A stretch of DNA of 64,000 nt from an uncultured Verrucomicrobiota bacterium (GTDB lineage: Bacteria; Verrucomicrobiota; Verrucomicrobiia; Limisphaerales; UBA9464), in assembly GCA_903907925.1 (NCBI GenBank), contig CAIVQB010000113.1:1-64000 (forward strand), written 5' to 3'. Position numbers and translations under genes: made by a program. Of the stretch, positions 1 through 64,000 are shown piece after piece (the stretch's first letter is position 1; each line of letters opens with the position of its first letter). Below the pieces are notes generated by a model. The model was given only the letters and a program-made list of their open reading frames with translations. It had not been told where the DNA came from and made no database searches.

Positions 1-1
1 A

Positions 2-136
2 CTCTACGTCAGGCAAGGCCTCGAAGACTACGAGCGCAAATACCGCGAAAGAATGCTCCATCACCTCAACAAAACCGCCGCCAATCTCGGCTTCCAGCTG
101 ACTCCCCAACCGCCATCCACACTCGCAGTTTCTTAG
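2..136 (+). CDS. 3' end of a probable insertion-sequence transposase (partial)
   Basis: An open frame enters from the left edge and ends at TAG 134-136, giving 44 C-terminal residues. The tail is charged and tyrosine-rich (motif QGLEDYERKYRERMLHHLNK, then a short proline-rich end). I recognise this as the style of C-terminus found on IS transposases annotated in Verrucomicrobia and related phyla, but the catalytic domain lies outside the window, so neither family nor activity can be shown. No terminal inverted repeat is visible downstream; the next 120 bases contain only a short dispersed repeat (221-258). It could instead be the end of another small basic protein. Confidence 0.45.
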   Translation, partial: LYVRQGLEDYERKYRERMLHHLNKTAANLGFQLTPQPPSTLAVS

Positions 137-220
137 AAGGAAAAGGCGTCGAGAAAGAGCTGTTCTGCACTGAACCATTGCTGCCGCCGAACTCCCGGGC
201 GTCAATTCAACGCAAGATAC

Positions 221-258
221 GATCGGACTTTCCGTTCCGGCTTTCCTGCTTTCCGGAT
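221..258. repeat. Dispersed GGAAAGC-type intergenic repeat, copy 1
   Basis: Read on the minus strand this segment contains ATCCGGAAAGCAGGAAAGC followed by GGAACGGAAA. It closely matches the arm of the large inverted repeat at 28375-28398 (ATCTGGAAAGCATGAAAGC). It lies just downstream of the pyrophosphatase stop codon. Two similar copies in unrelated intergenic spots suggest a dispersed non-coding repeat family; function is unknown. Confidence 0.5.
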
Positions 259-265
259 GATGAAC

Positions 266-1933
266 TCAGTTGCCCCCGAGCAGGGCGGAGACGCGGCTGA
301 GATGGTTGGTGAGGAAGGGCAACAATTGCTTTTTGCGGGAGACGACGCCGGCCAGTTGGAAGATTCCCGGCGACAATTCGGGGTAGGGAATGGAGCTGAT
401 AAACCGGGTCGGACCGGCCACCAGCAGCAACGAGGTTTGGAGGACGACATCGGTCACCAGCAGCGCTGAAAAGAGGTAGCCCTTGGAGGTGCGATACGCG
501 TCCAGCGCGGCCTGAATCTCCGCCTGGCGTTTGTAGAAATTGTCGAAACCGAGTTCTTCGATCTGCGCCACGCTGAAGACATGGCCGCCCTCGGTGTATT
601 CCTTGCAGTCGGTGGTGATGGCCTGCGGGATGGGACGGGAGACCAGCACTGATCCCGAGCTGAACAATTTCTCGGTGAAGGCGGTGGCATCGACCTCGGC
701 GCACCGTTCCAAGCGGGCGAGGATTTCCACATCACGCTCCGTGGTGGTGGGCGATGTGAGGTTCAGGGTGTCGCTGACCAAGCCGGCCAGCAGGAGCCCG
801 GCGATCGAGGGTTGGAGTTGGACGCCGTGACGGAAGAAGCAGTCCGCAACGATGGTGCTGGTGGATCCGACCGGTTCATTCCGGAACAGAATCGGCTGAG
901 AGGTGCTGAAGGAGCCGATTCGATGGTGATCAATGACCTCGAGGATTTCCACCTGGTCCGCCCCGTGGACCGCCTGTGAAAGCTCGTTGTGATCCACGAG
1001 AATCAACTGGCGCTCCACCTTCTTCAAAAAGTCGGACTTGGAAAGAATCCCCACCACGCGCTGCTGTTCGTCCACCACCGGAAAGGCCTGGAATTGGGAT
1101 TCAGCAGCGACGCGCATGACGGCGCTGAGCGATTCATCGGCTCCGAAGGTGAGGAAATCCTCGCGCAGCAGATGTTCCACGGCGATGGCCGCGCGGCACA
1201 GCATCGAGGTGGTTGCTGAATCGTGCGGGGTGAGGAGCAGGGTCACCTCGTTGCGGCGGGCCAGTTCGTGGATGTCGTGAGCGACATCACGGCCACCGGT
1301 TACGATCACGATGCGTACCCGGTCCTCGATGGCCAGACGTTGGATGTCCTCGCGATCTCCGACGACGACCACCAGTTTTTCCGGGGCGTAGGTCGCCAGT
1401 CGGGCGGCGAACGAACTCGCCTTCATCGCGCCGACCATCAGTACCAAGTCCTCCTCCTTGTCGGGTTCGAAGGCGCAAATCATCCGGGCCTCGAGGACGT
1501 GCGCCATGCTGCGGACTGACGCGAGAATCCGGCGGGAATCGTAGAGCCGGTTCGGGGACGGGAAGAAAAACTTGCTGGCCTTGAAGACCGACATGAGGCC
1601 GCGGCAGCGGCGTTCGGCGTCGAGAACCGGAAGGACGCGGATGTTCTTTTCGTCCATGACCGCGAGGGCTTCGACCACGCTGGTGCCGGGCGGAACCCCG
1701 ATGACGTTGGACTGCATGACATCGCGCACCTTTGGGGCGACGTCGCCCACGAAGAGCGGGGCGGGGACGCCGAAGGTGCGCAGCACGAAATCGATCCGCT
1801 CGTTGGTGTCACCGCACCGTGCGGCGATGGCGTGCGGCGATCCGGTACGCCGTTTGAACTCGGCATAACCGATCGCCGAACAGATGGAGTCGGTGTCGGG
1901 ATTGCGGTGGCCGATGACGATGAGTTCGCTCAT
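266..1933 (-). CDS. ppaC: Manganese-dependent (family II) inorganic pyrophosphatase with CBS and DRTGG domains
   Basis: A cytoplasmic enzyme predicted to hydrolyse pyrophosphate to two phosphates, pulling biosynthetic reactions forward. The 555-aa protein shows the DHH-family metal motifs HRNPDTDS (residues 9-16), VDHNE (313-317) and IDHHR (334-338), then VGSTSTIV and SDTLNLTSPTT, followed by a DHHA2 domain (about 420-550). Between the first motif and the rest of the DHH domain sit a CBS domain (about 67-120), a DRTGG-type domain (about 135-245) and a second CBS domain (about 250-305). Known CBS-pyrophosphatases are regulated by adenine nucleotides, and those with DRTGG by diadenosine polyphosphates; the same is inferred here. 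At about 310 residues plain family II enzymes are much shorter. It is monocistronic and divergent from parA. The ATG at 1931-1933 immediately precedes the conserved first strand. Confidence 0.93.
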   Translation of the reverse strand: MSELIVIGHRNPDTDSICSAIGYAEFKRRTGSPHAIAARCGDTNERIDFVLRTFGVPAPLFVGDVAPKVRDVMQSNVIGVPPGTSVVEALAVMDEKNIRVLPVLDAERRCRGLMSVFKASKFFFPSPNRLYDSRRILASVRSMAHVLEARMICAFEPDKEEDLVLMVGAMKASSFAARLATYAPEKLVVVVGDREDIQRLAIEDRVRIVIVTGGRDVAHDIHELARRNEVTLLLTPHDSATTSMLCRAAIAVEHLLREDFLTFGADESLSAVMRVAAESQFQAFPVVDEQQRVVGILSKSDFLKKVERQLILVDHNELSQAVHGADQVEILEVIDHHRIGSFSTSQPILFRNEPVGSTSTIVADCFFRHGVQLQPSIAGLLLAGLVSDTLNLTSPTTTERDVEILARLERCAEVDATAFTEKLFSSGSVLVSRPIPQAITTDCKEYTEGGHVFSVAQIEELGFDNFYKRQAEIQAALDAYRTSKGYLFSALLVTDVVLQTSLLLVAGPTRFISSIPYPELSPGIFQLAGVVSRKKQLLPFLTNHLSRVSALLGGN

Positions 1934-2049
1934 GAGGCGCGTTTGGGATAGGCGAACCCGGGCCGGTGTTCAATCGCGGAGGCGGGAAAAAGGTGGTCTG
2001 TTTCAAAATCGGTTTGGATTTCCGGGATATTCCACCGATATCTCCGGGC

Positions 2050-2826
2050 GTGCCTATTCACGTCCTCGCCATCGCCAATCAAAAGGGCGGTGTCGGCAAA
2101 ACCACCACCGCCATCAATCTGTCGGCGTGTCTGGCCGCCCGCGGCCGGCGAGTCCTGCTGGTCGATCTCGACGCCCAGGCCAATGCCACCAGCGGTTTGG
2201 GACTGGATAAGACCGAGGGCGGCAGCGTGTACCGGCCGTTGCTCGGCGAAGGCGGCCTGCAGGAACGCATCAAAACCACCGCCTTCCCCGGACTCTCCGT
2301 GTTGCCGAGTGAAATGGATTTGTGCGGTGCCGAGGTGGAGCTGGCGCGATCGGACGACTACCTCAACCGCCTGCGCCACGCGCTCCAGCCGGTGCGCGAC
2401 TCCGGGGCTTTTGATCTGATCATCCTCGATTGCGCCCCGGCCTTGGGGATTTTGACCCTCAACGCCTTCGCGGCGGCCGACCGGCTCATCGTTCCGTTGC
2501 AGTGCGAGTATTACGCGCTGGAAGGCGTGGCGATGATCACCCGCATCCTGGCGCAGGTGCGGGAGACCGGGATCAATCCGGGACTGGAATTGATGGGTGT
2601 GGTGATGACCATGTTCGATGGTCGGACAAAATTGGCACAGAATGTCGTTGCCGAGGTGCGTCAACATTTTGGTGCCCTGGTGTTCGACACCATGATTCCC
2701 CGGACCACGCGGATTGCGGAGGCGCCCAGTTTCGGAAAGCCGATCATTGCCTACGATCCCTACAGCGCGGGCTCGTCGGCGTACGAAGTGCTCTCCGGTG
2801 AAGTCGCCACCCGGCTGGGGCTGTAG
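2050..2826 (+). CDS. parA: ParA/Soj-family ATPase, orphan
   Basis: A deviant Walker A ATPase of the ParA/MinD superfamily, which in chromosome or cargo segregation forms ATP-dependent dimers on DNA. The Walker A motif KGGVGKTTT lies at residues 12-20, the A' motif LLVDLDAQANATSGLG follows, and LIILDCAPALG is the Walker B region. I chose the GTG at 2050 because ParA proteins normally begin a few residues before this motif (258 aa). An upstream in-frame GTG at 1966 would add 28 residues that do not look conserved. No ParB gene or parS-like palindrome is visible nearby, so it may be a cargo-positioning ParA or a partner may lie elsewhere. It is divergent from the pyrophosphatase gene, and a repeat-rich gap follows. 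Confidence 0.9.
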   Translation: MPIHVLAIANQKGGVGKTTTAINLSACLAARGRRVLLVDLDAQANATSGLGLDKTEGGSVYRPLLGEGGLQERIKTTAFPGLSVLPSEMDLCGAEVELARSDDYLNRLRHALQPVRDSGAFDLIILDCAPALGILTLNAFAAADRLIVPLQCEYYALEGVAMITRILAQVRETGINPGLELMGVVMTMFDGRTKLAQNVVAEVRQHFGALVFDTMIPRTTRIAEAPSFGKPIIAYDPYSAGSSAYEVLSGEVATRLGL

Positions 2827-3292
2827 GCCGGAATGATTCAGAAGAAGCCACAATAGGACGCGGATTCACGGATCGAGACGGAATGGACAGAATGAACTGG
2901 ATGAGTCGGATTGGACCGGGTCCTCTGGAATCGGTGACAATGCTTGCCCTCCGTGCCGGCGTTCCCAATTTTCAGACGCGCCATCAGAGTGTTGATGAAC
3001 GAATCGGATTCCGTCTATTCGGTTCATTCCGTCTAAATCTCTTCTGGATTCGATCCTTGTCCCCGCTTCGAGGCCGCAGCCGAACCGGCGACACTGTTGG
3101 ATTCCCGTGGTAAATTGAGATTCACCCTTCCGTGAACGGAATACCCGGAGCCGAATGCCCAAAGGACTCGTGCCCCTTGAACTGAATTCGTGTCGATCCG
3201 CTTTTCAACTGTATGGATTTCGGCCAGGACCGGCAAAACCGCCCTTTGCCCCTTGACCCATCCGCCGGATCGGGAGAAATGTACGCCTGCGT
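2827..3292. other. Gene-free gap after parA holding a repeat element
   Basis: These 466 bases have no convincing gene; short open frames here have poor start context and no recognisable product. The left end (2835-2848, GATTCAGAAGAAGC) and a right block (3016-3031, ATTCGGTTCATTCCGT) are both found, in the same order, just after aceE at 41987-42000 and 42044-42059. The middle is AT-richer than the neighbouring genes and contains variants of a GACGGAATGGACAGAATGAA phrase. No strong promoter was seen for the downstream propeller gene. Confidence 0.6.
2828..3040. repeat. Dispersed intergenic element, copy 1 (after parA)
   Basis: It begins nine bases after the parA stop with GATTCAGAAGAAGC and ends with the block ATTCGGTTCATTCCGT at 3016-3031. 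The same two blocks bracket the shorter copy downstream of aceE. The interior also carries a CGGATTCACGGAT phrase related to CGGATTTATACCGAT in that copy. Both copies sit directly behind stop codons of plus-strand genes. The copies differ in length, about 200 against 80 bases. Confidence 0.6.
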
Positions 3293-4582
3293 ATGAAGCT
3301 GTCTCCCGTCGGTGTCGCCCAAGTCGTTGCCGGTGTCCTCGCACTCTCGTTGCAGGGCGCCGATTGGCCTCAGTATCGCGGGCCCAAATCGGACGGCTCT
3401 TCACCGGAAAAGGTCTCGGCCTCCTGGCCCGCCGCCGGTCCGGCGGTGGTGTGGAAGGTTCCTTCGACTGGCGGTTTCAGCTCATTTGTGGTTTCCAACG
3501 GAAGGGCCTTCACCCAAGAGCTGCGCGAGGTCGACGGTGCCCAGCAGGAGACGCTTGTGGCCCGCGACGCCGCCACCGGCAAGGAACTGTGGCTGCAGGC
3601 GCTGGGGACGATGAAGATCAATGACGGGGGTCAGTCCGGGGCCAAGGGCAATGACGGCGGTGACGGCCCGCGCTCCACGCCTTCGATCGACGGTAACCGG
3701 GTTTTTTCGCTGTCGGCAAAGCTGGTTCTCAATTGCTTCGAAGCCGCCACCGGCAAGCCGGTCTGGAAACACGAACTGATCAAGGAATTCACCGGCCGCA
3801 ACATCTCGTGGATGAACGCCGCGTCGCCGGTGGTGGATGGAAAACTCGTCATCGCAGGCGGTGGCGGACCGGGAGAATCACTCCTCGCCTTCAACACCGA
3901 AACCGGGGATGTGGTTTGGAAGGCGTTCGACGAAAAAATCACCCACGCCACGCCGGTGATCGCCACGCTCCATGGCAAACGTCAGGTGATCTTCTTTCTC
4001 CAGTCGGGTCTGTTGTCGGTGGACCCCGGAACCGGCACCGAACTCTGGCGCCATCCGTTCCCCTACAAGGTTTCGACCGCCGCCTCGCCGGTGGTCGCGG
4101 GTGACATCGTTTATTGCTCCGCCGGTTATGATGTCGGTGCCGGTGCCGCGCGCATCACCCGGACCGGTGACAAATGGACCGCGGAACCGCTCTACCGTTT
4201 CCCCGGCAACAAGCCCCTCGCGAATCACTGGAGCACTCCGGTGCTGAAGGACGGCCATCTGTACGGAATGTTTCAGTTCAAGGAATACGGCAGTGGCCCG
4301 GTCAAATGCGTCGATGTGAAGACTGGTGCCGTCCTGTGGGAACAGGCGGGATTCGGTCCCGGCCATGTGATTCTCGTGGGGGATCAGGTGATGGCCTTGT
4401 CGGATGCGGGTGAACTGGTCCTCTTCAAGGCTGACGCCAGCGGCTATCACGAGACGGCTCGTGCCACGGTGCTTTCCGGGAAATGCTGGACGACCCCGGT
4501 GGTGAGCAACGGCCGGGTCTACGCGCGCAGCACCAAGGAAGCCGTCTGCCTCGACCTCTCGTCGAAGCGCGCTTCCCGCTGA
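3293..4582 (+). CDS. Secreted PQQ-type beta-propeller protein
   Basis: A 429-aa protein with an N-terminal signal sequence (about residues 1-23, hydrophobic core VVAGVLALSLQG), so probably periplasmic or exported. The mature part begins ADWPQYRGPKSDG, a start typical of the many PQQ-like quinoprotein propellers of Verrucomicrobia and Planctomycetes. Repeated phrases such as AFNTETGDVVWKAF, SVDPGTGTELWRH and CVDVKTGAVLWEQ mark successive blades with the W-rich PQQ-like signature. No calcium/PQQ dehydrogenase active site is evident, so I infer a structural or substrate-binding role rather than an alcohol dehydrogenase. It resembles the propeller at 21319-22554. It converges on thrB with a 41-base gap. 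Confidence 0.85.
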   Translation: MKLSPVGVAQVVAGVLALSLQGADWPQYRGPKSDGSSPEKVSASWPAAGPAVVWKVPSTGGFSSFVVSNGRAFTQELREVDGAQQETLVARDAATGKELWLQALGTMKINDGGQSGAKGNDGGDGPRSTPSIDGNRVFSLSAKLVLNCFEAATGKPVWKHELIKEFTGRNISWMNAASPVVDGKLVIAGGGGPGESLLAFNTETGDVVWKAFDEKITHATPVIATLHGKRQVIFFLQSGLLSVDPGTGTELWRHPFPYKVSTAASPVVAGDIVYCSAGYDVGAGAARITRTGDKWTAEPLYRFPGNKPLANHWSTPVLKDGHLYGMFQFKEYGSGPVKCVDVKTGAVLWEQAGFGPGHVILVGDQVMALSDAGELVLFKADASGYHETARATVLSGKCWTTPVVSNGRVYARSTKEAVCLDLSSKRASR

Positions 4583-4623
4583 TTCCAAGTTCGCGGAGTT
4601 TGTTCGCTCGGCCTGGGTTGCGT

Positions 4624-5556
4624 CTACCGGGCGGCGGAGACTTTCCCGACAGTGGCTCCGCGCGTGTCGGCGCTGAGGATCTCCACGCGTGAATCCGGCA
4701 GTGCCCCCAGCATCGCCCGCGCCACCGCCGGTGCCTTGTCCACGGTCATGCAGATGATCGTCGAACCACTTCCGCTCAACCATCCGCCAATCGCTCCGGC
4801 CTTCTCGCCGGCGCGGATCACTCCGGACAATTGAGGAATCAAGGCCTCGCGATACGGTTGATGAATCCGGTCATCGAAACAGCCGCGCAGTTGATCCGTT
4901 CGGCCGGCGGCGAAGGCGGCGGTGATGAAGGCCACCCGGGTCAGGCAGTGAACGGTGTCGGCCTTCGAGAATTGCAACGGCACCAGCTTGCGGGCCGCCG
5001 GGGTACTGACTTCGAAATTCGGAATCAGCGTGACGAACTGCACGTTGGGTTTCACCGAAAAACGAACCGCCCGCGCTCGTCCCTCCACCACGGTCGCCGC
5101 GGTGAACCCACCGAACACCGCCGGTGCGGCGTTGTCGGGGTGTCCTTCGAGTTCACTGACGACTTCGAAAAGCGCCTGTCGGTTCAGTGGTCCCCCCGCC
5201 AGTGCGTTCAATGCCGCCACACAACCCAGCCGCGCCGTGACACTCGATCCGAGTCCGCGGGCGATCGGGACATCTCCCTCGAGCCAGATGTCGAATCCGT
5301 GATTTGCCCATCGGGCTCGCTTGAAGAATCCATTCGCCGCCTCACCGAGCATGGCCGTCGCACCGGCCCGGGCGTCATCGGCGATCGTTGAGCGGATGTT
5401 GATCGTCTTGTCGGAGTTTGGTTCGACCCTCACCCGGTTGTAGAGGCGCAGGGCGATTCCCAGCGTGTCAAAACCGGGACCGAGATTGGCGGTGGTTCCG
5501 GGAACGCGAACGGTGACTGAAGGACGGCGTGTTGAAGACGATCGGGGGACAGGCAT
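4624..5556 (-). CDS. thrB: Homoserine kinase
   Basis: A GHMP-family kinase predicted to phosphorylate L-homoserine with ATP, the step before threonine synthase. After a short leader the 310-aa protein has VRVPGTTANLGPGFDTLG, typical of ThrB N-termini, then the phosphate-binding loop PIARGLGSSV at residues 97-106, and GGWLSGSGSTI near the C-terminus. The ATG at 5554-5556 is preferred. An in-frame TTG at 5596-5598 overlaps the gpsA stop by four bases and would add 14 weakly conserved residues, so translational coupling is possible. It lies downstream of plsY and gpsA in the same direction, although threonine synthesis is unrelated to phospholipid synthesis. Other threonine genes are not in the window. 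Confidence 0.9.
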   Translation of the reverse strand: MPVPRSSSTRRPSVTVRVPGTTANLGPGFDTLGIALRLYNRVRVEPNSDKTINIRSTIADDARAGATAMLGEAANGFFKRARWANHGFDIWLEGDVPIARGLGSSVTARLGCVAALNALAGGPLNRQALFEVVSELEGHPDNAAPAVFGGFTAATVVEGRARAVRFSVKPNVQFVTLIPNFEVSTPAARKLVPLQFSKADTVHCLTRVAFITAAFAAGRTDQLRGCFDDRIHQPYREALIPQLSGVIRAGEKAGAIGGWLSGSGSTIICMTVDKAPAVARAMLGALPDSRVEILSADTRGATVGKVSAAR

Positions 5557-5594
5557 AGAAAAAGTGGTGAAGAAGTCGAAACGCCGAGAGCCGT

Positions 5595-6575
5595 TCAATC
5601 CTCGGCCTTGGGTTCGCGATCCAGCAGGTCGATGACGGCTCGTCGCGGTTCCTTGCCCTCGAAGAGCATGGCGTGAACTTGGGCGATGATCGGGCAGGGG
5701 ATACCCTTGCGAAGCGCGAGTTCGTGGGCACTGCGCGTGGTGGGATGGCCTTCCACCGCCGACGTGCTGGCCGCGAGAATGTCCCGCGCGGATTCGCCAC
5801 GTCCGATGCGTTCACCGAAGGCCCGGTTGCGACTGTGCCGGCTGAAGCAGGTGACGGTGAGATCACCAAGACCGCTGAGACCGGAAAGGGTTGAAGGCTC
5901 AGCGCCACAGGCCACGGCCAGACGGGTGATTTCGGCGCGCCCGCGGGTGATCAGAGCGGCCTTGGAATTGTCGCCGAAGCCCAAGCCGTCACAGACGCCC
6001 GCGGCGATGGCGATCACGTTCTTCAGGGCGCCACCGAGTTCGACGCCGACCAAATCCGTCGTGGTGTAAATCCGGAACGAAGGCCGGTGGAACGCGGTCT
6101 GGATCCGTTTTGCCTGCGCGGGATCGACCGACGCGGCCACCACGGCGGTTGGGATGCCGCGGGCCACTTCGACGGCGAGTGAGGGGCCGGACAACGCTGC
6201 GGGCAGTGCGCGTGGGATCATCTCCGCGATCAAACCCGACATGGTCAGGCCCGTCCCCGCTTCGATGCCCTTGGTGACGCTGACCACCAATCCTGCCGCG
6301 CTTGAAATCCGGCCGGCGATGGAACGGAAGGCCGTGCTGGGCACCGCGAGAACGATCAGGTCCGCGTCCGCAACGGCCCGTTCGGCGTCTGCTTCCAGTC
6401 GAAGCGCCGCTGGAAATGCGAATCCAGGAAGATGACGCTCATTGGTTCGGGTTCGTTCCAGGGCGGCGACATGGTCGGAATTGTGTCCCCAGAGTGTGAC
6501 GGTATGACCGTTCTGGCAGGCGACGATGGCCAGAGCGGTTCCCCAGGCGCCGGCACCGATGATGGCGGTGTTCAT
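5595..6575 (-). CDS. gpsA: NAD(P)-dependent glycerol-3-phosphate dehydrogenase
   Basis: Reduces dihydroxyacetone phosphate to sn-glycerol-3-phosphate, the backbone for phospholipids, in the cytoplasm. The 326-aa protein starts with the Rossmann motif GAGAWG (residues 7-12) and has the family motif SGPSLAVEV (129-137) and GGALKNVIAIAAGVCDG, with the conserved lysine at 185, followed by GFGDNSKAALITRG. Length matches the family. Its ATG overlaps the plsY stop by four bases (ATGA), so the product and the acyltransferase that uses it are coupled. This plsY-gpsA order is common in bacteria and supports both calls. Confidence 0.96.
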   Translation of the reverse strand: MNTAIIGAGAWGTALAIVACQNGHTVTLWGHNSDHVAALERTRTNERHLPGFAFPAALRLEADAERAVADADLIVLAVPSTAFRSIAGRISSAAGLVVSVTKGIEAGTGLTMSGLIAEMIPRALPAALSGPSLAVEVARGIPTAVVAASVDPAQAKRIQTAFHRPSFRIYTTTDLVGVELGGALKNVIAIAAGVCDGLGFGDNSKAALITRGRAEITRLAVACGAEPSTLSGLSGLGDLTVTCFSRHSRNRAFGERIGRGESARDILAASTSAVEGHPTTRSAHELALRKGIPCPIIAQVHAMLFEGKEPRRAVIDLLDREPKAED

Positions 6576-7243
6576 GGCTGGGTGCCGCTCGGGTTTCCGG
6601 ATTCGGCAGCCGCGTTCGCTTTGGGCTTTGGTTTTCCGATCCGGTTTTCAGTTCCGGCCAGCAGGCGTTCCATGTTCGGGCGGTGTTTCCAAATTGCGAG
6701 CAGCGCCAGCAGCAGGGTGAGGCAGACCACCGGCAAGGGCTCGCGATGCAGCGCCGTCGCCACCGGCAGAACCGCCGCGGCCACGATGCTGGCGAGGGAA
6801 ACATACCGGCTCAGCGCGAAGACAAGGATCCAGGTGGCGAGCGTGATCAGAAATGGAATCGGAACCAGCGCCGCCAGCACTCCGGCGGAGGTGGCGATCC
6901 CCTTGCCGCCCTTGAACCCGAGCCAGCAGGTGTAGTTGTGTCCGAGCACCGCCGACAAGGCCGCGATCATCGGCACCAGGGCGACCGACGGGTGGGTGTC
7001 GGCGAGCGGGACAAAAAACGTCCGGGCCACGATGACAGCCGCTGCGCCTTTGAGGGCATCGATCAGGAGAACGAGGATTCCGGGACCTTTTCCAAGCGTC
7101 CGAAACACATTGGTCGCCCCCATGTTTCCCGAGCCCACCGAACGGATGTCGATCCCCCGGGAACGGGCGACGAGAAAGCCCGTGGGAATCGATCCGAGGA
7201 AATACCCGGTGACGACCGTTAAGAGATGGCAGAGCCAAAGCAC
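6572..7243 (-). CDS. plsY: Glycerol-3-phosphate acyltransferase PlsY
   Basis: An integral inner-membrane enzyme that transfers an acyl group from acyl-phosphate to glycerol-3-phosphate, the first committed step of phosphatidic acid synthesis. The 223-aa sequence shows several hydrophobic helices and the three PlsY motifs: GSIPTGFLVAR near residue 17, GSGNMGATNVFRTLG at about 37-51, and GFKGGKGIATSAGVL at about 108-122. Translation begins at GTG 7241-7243, right before the first helix. A hydrophilic C-terminal tail after about residue 200 is longer than in the shortest family members. It is the first gene of the plsY-gpsA pair and is divergent from yefM. Confidence 0.95.
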   Translation of the reverse strand: MLWLCHLLTVVTGYFLGSIPTGFLVARSRGIDIRSVGSGNMGATNVFRTLGKGPGILVLLIDALKGAAAVIVARTFFVPLADTHPSVALVPMIAALSAVLGHNYTCWLGFKGGKGIATSAGVLAALVPIPFLITLATWILVFALSRYVSLASIVAAAVLPVATALHREPLPVVCLTLLLALLAIWKHRPNMERLLAGTENRIGKPKPKANAAAESGNPSGTQP

Positions 7244-7336
7244 CGCGCAGTTGTAGCCGGTAGGACGCCGATGCGACCAGTGCGGACTTCCCGAAGCCCC
7301 ACCCGCACGGAGTGGATAGCTCTCCGCTTGGTATTC

Positions 7337-7342
7337 TTGACA
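7337..7342 (+). promoter_or_regulatory. Possible -35 box for the yefM-yoeB operon
   Basis: A perfect TTGACA lies 32 bases upstream of the yefM start. At the expected 17-base spacing the -10 position (AGGATC) matches poorly and falls inside the palindrome at 7355-7372, so repressor binding would cover it. The promoter is an inference from spacing only. Confidence 0.35.
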
Positions 7343-7354
7343 CAGAACTCGACC

Positions 7355-7372
7355 TGGACAGGATCCTGTCCA
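7355..7372. promoter_or_regulatory. Perfect 18-bp palindrome, probable YefM operator
   Basis: TGGACAGGATCCTGTCCA is its own reverse complement over all 18 bases and ends one base before the yefM ATG (7374). Type II antitoxins such as YefM repress their own operon by binding palindromes that overlap the promoter. Position and perfect symmetry support an autoregulatory operator. The central core differs from the TGTACA core known for E. coli YefM. Confidence 0.7.
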
Positions 7373-7373
7373 T

Positions 7374-7631
7374 ATGAAGGCGATTACCTACACAGCGGCC
7401 CGTGAGGAACTCGCTGCGACGATGAATGAGGTTTGCCGCGACAGGACCCAGGTCATCATCACCCGAAATCGGGATCAGTCGGTCGTGATGATGTCCCTCG
7501 ACGACTACGAGGAATTGGAAGAGACGGCGCACCTGCTTCGAAGCCCCGCCAATGCCCGTCGCCTCCTCACCTCCATCCAGGCGTTGGAAGCCGGCAAGGG
7601 GAAGGCCCGGAAGATTCCAGCCGCTCCATGA
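7374..7631 (+). CDS. yefM: YefM-family (Phd/YefM) antitoxin
   Basis: An 85-aa antitoxin predicted to bind and neutralise the YoeB RNase and, with it, to repress the operon. The start MKAITYTAAREELAATMNEVC and the following strand QVIITRNRDQSVVMMSLDDYEELEETAHLL match the Phd/YefM DNA-binding and dimerisation domain; the charged C-terminal third is the toxin-wrapping segment. It overlaps the toxin ATG by four bases, the usual antitoxin-first arrangement. A perfect palindrome abuts the start codon. Confidence 0.92.
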   Translation: MKAITYTAAREELAATMNEVCRDRTQVIITRNRDQSVVMMSLDDYEELEETAHLLRSPANARRLLTSIQALEAGKGKARKIPAAP

Positions 7632-7882
7632 AGGTCATCTTCTCCGAGGAAGCTTGGGAGGATTACCTATTCTGGCAGCGGACGGATCCCAAGGCGTTGA
7701 AGCGGATTCACGAGCTGATCCGGGACGCCACGAGGCATCCACTCGAAGGCATTGGCAAGCCCGAACCGCTGAGGCACGCGCTGTCCGGCTATTGGTCGCG
7801 GCGAATCACCCAGGAACATCGCATGGTCTACCGGGCGACCGGCGACGGGCTTCTGATCGCCCAACTCCGTTACCACTACTGA
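7628..7882 (+). CDS. yoeB: YoeB-family ribosome-dependent mRNA endonuclease toxin
   Basis: An 84-aa RelE/ParE-superfamily toxin that cleaves mRNA in the ribosomal A site when freed from YefM. The sequence has FSEEAWEDYLFWQRTDPKALKRI at the N-terminus, GIGKPEPLRHALSGYWSRRITQEHRMVYR in the middle and the terminal RYHY. The catalytic set of E. coli YoeB (Glu46, Arg65, His83, Tyr84) can be matched to the Glu of KPEPLR, the Arg of EHRMVYR or RRIT, and the final His-Tyr. Full length, so likely active. It ends 15 bases from the convergent DUF2723 gene. Confidence 0.93.
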   Translation: MKVIFSEEAWEDYLFWQRTDPKALKRIHELIRDATRHPLEGIGKPEPLRHALSGYWSRRITQEHRMVYRATGDGLLIAQLRYHY

Positions 7883-7897
7883 ACACGGGCTCTAGGA

Positions 7898-10800
7898 TCA
7901 TGGACTCTTCAGCAACATTCGGATCTGTTCGAATCGGGGATCGGTGGGGAACAGCTTGCGCAGGCTCGGTGCGGCCGGATTGGTCCGGGATTGGGCATCA
8001 CTCGCGGTGAAAGCCTTCTCCAGACTGGCTTTCGCCTCGGGTACTTTCCCGAGCGCTGCCTGCACCTGCGCCAGATTCAACCATCCATCGGCGCTTCCCG
8101 GCACAAGTCGGGTGATCTTCACGAAGGTCGCCTCCATGCCGTCGAGGCGGATGATCTCCCGGTAGCCTTCGGCGAGTTTGAGCAGTTGGGCCGGTTCCGA
8201 GGAGGCGGCGAGCAGGCGGTCGAAAATCGAGACGGCTTCATTGGATCGACCGCTCTGATACAAGGCGGCGGCGGCCTGGAATCCGGCATCGAAGTTTGTC
8301 GGTTGACTGCGGACCTGGGCTTCCAGGCTGGCGAGGGTTTCCGCCGTCACTGGAGTGGTGCCGGCGCTCTTGCGGACGCGATCGAGTTGGATCACCAGGT
8401 CACGAATCCCGGCGTTGTCCGAATCAAACGCCTCGCAGGTCTTGGCCACGAGGTAGGCGTCTTCGCTATGGCCGGTCGCCGCCAAAAGCGAAGCCAGGTT
8501 CCAGGTGGATTCAGGGCTGTAAGGACAGAAGGCGAACGCCTGTTTCAACGCGAACTCGGCCTCGCGCAGGTACCGCTGTTGCGCGACTGGATTGGTGGAG
8601 GTCTGCGCCCGCCAGCCGTAAATGCTCTTCCCCTGCGCATTGCGAAGTTTGCTGAAGGCCTTTTGTCCGTTGTCATCGCGAATGAACTTCGGGTCGCCCG
8701 TGAAGCCGGTCAGGTCGCGACGTTGATAGGTCTTCAACGCGAAGGCGCAGATGTCCTTGGTCGGCGTGGAGTCGGTGATCCAGTTGCCGATCAGGCGGGC
8801 TGAATACTGGCTCCAGAAGTCATGATCCCGCTGCATTTGCTCATCGGTGAGATCCACCACCGGCTGGCGCTCGATCTTCATGATGATGCCGTATGGAGTC
8901 AGATGCGGGTACATCCACTTCAACGGAAAACTCTCCTCGATGTAGAACTCGTGATCCGGGTTGTTGTCGAACATCACCTTGGTCAGGAGGCCGTTGATGG
9001 CCATGACCGCAACCTGTCCCGAAACCGAGATGCGGCCGTCCTGCAACGGCGTGACGACCTCGCCGGACTCGAGCTGACCAAGGGAATAGCGGCGGGCGGC
9101 ATCGTCGGTGTATTCGCGGTAGCAGCGGGAGAGATCATCGATCGATGCCGTCAGGATCTCGCGATCGGGAAAGAGTCCGCCCAAACTGGCCCGGATGAGG
9201 CCCGGATAGGATTCCTCGAGCAGCAACCGGTTCAGACGAACCCGGTTGGCGGTGGGCGGAGTCTGTCGGGCGAAAGCCCGGACCCGCTCACTGAGTTTCA
9301 TCTGGGAAAAGCGCGCGGGATCGTCGAATAACGACGGACCGTCGAGGACGCGATTGAGCGCAGTTGCCAGGGCGGTGGCATCGGCGGGAACGGTTCCGCC
9401 GAGCTTCTGACGCAGGTAGGCCGAGAGTGGATCGGTGCCGGTCCCGAGGCGGTTCTTGAAGGCGTTGAAATCCGCGAAATGATCGGCTTGGAAGAACGAG
9501 GAACCGGCCCGGCGTTCCTTCTCGATCCGCGCGCCGAGGCCGGTGAAGAAGGTGTCGAGCGGCGTCGCCAATTTGGCCAGGAAATTGGTCCGACCGCGGG
9601 ACGCCGACTTGGCGTCGTTGAGGAAGCCCTGGAAAAACGGTGGATCGACCTGCGCGCTCCGATTGTAGTGGGCGCGGATGTAGTCGAGGTAGGTGTTGTC
9701 GGCGAGGGCGTTTTGGGTGATGAGGTACACGTCCCGGCGATCGAATGCAGGGTTCCGGCGTTTCGCGGGCGGGATGAAGCTCTCGCAGAAAATCATGTAC
9801 GTCGGGCAGAACCGGCCGGGATCCGTGCCGCCGTAAAGGACCGCGTCGCGGGCCATGGGCGGGTAGAGCGGCTTGCCCGCGCGATCCTTGGGCGCGGGCG
9901 CGGCCGAGGTGTCGGCACCGGGCTCGAACATGTCGTGCCCGAACCAGAATCCGAAGTAGTGACCGCGCTGCTCGTTGTCAGCCCAGTGCGAAAAGATCGA
10001 ATCGGCCGGAACCAGCAGGAACAGCGCGAGAAACGGAACAAAGATGAGGCGATACTGACGCAGGAATAGAAGGGCGATGAACGCGATGGCCACCACAACG
10101 CTGATGCCCGCCCCGACACGGAGGGTGGTGAATTGGGTGTCGATCAGGACCAGCGCAAATTCGTAAAGGTTGAAGGCAAACACCACGAACCCACCCACGA
10201 ACAGCGGTAAACGAACCTGATCAAACTGCGTCAAAATGAGCGCACCGATGATCGACAATCCGTAGCCGACGGCCAGGGCGATGATCACGTGCGACGAGGT
10301 GAAGAACACCTTTACCATTTCGCGGCTCTGACGATCGACCCCGGGGTTGAGGAGAATCAGCAGCATGAAGGCGAGGCAGAGGTAGATCGCCGTCAGGCCA
10401 AAGATCCAGGCGCGCTCGCGGCGTTGCATGCGGCCGAGGAAAACGAACGGCACCAGACCGATGAGCAGATTGGCCCAGTTGAACTCCTCCTTGCAGCCCT
10501 GGGCGTACATCTGGATTTGCGAAAAGAGCATCCAGATGTTGAGGCTCGGATTGGTCTTTTCATATTGACCCCGGGTGAAGGCGTGGACGAAACCCTCTGC
10601 CGTTCGCGGGTAGCCCCAGTTCATCGGCGGATTGGTCATCGAAGCGACCGGCATGTAGAAGTAGAAGGCCGCGCCGGCGCAGAAGCATAGGAAACAGGCA
10701 ATGGCAGGCCACCAGTAGCGCAGCACCCGCTTCTCCTGCTCGGTGCCGTACGAGACTCCGAAAATTCCCACGACGGCAAGGATCGCAGCGCCGGCCAGAA

Positions 10801-11887
10801 GCTTGAGACTGGCACTGACGGCGGTTTCGAGTCCGTGAAGTTCCTGAACCACTTGTTCCGCCGACCGCCCTTGGGCGACCAATTGGCCGGCCTTCGACGA
10901 TTGCTCGACCAGCGTGATGGCTGAGAAATTGTAGTTCAGGAAAAGCAGGGCGAGAACGCCGGTAACCACACCGGTGATCCAGAGCCGGGACTTGTTGGAC
11001 ATCTCACCGGAGGCGGCATAGGCACCGGCAAACATCAGGATTCCGACTCCGTTGAACACCGTGAACACGCCGGGGTTGTCGTTGAGGATCCCCGTCAACG
11101 AGAAGGCGCGGCCCACCACCACCAGGGCGTAAAACAAGGCACTGCAGAAACAGAAATCCCGGCCGAGTTTCCGGTCCGCAGCCAGCACCAGGAACACGAT
11201 GCCAATGGCGGCGACGATCAGCGTTTGGTGGTTGCAGAAACACAGCCCGAACAGGAACAACGCGATGTAAAGATACCGTCGCTGCTCGGGCCGGTGGATC
11301 CACCGCAGCAGGAAGGCCAGCATGCCCATGAAGGTGAGGACGGCGAGGGTGTACACCTCGACGATCACCGCCTGGCTCCAGATGTAGCCGTTGAAACCGA
11401 TGAGAAGGCCGCTGACCAGTCCGGACACCAGGCAGAGCGGATTCTCCCAGCGTTTCTCGAGGGCTTTGAACAGGTCGACTCCTTCGAGAATCATGCTGCT
11501 CCCACGGGAAACCAGGAGCCCCACCAATCCGGCAGAGGCGGCGGCCGCAACGGCCGATGAAACGGAAACCCGCCAGGCGATGTTCGAGAAGGGCAGCAGT
11601 TTGGTGAACAGCCAGGTGTAGAGCGTCCAGACCGGATAGCCGGGAGGGTGCGGGACGCCGGCATACATGGATCCCACCGCCAGTTCGCCGGAATCCTCAA
11701 GCGTGAGATCTGGGGACAGCGTCAGCAGGTATCCGATCAGGACCAGTGCGGCGGTGACTAGGAAGGTGAGCCAATCGACACGACGGAAGAGGGCGTCAGG
11801 AGTGGCGGGAACCGGCGGTTGCGGCTCGGCCACCGCCGGTGCGGGGCGGGGCTTCGAACGGGCGGCGGCGGAATTCGGACTCGACAT
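7898..11887 (-). CDS. DUF2723 polytopic membrane protein with C-terminal TPR region
   Basis: A 1,329-aa inner-membrane protein. Residues about 40-650 hold roughly a dozen hydrophobic segments, and the first external loop carries LEDSGELAVGSMYAGVPHPPGYPVW, the DUF2723 signature; this family is related to GT-C protein O-mannosyltransferases. The acidic/GYP loop after helix 1 is where GT-C enzymes place their catalytic acid. The long soluble part (about 650-1150) has no recognised domain, and about 1150-1310 shows TPR-like helices (LREAEFALKQAFAFCPYSPESTWNLASLLAATG and AAALYQSGRSNEAVSIFDRLL). A glycosyltransferase role on an exported protein or lipid is inferred from the family, not proven. A short alanine/proline-rich cytoplasmic N-terminus precedes helix 1. 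It is the last gene of a minus-strand series. Confidence 0.85.
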   Translation of the reverse strand: MSSPNSAAARSKPRPAPAVAEPQPPVPATPDALFRRVDWLTFLVTAALVLIGYLLTLSPDLTLEDSGELAVGSMYAGVPHPPGYPVWTLYTWLFTKLLPFSNIAWRVSVSSAVAAAASAGLVGLLVSRGSSMILEGVDLFKALEKRWENPLCLVSGLVSGLLIGFNGYIWSQAVIVEVYTLAVLTFMGMLAFLLRWIHRPEQRRYLYIALFLFGLCFCNHQTLIVAAIGIVFLVLAADRKLGRDFCFCSALFYALVVVGRAFSLTGILNDNPGVFTVFNGVGILMFAGAYAASGEMSNKSRLWITGVVTGVLALLFLNYNFSAITLVEQSSKAGQLVAQGRSAEQVVQELHGLETAVSASLKLLAGAAILAVVGIFGVSYGTEQEKRVLRYWWPAIACFLCFCAGAAFYFYMPVASMTNPPMNWGYPRTAEGFVHAFTRGQYEKTNPSLNIWMLFSQIQMYAQGCKEEFNWANLLIGLVPFVFLGRMQRRERAWIFGLTAIYLCLAFMLLILLNPGVDRQSREMVKVFFTSSHVIIALAVGYGLSIIGALILTQFDQVRLPLFVGGFVVFAFNLYEFALVLIDTQFTTLRVGAGISVVVAIAFIALLFLRQYRLIFVPFLALFLLVPADSIFSHWADNEQRGHYFGFWFGHDMFEPGADTSAAPAPKDRAGKPLYPPMARDAVLYGGTDPGRFCPTYMIFCESFIPPAKRRNPAFDRRDVYLITQNALADNTYLDYIRAHYNRSAQVDPPFFQGFLNDAKSASRGRTNFLAKLATPLDTFFTGLGARIEKERRAGSSFFQADHFADFNAFKNRLGTGTDPLSAYLRQKLGGTVPADATALATALNRVLDGPSLFDDPARFSQMKLSERVRAFARQTPPTANRVRLNRLLLEESYPGLIRASLGGLFPDREILTASIDDLSRCYREYTDDAARRYSLGQLESGEVVTPLQDGRISVSGQVAVMAINGLLTKVMFDNNPDHEFYIEESFPLKWMYPHLTPYGIIMKIERQPVVDLTDEQMQRDHDFWSQYSARLIGNWITDSTPTKDICAFALKTYQRRDLTGFTGDPKFIRDDNGQKAFSKLRNAQGKSIYGWRAQTSTNPVAQQRYLREAEFALKQAFAFCPYSPESTWNLASLLAATGHSEDAYLVAKTCEAFDSDNAGIRDLVIQLDRVRKSAGTTPVTAETLASLEAQVRSQPTNFDAGFQAAAALYQSGRSNEAVSIFDRLLAASSEPAQLLKLAEGYREIIRLDGMEATFVKITRLVPGSADGWLNLAQVQAALGKVPEAKASLEKAFTASDAQSRTNPAAPSLRKLFPTDPRFEQIRMLLKSP

Positions 11888-11927
11888 AAGTAGACAAAAA
11901 ATCCTTCAGACAGGTCGGGCGGGAGGC

Positions 11928-12296
11928 CTAGCGGTCTGCCGAAGAAGAACGGGTAGTGGAGGGAGCAGGGACGTGGTTTGTCCACGTAAAACTGGCCGTT
12001 GGAAGTGCATTCTGCGCGCTCTGTTCGGTGGCGTAACGCAGGGCGGCCAGCAGCGGGGAATTGGTGGCGGGGCCCCCTTCAAACCCGATCGCCCGCACCG
12101 GGGCAACCGAAGGAATACTGAGGGTCACCAGCAACAGGCAGGCCGCCGCGGGCGTCATCCACGCCATCCAGGGAATCGGAGTCGGCCGCATGGTCGCGGC
12201 CACCGGCAGGCCGAAAATCGACCGTCTAAGCCCGCGGGAAGGGGATCGCGGTGTCCAGGAGGCCAGCAGTTCGGTCAGAGGATCGTCGGGATTCAT
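11928..12296 (-). CDS. Small membrane-anchored protein, putative anti-sigma partner
   Basis: A 122-aa protein starting MNPDDPLTELLASWTPRSP, with one hydrophobic segment (about residues 42-62, WMTPAAACLLLVTLSIPSV) and a C-terminal region of about 60 residues with no recognised domain. Verrucomicrobial sigma-factor genes are often followed by small one-helix proteins beginning with an acidic DDPL motif, so an anti-sigma or signalling role is inferred from context. The ATG at 12294-12296 lies inside the upstream sigma gene, which overlaps it by 71 bases in another frame. No zinc-binding anti-sigma HxxxCxxC motif is present. Confidence 0.68.
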   Translation of the reverse strand: MNPDDPLTELLASWTPRSPSRGLRRSIFGLPVAATMRPTPIPWMAWMTPAAACLLLVTLSIPSVAPVRAIGFEGGPATNSPLLAALRYATEQSAQNALPTASFTWTNHVPAPSTTRSSSADR

Positions 12297-12870
12297 GGGA
12301 TTCTTCAGGTGCGGGGTTCCGGAGACAGATTCGCAGGCGCGCCAGGCCGTATCGATACCGACCAGCAACCGTGTTGGGGGAAAGGTCCAGCAGCGTGCCA
12401 ATCTCCTCAAAAGTGTGTTCGTGCCAGATCTTGAGGACGATGACCTCGCGTTGTTCGGTCGGGAGTTCGTACAGACAGCGCATGGCGGCCTGTTCGGCGG
12501 GCGATTCCACCGGGGAAGGCTCAAACCAGCTTCGGGACTCCCATTCGCGCGCCAGTCGTCGCCAGAGTGAACGGCGGAAATTGAAGACCCGGTTGCGAAA
12601 GGCCCGGACCAGATAGTGTTCGGGGCGCTCGGGAGCTTCCCCGAGGCCGAGCAACGCAGCGAATACCTCCTGGACCACGTCCTCGGACTCGCCGTGAGAC
12701 AGTCCCAGGGCGCGGCCGTAAAGGATCAGCTTGGCGACCTGCAGATCGTACAGGGCTTCGCACCAGTGCGGAATGGAGGGCGTTGGAGTCACCGTTCTGT
12801 GGAGAGGACACTGCCAGCGCCGACTTTGTATGTCCTCTCCCAACTTTTTTCCGGAATACGGGACAACCAT
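12226..12870 (-). CDS. RNA polymerase sigma-70 family (ECF-type) sigma factor
   Basis: A two-domain sigma factor. Region 2 spans about residues 40-100 (SEDVVQEVFAALL, then EHYLVRAFRNRVFNFRR, the -10 recognition and melting part). Region 4 spans about 128-182 (ELPTEQREVIVLKIWHEHTFEEIG and LSPNTVAGRYRYGLARLR, the helix-turn-helix for the -35 element). The longest frame gives 214 aa, but its first 26 residues look non-conserved and a GTG at 12790-12792 is an alternative start (188 aa). The C-terminal 30 residues are beyond region 4 and overlap the start of the downstream membrane protein. The regulon cannot be inferred. Confidence 0.88.
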   Translation of the reverse strand: MVVPYSGKKLGEDIQSRRWQCPLHRTVTPTPSIPHWCEALYDLQVAKLILYGRALGLSHGESEDVVQEVFAALLGLGEAPERPEHYLVRAFRNRVFNFRRSLWRRLAREWESRSWFEPSPVESPAEQAAMRCLYELPTEQREVIVLKIWHEHTFEEIGTLLDLSPNTVAGRYRYGLARLRICLRNPAPEESHESRRSSDRTAGLLDTAIPFPRA

Positions 12871-12896
12871 TTCCCCGGATTGGTGTTGGATCCTTC

Positions 12897-13841
12897 ATGC
12901 GATATGCTTCTGGCATGCATCGAGTGTCAGGTGAGGCGAAGGTTGCCGCCGGTCGTCCGGCCACAGCGATGGTTGTGGCCTCGATGGCAGCATTGGCGGT
13001 GGTACTGACCGCCCAGGCGATCACCCAGGACAGCCCGGAATCAGCCAACAACGCGGTGTCCGCGGGGGTCGGATCGGCCAATGCGACGGGAATGGGACCG
13101 AATTCCAACCCCTATCTGGTGATTACCAATCGCAATGCCTTTGGGATCAAGCCGCCGGCCCCGCCGCCCGACCCCAAGTTGTCCGCCCCTCCGGCTCCGC
13201 CGCCCAATCTCTTTGTCACCGGGTTCAGCCAGCTCCGCGGCAACAAGCGCGCCTTTTTGGTGATGAATCGCCCCGGAAAATCACCGGAGTTCCTGGTGGT
13301 CGACGAATCGTATGATGTCGATGGACTCAAGGTGACTGCCATCGATCCGCGCAAGGAAACGCTGACGGTCATCAATGCCGGGACCGAAGTGACCCTGAAT
13401 TTCAAGGACAACGGCCTCAAACCCGGGACGTTGCCGATCAACCTGCCCGGCAACGGCATGGGGCCGGGCGGACCGGGCAATCCCATGGTCCGGCCGGTTC
13501 CCCAGGTTTTTGCTCCGGGTACACCGGGCGCGCCCACGGTGGTTCGGCGGCCGAGTTCCGAGAATCTGCCGATCAGCGATATTTCAGACTCGGATTCGGC
13601 CTCGGTACGGCCTGCGCGTCGGGGGGTCTATACCGGTGCCAACAATGGCGGTGGCGGGTTTAACGGCGGCTATCCGGGAGCCTTTCCGGGAGGCGGTACT
13701 CCGATGTCCACGGTGGCCGATCCGAATCCCGTCAATACTCTTCCTCCGCCCAGCTCCTCCGCGGTTCCAGCAGCCCCCGGAGTGGTCTCAAATCCCGGCT
13801 CCGGCAGAACCCCACCGCCGGTTCCATATATTCCGCGGTGA
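12897..13841 (+). CDS. Secreted/anchored proline-glycine-rich protein of unknown function
   Basis: About 314 aa from the ATG at 12897 (an ATG at 12915 is also possible). An N-terminal hydrophobic segment (TAMVVASMAALAVVLTAQA) is a signal peptide or anchor. The next part reads NPYLVITNRNAFGIKPPAPPPDP, then an Ala-Pro-rich linker and a compact folded section (LFVTGFSQLRGNKRAFLVMN through VTAIDPRKETLTVINAGTEVTLNF). That section resembles the small beta domain of type II secretion GspC/pilus-associated proteins, where an NxFxL-type phrase precedes a beta fold acting as inner-membrane clamp; this comparison is tentative. The last 150 residues are low-complexity Gly/Pro/Ser. It is divergent from the sigma gene with only about 26 bases between, so the two promoters must overlap. 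Confidence 0.75.
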   Translation: MRYASGMHRVSGEAKVAAGRPATAMVVASMAALAVVLTAQAITQDSPESANNAVSAGVGSANATGMGPNSNPYLVITNRNAFGIKPPAPPPDPKLSAPPAPPPNLFVTGFSQLRGNKRAFLVMNRPGKSPEFLVVDESYDVDGLKVTAIDPRKETLTVINAGTEVTLNFKDNGLKPGTLPINLPGNGMGPGGPGNPMVRPVPQVFAPGTPGAPTVVRRPSSENLPISDISDSDSASVRPARRGVYTGANNGGGGFNGGYPGAFPGGGTPMSTVADPNPVNTLPPPSSSAVPAAPGVVSNPGSGRTPPPVPYIPR

Positions 13842-13879
13842 GAATGTGGGATCTGGGACCTTGGGTCTGGGGAGGCAGG

Positions 13880-14713
13880 TCAGGGGCGGATGAGGTGGGC
13901 GGCTTCGGTGGCGGTGGCGCCGTCGTGCACGATGGCCATCAAGGCCCGGGTCATCCCCGCCGGATCGGTGTGCTGGATGATGTTGCGGCCATAAACGATG
14001 CCTGCCGCGCCCTGCTGGATTAGCGTTTCCGTGCGTGCGAGGATTTCAGCATCTGCCGCCTTGCCACCGCCCCGGACCAGCACCGGAATCCGGCCTGAAA
14101 TCTCCACCACCCGGTGATAGTCGACCACCGCATCGGTGGGATCGGCCTTGATGATGTCGGCACCCAGTTCAACCGCCTGACGAACCAACGGCAGGATCTT
14201 GTCGAGATCGCCATCGACCATGTAGCCGCCAGCCTTGGTGTTTGGTTGGAACACCAGCGGCTCAATCATCAGCGGCATCGAATAGCGGTCACACTCCGGT
14301 TTGATCCGCAAAATGTTCTGGATACATTGATCCGATACCTCGGGTTCGCCGGGAATCCGGAACAGGTTCACCACCACGCAGGTCGCATCCAAACGGAGTG
14401 CCTGTTCGACCGGCGCATCGATCATCCGGCTGAACAACGCCCGCGGCAGTTGGGAGCCATAGACGTTGGCCACGTCGGTCCGCAGCACCAGCGCCGGCTT
14501 CTCCTTGCCGCGAATCGATTGCAGGTATTGGGCCTGGCCGACGGTCAGTTGGATCGCGTCGGGCGCCGCCGAAACCACCGTCTGGACCGCTTTTTCCATG
14601 TTCTCAATGCCGTTGAGAAAGCCGCGTTCGTTGAAGAAGCCATGGTCGATGGCGACGTCGAAGCAGCGGTTGGACTTGGCGTTGAACAGGCGGTTGAGGC
14701 GATACGCTTTCAT
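13880..14713 (-). CDS. Class I aldolase of the DeoC/FbaB/LsrF family
   Basis: A 277-aa TIM-barrel aldolase. The N-terminal AIDHGF (residues 21-26), the Schiff-base lysine in ADIIKADPT (K189) and the phosphate-binding ends VLVRGGGKAADAEIL (211-225) and GAAGIVYGRNIIQ (236-248) match archaeal-type class I fructose-bisphosphate aldolases and LsrF/DhnA-like enzymes. A cytoplasmic role in cleaving or condensing a ketose phosphate is inferred; the exact substrate is not readable. It is the last gene of a minus-strand cluster with a PfkB kinase, a HAD phosphatase and an oxidoreductase, which suits sugar-phosphate breakdown or synthesis. It is separated by 81 bases from ApbE upstream. Confidence 0.85.
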   Translation of the reverse strand: MKAYRLNRLFNAKSNRCFDVAIDHGFFNERGFLNGIENMEKAVQTVVSAAPDAIQLTVGQAQYLQSIRGKEKPALVLRTDVANVYGSQLPRALFSRMIDAPVEQALRLDATCVVVNLFRIPGEPEVSDQCIQNILRIKPECDRYSMPLMIEPLVFQPNTKAGGYMVDGDLDKILPLVRQAVELGADIIKADPTDAVVDYHRVVEISGRIPVLVRGGGKAADAEILARTETLIQQGAAGIVYGRNIIQHTDPAGMTRALMAIVHDGATATEAAHLIRP

Positions 14714-14794
14714 GAACGGGATCGGAGGGTGCCGGGAACCAGCCGGAAATTTCCACCGACAAATGCGGCAATTACAGGCTTTGAAAATTCCCGA

Positions 14795-15811
14795 TCAATG
14801 CGGCCAGAGCCAACGGCCGAAGCCCGGGGTTCGGTCCTCTTGCACCTCGGTTCCGGGCTTGCGGAGGACCAGGGCTTCAACGCCGCGGAACCCTCGCAGC
14901 TTCGCCAGGCCCTCCACCGGTCCCAACACGCTGACCACCTTCGACAGCGCGTCGACGGTCATGCCCTCGGGACCGATCAGCGTCACCAATCCATGATCGG
15001 TCAGGCCGATTCCGGTATGCGGATTGACGATGTGAGAGTAACGAATGCCGCCGATTTCGGCCCGCTGGAAGACATCCCCGGAAGTCGCCAGGGCCTGCCG
15101 CCGCAGCGCAACGAACCGCGGCGCCGGTGCCGGCGTCGTGTCAAACACGCCCACCTCGACGCGCCAGCCCGGTTGGTCGGGCGGCGGTTCCCCGGCCACC
15201 ATGTCGCCGCCGCCGCTGACCAGAAACCGGCGAACGCCCGCCGCACGGAGCGTTCGTGCGGCTTCGTCCAACGCGTACCCTTTGGCGATGCCACCCGGGT
15301 CGAGTCGCATTCCCGGCTGGGTCAACTGCGCGGTTCGTGACCGGTGATCGAGTTCGATAGACTGCCAACCGACTGATTTCAGGGCGGTCTCAAGTTGGGA
15401 ATGGGGCGGGAGCTGTCGTTGTCTTCGTGCCCGTTTCCAAAGTTGAACCAGGGGGCCGACGGTGATGTCGAACGCGCCGTCGCTCGCCCGTGAGACTTGA
15501 TCCGCGCGGACCAGGACGTTCCAAAGGTCCGCCGAGACAGGAACGGCTCGGTGGCTGCCGGAGGAACGCGAGAGGCGGGACAGTTCGGATTCCTCCTCAT
15601 AATCACTGAGAATCGCATTCAACTGCGCGATTCGCGAAAAAGCCGCTTCCGAAGCGGTCCGGGCGTGTTCCGCGTCGGGAGCGTAGAGGACAATTCGGAA
15701 CGGCAATCCCATTTCGGGACGATCAAATTCGAACCGGCTCGTTGCGACAGGCTGGGTCCGGCAGCCGGATGCAAGGCCTCCGATGACGGCCAGCAGGAAC
15801 CAGATCTTCAC
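14795..15811 (-). CDS. apbE: ApbE-family FAD:protein FMN transferase lipoprotein
   Basis: Transfers FMN from FAD to a Thr/Ser of target flavoproteins at the outer face of the inner membrane. The 338-aa protein has a lipoprotein signal with lipobox LASGC (Cys17), then the ApbE landmarks: LNAILSDYEEESELSRL, FDITVGPLVQLWK, DPGGIAKGYALDEAARTL, VSGGGDMVAG, and SHIVNPHTG with the following DALSKVVSVLG metal/FAD region. Length is normal. It overlaps the upstream PfkB gene by four bases (ATGA), so it is co-translated with a kinase cluster. No Nqr, Rnf or other typical flavinylation target is in the window, which makes this context unusual. Confidence 0.93.
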   Translation of the reverse strand: MKIWFLLAVIGGLASGCRTQPVATSRFEFDRPEMGLPFRIVLYAPDAEHARTASEAAFSRIAQLNAILSDYEEESELSRLSRSSGSHRAVPVSADLWNVLVRADQVSRASDGAFDITVGPLVQLWKRARRQRQLPPHSQLETALKSVGWQSIELDHRSRTAQLTQPGMRLDPGGIAKGYALDEAARTLRAAGVRRFLVSGGGDMVAGEPPPDQPGWRVEVGVFDTTPAPAPRFVALRRQALATSGDVFQRAEIGGIRYSHIVNPHTGIGLTDHGLVTLIGPEGMTVDALSKVVSVLGPVEGLAKLRGFRGVEALVLRKPGTEVQEDRTPGFGRWLWPH

Positions 15812-16821
15812 GGAAACAACCGTTCGCGCAATTGGGCGACCGAGGCGGTTCCGGTGGTGCCCAATTGATGGATCACAATGCTGGCTGCTGCCATGGCCAG
15901 CTCCATCGCCTCCAGCACCGTGGCGCCGGCGGCGAGTGCCGCGGTGAGGTTTGCGGTCACCGAGTCGCCGGCACCCACGATGTCGATCGGGCCACGGATG
16001 GGATGGGACGCAACGTGATGAACGGAGCCGTCGGGCAGCGCGCCAACCATTCCACGTTCGGCGAGGGTGACGAACGCGGGTTGTCGGTTGGTTGCGGCCA
16101 TATGGGCGCAGGCACGGCCGATTTCTTCGATCGATTCCACCGGAGCTCCGGCCAGCGCACCGAGTTCGCGGGCATTCATCTTGAACATCACCGGTGGCCA
16201 GCCCGAAAGGCCGCGCCGACTGTCCGCCACCCAGGGCGGGCTCAACGGGCGCTGCAATGAGCGAACCACATCCAGCAATTCCGGCGTGACGACACCGGTT
16301 TCAGCGACATCCACCTGATCGAGAAGAATCATCCCGCTCGAAACCTCCGCTGCCTGGATCAGGGCCGCGCCCAAAGCCGTGCGGAGAGCCGTTGGGGTCG
16401 GTGACCAATTTTTCAAGTCGAGCCGGCTCAGCTCTTCGGGCGGCATTCCCAAGCGGTGCAGCAACGGCTTGCTGTAGGTAAAAGTGTGACGATTCGCCGC
16501 GGTGAGAAACCCGTCGAGAACCACTCCGGGCCGGGCGGCCAGTGCACGCCGAAGTTCCCAGCCCTCGCCGTCATCGCCACACAGCCCGATGGGCCGAAGT
16601 TCGCCCACACCGAGCGCCGCGAGATTGTTGAGAATCGTTCCTGCGCCACCGGGCTGGCATCGGGTGCCGGTGACGTTATGGACCACCAGTCCGGTCTCGA
16701 TGGATATTTCCTGGAGCGCCGGATCGATGTCGAAATAGCGGTCGAGGCAGAAATCTCCGGCAATGGTCAACCGGAGCGACGGATAGACACCGGTGATTTG
16801 TTCGAAGCGTTCGCGGTTCAT
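15808..16821 (-). CDS. PfkB-family carbohydrate kinase (HldE/RfaE kinase-like)
   Basis: A 337-aa ribokinase-fold sugar kinase. It has GDFCLDRYFDIDP near the N-terminus (residues 22-34), the family motif PGGAG (57-61), and the anion-hole/catalytic motif GAGDSVTANLTAAL (283-296, base Asp286). The N-terminal pattern is closest to the heptose-phosphate kinase domain of HldE/RfaE, so a phosphosugar substrate is inferred. The ATG at 16819-16821 overlaps the upstream gene by four bases and the stop overlaps apbE by four, showing tight translational coupling on both sides. A longer in-frame extension upstream lies inside the neighbouring gene and is rejected. Confidence 0.9.
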   Translation of the reverse strand: MNRERFEQITGVYPSLRLTIAGDFCLDRYFDIDPALQEISIETGLVVHNVTGTRCQPGGAGTILNNLAALGVGELRPIGLCGDDGEGWELRRALAARPGVVLDGFLTAANRHTFTYSKPLLHRLGMPPEELSRLDLKNWSPTPTALRTALGAALIQAAEVSSGMILLDQVDVAETGVVTPELLDVVRSLQRPLSPPWVADSRRGLSGWPPVMFKMNARELGALAGAPVESIEEIGRACAHMAATNRQPAFVTLAERGMVGALPDGSVHHVASHPIRGPIDIVGAGDSVTANLTAALAAGATVLEAMELAMAAASIVIHQLGTTGTASVAQLRERLFP

Positions 16822-17918
16822 GCCGGCACCAGTTCGCGGTGGAGATGATGGATGAAGTCGAGGTTGTCGCATTGCAGATACCGCATCGCGCCGCCCATCC
16901 TGGAAAAGCTTTTGCAGAAGCGCAGGTAGTACGCCGGATTCGACTTGGGCGGTTCGCCGGTGGTCCAATCCCATTGCCCGCCGTCCTGTAGATCGACGAC
17001 GTAAATGTCGAAATTCGACACCGGCGGACGTCCGTCCTGAAAGCGAAGATTGTGAACGCAACTGAGGCTCTTTTCGAAGACCTGCGGGGCCATGATGGCG
17101 GATCCGACCGACATCACGACACCGCCGTGCAGTCCTTCGACCGCCCCGGCGAAGAGCCGAAAATCCTCGCCCGCCCCGCGACCGATCACCGCACCGTTGA
17201 ACATCGGATGACAGGAGATAATGTCGTAACCGATGCCTGGATGAACGGTGACTGGAACGCCATTCCGCCAGGCCTGCGCCAGGATGCTGGCCTGTTTCCA
17301 CGCATGAACGATTTCATGCCGACCTTCCGCGAGGCCGAACCGTTGCTGGGCGGCGAGCAGATCGCAGCAGGCGGCGGCCAGCGGGTCGCCAGGAAACTGT
17401 TGAATGATGGCGGCGAGTTCCTCACCCGTGGGAAGGGTGCAACCATCTTCGTAGATGAAGCGACCCAGCGACCGGCCGTAGCCCAATCCTGAAAGCGCCC
17501 CGGCCATCAGTGCGAGATGCAGATTGCGCCCGGTTTCGTCCCAGGTTCCGAAGGTTCCGGTCGCCACGTTCTGTTCCACGCTCTCGGTGGAGCGACCCAG
17601 CCAGGCGTATTCCCAGTCGTGAATGGTGCCCGCGCCGTTGGTCGCGAGATGGGTGATGAAGCCCCGTTCCATCAGATCGGTGAGCAACAGCGCCGCACCA
17701 TTGCGGAGCAGATGCGCGCCGTACATCAGGATGATCTCCGACTTCCGTTCACGCGCCACGCGGATTTTTTCGGCGGCACCACGAATCACCGAGACGAGCT
17801 CGGCAGAAATCGGTCGCGGTGTCGCGGCGGGTGAAACCAGAATGTCCTCGACCCGGGTGAGACTCCGACGCTCCGCGAGCGGCAGGACTTTCAGCCGGGA
17901 CAAATCCAGGGAAGGCAT
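16818..17918 (-). CDS. Conserved protein resembling deoxyhypusine synthase-like enzymes
   Basis: A 366-aa soluble protein. Residues about 60-130 (HLLRNGAALLLTDLMERGF, then HLATNGAGTIHDWEYAWLG and TFGTWDETGR) resemble the NAD-binding core of deoxyhypusine-synthase-like proteins found in bacteria that lack hypusine. The canonical lysine loop of true eukaryotic/archaeal deoxyhypusine synthase was not identified. HPGIGYDIISCHPMFNGAVIGRG and GGVVMSVGSAIMAPQVFEKSL are strikingly conserved-looking segments of unknown role. Lying between a HAD phosphatase (24-base gap) and a PfkB kinase (4-base overlap), it more likely acts on a sugar phosphate or a nucleotide cofactor than on a protein. The gene is certain; the function is not. 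Confidence 0.75.
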   Translation of the reverse strand: MPSLDLSRLKVLPLAERRSLTRVEDILVSPAATPRPISAELVSVIRGAAEKIRVARERKSEIILMYGAHLLRNGAALLLTDLMERGFITHLATNGAGTIHDWEYAWLGRSTESVEQNVATGTFGTWDETGRNLHLALMAGALSGLGYGRSLGRFIYEDGCTLPTGEELAAIIQQFPGDPLAAACCDLLAAQQRFGLAEGRHEIVHAWKQASILAQAWRNGVPVTVHPGIGYDIISCHPMFNGAVIGRGAGEDFRLFAGAVEGLHGGVVMSVGSAIMAPQVFEKSLSCVHNLRFQDGRPPVSNFDIYVVDLQDGGQWDWTTGEPPKSNPAYYLRFCKSFSRMGGAMRYLQCDNLDFIHHLHRELVPA

Positions 17919-17942
17919 GGAGGTTTGAAGAATGAGGCCGGT

Positions 17943-18779
17943 TCAACCGGGAAACAGGCTGTCCATGAGCGGATCCAAATCCCGGTAGTCGGGAATGCAG
18001 ACATCCGCGCCCACGCCGAGAAGGCGTTGTCGTTTCCATTCGTCCATCTGTCCCGAGCCATTGTTGGCCTCGTCGCTGGCCACCGCGACCGCGCAGCCAC
18101 CCACCTGCTTGGTGTTCTCGATCTCCACATAGCCGTCGCCAAACGCCAGCAACGACCCGCCCGGAATCCGGTTCTCCGCGAGGATGCGGTCGATCACCAT
18201 CTTCTTGCTGAACTTCCGGTAATCATCCTGCGCGCCGTAGATGTGACCCTTGAAATAATGGGTGATGTCGAGCGCCTCGGCCTCGGCCTTCACGAATTGC
18301 TCATCGGTGCCGCTGGCCAAGTACAGCGGAAGGCCGCGGGCGGTCAGCGCTTCCAGCAATGACCGCGTGCCGAAGACCGTGAAATCATCCCGAACCAGCG
18401 TCCCGGCACGGATGCCGTCCACCCGATGCCGGATCCGCTCGTCCAGGCGGCGCAGGTATTCGTGTTTGTACTCCAACGGTTCGAGCGGCGTTCCGCCACG
18501 CTCGCGAACGCGATCGGCCAGTTGGATCATCTGGTAGATCGTCTGCTTGCCGTTCAGGCGCATGATGTCCTCAAACGCCAGTTTGCTGCGCTCTTCCTCC
18601 GATTCGCCCGCGATCGCGGGAATGATCCCGGTGAACATCGGCACCATCACGTCGGGCCAGCCCTGACGGATCAACGACAGCGTGCCGTCGAAATCGAACA
18701 GCACATGGCTGATGCCCGGGCGTGGTTTGAACGTGGGGTGGAAATCGACCCGGCCAGAAAATCGAGCGGTAAGACTCAT
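17943..18779 (-). CDS. HAD-superfamily hydrolase (putative sugar phosphatase)
   Basis: A 278-aa haloacid dehalogenase-type phosphatase. The nucleophile motif DFDGTLS is at residues 29-35, the motif II serine is in LYLASGTDEQF, the motif III lysine is probably in RKFSKKMVIDRIL, and the motif IV acidic pair is in LLAFGDGYVEIENTKQVGG. An alpha-helical cap lies between motifs I and II (FEDIMRLNGKQTIYQMIQLADRV). The ATG at 18777-18779 is preferred over a GTG nine codons upstream. Its place directly before the deoxyhypusine-synthase-like and PfkB genes suggests that it dephosphorylates an intermediate of the same pathway. Confidence 0.88.
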   Translation of the reverse strand: MSLTARFSGRVDFHPTFKPRPGISHVLFDFDGTLSLIRQGWPDVMVPMFTGIIPAIAGESEEERSKLAFEDIMRLNGKQTIYQMIQLADRVRERGGTPLEPLEYKHEYLRRLDERIRHRVDGIRAGTLVRDDFTVFGTRSLLEALTARGLPLYLASGTDEQFVKAEAEALDITHYFKGHIYGAQDDYRKFSKKMVIDRILAENRIPGGSLLAFGDGYVEIENTKQVGGCAVAVASDEANNGSGQMDEWKRQRLLGVGADVCIPDYRDLDPLMDSLFPG

Positions 18780-18878
18780 GCGTCGTTTGAAAGTGACCGT
18801 TCCCACCCGTGGCCGTCAATGACCCGGCTCGGAACGGTTTTCAACGGGAGTTGTTTCGCCATCGAGGGGACCGCCGTC

Positions 18879-19919
18879 TCACCGTGCGATCATCGCGGGT
18901 TGTCCGGAAGCGATCGATGCCGCTTCCGCCTCGCAGACGGCCACCGCGGCCGCGCCATCCGCCGCGGTCACTGTCCGCGGCGCGACGCCGGTCCGCACGC
19001 AGTTGAGGAAGTAGGTCAATTCGCCGACATAGCCGTCGCTGACGCCGGGTCGGATCACTTCCGCGGGTTGCCCCGGGACAAATCGCTTCAACGCCTCATC
19101 GCCGCGGGCCAGATCGAAGTCGATCGTCGCGCGTTCGAAATTGACGGTGAACGCCATGTTGAATCCGAAGCCTTCCGACATCGCCCAACTGCCTTCCGCG
19201 CTGACCGTGGTCCCGCCTTCGACCGAATAGAGGGCTACGACGTGATCGATGGCACCGCTGACCTTGGAGTACCCCGAGGCAAACACGCTGCGCGGTCGGC
19301 CGAAGCAGTGGAGGATGAAATCGACGTCATGGATGTGGAGATCCAGCAGCGCGCCGCCGCTCTGCCCCCCTTTGAAAAAGTGTTCACGGCCCCAGCCCGG
19401 CGGTTGCGCCACCCGACGAAAGCGGGCGTCGAGGACTCTTCCATGAACGCCCGAATCGATCAGACCTTTCACCCAGGAATAAGCGGGCCAGAATCGGATG
19501 CACATCGCCGGCATGAGAAAAACACCGCGCGCGTCGGCATCAATCACCGCCCGCACCAAGCGTTCCGCGTCGCGGCTGTTTCCGGCCATCGGTTTCTCGA
19601 CCAACACATGCTTACCCGCCGCCAGGGCCTGAAGGGCGAGGTCGACGTGGGTGTGGGTTGGCGTGGTGATGTCCACGACGCGAATGCCGGGATCGACAAA
19701 CAATGCGGCCGGATCCCGGTAGGTTTTCACCCCGGTCATGTCCAACCGGAACGCCTGGCCGTCACCCACGTTGCCCGCCACGCCCGAGAAATCGCCGTCG
19801 AGATGCCGTCCACTCGGATTGCACAGCGCGGCGATCCGGGCGCCTGGAATCTGGGTGTAAGCCTTCAAATGCGCGACCGCCATGAATCCGGTGCCGACAA
19901 TGCCGATCGGGATGTCCAT
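18879..19919 (-). CDS. Gfo/Idh/MocA-family NAD(P)-dependent oxidoreductase
   Basis: A 346-aa cytoplasmic sugar or inositol dehydrogenase-type protein. The Rossmann motif GIVGTGFMAVAH starts at residue 6, the family EKP motif appears in VLVEKPMAGN, and the C-terminal alpha/beta domain contains GGALLDLHIHDVDFILHCFG, the conserved HDxD region near the active site. The ATG at 19917-19919 is placed directly before the first strand; the long in-frame upstream extension is intergenic. It is the first gene of the sugar-phosphate cluster, 99 bases ahead of the HAD gene, and probably oxidises a polyol or sugar ring feeding the kinase and aldolase steps. Substrate is unknown. Confidence 0.88.
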   Translation of the reverse strand: MDIPIGIVGTGFMAVAHLKAYTQIPGARIAALCNPSGRHLDGDFSGVAGNVGDGQAFRLDMTGVKTYRDPAALFVDPGIRVVDITTPTHTHVDLALQALAAGKHVLVEKPMAGNSRDAERLVRAVIDADARGVFLMPAMCIRFWPAYSWVKGLIDSGVHGRVLDARFRRVAQPPGWGREHFFKGGQSGGALLDLHIHDVDFILHCFGRPRSVFASGYSKVSGAIDHVVALYSVEGGTTVSAEGSWAMSEGFGFNMAFTVNFERATIDFDLARGDEALKRFVPGQPAEVIRPGVSDGYVGELTYFLNCVRTGVAPRTVTAADGAAAVAVCEAEAASIASGQPAMIAR

Positions 19920-20116
19920 GGCGGAAGCGTGGGGTAAGCGCGAAGGGCAGGGGAGTTGAAAATCGAGACGGTTTGCCGTGTTCGGAAGGGGACATGGATT
20001 GCGGGGATGCTGAAGGGTTGAAAAGTCGAAGAGTTGAAGAGGGGAATCAGGGATCTGGAATCCCAGCGGATTTGGAATTGCGTTGCGGGCGTGTTGGGCA
20101 CCGAATCCCGTCTTCC

Positions 20117-21262
20117 ATGAGACGCCCGTTGCTTTCCCTCCTTTTGCTGTTGGCCGTCGGCACCGCAAGCTTGTGCGCACAGACGACGTTGCCGGTTCCC
20201 GGCACGAATGCCCCCGCCCGCCGTCCCCAGGGCAATCCTCCGGTGCGGTCGCCCGAGGTTCTTGCCGGCGGTCGGGTCACCTTTCGACTCCGGGCACCGC
20301 GGGCGACAGAAGTCGTGCTAGCGGGCCAATGGCCGAAAGGACGGACCAACATGCTCCGGGGCACCAATGACGTCTGGAGTGTCACGACCGATCCCATCGA
20401 ATCCGGCGTATGGGAATACAGCTTCCAGGTGGACGGTCTTTCGATGATTGATCCGGGAAATCCGGCCATCAAGCCGATGCGGGAACCGAGAACCAGCATT
20501 CTTCACCTGCCGGGTCAGCCGCCGTTGGTTCATGACTTTCAGGATGTCGCCCATGGTGTTGTCCGAACCCACGCCTACCGTTCCCAATCGTTGGGCCGAT
20601 TGCGGGAAGTCTCGGTCTACACTCCGCCGAACTATGACCACAGTGCCCGGGTCCGTTTCCCGGTGCTGTATCTTCAACATGGGTCCGGGGACAACCAAGC
20701 CACCTGGGTGGCCCACGGGAAGGCCCACTGGATCCTCGACAACCTCATCGCGAAGGGTGCCGCAACCCCGATGATCGTGGTGATGATGGACGGTCACGCT
20801 GCAATTCCTGGAACGGGCGGGGTTGGCCCGGGCGACAACACCGCCTTGTTTGAGCGCGATTTGCTCGAAGACGTGATGCCGTTCATTGACGCCAATTATC
20901 GCACCCGCCGTGATCCCGCCGGCCGCGCGATCGCGGGTCTGAGCATGGGCGGCGGACAATCGCTGACCATCGGACTCAATCATTCCGATCTGTTTGCCTG
21001 GGTGGCAGGATTCAGTTCGGCGGCTCCCGGCCGGGAAATGCTGGCGCCCGCCCTGATGCACCCCTCGGTGACCGGCCGCCACCTGAAGCTGTTGTGGGTG
21101 GGAGTAGGCAAGGACGATTTCTTGCTGAAACGGAACGAGGAGTTCATCGCCCTGTTGAAGGACAACAACCTGCGCCACGAATGGCACCTGACGGAGGGTG
21201 GACACAGTTGGCCGGTGTGGCGCCTGTACTTTGCCGAGCTGGCACCGAAATTGTTCAAGTGA
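20117..21262 (+). CDS. Secreted CE1-like esterase with N-terminal early-set domain
   Basis: A 381-aa exported alpha/beta hydrolase. A signal peptide (residues about 1-21, ending SLCAQ) is followed by a glycogen-binding-like E-set domain (about 45-130, VTFRLRAPRATEVVLAGQW to YSFQVDGLSMIDPGN), then an esterase D/feruloyl esterase-type domain. Nucleophile Ser276 lies in GLSMGGG, the acid is probably in VGKDD (333-334), and the base is His363 in TEGGHSWPVW. Such proteins release acyl groups from plant polysaccharides, so it probably acts on xylan or pectin decorations in the periplasm or outside. The next gene is a propeller and a CE15-like esterase follows, which suits a polysaccharide-degrading neighbourhood. 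The ATG at 20117 directly precedes the signal peptide. Confidence 0.88.
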   Translation: MRRPLLSLLLLLAVGTASLCAQTTLPVPGTNAPARRPQGNPPVRSPEVLAGGRVTFRLRAPRATEVVLAGQWPKGRTNMLRGTNDVWSVTTDPIESGVWEYSFQVDGLSMIDPGNPAIKPMREPRTSILHLPGQPPLVHDFQDVAHGVVRTHAYRSQSLGRLREVSVYTPPNYDHSARVRFPVLYLQHGSGDNQATWVAHGKAHWILDNLIAKGAATPMIVVMMDGHAAIPGTGGVGPGDNTALFERDLLEDVMPFIDANYRTRRDPAGRAIAGLSMGGGQSLTIGLNHSDLFAWVAGFSSAAPGREMLAPALMHPSVTGRHLKLLWVGVGKDDFLLKRNEEFIALLKDNNLRHEWHLTEGGHSWPVWRLYFAELAPKLFK

Positions 21263-21318
21263 CCGGTTCGGTAACCAGTGGCAACCCCGGCGGTCATCCC
21301 TCGGTAGTCGTCCATTCC

Positions 21319-22554
21319 ATGAACATTCCCCATCATCGCGTCGCCTCCCTATTCGGTGCGGTCACTCTGGCCGCTGGTGTCCTCGGCGGTTCCGCTTCAG
21401 CGCTGGCCGGGTCGGACTGGCCGCACTGGCTTGGACCGGACGGCAACAACCAGGTCGGCGCTTCGACCTTCAATCCGGATCTTTCCAAGTGGAAGGTGGC
21501 CTGGAAAGCGTCGGTGGGGCGCGGCTATTCCGCGGTCGCGGTGGCGGGCGGACACGCCATCACCCTGGGCCATGATGGGGACGCTCACGAGACGGTTTAC
21601 TCGTTCGACATCAAGACCGGGCGGGAGGAATGGAAACAGTCCTACGAAGCCCAGTTGCTCCCGAAAATGCATCCGGGCGGCCCCAACGCGACTCCGACCA
21701 TCCTCGGCGACCGCGTGATCGTGCTGAGCAAGGACGGCCAGGTGCGTTGCCTGGCTTTGGCGGACGGCCACGCGCTATGGGATCTGAATCTGACCACGGT
21801 CCCCGGGCTGAAACTCCCGCAATGGGGCTTTGCGAGTTCTCCGGTGGTGGACGGGAACCGCCTCATCTTCGCTGCCGGACGAGTGGTGTCGGTGGACTTG
21901 GAGAAGGGAGCCGTCCAGTGGAGTTCCAGCGGGGAATATCATCCGGGGTACACCACGGCGGTGGTCTTTCAGCGCGAGGGACACAAGTTCATCGCCGTTC
22001 TCGATGGGAAGGGATTCTCGATTCTGGAGGGCAACGACGGAAAGGAAGTCGCCCGGCGGCCCTTCAAGGCAATGTTCGACATGAACGGCACGACGCCGTT
22101 CGTGTTGGATTCCGGCAAACAGATCTTCGTTTCCGGCAATACCACTTCGGAACTGCTCGCGTTCGATGGCAAGGATCTCACCGCCGTGTGGACGACCACG
22201 GAAATCAAGAGCCCGATGAACGCCGCGGTGATTCGCGACGGCGCAATTTACGGCATCGACGGACGGCAGGGAACACCTTCGAGCCGGCTCGTGTCCGTGC
22301 GCTTGTCGGATGGGAAGGTGAACTGGTCCCAGGCGGATTTCGGGTTCGGAAACACCATCGGCGTTGGGAAAAGTCTCCTGGCGTTGAACGAGGATGGCTT
22401 GCTGGTGACCGCTGCCATGGCACCGGACGGCTATCACGAAACCGGCCGTCAACAGGTGCTAGGCAAAACCTGCTGGACGCCGCCGGTTTTTGCGCAGGAC
22501 CGGATCTTCGTCCGCAACGACAGGGGCGATGTGGTTTGCTTGGTGGGCTCGTAA
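21319..22554 (+). CDS. Secreted PQQ-type beta-propeller protein
   Basis: A 411-aa exported protein with a signal peptide (residues about 1-30, VTLAAGVLGGSASALAG) and mature start SDWPHWLGPDGNNQV. Blade phrases include YSFDIKTGREEWKQSY, LALADGHALWDLNLT, SVDLEKGAVQWSSS and VSVRLSDGKVNWSQADFG. These match PQQ-like repeats and parallel the other propeller at 3293-4582. No dehydrogenase catalytic motifs are visible, so cofactor binding is doubtful. It follows the esterase gene by 56 bases in the same direction, so the two may be co-transcribed. It converges on the CE15-like gene with a 35-base gap. Confidence 0.85.
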   Translation: MNIPHHRVASLFGAVTLAAGVLGGSASALAGSDWPHWLGPDGNNQVGASTFNPDLSKWKVAWKASVGRGYSAVAVAGGHAITLGHDGDAHETVYSFDIKTGREEWKQSYEAQLLPKMHPGGPNATPTILGDRVIVLSKDGQVRCLALADGHALWDLNLTTVPGLKLPQWGFASSPVVDGNRLIFAAGRVVSVDLEKGAVQWSSSGEYHPGYTTAVVFQREGHKFIAVLDGKGFSILEGNDGKEVARRPFKAMFDMNGTTPFVLDSGKQIFVSGNTTSELLAFDGKDLTAVWTTTEIKSPMNAAVIRDGAIYGIDGRQGTPSSRLVSVRLSDGKVNWSQADFGFGNTIGVGKSLLALNEDGLLVTAAMAPDGYHETGRQQVLGKTCWTPPVFAQDRIFVRNDRGDVVCLVGS

Positions 22555-22589
22555 GGGTCTCGACCGATCGCACAACGATCGAAAGAAGG

Positions 22590-23897
22590 TCAGCGCCGTT
22601 TCAAATGCCGGTCGGCGAACGTCACGGTTGCCTGCCAGTCTTCCAAGGTGACGTCGTGTCCGCCGGGCCGCAGGAAATAGCCGATGGTGCTGTTGATCAG
22701 ACGTGACGGTTCGGGCCAGTCACGGACCGCCAATCCGTCGGTTCCGAGCAGGCGGTACACTGGATCCGCTCCGAGCCCGCCGAGGAATTCGCCCTTGGGA
22801 TCGCTGTAGAAATCTGTCGTGCCGCTGAGGATGAGCAAGGGGCGGGGTGCGATCAGTGCCGCCAGTTCGTGTTGATCAATCGGGAGCGCGGCTTCGTTGT
22901 CCGCGTATTTTGAGAATCCCGGAGTGAACCAATGGCCAAGGCTGCCCGCCAGGTGATCGATTTGTTCGCCGTAAAGCCGCTTGCTCAACGCGATGCCACC
23001 GGCGCCGGATGCGTTGGAGATGACCGCGGCAATCCGGGTGTCCTGGGCGGCGGCCCAGAGAGCGGCTTTGCCCAGACGGCTGAATCCGGTCACCGCGACC
23101 CGATGGGCGTCCACCCGGGGATTTGTCTCCAAATAGTCGAGCGCCCGGCTCAATCCCCACGCCCAGGCCCCGAGACAGCCCCAATCGCCCGAACCGGGTT
23201 CCGGACCGAGTCCGCGCGGGCCTTCGCGCCAGCGTCCGGGTTCGTCGGGTTCGATCTCGCCATAGCCGATCGTGACCAACCCGTAGCCACGCTCCAGCAG
23301 GTAGGCGGTCGGCCACATGTGTTGATGAATACCGCGGCCGGATTCGGTGGCTTTGTGATCCTTCACCCGATTCACGTACAAACCGTTCACCCAATGCTTC
23401 GGCACCGGCAGATCGGGTTCGTCGGTGGTGGTGTAGTTGCCGTCGAAATTGAGACCGAGAAAGACCGGGATCGGCCCTCGGGCGTGATTGGGTAGAATCA
23501 ACAGCAGTTCCATCTGACGACCGTCCTCGCGGCCTTCGAAAAGAACTCCGATGCGGAGTCGAGTCGCGGCCCCGCCGCGCGCGTTCGACACTGTTTCGCG
23601 AACCACGAATCGCATCGCCGGCGGCCGTCCCACGCGGGTTTTCCCGTAAATCTCCGATTCGAAGAGCTTCAGCAGTTCCGGCCGGCGGTGTTCGAACCAT
23701 TGGCGCCGCGTGGTGACCCGCGACCCATCGGCCTGAATCAACGGATCGGGCAGAGTGTAAGGCGGGACTTTCGATTCGTCGGTGATGATGGGCGCGGCGT
23801 GGATGGCGGGTCCAAGCAGTGCCAGTACCGCGGCCAGGATTCGAAAGCAGATCGAATCAACGAAAGGATGAACGGCCGGATTCGAGTCGGAGGACAT
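22590..23897 (-). CDS. CE15-like glucuronoyl esterase / acetylxylan esterase-type hydrolase
   Basis: A 435-aa secreted alpha/beta hydrolase. A signal segment (about residues 17-35, FRILAAVLALLGPAIHA) precedes LLILPNHARGPIPVFLGLNFDGN, a pattern typical of bacterial CE15-like proteins. The nucleophile is Ser273 in TGFSRLGKAAL, the base is likely His414 in RPGGHDV, and an acid lies between (ISNASGAGG to YADNE region). The fungal GCSRxGKG form is replaced by GFSRLGKA, as in the bacterial group. Such enzymes cleave glucuronoyl esters linking lignin to xylan. It is downstream of icd on the same strand, but the terminator at 23941-23982 separates them. It starts at the ATG at 23895-23897. Confidence 0.83.
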   Translation of the reverse strand: MSSDSNPAVHPFVDSICFRILAAVLALLGPAIHAAPIITDESKVPPYTLPDPLIQADGSRVTTRRQWFEHRRPELLKLFESEIYGKTRVGRPPAMRFVVRETVSNARGGAATRLRIGVLFEGREDGRQMELLLILPNHARGPIPVFLGLNFDGNYTTTDEPDLPVPKHWVNGLYVNRVKDHKATESGRGIHQHMWPTAYLLERGYGLVTIGYGEIEPDEPGRWREGPRGLGPEPGSGDWGCLGAWAWGLSRALDYLETNPRVDAHRVAVTGFSRLGKAALWAAAQDTRIAAVISNASGAGGIALSKRLYGEQIDHLAGSLGHWFTPGFSKYADNEAALPIDQHELAALIAPRPLLILSGTTDFYSDPKGEFLGGLGADPVYRLLGTDGLAVRDWPEPSRLINSTIGYFLRPGGHDVTLEDWQATVTFADRHLKRR

Positions 23898-23940
23898 GGG
23901 GTCCGGGAAGGATGCCGTCGCGCCGCGGAACTGGCGATGG

Positions 23941-23982
23941 GGAAAGAAAAACGGCGTCTCCGAAGTTCATCGGAAACGCCGT
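23941..23982 (-). terminator. Rho-independent terminator of icd
   Basis: Read on the minus strand, a stem pairs ACGGCGT (23976-23982) with ACGCCGT (23951-23957), extended after one mismatch by TCCGA/TCGGA around a six-base loop, and is followed by the T-rich run TTTTCTTTCC. Position, 50 bases beyond the icd stop, and the stem-plus-T-tract form make this a strong terminator call. Confidence 0.9.
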
Positions 23983-24034
23983 GAGAACGATTTGGACAAA
24001 GTTCCGGCGAACCGTCGTCCACCGGAAACGTGAA

Positions 24035-25351
24035 TCACATGTGGGCGATGATGTTGTCGCCGAACGCCGAGCACTTGATCTCGGTCGCGCCTTCCATCAG
24101 GCGGGCGAAATCGTAGGTGACCTTTTTGGACCCGATCGCGCCGTTGAGGCCCTTGACGATCAGATCGGCGGCGGCATTCCAGCCGAGATGGCGAAGCATC
24201 ATCTCGCCGGACAGGACCACTGAACCGGGGTTCACCATGTCCTTGTTGGCATACTTGGGGGCCGTGCCGTGGGTGGCTTCGAAGATCGCGTGACCGGTGA
24301 TGTAATTGATGTTGCCGCCCGGGGCGATGCCGATGCCGCCGACCTGCGCGGCGAGGGCGTCACTGAGGTAATCTCCGTTGAGGTTGAGCGTGGCGATCAC
24401 ATCGAAATCGGTGGGCCGGGTGAGCACTTGTTGCAGCGCGATGTCGGCGATGCTGTCCTTGATGACGATGCCGGCGCCCGGCTTGCCCTCGGGAATCTTG
24501 CACCAGGGGCCGCCATCGATTTCCACCGCGCCGAAGAATTCCTTGGCCACCTTGTAGCCCCAGTCACGAAAGGCGCCTTCCGTGAACTTCATGATGTTGC
24601 CCTTGTGCACCAGCGTCACCGACTTGCGCTTGCTGGCGATGGCATAACTGATGGCGCTGTGGACGAGGCGGACGCTGCCGGAATAGCTGACCGGCTTGAT
24701 GCCGACGCCGACTTGGACATCGGTTGGGAAATTCGGTGCTCCCACGGCTTTCCAGAATCCGGCGGCGGCCTCTTGGGTGCCGAAACGAATCTTCGAGAAC
24801 TGCTTGGGAAACTCCGTGGCGATGAAGTTCAGAACCTTGGCGGCCTCGGGCGTTCCGGGCGCGTATTCGATCCCGGCGTAGATATCCTCGGTGTTCTCGC
24901 GGAAGATCACCATATCCACGGCCTCGGGCTTTTTAACCGGGCTGGGGACACCCTTGAAATACTGCACCGGCCGGAGGCAAACGTAGAGGTCCAGCATCTG
25001 GCGCAGCGCGACGTTCAAGGAACGAATGCCGCCGCCCACTGGCGTGGTCAACGGACCCTTGATGCCGACCAGGAACTCGCGGAAGGCGTCGACGGTGTCG
25101 TCGGGAAGCCAGTTGTTGAACCGCTTGAAACTCTCCTCGCCGGCGAAGACCTCCATCCAGGCGATCTTGCGGCTGCCGCCGAAGGCCTTTTCCACCGCGG
25201 CATCCATCACCCGCTCCGATGAGGCCCAGATGTCGGGACCGGTGCCGTCACCGCGGATGAAGGGGATGATGGGCTGGTTCGGGACCGTGAGAGTTCCGTT
25301 CTGAATGCTGATTTTTCCGCCCTGCGGGACGGTGCACGTGGTGTAGGCCAT
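24035..25351 (-). CDS. icd: NADP-dependent isocitrate dehydrogenase
   Basis: Converts isocitrate to 2-oxoglutarate and CO2 with NADP+ in the TCA cycle. The 438-aa protein is the E. coli-type homodimeric form: [12 protein letters not shown] at the start, the substrate-binding loop [13 protein letters not shown] (Ser111 aligned with the phosphorylatable serine of E. coli), [37 protein letters not shown], and the coenzyme-specificity motif [11 protein letters not shown], whose Lys-Tyr pair is typical of NADP use. It is monocistronic, followed by a clear terminator. A candidate promoter lies about 55-85 bases upstream. Confidence 0.96.
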
Positions 25352-25406
25352 GAGGATGTTGTTTTACGGTGGCCGGAAGGTGACAGGAACAGCGACCGGA
25401 CGGGAG

Positions 25407-25436
25407 ATTAAAGCGAACTGCGGCAAGCGCCCGCAA
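25407..25436 (-). promoter_or_regulatory. Candidate sigma-70 promoter for icd
   Basis: On the minus strand a TTGCGG (25431-25436) and a TTTAAT (25407-25412) are separated by 18 bases, ahead of icd. Both boxes depart from consensus, so this is a weak prediction from spacing and position. Confidence 0.3.
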
Positions 25437-25520
25437 GCCCCCTGTTTGAATCGAGCGGTTCCATTCCCGACCTTGGACCGAAGTTGCGTCGGTCGCGGGC
25501 CGCGGCAAGGATCGCCCCGC

Positions 25521-26378
25521 ATGTTCGTTGACGTCCACCTGACCCGGCTCACGGTTTATCCGGTGAAATCCTGTCGAGGGATCGATCTTCAGGAAGCGTC
25601 GCTGACCCCGCACGGGATCGAAATGGACCGCGAATGGATGGTGGTGGATGAACAGGGCGAATTCCTGACCCAACGCAATCATCCCCGGATGGCATTGATC
25701 CACACCACGCTGGAGCCCGATGCGTTGATCCTGATGGCACCGGGCATGGGGCCGCTGTGGGTGACCCTTTCGACGGATAACCCGGCCGCAACGGTGCCTG
25801 TCCGGGTGTGGGAACATGCCACCCTCGCCCGGGACGCGGGGCGCGCGGCGGCGGAGTGGTTGAGCCGATACCTCGGGGTCAACGTCCGATTGGTCCGTTG
25901 GGGATCCGATCAGCATCGATACAGTTCGCGGGACTGGACTGGAGGCATTGAATCGGAGGCCCGGTTTGCGGATGCATTTCCCTATTTGGTGCTCAGCGAA
26001 GCGTCACTGGCCGGGTTGAACGCACGAATTGGCGCTGGCGCCACGCTTCCGATGGATCGGTTCCGGCCGAACCTGGTGATCGCCGGATGCGACGCTCACG
26101 ACGAGGACCGACTGACGGAATTGACCTCGGCGACGGCCGCGTTTCGGGCGGTCAAACCCTGCACCCGATGCCGGATCACCAACACCGATCAGGAGACGGC
26201 GTCCGTCGGAATCCAACCCTTGGAAACCCTCGCCGCCTACCGTCGGGATTCGCGATTCAAAGCGCCGGTGTTTGGCCAGAATTTGATCCTCCTGCGCGGC
26301 GCGGGGGCGCGAATTCGAGTCGGCGATGCCTTTCAACTTTCGGCACTCCCCCCGACTGCGGCCACGCCTCATCTGTGA
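25521..26378 (+). CDS. MOSC-domain protein with N-terminal beta-barrel domain (YcbX-like)
   Basis: A 285-aa protein with the MOSC_N beta-barrel domain (RLTVYPVKSCRGIDLQEASL at residues about 6-25, then GIEMDREWMVVDEQGEFLTQR) and the C-terminal MOSC domain (FADAFPYLVLSEASL, LPMDRFRPNLVI, VKPCTRCRITNTDQ). The conserved cysteine in KPCTRC is the predicted ligand or sulfur carrier. MOSC proteins handle the molybdenum cofactor; YcbX-type members reduce N-hydroxylated substrates with a redox partner. No ferredoxin domain is fused here, unlike E. coli YcbX, so a partner would have to act in trans. The ATG at 25521 is chosen because upstream in-frame sequence overlaps the icd promoter region. Confidence 0.9.
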   Translation: MFVDVHLTRLTVYPVKSCRGIDLQEASLTPHGIEMDREWMVVDEQGEFLTQRNHPRMALIHTTLEPDALILMAPGMGPLWVTLSTDNPAATVPVRVWEHATLARDAGRAAAEWLSRYLGVNVRLVRWGSDQHRYSSRDWTGGIESEARFADAFPYLVLSEASLAGLNARIGAGATLPMDRFRPNLVIAGCDAHDEDRLTELTSATAAFRAVKPCTRCRITNTDQETASVGIQPLETLAAYRRDSRFKAPVFGQNLILLRGAGARIRVGDAFQLSALPPTAATPHL

Positions 26379-26420
26379 AACGGTTGCGACCCTCCTGATT
26401 TCAGCTTCATTCCACCCTCA

Positions 26421-28352
26421 ATGCGCCCGAGTTTCCCCACTTCAATCGTTGCCCTCGCCGGATGTACGGCTGCGGCGGTCTTGTTCACCGCCCGGTCGGA
26501 GGACGCTCCGCCGCCGGAGTTTTCCGTTTCTCCGTATTTCCGTTTTTCCTCGCGGGCCAAGGTGGATCAGGTCGAGGCCGACGTCCGTTCGCCGCGGGTG
26601 GGCATCGATTGGACCGGCACCTGGCTGCTGCCGCCGCGCTGGCGGTTCAGCCTGGAGGCCGGGGTGGAGCACGATCATTACCGGCTCTTCAATTTTGATC
26701 GGGTCTTGGCCGGGGCCGCCGAGCCGTTGCGCGATGCATTCCGGGTGAAGCTCGCTCCGACGGTGAGCTATGGCTTAAACGACCATTGGGCCTTGATCAC
26801 CAGCGGCAGCCTGGAATGGAGCGGGGATCCCGATGCGGAGAATGGGAAGTCGATCATCGTCGGTGGATTTGTCGGTGCGCGTCGTCAGTTTAATGAGAAC
26901 TTCAGCCTGACCTTTGGCGGCCTTGCCTCCACACGCCTGGCCGACACTCCCCGATTCCTGCCGATGGTGGGCGTCGACTGGCAGATTTCGCGTCGATGGC
27001 GGTTGTTCACCCAGGGACCGGGTGGACAGTTGAGCTACGCCATCCGGACGAACGGCCATCCGCTGACCGCCTTTGTCCACATGGCCTACGAAAGCCGTGA
27101 ATTCCGGTTGGCGCCGGATGCCTCCATACCCGGTGGTGTTCTGCGTGATCAATCCTACCCGGTGGGTGTCGGTTTGGAATGGCACGCAACACCCGCGGCC
27201 ACGCTGACCGCTGAAGTGGGCTCGGCCATGTCGGGATCAATTCGCGTCCGGGATAGTCACGACCGCTCCGTGGTGGATCGCGACCTTCAATCCGCGTCGT
27301 TCGTGCGAATCGGACTCAACGTGGCGTTTGGTGGATCAGGTCGCTCCACCGCAAAGTCAGAAGCTTCGCCAGCGGCGGGCGGTCCTGCGTCGTCCGATGC
27401 GACGGGGCCTTCGTTGTCCGGATCGGTCTTTTCCGCGTGGGAAGAGAACGATTCCGTGACCGGCACCGATTCCGATTATTCGCAGGGAATCCAATTCGCC
27501 TACCTCGCGCCCGAGGTGGCCTGGGGTTCCATGCCGTCGAGCCTGGCGTGGTTTGGAGAAAACCTCCCGGCGTTCGGCTATCAGGTGGAACGGGCGCGAT
27601 TCACGGTGGCCACGGGGCAATTGATGTTCACGCCGATCAACATCCACACCGTCGCCCTCCAGACTCAGGACCGGCCCTATGTCGGTTGGATGTATCTCGC
27701 GCCCGCCGTTCAACGTCGCGGACAAACCTCGAGTGGAAACGCCGTGCTGGAAGAATTGCGGCTCGGGCTGGGCTGGATCGGACCCGGGGCACTCGCTGGC
27801 GAAGCGCAAAACTTCATTCACCGCAATTTTGCTATCGGACTGGCGGAAGGCTGGACGCATCAATTGCACAACGAACCCACTGGTGACGTGACCCTGGCGC
27901 GTGCCTGGCGTCATACCCTCGCGGGTGACCGTGATGGCGGTGTGGTGGAATTCATCTCGCACGGTGCATTGACCGGCGGGACACCGCTCACCCAGGCCAC
28001 CGCTGGTGGAATGATCCGCATCGGCGTCAATCTTCCCGACGATTTTGGTCAACCGACCATCCAATCCACGCTACCCATCTCAGCGGGAATCCCGCGAGGG
28101 TTCGGATTCCACGTGTTCGCCGGCATTGAGGGACGGGCGACGGCTTATGACAGTTTCGTCGACGGCAACCTCTGGCGATCCAGCCATTCGGTGACCGGTG
28201 TTCCGTTCGGCTATGAGAGCCGGGTCGGTTTTGCGGTGACCTGGCATTCGCTGGATCTCGGATTCACCCACGGTCGTCAGAGTCCCGATTTCAAACAGCA
28301 GACCGGTGGGAATCACGACTACGGCTCCCTCTGGCTAAACTGGAGAATCTGA
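26421..28352 (+). CDS. Outer-membrane protein with C-terminal LpxR lipid A deacylase domain
   Basis: A 643-aa exported protein with a signal sequence (about residues 1-26). Residues about 34-310 are an outer-membrane beta-barrel-like region with alternating aromatic/polar strands (FSVSPYFRFSSRAKVDQVEA, LTFGGLASTRL, SFVRIGLNVAFG), similar to barrel families of Verrucomicrobia. After a Ser/Ala-rich linker (about 312-330), residues 333-643 form an LpxR (DUF2219) domain with SVFSAWEENDSVTGTDSDYS and QDRPYVGWMYLAP. LpxR removes the 3'-acyloxyacyl chain from lipid A, and END and TDxxYS match its metal/active-site region. Known LpxR proteins are single barrels of about 300 aa, so this is a fusion of about double length. 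Deacylase activity is inferred. Confidence 0.82.
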   Translation: MRPSFPTSIVALAGCTAAAVLFTARSEDAPPPEFSVSPYFRFSSRAKVDQVEADVRSPRVGIDWTGTWLLPPRWRFSLEAGVEHDHYRLFNFDRVLAGAAEPLRDAFRVKLAPTVSYGLNDHWALITSGSLEWSGDPDAENGKSIIVGGFVGARRQFNENFSLTFGGLASTRLADTPRFLPMVGVDWQISRRWRLFTQGPGGQLSYAIRTNGHPLTAFVHMAYESREFRLAPDASIPGGVLRDQSYPVGVGLEWHATPAATLTAEVGSAMSGSIRVRDSHDRSVVDRDLQSASFVRIGLNVAFGGSGRSTAKSEASPAAGGPASSDATGPSLSGSVFSAWEENDSVTGTDSDYSQGIQFAYLAPEVAWGSMPSSLAWFGENLPAFGYQVERARFTVATGQLMFTPINIHTVALQTQDRPYVGWMYLAPAVQRRGQTSSGNAVLEELRLGLGWIGPGALAGEAQNFIHRNFAIGLAEGWTHQLHNEPTGDVTLARAWRHTLAGDRDGGVVEFISHGALTGGTPLTQATAGGMIRIGVNLPDDFGQPTIQSTLPISAGIPRGFGFHVFAGIEGRATAYDSFVDGNLWRSSHSVTGVPFGYESRVGFAVTWHSLDLGFTHGRQSPDFKQQTGGNHDYGSLWLNWRI

Positions 28353-28374
28353 GCCGAGCGGAAGCGGAGGAGAG

Positions 28375-28449
28375 AATCTGGAAAGCATGAAAGCAGGAAA
28401 GGAAAACGGCAGATCGGATTTCTCCTCCTGCTTTCATGCTTTCCAGATT
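28375..28449. repeat. Large perfect inverted repeat between convergent genes
   Basis: Arms 28375-28398 and 28426-28449 are perfect 24-bp reverse complements around a 27-base loop, with imperfect pairing continuing outside. It lies between the stop codons of two convergent genes (28352 and 28464), so the transcript from either side could form a long stem, and it may act as a bidirectional terminator although no T-run is evident. The arm sequence resembles the repeat at 221-258, which suggests that a dispersed element was recruited here. Confidence 0.85.
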
Positions 28450-28463
28450 ATCTCTTCCCCGAT

Positions 28464-29681
28464 TCACGTCCCGGCGAGGGAGACAGCGGGTTCGATGTCG
28501 CGCACCAGCACCCGTCGGGAGAGCCAGATGCTCAACAGGCTTGCGGCAACGGCGGCCCAACCCAGCCACTGATAGCCGATCAGGCGGTGATCCGGCGCGG
28601 TGGTGACGAGCCAACCGCCGAAACCTGAGGCGATGCCCGCGGTAATATCCCGCACACAACTGGTCAGGCTCATGAAGGATCCGCGATGGCTGCGCGGTAC
28701 GGCCAGCGACAAAATGGCCTGGCCCGGGACAAACCGGCCACTGGCGAATCCGAAGAACAACGCCGCCAGCACGAGTACGCCCCAGAGCGGAAGCGGTCCT
28801 GCTTGGGTGAGGAACAGGGTGACTGCGCACGCGACGGCCACCAGAATCGTGAACACCCGGTGGCGGCCGCGACGATCCGCAACCCGTCCAATCCACGGGG
28901 AAACAATCACCGTCACCACCCCGCCCACGAAATAGACGAGGAACAAATGCCGTTCCGGCAGACCGACGTTGGCGACCAGGTAGGGTGAGAGAAAGGGGAT
29001 GACGGTGAAGTGGCCGAAGATCATCGCCGCCATAAAGAGCAGGGCGCGCCCGGCGTTGGCGTCGCGGAGCAAATCGTGGAACGGATGAAAGCTTTCACCG
29101 GCGGGAATCTTGAGATGATCGCGCACTGGCGGCAGAACAAATGCCAGAACGGTCCACATTACGGTGGCGATCGCCGCGAGCAGGAAGAACGGTGCCTCCC
29201 AGTTGAAATGCTGGGCGAGATAAAGTCCGACCGGGATTCCCAGCGCGGCGGCGACCGAGAACGCTGTCATCACGATTCCGAGCCCCGCGGCACGCCGTTC
29301 GGGCGGCACGATGTCACTGACGATGGCCATCACCAATGACCCGGAAACGCCGCCAAAACCACCGCAGACGATCCGCGCCAGCATCAGCGAATGCGCGCTG
29401 TGGGACACCGCGCAGGCGAAGGTCCCGGCCGCAAACCCGGCGTAGGTGATCAGCAGCAGCGTCCGGCGATCCCACCGATCGATGAACGTGGCGGCGATCA
29501 GTCCGATCACTCCGGCGCTGATGGTGTACGCGGCGACGAGGCTGCTGAAGGAGCCCGGTCCAATGTTCAAATCCCGCATCAATTGCGGTCCCAACGGCAT
29601 CATGATCATGAAGTCCATGATGTGGGTGAACTGCACCGCGGCGAGCAGGAGCAGCAGCGGGCGCTCGGGCTGACGGCTCAT
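28464..29681 (-). CDS. Major facilitator superfamily transporter
   Basis: A 405-aa inner-membrane protein with about 12 hydrophobic helices in two halves. The MFS loop 2-3 motif appears as FIDRWDRRTLLLITYAGFA and its second-half counterpart as WIGRVADRRGRHRVFTILVA. Helix 1-2 shows HIMDFMIMMPLGPQLMRDL, a phrase common in drug/arabinose-efflux-like MFS proteins. Substrate is unknown; export of small molecules is likely from the neighbouring RND genes. Its start overlaps the RND pump gene stop by four bases, making it the last member of an efflux operon. It converges on the LpxR-barrel gene. Confidence 0.9.
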   Translation of the reverse strand: MSRQPERPLLLLLAAVQFTHIMDFMIMMPLGPQLMRDLNIGPGSFSSLVAAYTISAGVIGLIAATFIDRWDRRTLLLITYAGFAAGTFACAVSHSAHSLMLARIVCGGFGGVSGSLVMAIVSDIVPPERRAAGLGIVMTAFSVAAALGIPVGLYLAQHFNWEAPFFLLAAIATVMWTVLAFVLPPVRDHLKIPAGESFHPFHDLLRDANAGRALLFMAAMIFGHFTVIPFLSPYLVANVGLPERHLFLVYFVGGVVTVIVSPWIGRVADRRGRHRVFTILVAVACAVTLFLTQAGPLPLWGVLVLAALFFGFASGRFVPGQAILSLAVPRSHRGSFMSLTSCVRDITAGIASGFGGWLVTTAPDHRLIGYQWLGWAAVAASLLSIWLSRRVLVRDIEPAVSLAGT

Positions 29682-32600
29682 CCCGGGGTGCCGTGGGTTG
29701 GAGCTGGAGTTGGGCCGTGGCCGGCCGCTACCGGCACCGGAGCCGGTGTCCGCCGGACTCCAAACCGTTCCGCGAGCTGCATGATGACGGTGTAGAAAAC
29801 CGGGGTAAGGAAAAGGCCAAAGACGGTCACGCCGATCATTCCCGCGAAGACGGCGACTCCCATGGCCTGTCGCATTTCGGCACCGGCACCGTGGGATTTC
29901 ACCAGCGGGAAGACGCCGGCGATGAAGGCGATCGAAGTCATCAAGATCGGCCGGAGACGCAACCGGCAGGCTTCGAGCGCGGATTCAACAATGCCGGTGC
30001 CCCGGTCCTGCGCCGCGCGGGCGAATTCCACGATCAGAATGGCGTTCTTGCAGGCCAGTCCGACCAACACGATCAGGCCAATCTGGGTGAAGATGTTGTT
30101 GTCACCGCCCTGGATCAGGACGCCGGTCATGGCGCTGAGCAGGCACATCGGGACGATGAGAATGATGGCCACCGGAAGAGTGAGGCTTTCGTACTGCGCG
30201 GCGAGTACGAGGAAGACCAGGAGGATGCACAACGGGAAGACGTAGATGCCGGTATTCCCGGCGAGTCGCTGCTGATAGGCCAGCTCAGTCCATTCAAAGG
30301 CCATGCCCGGGGCGATTCCCTGGTGCACGAGCGTTTCGATGAAGGCTTCTGCCTGACCTGAGCTGTACCCAGCGTTGGGTGCGCCATTGATTTCGGCGGC
30401 CGGATAACCGTTGTAGCGCATCACGCGGTCGGGTCCGTACGATTCCCGAACGGTCATCAGGCTGCCGAGTGGCACCATCTGACCCTTGTCATTCTTGGTC
30501 TTCAACCGCGCCACATCGTCCGGTCGATCGCGGAAGGCGGCATCGGCCTGGGCGATGACCTTGTAGGTGCGTCCAAACCGGTTAAAATCGTTCACGTACA
30601 GCGACCCGAGATAAATCTGCATCGTCTCAAACAAATTCTGCAGCGGAACTCCCTGCGACTTGGCCTTCCGACGATCCACGTTGGCGTCGATCTGCGGCAC
30701 GTTGATCTGGTAGGTCGAGTAGACGCCCTGCAGGACGTTCGTCTGATAGCAGCGACCAATGATACCCCAAGTGGCGCCATAAAGGGCTTCCGGTCCGAGA
30801 TTTTGGCGGTCCTCGATGAACAGCTTGAAACCGCCGCCGGTGCTGAGGCCGTTGACCGGTGGGGCGTTGATCACAATTGTCCGCGCCTCCTGGATGGAGG
30901 AAAAGGCTTCCATCAACCGCGCCCGAATCGCCTTTGCCGAAAGATCGTGGGACCGGCGCTCCTCGAACGGTTTGAGCGTGATGAAGGTGATTCCGGAATT
31001 GGGACTGGCGGTGAATCCATTGGGCGACAATCCTGGAAACGCGACGGAGGCTTCCACGCCGGGAACCTTCAATGCCAGTTCGGTCATCCGTTTGACCACC
31101 GCATCGGTCCGATCCAGGGATGCGGCATCCGGAAGCTGGGCCACGCAGATGAGGTATTGTTTGTCCTGCTCGGGAATGAATCCGGTGGGCACTGCGTTGA
31201 AAACACCGCCGGTCAGGAAGAGCAACCCGACATAGACCACCAGACACACGACGCTGTACCGGATGACGCGGGCGACACCGCGGGAGTAGCCGAGGGAGGC
31301 ACGCTCGAAAAAGCGGTTAAACGGACGGAAGATCCAACCGAAGAGCGCGCTGATCCCGCGGGAAAAGGCGTCCGGCTTCTCATGATGCCCGCGCAGCAAC
31401 ACTGCCGACAGGGCGGGGGAAAGGGTCAGGGAATTGAAGGCCGAGATCACCGTTGAAATGGCGATGGTGATGGCGAACTGCTTGTAGAACTGGCCGCTGA
31501 GACCGCTGATGAACGCGGTGGGAATGAAGACCGCGCACAACACCAGGGCTGTCGCGACGATCGGGCCGGTCACTTCATCCATGGCCTTGCGGGTGGCGTC
31601 GATCGGCGACAGTCCGAGGGCGATGTTCCGTTCGACATTTTCCACCACCACGATGGCGTCGTCGACCACGATGCCGATGGCCAGCACCAGGCCGAACAGC
31701 GACAGCGCATTGATGGAGAACCCGAGCGCGGCCATGACGGCGAAGGTGCCCACCAATGAGACCGGCACGGCCACCAACGGAATAATGGACGCCCGCCAGG
31801 TTTGCAGGAACAACAGCACCACCAGCACCACCAGCAGTACGGCTTCAAACAGGGTGTGAATGACGGCGTCGATGGATTTGGCAACGAAGACCGTCGGGTC
31901 GTACACCACGTTGAAATCCATCCCGGCGGGGAAGTTCCGTTTCAAGTCGGCCATCGTCTTGCGGACGGTGCGGGAGAGCTCGAGAGCGTTGCTGCCGGGT
32001 TGTTGGAAGATCGGCAGGGCAACGGCGGATTTGTTGTTGAGCTGCGACCGGAGACTGAATTCACCGGCTCCCAGTTCAATCCGCGCCACGTCGCGCAATC
32101 GGACCGTTTCACCGTGCGCACCGGTCTTGATCAGGATGCCGCCGAATTCCTCCTCGGACACCAGGCGGCCTTGGGTGTTGATCTGAAGTTCGAATCCCAC
32201 CGGTCCGGCCACCGGTTGCTGGCCGACGGCACCGGCCGCGACCTGGACGTTCTGCTCGCGGATCGCATCGACCACATCACTCGCCGTGAGGCCTCGGGCC
32301 GCGGTTTTTTCGGGGTCGAGCCAGACCCGCATCGCGTAGTCGCCCGATCCGAACACCTGGACCTGACCGACGCCGGGAATCCGGGCCAGCACGTCCTTCA
32401 CCTGGAGCGTGGCGTAGTTGCGGACAAAGATGTCGTCGTAGGTTCCGTCAGAGGTCAGATGGACCACCATCGTGAGGTCCGGGGTGGATTTGATGGTCAA
32501 CACACCGAGGCGACGAACCTCTTCCGGCAGCTTGGGTAGGGCCTGTGAAACGCGGTTCTGAACCAGCACCTGGGCTTGGTCGATGTCGGTGCCCAGCTTG

Positions 32601-32887
32601 AAGGTGACCGTCAGCGTCATGACGCCGTCGCTGGTCGACTGCGAAAAGATGTAGAGCGAATTCTCGACGCCGTTGAGCTGCTGTTCGAGGGGGATGGCGA
32701 CCGTTTCGGAGATCGTCTTCGGATTGGCGCCCGGATAGACGGCGCGGACCACGATCTGAGGCGGCGTGACTTCGGGGTACTCGCTGATCGGGAGGCGGAA
32801 GAGGCAGATCAATCCGACCACGAAGATCAGGATCGACAGCACCGCCGCGAAGATCGGGCGGCGGATGAAGAAATGGGAAAAATTCAT
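29678..32887 (-). CDS. RND multidrug efflux permease (HAE1/AcrB type)
   Basis: A 1,069-aa proton-driven inner-membrane pump that takes drugs from the periplasm and passes them to an outer-membrane channel. It opens MNFSHFFIRRPIFAAVLSIL and has 12 helices with two large periplasmic domains. The proton-relay pair lies in GIVVDDAIVVVENVER of helix 4, and the second-half signature QYESLTLPVAIILIVP is present. HAE1 features include GIAPGMAFEWTELAYQQ in the second porter domain. No outer-membrane TolC-like gene is adjacent. It is preceded by the adaptor lipoprotein gene (31 bases) and followed by the MFS gene (4-base overlap). Confidence 0.95.
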   Translation of the reverse strand: MNFSHFFIRRPIFAAVLSILIFVVGLICLFRLPISEYPEVTPPQIVVRAVYPGANPKTISETVAIPLEQQLNGVENSLYIFSQSTSDGVMTLTVTFKLGTDIDQAQVLVQNRVSQALPKLPEEVRRLGVLTIKSTPDLTMVVHLTSDGTYDDIFVRNYATLQVKDVLARIPGVGQVQVFGSGDYAMRVWLDPEKTAARGLTASDVVDAIREQNVQVAAGAVGQQPVAGPVGFELQINTQGRLVSEEEFGGILIKTGAHGETVRLRDVARIELGAGEFSLRSQLNNKSAVALPIFQQPGSNALELSRTVRKTMADLKRNFPAGMDFNVVYDPTVFVAKSIDAVIHTLFEAVLLVVLVVLLFLQTWRASIIPLVAVPVSLVGTFAVMAALGFSINALSLFGLVLAIGIVVDDAIVVVENVERNIALGLSPIDATRKAMDEVTGPIVATALVLCAVFIPTAFISGLSGQFYKQFAITIAISTVISAFNSLTLSPALSAVLLRGHHEKPDAFSRGISALFGWIFRPFNRFFERASLGYSRGVARVIRYSVVCLVVYVGLLFLTGGVFNAVPTGFIPEQDKQYLICVAQLPDAASLDRTDAVVKRMTELALKVPGVEASVAFPGLSPNGFTASPNSGITFITLKPFEERRSHDLSAKAIRARLMEAFSSIQEARTIVINAPPVNGLSTGGGFKLFIEDRQNLGPEALYGATWGIIGRCYQTNVLQGVYSTYQINVPQIDANVDRRKAKSQGVPLQNLFETMQIYLGSLYVNDFNRFGRTYKVIAQADAAFRDRPDDVARLKTKNDKGQMVPLGSLMTVRESYGPDRVMRYNGYPAAEINGAPNAGYSSGQAEAFIETLVHQGIAPGMAFEWTELAYQQRLAGNTGIYVFPLCILLVFLVLAAQYESLTLPVAIILIVPMCLLSAMTGVLIQGGDNNIFTQIGLIVLVGLACKNAILIVEFARAAQDRGTGIVESALEACRLRLRPILMTSIAFIAGVFPLVKSHGAGAEMRQAMGVAVFAGMIGVTVFGLFLTPVFYTVIMQLAERFGVRRTPAPVPVAAGHGPTPAPTHGTPG

Positions 32888-32918
32888 GCGGCAGATCCGA
32901 AGTTCCGATGGTCGGAGT

Positions 32919-34076
32919 TCAACGGCTCGATGGTTCGGCGGTCGACTTGGGTGGGTCGATCGGTTTGACCGGCATTCCCGGCATCATGATCCGCTGGAGT
33001 CCGTTGATCACCACGCGATCGGTGGGCTGGAGTCCGCTGTGAATGATCCGCCGCGTCCCGGCAGCACCGCCGAGGCTGACGACATGTTTCTCCACAATGT
33101 TGGAGGCGTTGACCGTGTAGACGAACTTCAGGCTTTGTTCGGTCATCACCGCCACCTCGGGAATCAGGAGGACTTGTTCGCGTGCGGACCCGGGAACACG
33201 GACGCGCGCGAACAGCCCGGGCAGCAGGCGTCCGTCGGCATTCGGAAACTCGGCGCGCAGCAGAATGCTTCCGGTGGCCGGATCGACCCGGTTGTCGAAA
33301 TGTTCGATGCGGCCGTGAAAGGGACGATCCTTCGAATCTTCCAATCCCATGTCCACGGCAATGCGGCCGTCCTCTGTCTTACTGAGTTTGCCAGCGCGAT
33401 CGAGTGCCTGGAACTTGAGGAAGGACGCCTCGTCGACATCGGCGTAGGCATGGATCGGATCGATGCTGACGACGATGGCCAGAAGCGTGGTGAAGCCATC
33501 GACGCCGGAGACGTTGTTGCCGGCGGTGACCAAGGCGCGGCCGATGCGCCCGGTGATCGGGGATTTGACCTGGCAGTAATCGAGTTCGATGCGGGCTGAA
33601 GTCGCCGCGGCTTCGGCGGCTTGAACCGCGGCTGCGGTGTCCTTCGACTTCCACTGCCGGGTGTCGGCCTCCTCGGATGACAGGGTATTGTTGGTAAGAA
33701 GCTGGCTGCCGCGCGTCGCTTCACGTTGGGCGACTTCCGCGGCCACGCGGGCGCGGGCGAGATCGGCCTCCGCATGACGCAACGCGGTTTCCTTCGGTCG
33801 AGGATTGATGACGAAGAGGACGTCCCCCTTGTTGACCTGCTGACCCGCCGTGAAGCGGACCTCGGTCAGGTACCCGGAAACACGCGGGCGGATTTCCACG
33901 GTCTCCGCCGCGTCCAATCGCGCGGTGAACTCATCGTACTCCACGCGCTCCTCGCGTTCCGGCAAAGCGACAGTGACCTCTTCGGCGGACGGCGGGCCGC
34001 CGTTGGGATGGGGACGGCATCCGGCGGCCGTCCATCCGAGGGCCAGCAGCAAAAAACAAATCGGGAGGCGCAACAT
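32919..34076 (-). CDS. RND efflux membrane-fusion (periplasmic adaptor) lipoprotein
   Basis: A 385-aa adaptor of the AcrA/MexA type that bridges an RND pump and an outer-membrane channel. A lipoprotein signal ends in LGWTAAGC. The lipoyl/barrel-sandwich halves are seen as VEIRPRVSGYLTEVRFTAGQ and YCQVKSPITGRIGRALVTAG, around an alpha-hairpin (ALRHAEADLARARVAAEVAQ region). The membrane-proximal part ends with DRVVINGLQRIMMPGMPVK, typical of AcrA-like adaptors. The lipoprotein ATG at 34074-34076 is chosen over a start nine codons upstream. It directly precedes the RND permease gene, forming its pump pair. Confidence 0.93.
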   Translation of the reverse strand: MLRLPICFLLLALGWTAAGCRPHPNGGPPSAEEVTVALPEREERVEYDEFTARLDAAETVEIRPRVSGYLTEVRFTAGQQVNKGDVLFVINPRPKETALRHAEADLARARVAAEVAQREATRGSQLLTNNTLSSEEADTRQWKSKDTAAAVQAAEAAATSARIELDYCQVKSPITGRIGRALVTAGNNVSGVDGFTTLLAIVVSIDPIHAYADVDEASFLKFQALDRAGKLSKTEDGRIAVDMGLEDSKDRPFHGRIEHFDNRVDPATGSILLRAEFPNADGRLLPGLFARVRVPGSAREQVLLIPEVAVMTEQSLKFVYTVNASNIVEKHVVSLGGAAGTRRIIHSGLQPTDRVVINGLQRIMMPGMPVKPIDPPKSTAEPSSR

Positions 34077-34134
34077 GGAATTAAAGGTGCGGGGATGAGG
34101 CAAAGGCGGCGGGTGATGGCGCGCGTCGACCGGG

Positions 34135-34470
34135 CTATTCCGTCAGGCTCACCACCGAGCGGTTTAAAATATCCTGCTGGCGACTTTGCCAATCGAGCGC
34201 GGACCGGACCTTTTCCTCGGCCAGGACCGGAAGGGCCAGCATCGGAACCGGAGTTTGGAGCGCCACCGCTTCTGCCTCCCGGACCAGGCGTCGGAGGCAC
34301 CGGTGAGGCAGTTTTCCGTCAAATTCGAAGGCAAAAGCCACCACCAGACGGCGAGCCAGTTTTGCGAAATCAGGGGTGAGCCGGCCACCGGCAGAGAGGA
34401 GTTTGGACTGCCGTTTTGGAAGGCTGATAGTTGTAAGTCTTTGTAAAGGAGTGTTCTCCACCGCGATCAT
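34135..34470 (-). CDS. Small conserved-looking protein of unknown function in efflux operon 1
   Basis: A 111-aa soluble protein beginning MIAVENTPLQRLTTISLPKR. It has no signal peptide, membrane helix or recognised domain. The middle is basic and helical (FAKLARRLVVAFAFEFDGKL, then LRRLVREAEAVAL), and the end reads SALDWQSRQQDILNRSVVSLTE. It sits 58 bases upstream of the adaptor gene in the same direction and just downstream of the 22-bp palindrome, so it is probably the first gene of the efflux transcript. It may be a regulator or a small accessory factor; nothing in the sequence decides. Confidence 0.6.
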   Translation of the reverse strand: MIAVENTPLQRLTTISLPKRQSKLLSAGGRLTPDFAKLARRLVVAFAFEFDGKLPHRCLRRLVREAEAVALQTPVPMLALPVLAEEKVRSALDWQSRQQDILNRSVVSLTE

Positions 34471-34485
34471 ACCGGTATTTTGGCT

Positions 34486-34507
34486 TACTTTACCGATCGG
34501 TCAAGTA
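34486..34507. promoter_or_regulatory. 22-bp near-perfect palindrome, probable TetR operator
   Basis: A perfect ACCGATCGGT core (34492-34501) is flanked one base out on each side by TACTT (34486-34490) and AAGTA (34503-34507), giving 20 of 22 symmetric positions. It lies between the tetR-like gene (stop at 34525) and the small efflux-operon gene. On the minus strand a TTGACC overlaps it as a possible -35 box. TetR-family repressors bind such inverted repeats, so it probably controls the efflux operon. Confidence 0.75.
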
Positions 34508-34524
34508 GGCCGGTTCAAAACGCC

Positions 34525-35139
34525 TCATGAAACCGGATGGAGCGGTGCCCGAATCCGGAGGAGTCGGTTGACGGCGGACTCCAATTCGAGGAGGACGGCC
34601 GGATCGTTTTGGATCTTGGCCTGGAGTAGGAGACCCAGGACGCAGGAGTAAACCTGGGTGGCGGCGGCGCGGGGCTGATCGACCTCCGCGCTGCCCTGAA
34701 GTTGTGCATCGCGGATGGTGGCTTCGAGGTAATCGAGCCAGCGGTCCATCATCTCCTGCGCTTTGGCGCGGATCTTCGGATCTTGGGTGGCCAGCTCGGA
34801 TCCGGCGTTGGCATACGGACAGCCGACCACGTAGCCGTAGGTGAGGAATTTCTGGTGCTGGGTTTCGTGGAGCCGTGTGCACCACCGTTGCAACCGCTCG
34901 ATGGGATCGGTGGCGGAGGAGAACAACCGGTCCAAATCGGGTTGCGCCGACTGCCAGTGGGCCTCGTAGGCCGCCACCGCCAGATCCGATTTGCTGGGGA
35001 AGAAATGGTAGAAACTCCCCTTGTTCACACCCGCGCGTTCGCAGATGTCATCGACGCTCACGCCGCCGTAGCTGCTGGTCCAGATCAGGTCCAGTGCGGC
35101 TTCGAGCAGCTTTTCACGTGCATCGCTGTGGCGTCCCAT
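34525..35139 (-). CDS. TetR/AcrR-family transcriptional regulator
   Basis: A 204-aa repressor. The N-terminal helix-turn-helix spans about residues 8-55 (ARE KLLEAALDLIWTSSYGGVS, then DDICERAGVNKGSFYHFFPS). The C-terminal part (about 60-200) is the ligand-binding dimer domain of AcrR type, with GCPYANAGSELATQDPKI and a helical end. The ATG at 35137-35139 places the helix-turn-helix at the usual distance. It lies directly upstream of efflux operon 1 on the same strand, so it probably senses an exported compound and represses the pump genes through the 22-bp palindrome. Confidence 0.92.
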   Translation of the reverse strand: MGRHSDAREKLLEAALDLIWTSSYGGVSVDDICERAGVNKGSFYHFFPSKSDLAVAAYEAHWQSAQPDLDRLFSSATDPIERLQRWCTRLHETQHQKFLTYGYVVGCPYANAGSELATQDPKIRAKAQEMMDRWLDYLEATIRDAQLQGSAEVDQPRAAATQVYSCVLGLLLQAKIQNDPAVLLELESAVNRLLRIRAPLHPVS

Positions 35140-35240
35140 TGGGTTCCGGTTTGCAGGTGCTGACGCCGTTGTGCAAGACGAAAGCGTTTCGATCCGCGCG
35201 AGAAAGCGGGGTGTGAAGGGGCGAATCCAGCAACGAAGAC

Positions 35241-35591
35241 TCAGGCCACCAGGGCGTTCAGTTTGTTGGAAATGGCCTTCTTCGAAGTGGCCCCGACGAT
35301 CTGGTCGACGACCCGCCCTGATTTGAAAATCAACAGCGTGGGAATGCTGGCGATTCCGTATCGCGCGGCCGTTTCCTGATTCTCGTCCACGTTGAGTTTT
35401 GCGACGCGGGCTCGTCCTGCAAATTCGCGGCCGAGTTCTTCGATCGCCGGGGCGATCATGCGGCAGGGTCCGCACCACGGAGCCCAAAAGTCGACCAGCA
35501 CGGGTTGTTGGGATTCGAGTACGTCCGGTGAAAACGTGAGGTCTGAAGTGGCAACCGCGGCACCGGGTCCGGGTTCTAGAAGCGTATTCAT
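35241..35591 (-). CDS. trxA: Thioredoxin
   Basis: A 116-aa cytoplasmic dithiol reductase. The active site WCGPC is at residues 39-43, preceded by VLVDFWAP and followed by KLNVDENQETAARYGIASIPTLLIFKSG, with the conserved cis-proline in SIPT. The ATG at 35589-35591 is chosen because AAAGGA lies seven or so bases before it on the minus strand; an upstream start would add 13 residues without support. An N-terminal extension of about 20 residues precedes the fold. It is monocistronic, between tetR and glgP. Confidence 0.95.
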   Translation of the reverse strand: MNTLLEPGPGAAVATSDLTFSPDVLESQQPVLVDFWAPWCGPCRMIAPAIEELGREFAGRARVAKLNVDENQETAARYGIASIPTLLIFKSGRVVDQIVGATSKKAISNKLNALVA

Positions 35592-35729
35592 AAGTCGATC
35601 CTTTATCCTATCGGAAGGAACGTCGCCCATATTTAGCGGCGGTCAACCGGGGGGGATTCGGAACGACGGCGGGCGGAGGGCGGCCGTGAATGCGTTGCCC
35701 TCCACCCGCTTCTGAAAACGCGGATCCGC

Positions 35730-37880
35730 TCAGCGGGTGAGGTAAGACTTGGTGGTGTATTCCTGCACCATGCGCCAGGTGCTGTACTGCGGTGCGAGGG
35801 TGGCCATGGTGTGACGGATGCGTGTGATCCACTGGCGCGGGACGCCCGACGCATCGCGGTTGAAGAAGCCGGGAACGACCTCCTCGGTCAGAGTCTTGTA
35901 GAGGTTGGCGCTGTCGACCCGGTCCTGTTCGTCGACGTCGGCTGGGTGGGAATCGGGCCCGATGGAGAAGCCGTTCTGTGTGTCGTAGCCCTCGCGCCAC
36001 CAGCCGTCCATGATGCTCAGGTTCATGCACCCGTGCGGCGTGGTCTTCATGCCGCTCGTGCCCGAGGCCTCCAACGGCCGGCGGGGATTGTTCAGCCAGA
36101 TGTCGCATCCGGCCACCATCTGACGACACACGTGGATGTCGTAGTTCTCGATGAACACCAGGTGTCCCTTGAGCTCGCTGAATTTGCTGAGGTGAATGAT
36201 TTTCTGGATGAACGCCTTTCCGGCGTCGTCGCGCGGATGGGCTTTTCCGGCGAAGATGAACTGCACCGGCCGGGCGGAGTCCTGGGCCAGCTTCACGATG
36301 TTCTCGAACTGGTCGAAGATCAGCGGGGCGCGCTTGTAGGTGGCGAAGCGGCGGGCGAATCCGATGGTGAGCGCATCGGGATTGAGGAAGCCGTCGAAGG
36401 TAATGAAGTCCCCCTGGCTGAACGTCCGGCCCTGGAGCAGCAGCCGGCGACGGGTAAACTCGACCAATTCGCGCCGCAGCTTGTAGCGCAATGCCCAGAT
36501 TTCCTCGTCGGAAATGAATTCGGGATCGGTCACCCGGTTCCAGAACTCGGCCGTGTTGGCTTCGGTGACGAAGGCGGAATCAGGCCGTCCCAGCGCGGCG
36601 AACTTGCGGCGCCACACCCGGCGGGCGGGTCCCTTCATCCAGCCGACGAGGTGAATGCCGTTGGTAATGTGTCCGATCGGGACCTTGTCGGGATCGGTGG
36701 TGCCGAAGAGTTCGGTCCACATTTCCCGGCTGACCGCTCCGTGCAGTTCGCTGACGCCGTTGGCCGCCCGCGAAAGCTTGAGAGCGAGGACCGTCATGCA
36801 GAATGGCTCAGTCTTATCGTTGGCGCGGACCCGGCCGAGGTTCATCAACTCCTCGTGGGTGATCTTGAGGCTGGTGACGAATTTCTGTCCCGCATAGCCC
36901 ATGAGATCGCTGCTGAACCGGTCGTGGCCGGCCTCAACGGGCGTGTGAGTGGTGAACAGGCATTCGCCCTTGGTGAGCGTTGACGCTTCGCCGAACGATT
37001 TTCCGGCCGCCAATTTCTCGCGGATCAATTCCAGGGTCAGGAAGGCCGCATGACCCTCGTTCATGTGGAAGGTCGAGGGCTGGATTCCCAGCGCCCGCAG
37101 CAGGCGGACGCCGCCGACGCCGAGCAGGATTTCCTGGAGAATGCGGGTGGTGGAATCGCCGCCGTACACCCGGTTGGTGAGGTCGCGGTAATGGGCCTCG
37201 TTTTCCGGACGGTTGGCGTCGAGCAGGTAGACCGGTACGCGGCCGACGTTCACCCGCCACGCGTGGAAGCGGACGCTGCAGCCCGCGAGACGCACGCTGC
37301 AAACCAGCGGTTCGCCGCGGGAATCGAGCACCGGTTCCAACGGCAGGTTGCGGGGATTGAGCTGGGTGTAGGTTTCCTGCTGCCAGTTGTCGTGGTTGAC
37401 CGACTGCTGGAAATAGCCCTCGCGGTAAAAAAGGCTGATGCCGACAAAGCCGATGCCGAGGTCGCTGGCGGATTTGGCGTGGTCACCGGCGAGCGCACCG
37501 AGGCCGCCGGCGGCGATGGGCAGTGTTTCGTGAAAGGCGAATTCGGCCGAGAAATAGGCGACCGGATTGGCCTTGAGCTGCGGTGCATTGGCCGCGCCCC
37601 AGGTGGCTTTCTCGTTCAGGTAGGCATCGAAATTATCCAGAACCTTGCGGACCCGATCGGCAAATCCCGGCTCCTGCAGTCGGACCCGCAGTTCGTAGTC
37701 CGAGACTTCGTGGAGAATGGCGACGGCGTTGTGATAGAGATTCTGCCAGCCCCGTGGGGACAGCTCGTGAAATACTTCCTGCGCGTCCTGATCCCAACTC
37801 CACCAGATGTTGCGGGCAAGCCGGTTGAGTCCGGTCGTCAGTTGGGTGAGTTCAGTCGCGTTCAGCGGTTTGGTAGTCAT
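35730..37880 (-). CDS. glgP: Alpha-glucan (glycogen/maltodextrin) phosphorylase, short form
   Basis: A GT35 enzyme that releases glucose-1-phosphate from glycogen or maltodextrin using PLP. The 716-aa protein lacks the long insertions of animal phosphorylase and belongs to the alpha-glucan phosphorylase group (start NIWWSWDQDAQEVFHEL, then YFSAEFAFHETLPIAAGGLG). The PLP lysine is K612 in EASGTSGMKTTPHG. FHMNEGHAAF and GFARRFATYKRA are further GT35 landmarks. It is preceded by the zinc-ribbon protein gene, but the terminator at 37965-37992 isolates it. The ATG at 37878-37880 is used. No glgC/glgA neighbours are in the window. Confidence 0.95.
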   Translation of the reverse strand: MTTKPLNATELTQLTTGLNRLARNIWWSWDQDAQEVFHELSPRGWQNLYHNAVAILHEVSDYELRVRLQEPGFADRVRKVLDNFDAYLNEKATWGAANAPQLKANPVAYFSAEFAFHETLPIAAGGLGALAGDHAKSASDLGIGFVGISLFYREGYFQQSVNHDNWQQETYTQLNPRNLPLEPVLDSRGEPLVCSVRLAGCSVRFHAWRVNVGRVPVYLLDANRPENEAHYRDLTNRVYGGDSTTRILQEILLGVGGVRLLRALGIQPSTFHMNEGHAAFLTLELIREKLAAGKSFGEASTLTKGECLFTTHTPVEAGHDRFSSDLMGYAGQKFVTSLKITHEELMNLGRVRANDKTEPFCMTVLALKLSRAANGVSELHGAVSREMWTELFGTTDPDKVPIGHITNGIHLVGWMKGPARRVWRRKFAALGRPDSAFVTEANTAEFWNRVTDPEFISDEEIWALRYKLRRELVEFTRRRLLLQGRTFSQGDFITFDGFLNPDALTIGFARRFATYKRAPLIFDQFENIVKLAQDSARPVQFIFAGKAHPRDDAGKAFIQKIIHLSKFSELKGHLVFIENYDIHVCRQMVAGCDIWLNNPRRPLEASGTSGMKTTPHGCMNLSIMDGWWREGYDTQNGFSIGPDSHPADVDEQDRVDSANLYKTLTEEVVPGFFNRDASGVPRQWITRIRHTMATLAPQYSTWRMVQEYTTKSYLTR

Positions 37881-37964
37881 GAATGGACAGGGGTCTGCGT
37901 CGGACGGTGTGTTTGGGAGCACCATCGACTACTAGGAACTACCCGCGGGAACGACGGGCAGTAA

Positions 37965-37992
37965 ACAAAAAAGAACCCGCCGTCGGGCGGGT
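37965..37992 (-). terminator. Rho-independent terminator downstream of the DUF5679 gene
   Basis: On the minus strand ACCCGCC (37986-37992) pairs with GGCGGGT (37975-37981) around a four-base loop, followed by TCTTTTTTG. It lies 56 bases beyond the small zinc-ribbon gene and upstream of glgP, so glgP must have its own promoter. Confidence 0.88.
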
Positions 37993-38047
37993 GGGGTCGG
38001 GTTGCGAGTGAAAAATCAGGAAGCGGCGGTCCATCACCGGGCCGGAA

Positions 38048-38260
38048 TCAGGCCGCGGGCGTGACTTCCGCCGGGGTTGCAGCACCGCCCGGGCCGGCCG
38101 CGGCGGGAGCCGCGGATTTACCGCCCAAAATCTTGAACATCACCGCGCCACAGGTCGGGCACTTTCCCTTCACGGCCTTGCGGCCATTCTTCATCGTCTC
38201 TTCCACTCCATCCACGATCGGCTTCTTCGCCTTGCATTTGACACAGTATCCTTCGGCCAT
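38048..38260 (-). CDS. DUF5679 zinc-ribbon-like small protein
   Basis: A 70-aa protein. MAEGYCVKCKAKKPI and KGKCPTCGAVMF contain two CxxC pairs (Cys6/Cys9 and Cys35/Cys38 or so) that would bind one zinc. This matches the DUF5679 pattern of short bacterial proteins. A flexible Ala/Pro-rich C-terminal tail follows the zinc module. A ribosome-binding sequence AAAGGA precedes the ATG at 38258-38260, so this start is chosen over one 13 codons upstream. Function is unknown; a nucleic-acid or protein interaction role is possible. Confidence 0.85.
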   Translation of the reverse strand: MAEGYCVKCKAKKPIVDGVEETMKNGRKAVKGKCPTCGAVMFKILGGKSAAPAAAGPGGAATPAEVTPAA

Positions 38261-38369
38261 GGCGATTCCTTTCCGTTTCGGCACGTGAGCCGTGTTCATC
38301 GAATTCGAGGCCGAAGGTAGGTGCCGGGGTCGTTGGGTGTCAACCGGCGCCGGGTTTTGCCCCGACTCG

Positions 38370-39179
38370 TTAACGTCTTAAGTTCCACGAATCCAAGGCA
38401 TAACGCGCTTCAATCGAGGCCTGAACCCGCGAGGGGTCCGGACTGGTTTCAGGGGCTTGAGCGTCCCATTCGCGGGTCCAAGCCTCCCGCAGCGCATCGG
38501 CGGAAACGGGGATTTCACCGACGAATTCGGCGTGACTTCGGTGGTGGCGATAGTCGGGCGACAGCGAAGGGAATCGCAGCAGGCGCGACATCCGATCGGT
38601 GTCCGGATGGTGGAGCAGGGTTCCATGAAACAGCAGCGCGTTTCGTCGACGGCGCTGGGCGTTGCCCGAGACTTTTCGTTCCACGCCGTCCTCCGACCGG
38701 ACGGCCAGATCGGTGTGGCCGCGGACCACCACCCGATCGCCGATCAACGACGTTAGTGCGGTTCGATGACGCTCCATGATCCAGCGGTTGGTGCCGGCGA
38801 TGGTTCCCAACTCGGAGGTCAATTCGATCCGCAGCACCAGGGCGTAATTGAGGCAGCCCGGGCCTTGAACCACCGCGCCGCCCCCGGACTGGCGGCGGAG
38901 AATCGGAACCCCTTCCGTCCGGCACGCGGCGACGTCCACTTCGCGCTCGATGGTTTGTCCGAATCCGACGACGACGAACGGCCGGCACGATTCCCAAAAA
39001 CACAACACATCGTGGCCTCCCGTCTCGGCAGCCTCCAGCAGCGTGTCCTCGGTGGCGAGGCACGCTTCGGGTGCCAGACTGGAATCCAAATGCAGGCAGT
39101 GCACGGCTGCTGCGTGGTTAAAAAACGACGAAGGTGCAAGGCCAAACCCGGTTGGGCGGCAGGCTTCTTCGCGGGACAC
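38370..39179 (-). CDS. lplA: Lipoate-protein ligase A-like protein (BPL/LplA/LipB superfamily)
   Basis: A 269-aa cytoplasmic protein of the lipoate/octanoate transferase fold. The RRQSGGGAVVQGPGCLNYAL stretch (residues 95-114) is the substrate-binding loop, and K169 in RKVSGNAQRRRR corresponds to the catalytic lysine of LplA; LLFHGTLLHH follows. The small C-terminal accessory domain of E. coli LplA appears shortened. It would attach lipoate or octanoate to E2 subunits of dehydrogenases, which fits its divergent neighbour aceE, whose partner E2 carries lipoyl groups. The start is a GTG at 39177-39179, and an internal start is possible because the first 25 residues are not conserved. Confidence 0.85.
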   Translation of the reverse strand: MSREEACRPTGFGLAPSSFFNHAAAVHCLHLDSSLAPEACLATEDTLLEAAETGGHDVLCFWESCRPFVVVGFGQTIEREVDVAACRTEGVPILRRQSGGGAVVQGPGCLNYALVLRIELTSELGTIAGTNRWIMERHRTALTSLIGDRVVVRGHTDLAVRSEDGVERKVSGNAQRRRRNALLFHGTLLHHPDTDRMSRLLRFPSLSPDYRHHRSHAEFVGEIPVSADALREAWTREWDAQAPETSPDPSRVQASIEARYALDSWNLRR

Positions 39180-39239
39180 GCGGATTTTGAACCGCGACCG
39201 GACTTGGCAGGCCCCGTGTTTCGATTAACCTCACCGCCT

Positions 39240-41978
39240 GTGTTGACTGATTCAACGTCCCCCAAAGATACCGCTGTTTCCGGCAATGGAATTTCATCGT
39301 CCGATCGTCATCCCGCCCGTCCCGGGTCGGATCTGACCCGCTACAGCGATTCGCTGGCGGATCTCGCCGCGCTGGCGCTGGCCGGAAAATCGCCGGAACA
39401 GCAGAAGATCGTCATCAGCGCCTTCATCGAGGATCTGCGGCGGTCGGGTCACTCGATCCCCACGGTCACCAGCACTCCCTATTTCAACACTATTCCGGTC
39501 GACGAACAGCCGGCCTATCCCGGCGATCTCGAAATGGAGCGCCTCATCCGGGCGCACGTCCGCTGGAACGCGATGGCCATGGTGGCCAAGGCCAACAAGA
39601 CGACCAATGTCGGCGGCCACATCGCCACTTTTGCCTCGCTGGCCACGCTGTATGAGGTGGGATTCAACCACTTCTTCCGCGGCGACGACGACGGGACGAC
39701 GGCGGACATGATTTATTTCCAGGGGCACGCCTCCCCGGGGAATTATTCGCGCGCCTTTCTGGAAGGCCGGTTGACCGAAGAGCATCTCAAGAATTTCCGC
39801 CAGGAATTGCAGCCGCACCCCGGTCTCAGCAGCTATCCGCATCCCTACTTGATGCCGGAGTTCTGGCTGTTTCCCACCGTCTCGATGGGGCTGGGCCCGA
39901 TCCATTCCATCTACCAGGCCCGTTTCAGCCGGTATCTCCAGGCCCGCGGTCTCGCCCAAGGCGATCCGTTCGTATGGGCCTTCATCGGTGATGGCGAATC
40001 CGATGAACCTGAAACCCACGGTGCCATCGGCATGGCCGGTCGCGAGGGTCTCGACAACTTGGTCTGGGTCATCAATTGCAATCTCCAGCGGCTCGACGGA
40101 CCGGTGCGCGGCAACGGCAAGGTCATCCAGGATTTGGAAGGCCAGTTCCGCGGCGCGGGATGGAATGTTATCAAGGTGGTCTGGGGCAGCGACTGGGATG
40201 CCCTGCTGGCGAAGGACGCGAAGGGCGTGCTGGCCCGGCGCATGGAGGAGGTCGTGGATGGCGAGTATCAGAAGTACATCGTCGAAAGCGGCGCCTACAT
40301 CCGGAAAAACTTCTTCGGAAAGTACCCCGAGCTGCTCGAACTGGTGAATCATTTGAGCGACGACCAGTTGAAGCGCCTGACTCGCGGCGGACATGATCCG
40401 CGCAAAGTCTACGCCGCCTATCACCGGGCGACCCGGCGCAATGGCCGGCCGACCGTGATCCTGGCCAAGACGGTCAAGGGCTACGGCACCGGCGAGGCGG
40501 GCGAGGGGAAGAACCCCACCCACGGTCTCAAGAAACTCGCCGAACGCGACATCCGGCATTTCCGCGAACGTTTCTCCATCCCGCTGGAAGACGACGTGAT
40601 CGCCGACCTGCCGTTCTACCGGCCGCCGGAGGACAGCGACGAGATGCGATATCTTCACGCCCGCCGCACGGCATTGAACGGCTTCAATCCGCGCCGTCGC
40701 GTGCGCGGAGTCAAGCTCCAGACGCCGAGTCACACTCAATTCCCGACATTGTTGAATGCCGCGGTGTTGAAGGAGGCCTCGACCACGAAAGCCTACAACC
40801 TGCTGCTCGGAGCCCTTCTGCGCGACAAACAGATCGGCAAATACGTGGTGCCGATCGTGCCCGACGAGGCCCGCACCTTCGGCATGGAAGGCCTGTTCAG
40901 CCAGGTCGGCATCTACAGCTCACGCGGTCAGCTCTACGATCCCGGTGCCAAGACCGAGGACAACGCCAACACGCCCTACATCGAGAAGAAAGACGGCCAG
41001 TTGCTCGAAGAAGGCATCAACGAGGCCGGATCCATGGCCGATTTCATCGCCGCCGGCACCGCTCACGTGACCTACGGCGTGCCGACCATTCCGTTCTACA
41101 TCTACTACTCGATGTTCGGATTCCAGCGGGTTGGCGACCAGATCTGGCTCGCCGGTGACAGCCGTTGCCGCGGGTTCATGGTTGGCGCGACTTCCGGCCG
41201 CACGACATTGAACGGCGAAGGTTTGCAGCATCAGGACGCCCACAGCCATCTCATTGCGGCGAGCGTGCCGAACCTGATGAGCTATGAACCGGCGTTCGGT
41301 TACGAACTGGCGGTCATCGTCTGCGACGGCCTCAAGCGCATGTACGCCGACGGCGAGGACATCTTCTACTACGTTTCCGTCCACAACGAGGACTACACCC
41401 ATGCTCCGATGCCGGAGGATCCGGCGGTCGTGGAAGGGATTCTCCGCGGGTTGTACCGTTTCAAGGCCGGTCCGTCCGACCTGAAGTTGAAGGCGCACGT
41501 GATCGGCTCGGGCTCCATTCTGATGCAGGCGTTGAAAGCACAGGAAATCCTGGCCAAGTACGGCGTGAGTGCCGACGTGTGGAGCGCGACCAGTTTCAAG
41601 CGGCTTCGCAGCGAAGCGCAGGCCGCCAAACGTTGGAACATGCTGCATCCGACGGAAACGCCGCGGAAGAGCTACCTCGAAACCCTCGTCGAACCCGAGA
41701 CCGGCGTCTGGGTCGCGGTGAGTGACAACCTGAAGCTGGTGGCCGATCAGATAGCGCCCTGGATTCCCGGCGGACTGATGACCCTGGGATGCGACGGTTT
41801 TGGCCGGAGCGAAGTGCGCCCGGCGTTGCGGCGGTTCTTCGAGATCGATGCCGAATCCACGGCGGTGGCCACGCTCTACAAGCTCAGCCAGACGGGAGCG
41901 CTGGCACCGGAGATCGTCGCGCAGGCAATCCGCGAACTCGGAATTGATCCGGAGAAGATCCACGGCATCTGCGTTTGA
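39240..41978 (+). CDS. aceE: Pyruvate dehydrogenase E1 component, homodimeric type
   Basis: Decarboxylates pyruvate with thiamine diphosphate and passes the acetyl group to lipoylated E2. About 912 aa from the GTG at 39240, close to the 887 aa of E. coli AceE. Features include NTIPVDEQPAYPGDLEMER, FQGHASPGNYSRAFLEGRLT, and the ThDP motif GDGESDEPETHGAIGMAGRE to VINCNLQRLDGPVRGN, then the second domain with DEARTFGMEGLFSQVGIYS and GEGLQHQDAHSHL. Sequence upstream of 39240 in frame belongs to the divergent lplA gene, so a longer start is rejected. E2 and E3 genes are not adjacent. The dispersed element 41979-42070 follows. Confidence 0.95.
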   Translation: MLTDSTSPKDTAVSGNGISSSDRHPARPGSDLTRYSDSLADLAALALAGKSPEQQKIVISAFIEDLRRSGHSIPTVTSTPYFNTIPVDEQPAYPGDLEMERLIRAHVRWNAMAMVAKANKTTNVGGHIATFASLATLYEVGFNHFFRGDDDGTTADMIYFQGHASPGNYSRAFLEGRLTEEHLKNFRQELQPHPGLSSYPHPYLMPEFWLFPTVSMGLGPIHSIYQARFSRYLQARGLAQGDPFVWAFIGDGESDEPETHGAIGMAGREGLDNLVWVINCNLQRLDGPVRGNGKVIQDLEGQFRGAGWNVIKVVWGSDWDALLAKDAKGVLARRMEEVVDGEYQKYIVESGAYIRKNFFGKYPELLELVNHLSDDQLKRLTRGGHDPRKVYAAYHRATRRNGRPTVILAKTVKGYGTGEAGEGKNPTHGLKKLAERDIRHFRERFSIPLEDDVIADLPFYRPPEDSDEMRYLHARRTALNGFNPRRRVRGVKLQTPSHTQFPTLLNAAVLKEASTTKAYNLLLGALLRDKQIGKYVVPIVPDEARTFGMEGLFSQVGIYSSRGQLYDPGAKTEDNANTPYIEKKDGQLLEEGINEAGSMADFIAAGTAHVTYGVPTIPFYIYYSMFGFQRVGDQIWLAGDSRCRGFMVGATSGRTTLNGEGLQHQDAHSHLIAASVPNLMSYEPAFGYELAVIVCDGLKRMYADGEDIFYYVSVHNEDYTHAPMPEDPAVVEGILRGLYRFKAGPSDLKLKAHVIGSGSILMQALKAQEILAKYGVSADVWSATSFKRLRSEAQAAKRWNMLHPTETPRKSYLETLVEPETGVWVAVSDNLKLVADQIAPWIPGGLMTLGCDGFGRSEVRPALRRFFEIDAESTAVATLYKLSQTGALAPEIVAQAIRELGIDPEKIHGICV

Positions 41979-42070
41979 TCTGGAACGATTCAGAAGAAGC
42001 GCAGAAGACACGGATTTATACCGATTGGTGAAAAGCCGATCTAATTCGGTTCATTCCGTTCATCCTGTCT
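41979..42070. repeat. Dispersed intergenic element, copy 2 (after aceE)
   Basis: It begins right after the aceE stop; GATTCAGAAGAAGC is at 41987-42000 and ATTCGGTTCATTCCGT at 42044-42059, the same ordered blocks as after parA (2835-2848 and 3016-3031). The intervening part is shorter than in copy 1. The remaining 120 bases to the next gene show no recognised feature. Confidence 0.6.
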
Positions 42071-42194
42071 CACTCCCGCTCGTCGGGGCCATCCCTGTCC
42101 CGTCGTCGAGATCGCAGACGAGGCGGCAACCCGTGTGGATGCCTCAGAGATTTCGTTTGGACGGGCCGGCCGGTGAGAGCAGCGTTCCCGGGTG

Positions 42195-43559
42195 ATGCGA
42201 CGATTCAAGCTTTCCGCGGTGCTCGGTATCTTCACTGAAACCTTCGGTCTCGGCCGCGGGGCCGCAATGGCGGCGGTGGCGCTCATCGTTCTCACCGTCG
42301 CGGCGGCCGCCTATCTGTTCCTTCAATCGGCACCGCCAAAATCCCTGGTCATCACCAGTGGTCCGCCGGGAAGCGTCTTCGAACGGTACGCATTGAGTTA
42401 TTCGAACACCCTCGCCCGCGATCACGTCCGCGTGCGGGTGGTGAACTCCCGCGGTTCAGAGGAGAATCTGGCGCGGCTTCGGCTGGGCGGTTCGCGATTC
42501 GATGTTGGATTTGTTCAGGGCGGGTTGACGGGTTCGGTTCAACCCGAGGGGCGACGGCGCGTGCTGCACTCGCTGGGCAGCATCATGTATGAGCCGCTGT
42601 GGGTGTTTTGCCGCGCATCCAACCCCGCGGTGTTGCTGTCCGATTTCGCCGGCCAGCGCCTGGCCATCGGCGCGCCCGGGAGCGGAACGTTGTCGCTGGC
42701 GACCCTCCTGCTAGCGACCAATGGAATCGTGCCCGGGGGCCGCACCACCCTGTTGCAACTGGACGGTGACGAAGGCGTGACCCAACTGCTCGCCGGCCGC
42801 GTGGACACTGCATTCCTGATGAGCGATTCCGTTTCGACCAACACCCTTCGTTCGGTGATGCGCAATCCGGAGTTCCGGGTTTTTGACTTCGTCCAGGCGG
42901 CCGGCTACACCCGACGGATTCCCTACCTGAACCGCCTCGTCATCCCGCGTGGCGGAATCGATTTTGGAATGGATCGACCGCCGCATGACCTCCAGCTCGT
43001 CGGCCCGATGGTGGAACTCATCGCGCGTGGGGACCTCCATCCGGCGCTCTCCGACCTGCTTCTGGAGGCCGCCCGGGAGCTGCACAAGAACCCGTCCCTC
43101 CTGCAGCAGAAGGGGGAGTTTCCCGCGCCGTTGGAGCATGAGTTTACGCTCAGTCCGGCGGCGATCCGGTACTTCAAGACCGGCAAAAGCTGGCTGTACC
43201 GGAACCTGCCGTTCTCGGTGGCAGGCGTGGTCGAGGGGGTGATCGCCCTCATTGTGCCGATGGCGATTGTGCTGATTCCCGGCCTTAAACTGATTCCGGC
43301 CGTCCTGCGGTGGCGGGTGAAACTCATCCTGTTCCGATGGTATCGGGCGTTGCAGGCGGTCGAGCGCGGGCTTCACGGCCCGGCGAATCCGGAGGCCCAC
43401 CGGGAATGGATGAACCGTCTGGACCACATCGAAGCCACGGTGAAGTCCATCAGCATTCCTGCGTCGTTTGCCGACCAGTTTTATGCCCTGCGCGGGCACA
43501 TCACCTACGTTCGTGAACGATTCAAGGAGCCGGGACCGGGCGTGGTCCACCCGAAGTGA
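42195..43559 (+). CDS. TAXI-type TRAP solute-binding protein with two membrane segments
   Basis: A 454-aa protein. An N-terminal anchor (about residues 23-43, AAMAAVALIVLTVAAAAYLF) is followed by a periplasmic TAXI-type binding fold (SLVITSGPPGSVFERYA, then LRLGGSRFDVGFVQGGLTGS and GQRLAIGAPGSGTLSLATLLL), a second helix near 350-370 (VVEGVIALIVPMAIVLIPGL), and a cytoplasmic helical tail. TAXI proteins normally bring dicarboxylates or glutamate-like ligands to TRAP permeases, but no TRAP membrane gene is nearby, so a sensor or standalone role is possible. ATG 42195 follows directly after a GTG. It overlaps the convergent tetR-like gene by 38 bases. Confidence 0.88.
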   Translation: MRRFKLSAVLGIFTETFGLGRGAAMAAVALIVLTVAAAAYLFLQSAPPKSLVITSGPPGSVFERYALSYSNTLARDHVRVRVVNSRGSEENLARLRLGGSRFDVGFVQGGLTGSVQPEGRRRVLHSLGSIMYEPLWVFCRASNPAVLLSDFAGQRLAIGAPGSGTLSLATLLLATNGIVPGGRTTLLQLDGDEGVTQLLAGRVDTAFLMSDSVSTNTLRSVMRNPEFRVFDFVQAAGYTRRIPYLNRLVIPRGGIDFGMDRPPHDLQLVGPMVELIARGDLHPALSDLLLEAARELHKNPSLLQQKGEFPAPLEHEFTLSPAAIRYFKTGKSWLYRNLPFSVAGVVEGVIALIVPMAIVLIPGLKLIPAVLRWRVKLILFRWYRALQAVERGLHGPANPEAHREWMNRLDHIEATVKSISIPASFADQFYALRGHITYVRERFKEPGPGVVHPK

Positions 43560-44151
43560 CGGGCGACACGGCGATGGACGACAGGAAATAGGCGACGACG
43601 GCCCGGGCGCGCGGGCCGGTGGGCTCTTGAGACAAGGTCGGAATCAGGATCGGATGAAGGAAGAGCGCGGTGGCATCCTTCAGGACGGCGGCGGCCTCAT
43701 CCACGTCGACGGGCCGGAATTCACCCGCCTCGATTCCTTCGACCAGCAACTGGCGGAAGACATCGAAAATGGCCTGCCGGTGACGTTGGGCGGCGTCGGG
43801 CCGGAGTTCGAACAGGTGACGAAATGCCTCATACACCTCCGGATCCCGTACGAACTTCCGCCGCCGCTTCAGGTGGAGATTCAACACCACCGCCTCGATC
43901 CGTTCGGCGGCGGTCCCGGGTTTCCGCGCCGTGGACTGGACGAAGGATTCCACCTTGGCCAGCCATTCGTTGACCACCGTGTCGAGGATGTCGGTCTTGT
44001 TGCGGAAGAACCGGTAAACGTTGGCGTGGGACATCCCGAGCGACTTGGCGATGTCGACCACTGTGAGCTTGTCCTTGCCGTGCCGCCGCAAGAGACGAAG
44101 CGCTGTTTCCAGGATTCGGACCCGCGTGGCTTCGGAGGGGGCTTGGGTCAT
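43522..44151 (-). CDS. TetR-family transcriptional regulator of efflux locus 2
   Basis: A 209-aa repressor with helix-turn-helix at about residues 10-55 (RVRILETALRLLRRHG, then VDIAKSLGMSHANVYRFFRN) and a helical ligand-binding domain after residue 70. It is divergently oriented to the adaptor-permease genes, the usual arrangement for a local efflux repressor. The region upstream holds a perfect 8+6+8 inverted repeat covering its own predicted promoter, so autorepression is likely. The predicted transcript starts within a couple of bases of the ATG, and no Shine-Dalgarno is seen, so it may be leaderless. The C-terminus overlaps the neighbouring convergent gene. Confidence 0.92.
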   Translation of the reverse strand: MTQAPSEATRVRILETALRLLRRHGKDKLTVVDIAKSLGMSHANVYRFFRNKTDILDTVVNEWLAKVESFVQSTARKPGTAAERIEAVVLNLHLKRRRKFVRDPEVYEAFRHLFELRPDAAQRHRQAIFDVFRQLLVEGIEAGEFRPVDVDEAAAVLKDATALFLHPILIPTLSQEPTGPRARAVVAYFLSSIAVSPVTSGGPRPVPAP

Positions 44152-44158
44152 GGAAGAG

Positions 44159-44180
44159 TTACATATGACAGAATATGTAA
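44159..44180. promoter_or_regulatory. 22-bp operator (perfect 8-bp inverted repeat, 6-bp spacer)
   Basis: TTACATAT (44159-44166) and ATATGTAA (44173-44180) are exact reverse complements across GACAGA. They lie between the divergent TetR and adaptor genes, within the predicted tetR promoter (44160-44188). The size and form fit a TetR-dimer site. A second box TTGACA at 44182-44187 on the plus strand touches the site and may serve the pump genes. Confidence 0.8.
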
Positions 44181-44188
44181 GTTGACAA
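44160..44188 (-). promoter_or_regulatory. Predicted promoter of the tetR-like gene
   Basis: Read on the minus strand, TTGTCA (44183-44188) and TATGTA (44160-44165) are spaced exactly 17 bases. Expected transcription start falls about 44152-44153, next to the ATG at 44151, so the mRNA is predicted to be leaderless. Two-box match with ideal spacing plus the overlapping palindrome supports it. Confidence 0.6.
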
Positions 44189-44326
44189 CAGGAAGATCCA
44201 AACTAGCGTCGGAAACATACACCGGCCAGTTCAGGATATCTTCCGGACCCGGCGCGGGGGGATCCGGTTTCGATCGACTAACTGTCCATCGAAGGCAGAA
44301 TCTCCAGGTCATTCCCGGTCCGTCGC

Positions 44327-45583
44327 ATGAACAACGCTCCCCAGTCCGCATCACCGCCTTCCCGTCCCGAACGGCGAACCTCGCTTGGGATGGTCATCGC
44401 ACTCCTGATCCTCGCCGCCGTTGCCGCCGGAACCTGGTGGCTGGTGCGCTCCCGACAGGCGGCCGCATTGGCCAAGACCGCGGGTCCCGCCCGCGGGGCG
44501 GTCGAGGTGCCCGTGGTGGACGGGGTGGTGGTCCGTCAGGACGTGCCCCAGTTCCTGGACGGACTCGGCACGGTGCAGGCGTTCAACTCGGTGGTCGTGC
44601 GGGCCCGGGTGGAAGGGCTCCTGCGCCGGGTGGTGTTCACCGAAGGGCAGGAGGTCAAGGCCGGGGATCTGCTCGCGGAAATCGATCCGACCCCGTTCGA
44701 AATCGGATTGCGTCAGGCCGAGGCGAAGCAGGCCGAGGATGAATCCAAGCTGGCCAACGCCCGCGCGGAATTGGTCCGCGACGAGGGATTGATCGAACGA
44801 AAGATCCTCTCGCAGAAGGACTACGACGACCAAAAAGCCGTGGTGACACAAGGGGTCTCCACCGTAAAGGCCGATCAAGCGGAGACCGATCAGGCCCGGG
44901 TTCAACTCGGCTACACCCGAATCCTTTCGCCGATTGATGGACGGACCGGGATTCGCCAGATCGACGCGGGCAACCTGATCCACACCGGTGATTCCAACGG
45001 AGTGGTCGTGGTCTCCCAACTGCGTCCTGTCTCCGTGGTGTTCACCATGCCTGAGCAGTCCCTTCCGCAGATCAACCAGGCCCAGGCGGAGAACACGCTC
45101 GAAGTGCTGGCATTGGACCGCGACAGCTCGAACGTGGTGGCCCGCGGCACGCTGACCGTGGTGGACAACCAAATCGACACCGCGACCGGAACCGTCCGGC
45201 TCAAGGCGCGATTCGAGAATCAGGATCTCCGCCTCTGGCCGGGGCAGTTCGTTAACACCCGGCTGCACTTGCGGACCCGCAAGGGAGCCATCGTCGTGGC
45301 GTCCACCGTCGTCCAGCGTGGTCCGGACGGACCTTTCGCCTTCGTCATTGGTGCCGACGGTGCCGTGTCGATGCGCACCATCCGAACCGGGCCGGTGCAG
45401 GACGGATTGACCATGATCGAATCGGGACTGGAGCCGGGCGAACGGGTGGTCGTGGACGGTCAGTACAAGCTGCAGAACGGTTCCAAGGTTCGCACCGGTC
45501 CGCCCAAGGGAGCGGCCCCATCGGCCAAGGGCGGTAGTGGCGGCAATGGCGGCGCAACCCGCACCAATTCTCCTCCCCGGTGA
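44327..45583 (+). CDS. RND efflux periplasmic adaptor (MdtA-like)
   Basis: A 418-aa membrane-fusion protein. A transmembrane anchor (about residues 25-43, MVIALLILAAVAAGTWWLV) leads into the barrel-sandwich halves FLDGLGTVQAFNSVVVRARV and LGYTRILSPIDGRTGIRQID, with an alpha-hairpin between. PISVVFTMPEQSLPQINQAQ-like text (RPVSVVFTMPEQSLPQ) and the end RVVVDGQYKLQNGSKV are typical of MdtA, the adaptor of the two-permease MdtABC pump. The C-terminus is a Gly/Ser/Ala-rich tail. Its stop overlaps the next permease by four bases (GTGA), so adaptor and pump are coupled. Confidence 0.94.
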   Translation: MNNAPQSASPPSRPERRTSLGMVIALLILAAVAAGTWWLVRSRQAAALAKTAGPARGAVEVPVVDGVVVRQDVPQFLDGLGTVQAFNSVVVRARVEGLLRRVVFTEGQEVKAGDLLAEIDPTPFEIGLRQAEAKQAEDESKLANARAELVRDEGLIERKILSQKDYDDQKAVVTQGVSTVKADQAETDQARVQLGYTRILSPIDGRTGIRQIDAGNLIHTGDSNGVVVVSQLRPVSVVFTMPEQSLPQINQAQAENTLEVLALDRDSSNVVARGTLTVVDNQIDTATGTVRLKARFENQDLRLWPGQFVNTRLHLRTRKGAIVVASTVVQRGPDGPFAFVIGADGAVSMRTIRTGPVQDGLTMIESGLEPGERVVVDGQYKLQNGSKVRTGPPKGAAPSAKGGSGGNGGATRTNSPPR

Positions 45584-48500
45584 ACCTTTCAGAACCCTTC
45601 ATCCATCGTCCGGTTGCCACGTCGCTGCTGATGGCCGGCGTGGTGATCATGGGCGTGCTGGGATACCTGCTGCTCCCCATCTCGGCGCTGCCGCCGGTGG
45701 ATTTTCCCACGATTCAAATCACCGCCCAATTTCCCGGTGCAAGTCCCGAGGTGATGGCGTCGTCGGTCACCACGCCATTGGAACGGCAGTTCGGACAGAT
45801 CAGCGGACTGAACCTGATGACGTCGCAGAGTTCGTTCGGGAACACTGCCGTCACTCTTCAGTTCAATCTCGATCGCGACATCGACGCCGCGGCCCAGGAT
45901 GTTCAGGCGGCGATCAACGCGGCCAACGGTGTTCTGCCCCGGATGCCGAATCCGCCCACCTTCAGCAAGATCAACCCCGCCGATTCGCCGATCCTGACCC
46001 TCGAGGTGCATTCCGCGACGCTGCCGTTGGAGCGGGTGACGGACATCGCCGACACCGTCCTCGCCCAGAAGTTGAGCGAAGTCACCGGCGTGGGTTTGGT
46101 GACGATTCAGGGAAAACAGAAACCTGCGGTGCGGGTTCGCATTAATCCGTCGGCGCTCGCCGCGCTGGGATTGAGCCTGGAGGAGGTCCGGACCGCGTTG
46201 GTCCAGAATAACATCAACGCGCCGAAGGGCAGCTTCGATGGCGCGCATCAGGCGTTTGCCATCACGGTCAACGATCAGATCTACAACGCCGTCGAATACG
46301 CGAACGTCATCGTCGCCTACAAGAACGGCTCGCCGATCCGGGTCCGCGACATCGGCGAAGTGGTCGATGATGTGGAAAATATGCGGCTCGGCGGATGGGT
46401 CGGCGACCGACCGGCGGTGATCGTCGACATCCAGCGCCAGCCGGGGGCCAACATCATCCAGACCGCCAACCGGGTGAAGGAGTTGTTGCCGGCACTCCGG
46501 TCGGTGATGCCCGCCGGCGTGAAGGTGGACATTCTGACCGACCGGACGGAGACCATTCGGGCCTCCATCGCCGACGTGGAATTTACCCTGATTCTCACGG
46601 TGATTCTGGTGATTTTGGTGATCTTCCTGTTCCTGCGAAAATTCTGGGCCACGGTGATTCCCAGCGTCGCGCTGCCGATCGCAGTGGTGGGAACGTTCGG
46701 AGTAATGAAGCTCGCCGGCTTCAGCCTCGACAACCTTTCGCTGATGGCGCTGACGATTTCCACCGGCTTCGTGGTGGACGACGCGATCGTCATGATCGAG
46801 AACATCGTCCGGCATCTGGAGGCCGGCGAAGCGCCATTGCCGGCAGCGATCAAGGGCGCCCGGCAAATAGGGTTCACCGTGATTTCGCTCAGTGTCTCCC
46901 TGATCGCGGTGTTCATCCCGTTGCTGTTCATGACCGGCATTGTCGGACGGTTGTTCCGCGAATTCGCCATGACGCTGAGCATCGCGGTGGTCATGTCGGC
47001 GATCGTTTCGCTGACGCTCACACCGATGATGTGCGCCCGTCTCCTCAAGTCCGAGGCGCTGACGGTTCATGGACGTTTTTACCGGGTCACCGAGCGTTTT
47101 TTCCAGGGGATGCTCAACGCCTACGAGCATGGATTGAAATGGGTGCTGCGCAACCAGCCCTTCACCCTCGCCGTCGCCCTCGCGACGCTGGCCGCCACGA
47201 TCTGGCTCTTCTTCCTGGTTCCCAAGGGCCTCCTGCCGCAACAGGACACCGGGCTCATCATCGGGGTGACCGAATCCGCGCAAACCATTTCATTCCGGGC
47301 GATGGCTGACCGTCAGCGTGCCGTGACCGAAATTGTCCGCCGGGATCCCGATGTCGCGAGCGTGGCTTCATTCGTGGGGACCGGCACGGTCAACGTGACC
47401 GGGAATTCCGGCCGCATTTACATCAATCTCCGACCACGCTCCCAACGGAAGGCGGGCGCGGATGAAATCATTGGCCGGCTGCGGGAGGCGACCCGTTCGG
47501 TGGAGGGAATCGCGCTCTTCATGCAGGCGGTCCAGGACGTGCAAATCGACAGCCGGATCAGCAGCACCCAATACCAGTACACGCTCCAGGATGCCGATGA
47601 TTCGGAACTGACGGAGTGGGCGCCCCGCCTGCTGACACGGTTGCGCGAACTGCCGGAGTTGACCGATGTGGCGTCGGATCAACAGGCCGCCGGTTTGCAA
47701 TTGGTGGTGGAAATCGACCGCGACGCGGCGGCGCGGCTCAACGTGCCACTCCAGTCGATTGACGACACGTTGTACGATGCATTCGGACAACGCCAGGTCT
47801 CGACCATTTTCACCCAGCTAAACCAATACCGGGTGGTGCTCGAAGCCGGCACTCAGTTTCAGGTGGGACCTGAGGCGCTCGGAACCGTGTACGTGAAGTC
47901 GAGCACCGGGCAGATGGTGCGTCTTTCCAGCATTGCCACGGTCCGCACCCGCTCGGCCGCATTGTCCATTTCGCGTCAGGGTCAATTCCCCGCGGTCACC
48001 TTGTCGTTCAATCTCCGACCCGGCAGTTCGCTCGGTGCCGCGGTCGAGGCGATTCAGAAGGCGGGTCGCGACATCAGTCTGCCGGATACCATCGCCACCA
48101 ATTTTTCAGGGAGCGCCGCCGAATTCCGCTCGTCGCTCGCCAGTGAGCCCTTCCTCATTCTCGCCGCCATCGTGGTCATCTACATCGTGCTGGGCGTGCT
48201 GTACGAGAGCTACATCCATCCGATCACCATCCTTTCCAGTCTGCCGTCCGCCGGCGTCGGGGCTCTGCTGGCCCTCATTCTCTGCGGCGAACAATTGTCG
48301 CTGGTCGCCCTGATCGGAATCATCCTGCTGATCGGGATCGTGAAGAAGAACGCGATCATGATGATCGATTTTGCTCTGGAAGCGGAACGTGAAGAAGGGC
48401 TCCAGCCCGAGGAATCCATCTACAAGGCCTGTCTGCTGCGGTTTCGGCCGATCATGATGACCACCATGGCCGCGCTGCTCGGGGCGTTGCCGCTCGCGTT

Positions 48501-48699
48501 GGAGAACGGAACCGGTTCCGAACTCCGGAAGCCGCTCGGCATCTCCATCGTCGGCGGCCTGTTGGTGTCCCAGTTCCTGACGCTCTACACCACGCCAGTC
48601 ATTTATCTCTACATGGATCGACTCAGCCGTTGGGTGACTGGTCGTGCGCGCGCCGGCGAATCGATGCCGCCCGCAGTGGCCCTGGGGGCGACGCACTAA
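45580..48699 (+). CDS. RND efflux permease, MdtB-like
   Basis: A 1,039-aa inner-membrane proton/drug antiporter with 12 helices. The start is GTG (VNLSEPFIHRPVATSLLMAG), overlapping the adaptor stop. Helix 4 holds GFVVDDAIVMIENIVRHLEAGE with the Asp pair, the periplasmic entrance has FPGASPEVMASSVTTPLERQ, and the second half has LGVLYESYIHPITILSSLPS and GIVKKNAIMMIDFALEAERE. The sequence matches MdtB/MdtC more than AcrB. The second permease follows after only seven bases and has the same length, fitting an MdtB-MdtC heterotrimer. Confidence 0.94.
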   Translation: MNLSEPFIHRPVATSLLMAGVVIMGVLGYLLLPISALPPVDFPTIQITAQFPGASPEVMASSVTTPLERQFGQISGLNLMTSQSSFGNTAVTLQFNLDRDIDAAAQDVQAAINAANGVLPRMPNPPTFSKINPADSPILTLEVHSATLPLERVTDIADTVLAQKLSEVTGVGLVTIQGKQKPAVRVRINPSALAALGLSLEEVRTALVQNNINAPKGSFDGAHQAFAITVNDQIYNAVEYANVIVAYKNGSPIRVRDIGEVVDDVENMRLGGWVGDRPAVIVDIQRQPGANIIQTANRVKELLPALRSVMPAGVKVDILTDRTETIRASIADVEFTLILTVILVILVIFLFLRKFWATVIPSVALPIAVVGTFGVMKLAGFSLDNLSLMALTISTGFVVDDAIVMIENIVRHLEAGEAPLPAAIKGARQIGFTVISLSVSLIAVFIPLLFMTGIVGRLFREFAMTLSIAVVMSAIVSLTLTPMMCARLLKSEALTVHGRFYRVTERFFQGMLNAYEHGLKWVLRNQPFTLAVALATLAATIWLFFLVPKGLLPQQDTGLIIGVTESAQTISFRAMADRQRAVTEIVRRDPDVASVASFVGTGTVNVTGNSGRIYINLRPRSQRKAGADEIIGRLREATRSVEGIALFMQAVQDVQIDSRISSTQYQYTLQDADDSELTEWAPRLLTRLRELPELTDVASDQQAAGLQLVVEIDRDAAARLNVPLQSIDDTLYDAFGQRQVSTIFTQLNQYRVVLEAGTQFQVGPEALGTVYVKSSTGQMVRLSSIATVRTRSAALSISRQGQFPAVTLSFNLRPGSSLGAAVEAIQKAGRDISLPDTIATNFSGSAAEFRSSLASEPFLILAAIVVIYIVLGVLYESYIHPITILSSLPSAGVGALLALILCGEQLSLVALIGIILLIGIVKKNAIMMIDFALEAEREEGLQPEESIYKACLLRFRPIMMTTMAALLGALPLALENGTGSELRKPLGISIVGGLLVSQFLTLYTTPVIYLYMDRLSRWVTGRARAGESMPPAVALGATH

Positions 48700-48706
48700 T
48701 CGTTCC

Positions 48707-51700
48707 ATGAACTTCTCTGAGCCATTCGTGCGGCGTCCGGTCGGGACGACCCTGCTGGCGGTGGGGGTTCTTCTCCTCGGCTTGGTCGCGTACCGCTTCC
48801 TTCCGGTCGCGCCGATTCCACGGATCGACCTGCCCATGGTGGCGGTGAGTGGCAGCCTGCCGGGAGCCGATCCGGCGACGGTCGCCTCATCACTTGCCGC
48901 TCCGCTGGAACGCCGCCTCGGCCAGATCGCCGGTGTCACCGAGATGACCTCGGTGAGCACGATGGGTGGATGCAGCATCACCCTACAGTTCGATTTGGCG
49001 CGCGGGGTCGACAGTGCGGCCCGCGATGTTCAAGCCGCGATCAACGCCGCGACCGCCGATCTTCCCGCCAACATGCCGGGGCCGCCCACGTACCGGAAAA
49101 TGAATCCGGCCGATGCGCCGGTCATGATTCTTTCGCTGACCTCGGAGACGCTGACGCTCGGCCAGATCTATCAGTACGCCGACGAGATCATCGCCCAACG
49201 GCTCAGTCAGGTGGAGGGGGTCAGTCAGGTTTTCATCGGCGGAGCCGACAAGCCGGCCATCCGGGTCAAGGTCAACCCGGCGGCGCTCGCGTCCATGGGC
49301 GTCGGCCTGGAGGACGTCCGCAATCTACTGGTTCAGGCGAACGTGAATGCGCCCAAGGGCAGTGTCGATGCGGGCACGCAGACGTTTTCGATTTGGGCCA
49401 ACGACCAGCTTCGGGAGGTGGTCGGGTATCGCAACCTCACCCTGGTCCAGAAGGGCCGCACTCCGGTGAAACTCGGCGATGTCGCCAGTGTCGTGGAAGG
49501 CGGAGATAACGAACGCGTCGCCGGCTGGGCCAACACCAACCGCGCCATTCTCCTCATCGTCCAAAAACAGGCCGGCGCGAATGTCATCGAAACGGTGGAC
49601 CGGATCCGCGCCGAGATTCCACGGGTGCAGCGTTGGATTCCGCCCTCGCTCAAGATCACTCCGCTCAGCGACCGGACAGTGACCATTCGTGCCTCAGTGG
49701 AGGACGTCCAGTTCTCGCTGATGCTCAGCATCGCGTTGGTGGTGATGGTGATCTTCGTTTTCCTGCGTCGGTTTTGGCCCACCTTCATCGCCAGCGTCAC
49801 CGTCCCGCTGGCCCTGTCGGGAACCTTCGGAGTGATGTACGTTCTCGGCTACAGTCTCGATAACCTGTCCCTGATGGCGATTACCATCTCGGTCGGATTC
49901 GTCGTCGACGATGCCATTGTGGTCATCGAAAACATCCATCGTCACGTCGAGGCGGGGGTCGATTCCATGACCGCGTCGTTGCAGGGAGCCCGGCAGATCG
50001 GGTTCACCGTGATTTCGATGAGTCTTTCGCTGGTGGCGGTTTTCATCCCGCTCCTGTTCATGGGAGGCGTGGTTGGACGGCTCTTCCACGAATTCGCGGT
50101 CACGCTGAGTGTGGCGATCCTGGTTTCCGGTGTGGTTTCGCTGACCCTGACTCCGATGATGTGTTCGCGGTTTTTGAAGCCGGAACTCCCCGGCTCGGCT
50201 CAGGGATGGTGGGTCCGCATCACCGAACGGGGTTTCAACGCGGTGCTGGGCGTGTACGAGGCGGGATTGCGCTGGGTGCTCCGGCATCAGGGTTTCACGC
50301 TGTTTCTCGCCGCGATGACCTTCGCCGCGACGGTCTGGCTGTATCGCGAAGTGCCGAAGGGATTTTTTCCGCAGCAGGACACCGGCGTGATCATGGCGAC
50401 CACCGAGGCGGCCCAGGACATTTCCTTCGAGGCCATGACCAAGCTCCAGCAGCGGATGGCCAACATCGTCCTGCAGGATCCCGCGGTGGCGTCGGTCGGT
50501 TCCTTCATCGGGGCCGGGGCAGGGAATTCCACGCTGAACAACGGCCGCATGTTCATCACCTTGAAGCCGCTCGAAGTCCGCCGGATCAGCGCCGATCAGA
50601 TCATCGCTCGGTTGCGTCCCAAGTTCGGTGCGGTGGCCGCGATTTCGGTGTTTGCCGTGCCGGTCCAGGACTTCCGCGTCGGTGGACGCGCCAGCAAGGC
50701 GCAGTATCAATACGCGCTTCAGTCCGGGGATCTTGATGAACTCGGCCGCTGGTCGCAGGAATTGGTGAATTTTCTGCGCAAGGAACCCCGGCTGAAGGAT
50801 GTGTCGGCGGATCAACAAACCCGCGGGCTTCAGGTGCGCGTGCTTGTCGATCGCGACCGCGCCACGCGCCGGGGAGTCACGCCGGCGGCGGTCGACAACA
50901 TCCTGTACGACGCCTTCGGACAGCGACAGGTCTCCATTCTGTATCAACGCTACAACCAGCATCACGTCATTCTGGAGGTCGATCCCAAGTTCCAGATGGA
51001 TCCCTCGGCACTGGCCCGGATCTACGTCGGAGCGACCAACGGCGTCATGGTTCCGTTGTCGAGTGTTGCGGATTATCGGACGGTTCCCGGCAGCCTGTCG
51101 GTGAATCACCAGGGTCAGTTCCCCGCAGTGACAATCTCCTTCAACCTGACGCCGGGTGTCGCGCTCGGGGAGGCCACCGCGATCATCGAACACGCGGCCG
51201 AGGTGCTCAAGATGCCGTCGACCATTCAGGGAAGTTTTCAGGGCACGGCCCAGATGTTCCAGGATTCGCTCAAATCGACGCGGATGCTGCTGCTGGCGGC
51301 GTTGGTAACGGTCTATGTCGTGCTCGGCATCCTCTATGAAAGTCTGGTGCACCCGATCACCATTCTTTCCACGCTGCCCTCCGCGGGAGTGGGGTCACTG
51401 CTCGCGCTGATTGCCGTCGGGCTCGATCTGTCCCTCGTCGCCTTCATCGGGATCATCCTGCTGATGGGCATCGTGAAGAAGAACGCCATCATGATGGTCG
51501 ATTTCGCCCTCGACGCGGAACGGAACCAGGGACTCCCGCCGGAGGAGGCGATCCGCCGCGCGTGCGTGATCCGGTTCCGACCGATCATGATGACCACCCT
51601 CGCCGCGTTGTTCGGGGCAGTTCCGCTGGCCATCAGCTTCGGCACCGGATCGGAATTGCGTCGTCCGCTCGGGGTTGCGGTGGTCGGCGGATTGATCGTC

Positions 51701-51826
51701 TCCCAGGCACTGACGCTCTACACCACGCCGGTCATCTACCTCACTCTCGAACGGATGCGCCAACGAACCCTCAGTCGACGCCGCGCCCGCGCGCCGCTGG
51801 TACCGGCCGGTGCGGTTCCGGCCTGA
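48707..51826 (+). CDS. RND efflux permease, MdtC-like
   Basis: A 1,039-aa permease, the partner of the preceding gene. It starts MNFSEPFVRRPVGTTLLAVG and shows SLPGADPATVASSLAAPLER, GFVVDDAIVVIENIHRHVEAG in helix 4, LGILYESLVHPITILSTLPS and GIVKKNAIMMVDFALDAERN. Equal length and shared motifs point to tandem duplication from an ancestral permease, as in MdtBC. In the E. coli pair only one subunit does proton translocation while the other binds drug; both retain the Asp pair here. It is the last gene of efflux locus 2. No TolC-like gene follows. Confidence 0.94.
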   Translation: MNFSEPFVRRPVGTTLLAVGVLLLGLVAYRFLPVAPIPRIDLPMVAVSGSLPGADPATVASSLAAPLERRLGQIAGVTEMTSVSTMGGCSITLQFDLARGVDSAARDVQAAINAATADLPANMPGPPTYRKMNPADAPVMILSLTSETLTLGQIYQYADEIIAQRLSQVEGVSQVFIGGADKPAIRVKVNPAALASMGVGLEDVRNLLVQANVNAPKGSVDAGTQTFSIWANDQLREVVGYRNLTLVQKGRTPVKLGDVASVVEGGDNERVAGWANTNRAILLIVQKQAGANVIETVDRIRAEIPRVQRWIPPSLKITPLSDRTVTIRASVEDVQFSLMLSIALVVMVIFVFLRRFWPTFIASVTVPLALSGTFGVMYVLGYSLDNLSLMAITISVGFVVDDAIVVIENIHRHVEAGVDSMTASLQGARQIGFTVISMSLSLVAVFIPLLFMGGVVGRLFHEFAVTLSVAILVSGVVSLTLTPMMCSRFLKPELPGSAQGWWVRITERGFNAVLGVYEAGLRWVLRHQGFTLFLAAMTFAATVWLYREVPKGFFPQQDTGVIMATTEAAQDISFEAMTKLQQRMANIVLQDPAVASVGSFIGAGAGNSTLNNGRMFITLKPLEVRRISADQIIARLRPKFGAVAAISVFAVPVQDFRVGGRASKAQYQYALQSGDLDELGRWSQELVNFLRKEPRLKDVSADQQTRGLQVRVLVDRDRATRRGVTPAAVDNILYDAFGQRQVSILYQRYNQHHVILEVDPKFQMDPSALARIYVGATNGVMVPLSSVADYRTVPGSLSVNHQGQFPAVTISFNLTPGVALGEATAIIEHAAEVLKMPSTIQGSFQGTAQMFQDSLKSTRMLLLAALVTVYVVLGILYESLVHPITILSTLPSAGVGSLLALIAVGLDLSLVAFIGIILLMGIVKKNAIMMVDFALDAERNQGLPPEEAIRRACVIRFRPIMMTTLAALFGAVPLAISFGTGSELRRPLGVAVVGGLIVSQALTLYTTPVIYLTLERMRQRTLSRRRARAPLVPAGAVPA

Positions 51827-51847
51827 GGCGGGCCGATGCGGTTGAAA

Positions 51848-51885
51848 AATCCATCAACCACAGATTCACACAGATAAAACAGATG
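51848..51885. repeat. CCACAGATTCACACAGAT-type intergenic repeat
   Basis: The sequence AACCACAGATTCACACAGAT with the following AAAACAGAT lies just after efflux locus 2. This phrase recurs in Verrucomicrobia and other GC-rich genomes as a dispersed intergenic sequence; in this window the phrases CGGATTCACGGAT (2861-2873) and CGGATTTATACCGAT look like diverged relatives. The rest of the 266-base gap to the DUF1501 gene has GC-rich runs but no gene. Confidence 0.4.
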
Positions 51886-52092
51886 CCTGACGGCGTTCTG
51901 CGTCGGGTTTGCCGTTTCGAATCCTGCTCGATCCTCGTACCCGACGACCTCCCTCCCATCCATTCCCAATGGCGGGGAGGGCCGGGGAGGGGCGGCGTCC
52001 GAGGGTGTAGTCGATCGCCGTTGCCGAATCTTTTCCCGGCCAATGCCGTGAATTGCACCGCTTCCCAATCCCTACAAGTCGCCCCCAACGAA

Positions 52093-53475
52093 TCACGAAA
52101 GAATCCCACGGACCGGCTTCGAATCCTCTTCGATAAAACGGACGGGCCGGCCGTTGAGCGTGATTTCCATCCGATGCGGATCAAGACCGAGGCGTTCAAC
52201 AATGGTCGCCTGCAGGTCGTTGACGTAGACCGGGGATTCCACCGCGCGATACCCGACGTCGTCGGTGGCGCCGTAGATCGTTCCGCCGCGGACACCCGCG
52301 CCAGCCATCCACGAAGTGAAGCCCTTGGGATTGTGATCGCGCCCGGTGGTGTTCTGCGACCACGGCGTGCGGCCGAATTCACTGGTCCACACCACCAACG
52401 TGCTGTCGAGCAGGCCGCGCTGCTTGAGGTCGCGGATCAGGCCGGCAATCGGTTGATCCGTCTGGCGACAGAGCGGCGCGTGGCTCTCGATGTCGTCGTG
52501 GGAATCCCAGGCCCCATTGCCGCCGTTGCCGGCGTGGCAGACCTGAATGAAGCGGACCCCGCGCTCGACCAATCGGCGGGCGAGCAACAGTCGCCGGCCA
52601 AATTCATCCGTCTCCTTGCCGCCGATGCCATAGAGCGAGGTGACCGATTCCGGTTCCGAACTGAAATCGACCGCTTCCGGCGCCGAAAGCTGCATCTTGG
52701 CGGCCAGCTCGTAGGAACGGACCCGCCCGGCGATCGCCGATTGCAACGCGTATTGAGCGCGGAATTCCTGGTTCAGCGTTTCCAGCGCCGCCATGCGCCG
52801 ATTCCGTTCGTCCGGGGTGGTGCCTTTCTGGGGATGCAGATCGGGAATCGGGGTGGTTCCCGGTTGGAACGGTGTGGCGGCGAACGGCGCACCCAAATAA
52901 CCGCCGCTCAATTGAACCGGCGAGGTGGGACGGCCGAGATTCACAAACCCGGGAAGATTCCGGTTTTCCGATCCGAGCGCATACGTCACCCAACTTCCAA
53001 GACTCGCATGCTCGACCACACGGTCGCGATGGCCGGTCGCCGCCTCCACCACGGCGGGGAAATGATTGGTCTCGTGACACCACATCGACCGGATGATCGC
53101 GAGTTCGTCCGCCACTCCGCCGAGATGGGGAAACCAGTCCGAAATCGGAATGCCCGACTGGCCGTGGCGGGTGAAGGTTCTGCGGCAGGGAATCACCGGC
53201 CGTTTCATCTCGGCCATGTTGTCCCCGAACCCGATGGCATCGATCAGGCGTCCGGCCCACTTGTTGTCCTTGGGATCGAAGGTGTCGATGTGGCTGACGC
53301 CGCCGCACATGAACAGAAAGATCACCGAACGGGCGCGGGCGGGCAGCAGCGGGAGACCTTGAAGCCCTTGGAAGGGACGATCCTCGGCGAGCAGCGAACC
53401 CATGGCCGTTCCCAGGAAACCGCCCGCGGTGCGGAAAAGGAACTGGCGTCGATTGAAGGAGGCTTCAGCGGACAT
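52093..53475 (-). CDS. DUF1501 protein with Tat-type signal
   Basis: A 460-aa exported protein. An N-terminal twin-arginine-like signal FNRRQFLFRTAGGFLGTAMG at residues 7-26 precedes a sulfatase-like alkaline-phosphatase-superfamily domain, with GVSHIDTFDPKDNKWAG, CHETNHFPAVVEAATGHRD, and VWTSEFGRTPWSQNTTGRDHNP as conserved features. DUF1501 proteins always pair with PSD1 proteins in Verrucomicrobia and Planctomycetes; a role in sulfated polysaccharide breakdown is suggested by the fold but unproven. It overlaps the PSD1 gene by 11 bases. Two metal-binding histidine/aspartate clusters appear intact. Confidence 0.9.
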   Translation of the reverse strand: MSAEASFNRRQFLFRTAGGFLGTAMGSLLAEDRPFQGLQGLPLLPARARSVIFLFMCGGVSHIDTFDPKDNKWAGRLIDAIGFGDNMAEMKRPVIPCRRTFTRHGQSGIPISDWFPHLGGVADELAIIRSMWCHETNHFPAVVEAATGHRDRVVEHASLGSWVTYALGSENRNLPGFVNLGRPTSPVQLSGGYLGAPFAATPFQPGTTPIPDLHPQKGTTPDERNRRMAALETLNQEFRAQYALQSAIAGRVRSYELAAKMQLSAPEAVDFSSEPESVTSLYGIGGKETDEFGRRLLLARRLVERGVRFIQVCHAGNGGNGAWDSHDDIESHAPLCRQTDQPIAGLIRDLKQRGLLDSTLVVWTSEFGRTPWSQNTTGRDHNPKGFTSWMAGAGVRGGTIYGATDDVGYRAVESPVYVNDLQATIVERLGLDPHRMEITLNGRPVRFIEEDSKPVRGILS

Positions 53476-55648
53476 AGACGAATTCGTCCAGATTCAGGAG
53501 CACCCAGGCCAGGGACTTGGTCGGATTCGTCTCGGACCGGATGTAGTCGCGGGCCTGCGTTCGTTCCGACTCGGTGGGCGGACGCCCGAGAGCCATGCGG
53601 TATCCGATCGAAATGGAGGCGTCGGGATCGCCGTTCGACAGCGTCTGAAGACGTTCGGCGAAGCTCTTGCTTACCGACTCGACCAATCCGCTGTTCATCA
53701 GGAACAACGCCTGCGGCGCGGTTTCCGTCTGAGTCCGACGGGTGCAAACGGTGCGGCCATCTTCCGCGTCGAAGCTTTGTAAGAAAGCGGGCATTACATT
53801 TTGAGACGCGCGATAGCCGCGTTGCAGGTAGGCAGTTCTCCGGCTCTTGCCGGCCGAAGTTTCACCTTCTGAAAACGATTTTCCGCCGACAGTGAGATCC
53901 AACGTTCCGGCGAGTTGCAGGAGGGAATCGCGAATGGGTTCGGCTTCCAATCGGCGGAGTGGGAATTGCCAGAGCTGGCGATTGTCGGGATCGATGCGGC
54001 GGTTCTCGGCGAGTGTTTCCGCAGGCCCGGACGAGGCGCGTCGATAGGTCTCCGAAGTGACGATGAGATGGTGGAGCCACTTCATGCTGTAGTTCCGCGC
54101 GATGAATTCCGAGGCGAGCCAGTCCAACAATTGTGGATGCACCGGCTTGCCACCCAACGCCCCGAAATCTCCGGGCGAACCGTGCAGGCCGCTGCCGAAG
54201 TGCCATTGCCAGATGCGATGAACGGCCACCCGGGCGAACAGTGGATTCTCCGGGGCGGTCAACCAATCGCCGAACGTTTCGCGGCGACCTTCGCGAAACT
54301 CGGGCTTGCGGGTGTTGAACGGAAAACCAGGCGCGACTTCTTGACTGAGCTTGGGCCGGGCGGGATCGCCGGTGGTCAGGACGTAGCTCTTTTCGGTGAG
54401 CCGTTTTGGATCTTCCTCGACCGTCCAGAAGGTGGGCAATGCCGGCGGTGCCTTGAGGCCGGCGAGTTCCTTCAGGTAGGCGTCGTATTTCGGAATCTCT
54501 GCCGCGGGCATGACCTTTTTGATCTTGCCCGGATCAATGCGGAGGATGGGATGGTAGTCGTCGGCGACCTTTTGTTCCGCGGCGGACCGTTCCCGCTCGG
54601 GTTTCCGAATGGCCACCTGCGCGTCGGGCGGTAGCGCGGACAATCGTTCTTCGTACAGACGGTTGTGATAGGGCGCGATGAACGTCCGCATTGCCTCGAC
54701 GACCGTCTTTACCTTGGCGTCGTGTTCGGCCCGGGCGCGGCCGTTGGCGAAGACCTCGGCGGCCGTGGCCAGGCTGACGGGTCGGAGAACCAGCGGATCG
54801 AATAGCGCCTTCATGGCGTAGAAATCCGACTGCAGGATGGGATCGAAGAAATGATCGTGGCAACGGGCGCAGCCCACGGTCATCCCCATGAAGGCGGTTG
54901 AAATCGTCTCGACGGCGGAGAAGGCGAGCTGGTGGTCGGCGTTTTCCCGCGAGGCGGCACCGCGGGCGAGAAAGCCGAGGGCGAAAAGATCCTCGGGATG
55001 CGGTTCCACCCGGGTGAGATGGCCTTCCGGCGAAATGGTTTTCCGGTGAGCCGCACGGTTCCCGGAAATCTGCGCCCGGACAAACTCATCGTACGGCAGG
55101 TCCTGCTGAATGGCGTTGATGACCCAATCACGCCAAAGATGGATGCCCGGTGCGGCGGGCATGTTTTCATCGATGTCGGAATAGCGGAGTACATCGAGCC
55201 AGTGACGGCCGTAGCGGACCCCATGTTGTTCGCTGGAGAGCAGGCGGTTCACCACGCGTTCGCGGGCTTCGGCGGAGGGATCGGCGAGGAAGGCGTCCTG
55301 TTCCTCCAAGGTCGGAGCCAGTCCGGTCAGATCCAGGGTCACGCGCCTCAACCACACTGCCGGATCGGCGTCACCCAGAACTGAGAGCCCCGCCGTGCGA
55401 CACGAAGCGGCGATGAAGGCGTCAATCGGATTGGTGGAGGTGGTAGCGCCTTCTGGAATCGCCGGCCTGCGCACCGGTTGGAGCGACCAGATATCCTCCG
55501 GCTTGGGAATGTTTCGCGTCGCGGCGAAACTGTTCCATCGCGGCAAGGCGAAGAGAAGGAGCAGGGGAATCCAACGCGTCCAGGGTCCGGCCTTCCCGCC
55601 CGAGCGGACGGAAGGAGTTGCCGCGGAGGATTGGAAATCGGTCGGCAT
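53465..55648 (-). CDS. PSD1 (DUF1549/DUF1553) domain protein
   Basis: A 727-aa exported protein with a signal/anchor at about residues 26-43. The DUF1549 part begins NPIDAFIAASCRTAGLSVL, with LRRVTLDLTGLAPTLEEQDAFLAD and YGRHWLDVLRYSDID. The second half (DUF1553) has NPLFARVAVHRIWQWHFG, GLHGSPGDFGALGGKPVHPQ, and LFLMNSGLVESVSKSFAERL. GCARCHDHFFDPI contains a CxxCH haem-binding motif, so a c-type haem may be bound inside the domain. The N-terminal cytochrome (PSCyt1) that many relatives carry is absent. Overlap with the DUF1501 gene implies co-expression. Function is not established for the family. Confidence 0.9.
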   Translation of the reverse strand: MPTDFQSSAATPSVRSGGKAGPWTRWIPLLLLFALPRWNSFAATRNIPKPEDIWSLQPVRRPAIPEGATTSTNPIDAFIAASCRTAGLSVLGDADPAVWLRRVTLDLTGLAPTLEEQDAFLADPSAEARERVVNRLLSSEQHGVRYGRHWLDVLRYSDIDENMPAAPGIHLWRDWVINAIQQDLPYDEFVRAQISGNRAAHRKTISPEGHLTRVEPHPEDLFALGFLARGAASRENADHQLAFSAVETISTAFMGMTVGCARCHDHFFDPILQSDFYAMKALFDPLVLRPVSLATAAEVFANGRARAEHDAKVKTVVEAMRTFIAPYHNRLYEERLSALPPDAQVAIRKPERERSAAEQKVADDYHPILRIDPGKIKKVMPAAEIPKYDAYLKELAGLKAPPALPTFWTVEEDPKRLTEKSYVLTTGDPARPKLSQEVAPGFPFNTRKPEFREGRRETFGDWLTAPENPLFARVAVHRIWQWHFGSGLHGSPGDFGALGGKPVHPQLLDWLASEFIARNYSMKWLHHLIVTSETYRRASSGPAETLAENRRIDPDNRQLWQFPLRRLEAEPIRDSLLQLAGTLDLTVGGKSFSEGETSAGKSRRTAYLQRGYRASQNVMPAFLQSFDAEDGRTVCTRRTQTETAPQALFLMNSGLVESVSKSFAERLQTLSNGDPDASISIGYRMALGRPPTESERTQARDYIRSETNPTKSLAWVLLNLDEFVYVR

Positions 55649-56109
55649 GGAGACTGTCCCTCCAAGGCATCACAAGGATACCCGGGCTGCAAGCGCGCGT
55701 TCCGGGTTCGACGATTCGGATGGCCGGAATTCAAATACTGAGATTGCCGCGTCACCCGCTTCAAGTGCGCGCGCCAGCGTCGTGGACCGCGCGCGGCGGA
55801 GCCGCCGCTTTGCGGGACGGGCGCAAACTTCAGCCGGGCGTGGTGAATGGATCCGCGGCCTGCGAACCGGAGTCCCGCGCCACAGCGGTGTCGGCGCTTC
55901 GCTTTGCCACCGCAGTCCATAGGAAGCGGTGCGTGTGCCGTGTGGAGTGCGGCGGGAAGCGCAGCGCCACGCCGCTATGGACCGGTGGCGCGGATGCAGC
56001 GCGATGAACTGGAACGATGTGCCGGGCGTACGGTGAGGGGGGATGCCATTCCACGCGCGGGATTGCCGCTCCCCGGAATTTCCCCTCCCTGCGACCCAAG
56101 CTTTTCGGA
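55649..56109. other. Gap between PSD1 gene and tRNA-Ala with a repeat-like inverted element
   Basis: No gene is supported here; open frames run through the tRNA and are rejected. The inverted arms at 55880-55920 and 55943-55980 are the only clear structure, together with a purine-rich region around 55960. Sequence phrases around CGGAGCCGCCGCTTT resemble dispersed repeats seen in verrucomicrobial genomes. Confidence 0.6.
55880..55980. repeat. Imperfect inverted repeat, GCGG-rich
   Basis: Arm 1 (55880-55920) and arm 2 (55943-55980) are near reverse complements: CCACAGCGGTGT against CCATAGCGGCGT, then CGCTTCGCTT against CGCTGCGCTT. They are separated by 22 bases and would give a long imperfect stem. 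The style is that of palindromic dispersed elements. No target site duplication was found. Confidence 0.6.
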
Positions 56110-56185
56110 TGGTGGAGCCGACAGGATTCGAACCTGCGACCCCCACAATGCCATTGTGGTGCTCTACCAACTGAGCTACGACCCC
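56110..56185 (-). tRNA. tRNA-Ala (anticodon GGC)
   Basis: A 76-nt cloverleaf on the minus strand, 5' end at 56185. Acceptor GGGGTCG pairs with CGGCTCC (two G-T wobbles), the D-arm is GCTCAGTTGGTAGAGC, the anticodon stem CCACA/TGTGG encloses ATGGCAT with anticodon GGC, and the T-arm is GCAGGTTCGAATCCTGT. CCA is encoded. It reads GCC (and GCU) alanine codons. Confidence 0.96.
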
Positions 56186-56228
56186 ACAGCCGAAAGCGGG
56201 CGAGACGTTAGGAATTTACCGGCTCGTG

Positions 56229-56684
56229 TCAAAGGCTTTTCCCTCTTTGGACGACGAATTCCTCCGCCCCGGATAATTTCAAAAGGATCTCACGGTCGGC
56301 CGGCGGGAATTCATGGGCCGCCAGCTCGGTCGCCGTCACCCATTTGAGATCGGAACAGCCGATGGCCTGCGGTGTGCCGCTCAGCCAGCGACAAACGAAA
56401 AATCGGAGGTGCACGATTTTCTCCGGATAGGCGTGGGTGACTTCCGAAAAGAGTCGGCCGACTTCGACCTCGATCGCGAGTTCCTCCTGCAGTTCACGCT
56501 GGAGACAGGATTCCCAACTCTCACCGGGTTCCCGCTTGCCCCCGGGAAACTCCCAGCAACCCGCGAGGTGCGATCCAGGCGGTCGACGGGTGATGAGCAG
56601 CCGGCCGTCGTGAAAAACAAGTCCTGCGGCCACGGGGACCGTCCGGATCGAATCGGTGGCGGCATTGGAGGTTTCGGAGCTCAT
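56229..56684 (-). CDS. mutT: NUDIX hydrolase, MutT-like
   Basis: A 151-aa cytoplasmic hydrolase. The Nudix box GGKREPGESWESCLQRELQE (residues 48-67) continues with EELAIEV and has the full metal-binding set. CWEFPGGKREPGES follows MutT rather than other Nudix families, and FFVCRWLSGTPQAIG supports the 8-oxo-dGTP-type fold. Its role is probably sanitising oxidised dGTP, but other nucleotides are possible. It is 40 bases from the tRNA and downstream of ugd on the same strand. Confidence 0.9.
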   Translation of the reverse strand: MSSETSNAATDSIRTVPVAAGLVFHDGRLLITRRPPGSHLAGCWEFPGGKREPGESWESCLQRELQEELAIEVEVGRLFSEVTHAYPEKIVHLRFFVCRWLSGTPQAIGCSDLKWVTATELAAHEFPPADREILLKLSGAEEFVVQRGKSL

Positions 56685-56737
56685 GCCGTCTGCTCAGCAG
56701 AACAACTCGCGATCGAGTGAAGGAATAAACCGGGAAA

Positions 56738-58036
56738 TCAGCGACCGACGCTCTGGTAGATGAAGCCCAGCCGCTTCATTTCCACCGGATCAAAGAGATT
56801 GCGTCCGTCGAACAGGATCGGCGTGGTCATCGAGGCCCGGGTGCGGACGAGATCGAGCTGGGTGAATTGCGGCCATTCGGTGGCGATCACCAGCGCGTCG
56901 CAACCTTCCGCGACGGCATCCATGTCCATCACGTACGTCGTTCCGGAACCTTCGGGCAGCACGGCGCGGGCCTTGTCCATGGCCTGGGGATCGTACACCC
57001 GCAGGCTCGCGCCCTCGCGCAGGAGGCGGTGACAGAGGTCGATGGCCGGCGAGGATCGGACGTCGTCGGTGTTCTGTTTGAAAGCGAGGCCGAGGATGCC
57101 GATTTTCTTTTCTTTCAACACCCAGAGCGTGTCCTGGATTTTTTTGACGAACCGCGCCATCTGGTCGGCGTTGATCTGCTGCACCTCGCGCAACAGCCGG
57201 AATTCGTAGCCCAATTGGGCGGAGATGTTGATGAACGCCGAGAGATCCTTGGGGAAACAGGATCCGCCAAAGCCCAACCCGGCCTGCAGGAAGCGCGGAC
57301 CGATCCGCGAGTCGAGACCCATGCCGCGGGTCACTTCCTGGACGTTGGCACCGGCCGCCTCGCAGATGACGGCGAGGGCGTTGGCATAGGAGATCTTCAG
57401 CGCGAGAAAGGAATTGGCCGCGTGCTTGATCAACTCCGCCGAGTTGGTGTCGGTGACGATGATCGGTGCGCCAAACGGGGCGTAGATTTCCTTCATCGCG
57501 GCGACGGGCCGCTGGCTGCTGACCCCGATCACCACGCGATCCGGCTTCATCAGGTCTTCCACCGCGAATCCCTCGCGCAGGAATTCGGGATTGCTGACCA
57601 CGTCGAAGGCCACGCCGCTGCGGCAATAGCGCTTGATCGTCTCGGCGACTTTTTCACCGGTCTTCACCGGCACCGTGCTCTTGTCGACGATGATGCGATA
57701 GGAGTCGAGCGACGACGCGATCTCGCGGGCGACCGACTCGATGAAACTCATGTCGACCGCGCCGTCCGGAAGCGGCGGGGTCGGAACGGCGATGAAAATC
57801 ACCTGGGAACGGGCGATGCCCTCCGCGGTGGACGGGGTAAAGGACAAGCGTCCGGCGGCGACATTGCGTCGCACCAAATCTTCCAGCCCGGGTTCAAAGA
57901 TCGGAATGCCGCCCGACTGGAGGAGGGCCACTTTCGAAGCGTCGGCGTCCACGCAGGTGACCGTGTGGCCGACTTCGGCGAAACACGCCCCGGTGACAAG
58001 GCCGACGTATCCGGTCCCGATGATCGCGATGGTCAT
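56738..58036 (-). CDS. ugd: UDP-glucose 6-dehydrogenase
   Basis: A 432-aa cytoplasmic enzyme that oxidises UDP-glucose to UDP-glucuronate with two NAD+, supplying capsule and lipopolysaccharide sugars. GTGYVGLVTGACFAEVGH (residues 7-24) is the Rossmann motif, Cys260 in GFGGSCFPKDL is the catalytic thiol, and KISYANALAVICEAAGANV and LGLAFKQNTDDVRSSPAI are conserved. It lies downstream of the TPR-protein gene in the same direction (57-base gap) and upstream of mutT. Confidence 0.96.
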   Translation of the reverse strand: MTIAIIGTGYVGLVTGACFAEVGHTVTCVDADASKVALLQSGGIPIFEPGLEDLVRRNVAAGRLSFTPSTAEGIARSQVIFIAVPTPPLPDGAVDMSFIESVAREIASSLDSYRIIVDKSTVPVKTGEKVAETIKRYCRSGVAFDVVSNPEFLREGFAVEDLMKPDRVVIGVSSQRPVAAMKEIYAPFGAPIIVTDTNSAELIKHAANSFLALKISYANALAVICEAAGANVQEVTRGMGLDSRIGPRFLQAGLGFGGSCFPKDLSAFINISAQLGYEFRLLREVQQINADQMARFVKKIQDTLWVLKEKKIGILGLAFKQNTDDVRSSPAIDLCHRLLREGASLRVYDPQAMDKARAVLPEGSGTTYVMDMDAVAEGCDALVIATEWPQFTQLDLVRTRASMTTPILFDGRNLFDPVEMKRLGFIYQSVGR

Positions 58037-58093
58037 TGGATTCAGAATCCTGCGCTGCGGAGGAGGCCGCGGAACTCCCGGGTTTTCTGGCTT

Positions 58094-58816
58094 CTATTTC
58101 GCCGGAGCTGCCGGGAAGGACGGTGCCTTCATCGCATTGGTGGCGGCCGGCTTGACGAGTTCCGGATGCTTTTGAAGCAACTGGGTGCGGGCCTGGAAGG
58201 CGGACTGAACCGCCATCCCGGAAATCGGATCGCGGGCTACCTCTTCGTAGAGTGCGAGGGCCTGGGCCGGTTGACCGGCCGCTTCATGCAATCGCGCCTT
58301 GGCGAGACGGGCGCGGTTGGCTGAGACGTCGCCGGGGAATTCCGCAATCACCCGCTGATAAGCGGCCAGCGCCTCCGGGGATTTGCCTTCGGCGCTCCAC
58401 GAACTGGCGACCCCGAGCAGCGCCACGGCGGCGGATGGACCGGTCGGGGCATCGGCGGCGACCTTGTCAAACAGGGCGCGTGCCTCGGCCGGCTTGCCTT
58501 CGGTGAAAAGAAGGCCGGCGGCGAGGAGATTGGCGCGTTCCGCCGCCCGGGTTCCGGCGTGCTGATGGGCAACGTCGAGGTAGGCACTGCTGGTGGGAGT
58601 GGTGCCGCCCGAAACCGCCAGCAGGGCGCGATTGCCCTCGGCTTCCGCCGCGTCCCGGCGATAACGGACGAACATCGTGACCACCACCGCCAGGATTACG
58701 GCCGTCAAAACGGCTGAAAGCATATTCTTGTTGACCTCGAACCACGTCAGGAGATCGAACTCCGGATCGTGGTTCTCGGTCGCGACGGGCGACGTGACGG
58801 AACTGGGCTGACTCAT
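58094..58816 (-). CDS. Membrane-anchored tetratricopeptide-like protein
   Basis: A 240-aa protein with one N-terminal helix (about residues 31-51, MLSAVLTAVILAVVVTMFV) after a short cytoplasmic leader, then a periplasmic or cytoplasmic solenoid with TPR-like helices: ERANLLAAGLLFTEGKPAEARALFDKV, and SPEALAAYQRVIAEFPGD, and QPAQALALYEEVARDPISG. Organisation is like YfgM, a one-helix TPR chaperone near the Sec translocon, but identity is not certain. The ATG at 58814-58816 is used. It is the first gene before ugd. Confidence 0.83.
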   Translation of the reverse strand: MSQPSSVTSPVATENHDPEFDLLTWFEVNKNMLSAVLTAVILAVVVTMFVRYRRDAAEAEGNRALLAVSGGTTPTSSAYLDVAHQHAGTRAAERANLLAAGLLFTEGKPAEARALFDKVAADAPTGPSAAVALLGVASSWSAEGKSPEALAAYQRVIAEFPGDVSANRARLAKARLHEAAGQPAQALALYEEVARDPISGMAVQSAFQARTQLLQKHPELVKPAATNAMKAPSFPAAPAK

Positions 58817-58967
58817 AATTTGGAGGCGGGATATTTCGGCGCGAGGGCCAAAAAACAAGCCCCATTTGCCGTTCGCACCTTCGGACTCGACGAAACAAGT
58901 GGACTCTCAGCGGCTGAAGTCGCCGACGACCACGGCCGATTCTCTGGTCAAAACCGTCGATTGCGGA

Positions 58968-61900
58968 TCAATTGGGGCGGACACGGTAAAAGAGGATTTT
59001 GTCGGACGACGCGGGCAACGGCACCACGATGTCGGTATCCAATCCGGCACCGGTGACGGTGGTGATCGGTTTCCAGACGCCGTTCAGTGCGTTGACAGAT
59101 TCTATGCTGTGGGTCCGGCCTTTTTCACCCCGGAACGTGAATTTGAAAACCGCCCCGTTGAAAGTCAGCGCGGCGGTCGGGGTCACCGTGGACTTGGACT
59201 TGATGGTGAAGGTCTGGCTGGCCTGGCCGGCTTGGAAAATCGCGGAACCTGCCTGCTTCGCCAGGACCACCACTGTTCCCGCGGATCCGAGGACCAATTG
59301 ATCGACACCGCTGAGGGTCGCCGGTCCGCTGGTGACGGAGTAGGTGATCGGCTGGCCCGAGCTCGCGGTCGCGCTGAGCTTGATGGCCGGATCGCCTTCC
59401 GTCGCGTCGGGGATGGGAGCAAAGGTGACGGTCTGGCTGGCCTTGCTGACCGTAAACGTCCGGGTGATCGTCGATGAGCCGAGATAATTCGCGTTCCCGG
59501 GTTGCTGGGCGGACACCGTGACCTCGCCGACCCCGGTGGTTTGCAGGACCACGGTATTGCCCTGGAGCGAGGCCGGACCGCTGAACGTGAAGGTGATCGG
59601 CAATTTGCTGCTGGCGCTCGCGACCAGCGGAATGGGCGCAGTGGTCCACGGAATGCTGGCTAGGGAATCGAAGGTGATCGACTGCGAAGCCTTGGCGGTG
59701 GTCAGGGATTTCGATTCGGTGGCTGCCGCGAAAATCGGGCTGACCGTCTGGTTGGCGGTGAGGGTGGCCGGACCGGCTCCCAGAATCGTCACCGTGGATC
59801 CAACGACGGATACGGTCGGGCTCGTGGAGCTCAAGGTGACCGGAAGTCCGGAGCTGGACGTGACGTTGACGTTGAACGGTGCGTCGCCGTAGGTCGGGTT
59901 CGGAAGGGCGGACCAGGTGAAGGTCGGTGTCGCCTTGGTGACCGTCAGCGTCCGGACAATTGTCGAGGACGCGAGATAGTTGCCGTTTCCGGGTTGTTGG
60001 GCGGTCACGGTGACCTCACCGACGCCAGTCGTCGCGAGGATCAGAGTATTGCCCTGCACTTGGGCCGGGCCGGTGACCGTGAACGTGATTGGCAATTTGC
60101 TGCTGGCGCTCGCCACGAGCGGGATCGGCGTGGATTTCCAGGCGGTTCCCGCGAGGGCGTCAAAGGTGATCGTTTGGGATGCCTTGGCGATGGTGAACGT
60201 CTTGGATTCGGTAACGGAGTTGAACAGGTCGCTGACCGCCTGAGTGGCGGTGATTGTGGCTGCGCCGGCTCCGAGGACCGTTACCGTGGATCCGGCGATG
60301 GAGATGTTCGCGCTACCCGAACTGAGCGTCACCGGCAAACCGGAACTGGAAGTCACGGTGACTTTGAACGGTGAATCGCCGTAGGTCGGCGAAGGCAGGG
60401 CCGACCAGGTCAGGCTGGGTATAGCCCGGGTCACGGTGATCGATTTGTTGGCGTCCGCGGGCAGGAATTCGGTGTTTCCTGCCTGGTGGGTGGACAACAG
60501 AACGCCGCCCACGCCGGTCGCAGTCAACTGATCTCCGACGAGTTTCGCCGGCCCGGAAGCGACCGCGAGCGTGACCGGCAAACCACTGCTGGAGGTGGCC
60601 GATACGCTCCGGGTGTCGCCATAGGCCATCGTGGACGGGGCGTTGATGGTGATGGTCTGCGGAACGAGCACGCCCAAAGTGAAAAAATCGCTGGGAGTGG
60701 TGCCGCCTGGATTGGAGACCAACAGTTGGTATCTGCCGCGGCTCGCCGGGGCGAGTTTGCTCAGGGTCAGGGTCGCCGTGTTCGCTCCACTGACCGTCGT
60801 GCTGTTCGGCAGATTGACGCCGTCCTTCTGCCATTGGTAGGAGAGCTGACTCCCGGTGGCGACGACCGAAAGGGTCACGGTATCCCCTTGATTCTTTACA
60901 ATGTTGGCCGCGGGTTCACTGGTGATTTGTGCCAGCGGAACACCGGTCGCGAGCGAGAAACTCTTGAAATTGTTAAGACCGACCGGCGGGGTGATGTCGC
61001 CGCCCAATGGACCGATCACCACGTCCTCGCTCCCGCGTTTCTTGGCGGTGTCGAACGACGAGCCGGTGCTGGAATCCCAGGCCCGGATCGTCACGGTGAC
61101 GGTGTTACCCTGCGACGTTCCAGGAACGGTCACCGTTCCAAGGGCGAACACGCCATCCTCAACCAGCACGCCTGATTTGATCACTGCCCCCTGATACACG
61201 ATGTCGATGGATCCCACCGCCGCAGGCAGGGCCGCTCCGGCCTCATTGAGGATGTAACGCCGGTCGGTTCCGATCAGGTTTTTGGCGGAGAAGGTTCCGC
61301 CCGTGACGGGAGGCGTGCCCGTCAGTTGGAACGAGACAAAATTGGAGAGCGTCGCCGGCGGCGTGATGTCTCCACCGAGGGGTCCGACGGTCAAGGTCTC
61401 CGATCCGTGAACCGTGGCCAGATCGTAGGTGGAACCGGTGGTGGTATCCCAGGCGCGGACCGTGAGGGTGATCGTCGCACCCGCCACGGTGCCCGGGACA
61501 TTGACCGAGCCGAGCGCAAAGATGCCGTCCTCCGCCAGTCCACCCGAGGCGATCACCGCATTGTTGTACACGATGTCAACGGCTCCCGATGCGGTGGCGA
61601 GGGGTTTGCCGGAGGTGTCGAGGATGTAGCGTTTGTCGGTTCCGATCAGATTCTTCGCGGAGAACGAGCCCACGTGGGCCACGACCGGTCCGGTGAGTTG
61701 GAACGAAGCGAAGTTGGAGAGCGCCACAGGTGGGGAGATGTCGCCGCCGAGGGGACCGACGGTCAGCGTTTCCGATCCGTGAACGGTCGCCAGGCTGTAG
61801 GTGGCGCCGGTGGTGGTGTCCCAGGCGCGAATGGTGATCGACACCGACCCGCCGGCGACGGTGCCGGGGATGTTGACCGAGCCGAAGGCGAAGATGCCGT

Positions 61901-62936
61901 CTTCGACCAGTCCGCCGGAGGCGATCACGGCGTTGTTGACCAGGATTTCAACCGCTCCAACCGCGATGGCGAGAGGTTTGCCGGTGGGATCGAGAATGTA
62001 GCGTTTGTCGGTTCCGATCAGATTTTTCGCGGAAAACGATCCCACGCTTGGGCCTACGGGACCGGTGAGTTGGAATGAGGAGAAGTTGGACATCGTGGGC
62101 GGCGGAATGAGATCTCCACCCAGCGGCCCGACGTTGATCGTCTCCGATCCATGCGTCGTCGCGGTGGCGAAGGTGGATCCGGTCGAAGTATCCCAGGCCC
62201 GGATGGTGACGCTGGCCATTCCACCGGCGATCGATCCGGGAACGGTAATTGTGCCGAGCGCAAAGATGCCGTCTTCAACCAGCGGCCCAGACGCCAGCAC
62301 CGTGCCGCCCGCCAGGACCTCGACCGCACCGACGGAGACGGGAAGGGGAGAACCGGATGGCGTGAGAATATACCGCTTGTCGGTTCCGATGACGTTCTTC
62401 GCCGAGAAGGATCCAGGCGTCGTGGTGGTCGTGCCCGTGAGTTGGAAGCTGGTGAAATTGTCCATGCCGACCGGCGGAGTGGTGCCGCCCCCGAGCGGCC
62501 CGACCGAGACGACCTCCGATCCGCGCACGGTTGCAGCGGCATAGGTGGCACCGGTCGTGGTGTCCCAGGCCCGTACCGTCACACTGATGGTCGCACCGGG
62601 GTTGGGTCCGGCGACGGTCAGCGTTCCAAACACGAAAACCCCGTCGATCACCGGCGCGCCCGACGCCACGACGGTGCCATTGTAGAGGATCTCCACCTTG
62701 CCGACGGCTACCTTGAGCGCTGCACCGTCCTTGTTGAAGATGTAGCGCTTCTCCGTTCCGATCAGGTTTTTGGCGGAAAAGGTGCCGTCGGCCAGAACCG
62801 GAACCGCCGTGAGTCCGGCGAGTGCGAGGATCCAGGACAGGACCACTCGGTGGGCGCTCCGGTGGAAGCCCGGCCCGGATTCGCGTGCAAGGCCCGCCAG
62901 AAGGGCGACGAAGGAAAGGCGATGGGATGAGTTCAT
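58968..62936 (-). CDS. Large secreted repeat protein with MBG/Ig-like domains
   Basis: A 1,322-aa exported protein with a signal peptide (about residues 27-48, VLSWILALAGLTAVPVLA). Five tandem 124-residue repeats follow (unit starts FSAKNLIGTDKRYIL and ends VGPLGGDISPPV), each exactly 372 bp. Then come an Ig-like domain (PAANIVKNQGDTVTLSVVAT, then YQWQKDGVNLPNS) and several MBG-like repeats that contain YGDSPF and SSGLPVTLSS, with two 492-bp compound copies (starts near 60376 and 59884). The C-terminal 80 residues (VFKFTFRGEKGRTHSIESVN to FYRVRPN) are a module seen at the ends of many verrucomicrobial secreted proteins. It is probably a cell-surface or matrix adhesin; no enzyme domain is seen. 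Confidence 0.85.
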   Translation of the reverse strand: MNSSHRLSFVALLAGLARESGPGFHRSAHRVVLSWILALAGLTAVPVLADGTFSAKNLIGTEKRYIFNKDGAALKVAVGKVEILYNGTVVASGAPVIDGVFVFGTLTVAGPNPGATISVTVRAWDTTTGATYAAATVRGSEVVSVGPLGGGTTPPVGMDNFTSFQLTGTTTTTPGSFSAKNVIGTDKRYILTPSGSPLPVSVGAVEVLAGGTVLASGPLVEDGIFALGTITVPGSIAGGMASVTIRAWDTSTGSTFATATTHGSETINVGPLGGDLIPPPTMSNFSSFQLTGPVGPSVGSFSAKNLIGTDKRYILDPTGKPLAIAVGAVEILVNNAVIASGGLVEDGIFAFGSVNIPGTVAGGSVSITIRAWDTTTGATYSLATVHGSETLTVGPLGGDISPPVALSNFASFQLTGPVVAHVGSFSAKNLIGTDKRYILDTSGKPLATASGAVDIVYNNAVIASGGLAEDGIFALGSVNVPGTVAGATITLTVRAWDTTTGSTYDLATVHGSETLTVGPLGGDITPPATLSNFVSFQLTGTPPVTGGTFSAKNLIGTDRRYILNEAGAALPAAVGSIDIVYQGAVIKSGVLVEDGVFALGTVTVPGTSQGNTVTVTIRAWDSSTGSSFDTAKKRGSEDVVIGPLGGDITPPVGLNNFKSFSLATGVPLAQITSEPAANIVKNQGDTVTLSVVATGSQLSYQWQKDGVNLPNSTTVSGANTATLTLSKLAPASRGRYQLLVSNPGGTTPSDFFTLGVLVPQTITINAPSTMAYGDTRSVSATSSSGLPVTLAVASGPAKLVGDQLTATGVGGVLLSTHQAGNTEFLPADANKSITVTRAIPSLTWSALPSPTYGDSPFKVTVTSSSGLPVTLSSGSANISIAGSTVTVLGAGAATITATQAVSDLFNSVTESKTFTIAKASQTITFDALAGTAWKSTPIPLVASASSKLPITFTVTGPAQVQGNTLILATTGVGEVTVTAQQPGNGNYLASSTIVRTLTVTKATPTFTWSALPNPTYGDAPFNVNVTSSSGLPVTLSSTSPTVSVVGSTVTILGAGPATLTANQTVSPIFAAATESKSLTTAKASQSITFDSLASIPWTTAPIPLVASASSKLPITFTFSGPASLQGNTVVLQTTGVGEVTVSAQQPGNANYLGSSTITRTFTVSKASQTVTFAPIPDATEGDPAIKLSATASSGQPITYSVTSGPATLSGVDQLVLGSAGTVVVLAKQAGSAIFQAGQASQTFTIKSKSTVTPTAALTFNGAVFKFTFRGEKGRTHSIESVNALNGVWKPITTVTGAGLDTDIVVPLPASSDKILFYRVRPN
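59884..60868. repeat. Two ~492-bp compound repeats inside the secreted protein gene
   Basis: The SALPxPTYGDxPF phrase recurs with a period of 492 bp (164 residues; reference points 60376 and 59884). Each copy contains SSGLPVTLSS, an AGAATITATQ-type phrase, ASSKLPITFT and VGEVTVTAQQPGN. It is a coding repeat of diverging MBG-like modules. Confidence 0.65.
60928..62787. repeat. Five exact-period 372-bp tandem repeats
   Basis: The same anchor phrase (GATCAG, or GATGAC in repeat 2) occurs at 61272, 61644, 62016, 62388 and 62760, each exactly 372 bp from the last. Every unit encodes 124 residues, with divergent sequence but no length change. This shows slippage or recombination-driven duplication with strong length constraint on the folded unit. 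Confidence 0.9.
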
Positions 62937-63517
62937 GTGGCAACGCGGGAAGACACTCCCTGAAAGGAAAGGACGGACAATTGCTTGGGTTTGCGCCGTT
63001 GAATAGTGGCGGGCGATAGCAGGATCCGGGCCGTGTAGCAATTCTGAAAACCCAAGAGCAGGAACCGCGAGGGCACATCTTGACACTGCCCCCAAACGCG
63101 GCGGTCCCGGGCGGGGAAGGCAAGCCTTCCGCTGTTCTCAGGGCCAACGGCCCGCCCCATACCAGCCTTGGGCACCGCCCAAGGTGGAGGGCTCGGTTCC
63201 ATCCGAGCTCCCTATTCGTTTGGGTACGCGATGGATCGGCCGTCGAGGGTCGGATGCATCCCCAAGGTTGTTCCAATGGGCCTCCGTAGGGGGCAGTGTC
63301 GAGATCCGCCCGACCCGCGACGCATCCCGACGATTCGGTTGACGCCAATCCCGGGTTCCGATAGTTCCTGTCCCACGCCATTTCAGTGCCTCACCGGGTC
63401 GGGTGTTTCACGCCTTCGTGGAATTTCAAGAACGGGGGGTGTTGGTTTTGGTTGACCCTTGATAACTGTGTGGTTACCGTCCAACACACAGCCGTACGTC
63501 GCAACATTTTTCAAACC
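62937..63517. other. Gap between the repeat protein and prepilin-like genes
   Basis: No gene is supported. The segment 63077-63305 is bracketed by inverted repeats and holds two short hairpins (63141-63153 and 63166-63184). The stretch 63440-63517 is the upstream region of the prepilin-like gene, with TTGACC and no convincing -10 element or Shine-Dalgarno. Confidence 0.65.
63077..63305. mobile_element. MITE-like element with terminal inverted repeats
   Basis: ATCTTGACACTGCCCCC (63077-63093) and its near reverse complement GGGGGCAGTGTCGAGAT (63289-63305) differ at one of 17 positions and enclose 195 bases without a gene. The interior has two compact hairpins: GGGCC/GGCCC with loop AAC (63141-63153) and CCTTGGGC/GCCCAAGG with loop ACC (63166-63184). 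No clear target-site duplication is seen. A non-autonomous mobile element or an RNA structural element is possible; the interior phrase also resembles repeats common in Verrucomicrobia. Confidence 0.55.
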
Positions 63518-64000
63518 ATGAACACCCGTAACCCAAAGAACGGTGCGCCTCGCGGAGGCTTCACGCTCATCGAGCTGCTCGTCGTCATCGCCATCATCGC
63601 GATTCTCGCCGGCATGCTTCTCCCTGCCTTGGCCAAGGCAAAACAGAAGGCCAACGGCATCCTTTGCATGAACAACGGCAAGCAGCTCAGTCTTGCCTGG
63701 CACCTGTACGCGGGTGACTACAACGATTATCTGCCGCCCAACCCTGACGACGGCAACACGACCGACTACCACAATTGGTGCCCGGGCGAAGCGGGTCCAG
63801 GACAGGCGAATGAGGGCGATCCCGAAATTCTGCGCGACCCGAAGAAGTCGCTGCTTTCGCCCTACATTGGCGGCAACGTCTTGATCTTTAGCTGCCCGTC
63901 GGATTACCGACGCGGTAAAGTGCGTCAAGTGAGTCCGGCCGCCAACAAAGGACAGAAAGGCAATCCGGCCCGCAGTTTCTCGATGAGCCAGGCGATCGGT
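63518..64000 (+). CDS. Prepilin-type N-terminal cleavage/methylation protein (partial)
   Basis: 161 residues to the window edge. After a short basic leader with G at position 14, [20 protein letters not shown] is the type IV prepilin signal, and [14 protein letters not shown] follows as in verrucomicrobial type II secretion/pseudopilin-like proteins. The next part has [26 protein letters not shown] and FSCPSDYR, conserved in this large family. It is cleaved by a PilD-type peptidase and anchored in the inner membrane; the exact role (pseudopilin or substrate-binding) is unknown. It continues past 64000. Confidence 0.88.

Follow-up and report, generated by a model that had tools for sequence, protein, structure and literature searches.

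Six genes lie in one direction on the minus strand of the window, which is the whole stretch of 64,000 nucleotides that was analysed. In the order in which they are read, these genes encode a Gfo/Idh/MocA oxidoreductase (18879..19919, with its start ATG at 19919; PF01408 and PF22725), a HAD phosphatase of predicted C1-cap type (17943..18779; PF00702, 3e-12), a GSU2086-family protein with a predicted Rossmann fold of the deoxyhypusine synthase (DHS)/AgrE type (16818..17918; NF052581), a PfkB-family kinase resembling HldA/RfaE-I (15808..16821; PF00294), a lipoprotein of the ApbE family of FAD:protein FMN transferases (14795..15811; PF02424, 232.5 bits for a cut-off of 25.6) and a DeoC/LacD (DhnA-type) class I aldolase (13880..14713; PF01791, 3.4e-36, 125 bits for a cut-off of 23.8). 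The second, third and fourth of them are referred to here as core genes 1, 2 and 3. The open reading frame coordinates bear out the direction and order given in the original prediction, and Pfam agrees for five of the six genes (GFO_IDH_MocA, HAD Hydrolase, PfkB, ApbE and DeoC/LacD). The spacing described there is also matched exactly, with 24 bases between the HAD and DHS-like genes, a 4-base overlap (ATGA) between the DHS-like and PfkB genes and another (GTGA) between the PfkB and ApbE genes. The ends of the cluster are spaced wider, with 81 bases between the ApbE and aldolase genes and about 72-99 bases between the Gfo/Idh and HAD genes. The HAD gene has its first ATG at 18779 and an alternative GTG at 18806; the ATG seems to be the most likely start because a relative (L237) opens with MSLTAPFSG, and the gap to the Gfo/Idh gene would therefore be about 99 bases. 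A promoter scan of the cluster found nothing, and its terminator-like sites were close to the shuffled expectation.

The middle genes look translationally coupled, as had been proposed, and this linkage goes beyond chance, since different phyla show both the ATGA overlap and the gene order HAD-GSU2086-PfkB. The conserved unit consists of the HAD phosphatase, the GSU2086-family protein and the PfkB kinase, not of six genes, and it represents a widely conserved bacterial operon. The GSU2086 family is found over its cut-off in 35 of 288 genomes of a phylum sample and in 155 of 195 genomes of the window's order. Across 80 named loci, the full arrangement seen most often is HAD-GSU2086-PfkB with all three genes in the same direction; it occurs in Verrucomicrobia and also in Planctomycetes, including Singulisphaera sp. 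GP187 (L150) and Paludisphaera soli (L156). Loci titled Acidobacteria or Bryobacterales have GSU2086 alone at the sensitivity used. The record titles of the loci are in part MAG labels, which may be wrong. These gene-neighbour conclusions rest on tblastn, a listing based on open reading frames being confounded by antisense frames in GC-rich DNA. Within the order, all 127 genomes with a kinase of the window's type also have a GSU2086 match, compared with 29 of the 59 without such a kinase (Fisher 1.5e-18, uncorrected for phylogeny). The existence of these 29 genomes suggests that GSU2086 may act without the kinase, or that the MAGs are incomplete. The two genes are adjacent in 94 of the 119 genomes of the order with mapped positions, and the ATGA overlap is present at 33 of 55 measured loci, some genomes being counted twice. 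The distance matrices of GSU2086 and PfkB correlate with an r of 0.64, for a shuffle maximum of 0.23, and at four loci (L038, L039, L042 and L064) GSU2086 adjoins a PfkB-HAD fusion of about 630 amino acids. Split clusters are seen in two congeners: L097 and L098 carry Gfo-HAD(50%)-GSU2086 on one contig, and in L235 and L236 PfkB is on another contig, after a 956-aa gene that weakly resembles glucosylglycerate hydrolase, with ApbE directly downstream in L236. Moreover, at 19 loci (L106, L107, L109, L110 and L113, among others) the triad is preceded by a divergently transcribed gene whose product is a Tat-signal protein of about 370 aa.

The protein in the middle of the triad had been called deoxyhypusine-synthase-like, a description that holds for its fold and fails for its family. 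It belongs to the GSU2086 family of NCBIfam (NF052581, 335 bits for a cut-off of 250) and has no match to PF01916 in Pfam, while the sole PF01916 gene recovered by a search of the window's own genome lies on contig C21. A true DHS or homospermidine synthase was rejected on these grounds, as was an ornithine cyclodeaminase of the AgrE/ArgZ type, for which the TIGR00300 score of 19.8 bits is far under the cut-off of 410.8. Nevertheless, a profile built from 22 relatives finds ArgZ (E 3.8e-6) and AgrE (1.2e-5) in the PDB. In an AlphaFold2 model of the GSU2086 protein (pLDDT 93.1, pTM 0.91), the closest fold is the C-terminal region of AgrE (Z 18.5, rmsd 3.5, 219 aligned), followed by ArgZ, an archaeal LOR/SDH protein and then deoxyhypusine synthases with Z of 16.8 and below (7cmc: Z 16.8, rmsd 4.0, 253 aligned; 1dhs: Z 16.1). 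When compared by profile with the DHS of the same genome, the protein aligns over the HD-motif region only. In a set of GSU2086 proteins reaching down to 33-41% identity with the window protein, the invariant residues include R17, H100, D101, E103, D232, K283, R333 and K336, so that K283 and the HD-x-E motif are retained throughout, and some of these residues may bind NAD or phosphate. AgrE and DHS are NAD-binding enzymes, and the modelled fold suggests that the GSU2086 protein is probably NAD-dependent as well. To our knowledge, the DHS/AgrE fold has been characterised only in polyamine and ornithine chemistry.

With regard to the two other core proteins, the GAGD motif of PfkB is invariant, and so are the HAD catalytic residues D38, D40, S165, K201 and D224 (38 sequences; numbering from the GTG start). 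A sequence search of the HAD protein against the PDB gave no match. Its AlphaFold2 model (pLDDT 89.5) has a best fold match with a Z of 20.6, and the matches with Z of about 18-21 are C1-cap HAD phosphatases and beta-phosphoglucomutases, which on the modelled fold makes it a C1-cap phosphatase. Assignment as GmhB was tried and rejected: the window HAD is absent from the genome's matches to TIGR01656 (histidinol-phosphatase/GmhB-type), whose over-cut-off match adjoins HldA on contig C1. The window PfkB scores 117 bits against the HldA model TIGR02198, under the cut-off of 345, and shares 25% identity with the HldA encoded in the same genome.

At certain loci the triad is part of a longer module. 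The order ROK-SIS-HAD-GSU2086-PfkB is found at L151 and SIS-HAD-GSU2086-PfkB at L150, L156 and L186; ROK-SIS-HAD-PfkB occurs at L251, L252 and L253, with GSU2086 on a different contig of the same genome, and SIS-HAD-PfkB at L254. In the window's genome, ROK and SIS are encoded as a pair off the window contig (G000:C2), and this SIS protein is 63-67% identical to the module-linked ones. The best PDB matches of the SIS proteins are phosphoheptose isomerases, and their scores against the GmhA model TIGR00441 are 97-107 bits (106.7 for the one on C2), for a cut-off of 209. Of the 127 genomes that have the kinase, 115 also have SIS. The missing partners of the window triad are likely to be this ROK kinase and GmhA-like isomerase on another contig. 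A related context is seen at L032 and L033, where a GSU2086 protein of the short form comes after an HldE-like nucleotidyltransferase-kinase protein, and in Geobacter, where GSU2086 is numbered between GSU2085 hldE and GSU2087 gmhA and where mutants in hldE, GSU2086 and gmhA have in common an electrode-growth phenotype (-3.1, -3.2 and -3.7, respectively; PMC5585712).

Sugar-phosphate chemistry, as put forward in the original prediction, is likely, and no named pathway with such a gene order was found, in agreement with that text. The chances seem evenly balanced that HAD-GSU2086-PfkB (18779-15808) forms part of a five-enzyme phosphosugar pathway with a probable NAD-using step catalysed by the DHS-fold protein. 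The set would comprise the ROK kinase, the GmhA-like isomerase, HAD, GSU2086 and PfkB, the first two being encoded on C2. If the steps run as in the ADP-heptose pathway, the isomerase would yield heptose 7-phosphate or a similar aldose phosphate, PfkB would phosphorylate C1 and HAD would take off the distal phosphate; the pairing of kinase and phosphatase implies a bisphosphate intermediate. The GSU2086 protein would probably use tightly bound NAD for a transient oxidation, a rearrangement or an epimerisation of one intermediate. The most likely use of the product would be in the synthesis of surface glycans, which is a guess because the window's cluster has no recognised nucleotidyltransferase or glycosyltransferase. 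A more specific version, offered here tentatively, is that NAD transiently reduced on GSU2086 serves to epimerise, deoxygenate or cyclise a heptose-type (bis)phosphate, leading to an undescribed activated sugar in Verrucomicrobia, Planctomycetes and Geobacter. Several observations speak against the five-enzyme pathway: its kinase and isomerase are under the cut-offs of the true heptose families, the genome already has the canonical HldA-GmhB and HldC, and 29 genomes of the order have GSU2086 but no match to the kinase. Gene linkage, co-occurrence, the modelled fold and the catalytic motifs of HAD and PfkB are what the data show, and the order of reactions, the use of NAD, the substrate and the product are inferred from them.

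An alternative is that the triad serves ADP-heptose synthesis as a redundant or replacement branch, with PfkB as a second HldA, HAD in place of GmhB and GSU2086 as a regulator or accessory subunit. The HldA-like kinase, the GmhA-like SIS, the kinase-phosphatase pairing, including the fusions, and the Geobacter context are all consistent with such a branch. However, canonical HldA is encoded at G000:C1:53028-54430 (351 bits, TIGR02198) with the GmhB-type gene beside it, and canonical HldC separately at G000:C115:30463-30888. Furthermore, the low identity of the kinase to the genome's HldA and the many invariant polar residues of GSU2086, which are typical of enzymes, do not fit with this role, and the alternative appears unlikely. 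Since the genome has the separate canonical genes, the triad seems to be a paralogous, heptose-like second system.

Another explanation would be metabolite repair or salvage of a damaged or unusual phosphosugar, in which kinase and phosphatase remove a dead-end compound and nothing is synthesised. The small size of the operon and its wide distribution would suit such a role, as would the fact that, within the window's order, no linked nucleotidyltransferase or glycosyltransferase recurs. Nonetheless, a biosynthetic role is favoured by the HldE-like neighbours at L032 and L033 and, in Geobacter, by the electrode-growth defect that GSU2086 has in common with hldE and gmhA, which makes repair or salvage rather improbable.

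The flanking genes bear on the remaining explanation, which follows the original prediction in proposing that a sugar is oxidised and then split by aldol cleavage in a single six-gene pathway. When the gene order was looked for in other genomes, the triad recurred, while the six-gene set was found only in a congener (L099), where one more gene separates ApbE from the aldolase. Members of the genus and family, and G337, have an aldolase with 82-95% identity to that of the window. The enzyme is encoded on a different contig, among unrelated genes, in four relatives from the genus and family (G293, G351, G424 and G382), lies away from GSU2086 with unrelated neighbours in G337 and G304, and is linked to GSU2086 at one of the 80 named loci. 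Being conserved yet set in unrelated neighbourhoods except at L099, it looks like a housekeeping-type enzyme and is probably an incidental neighbour. The linkage of Gfo/Idh upstream of the triad is similarly narrow, being confined to close relatives within the genus. The absence of the DHS-like and ApbE genes from otherwise conserved clusters had been named as evidence against a common function; the former proved to be part of the core and the latter is usually absent. Of 71 testable loci, 9 have ApbE directly 3' of PfkB on the same strand, and 6 more have it on the opposite strand at a distance of up to 2.5 kb; it follows PfkB in four cases where GSU2086 is elsewhere (L236, L255, L258 and L259), so that ApbE is a recurrent but optional neighbour. 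A catabolic pathway of all six genes, with Gfo/Idh oxidation, phosphorylation, dephosphorylation and aldolase cleavage and with ApbE and the DHS-like protein included, is in keeping with the common strand, the tight middle spacing and the order kept at L099, but is very improbable in view of this distribution of the aldolase and Gfo/Idh genes.

The window's genome has three ApbE genes, and the protein encoded here carries an N-terminal lipoprotein-type signal, VKIWFLLAVIGGLASGC, as read from the sequence. At eight loci (L107, L108, L169, L174, L196, L197, L199 and L213) ApbE is found near the triad, and genes for a Tat-signal Gfo/Idh-like protein and for a cytochrome-type protein come after it; this group is mostly on the strand opposite to the triad. 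Elsewhere in the window, a 1329-aa TMEM260-like protein (protein O-mannosyl-transferase) with C-terminal TPR repeats is encoded beyond the aldolase end of the cluster (7898-11887, minus strand). Two tandem AcrB-type RND transporter genes lie behind a HlyD-type gene (44327-51826, plus strand), and a third AcrB-type gene is on the opposite strand (29678-32887, minus). In addition, a 643-aa protein (26421-28352, plus strand) has an LpxR domain, of the lipid A deacylase-type outer membrane protein, in its C-terminal half, with a weaker DUF6268 match ahead of it.

What was already known of this system is the name of the GSU2086 family in NCBIfam and the Geobacter mutant phenotype; no description of the function of GSU2086 or of the HAD-GSU2086-PfkB operon was found in the literature open without subscription. 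By bringing a kinase and a phosphatase together with a DHS-fold enzyme, this conserved, coupled operon provides a concrete lead to new phosphosugar biochemistry. The operon is present in most sampled genomes of the window's order and in Planctomycetes, and the Geobacter homologue gives mutants with poor electrode growth. The five-gene set of ROK, SIS, HAD, GSU2086 and PfkB offers defined enzymes for reconstitution.

Among the known systems, the C-terminal ornithine cyclodeaminase domain of AgrE/ArgZ is the best fold match of the window protein and resembles it in profile across the HD-x-E motif region. However, the window protein is devoid of the arginine dihydrolase domain, falls far under the TIGR00300 cut-off and has neighbours of sugar-phosphate and not of arginine type. 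Deoxyhypusine and homospermidine synthases have the fold (Z about 16.8) and a GA-x-x-HD-type motif in common with it, but PF01916 is not matched and no polyamine genes were recognised near the window gene. The Geobacter GSU2085-GSU2087 genes are alike in family membership over the NF052581 cut-off and in HldE/PfkB-type and GmhA-type neighbours; in contrast, the window has a separate HAD gene in an operon without a nucleotidyltransferase, and its protein has 366 aa with an insert, as against 301 positions in the GSU2086 model and about 300-335 aa in the short forms. Finally, the module differs from the front end of the ADP-heptose pathway (GmhA, HldA and GmhB) in having a kinase and an isomerase under the family cut-offs, a HAD of predicted C1-cap and not GmhB type, an additional DHS-fold enzyme and ROK kinase, and separate canonical HldA, GmhB and HldC genes in the same genome, while the two are alike in that a GmhA-like isomerase, an HldA-like PfkB kinase and a phosphatase are encoded together.
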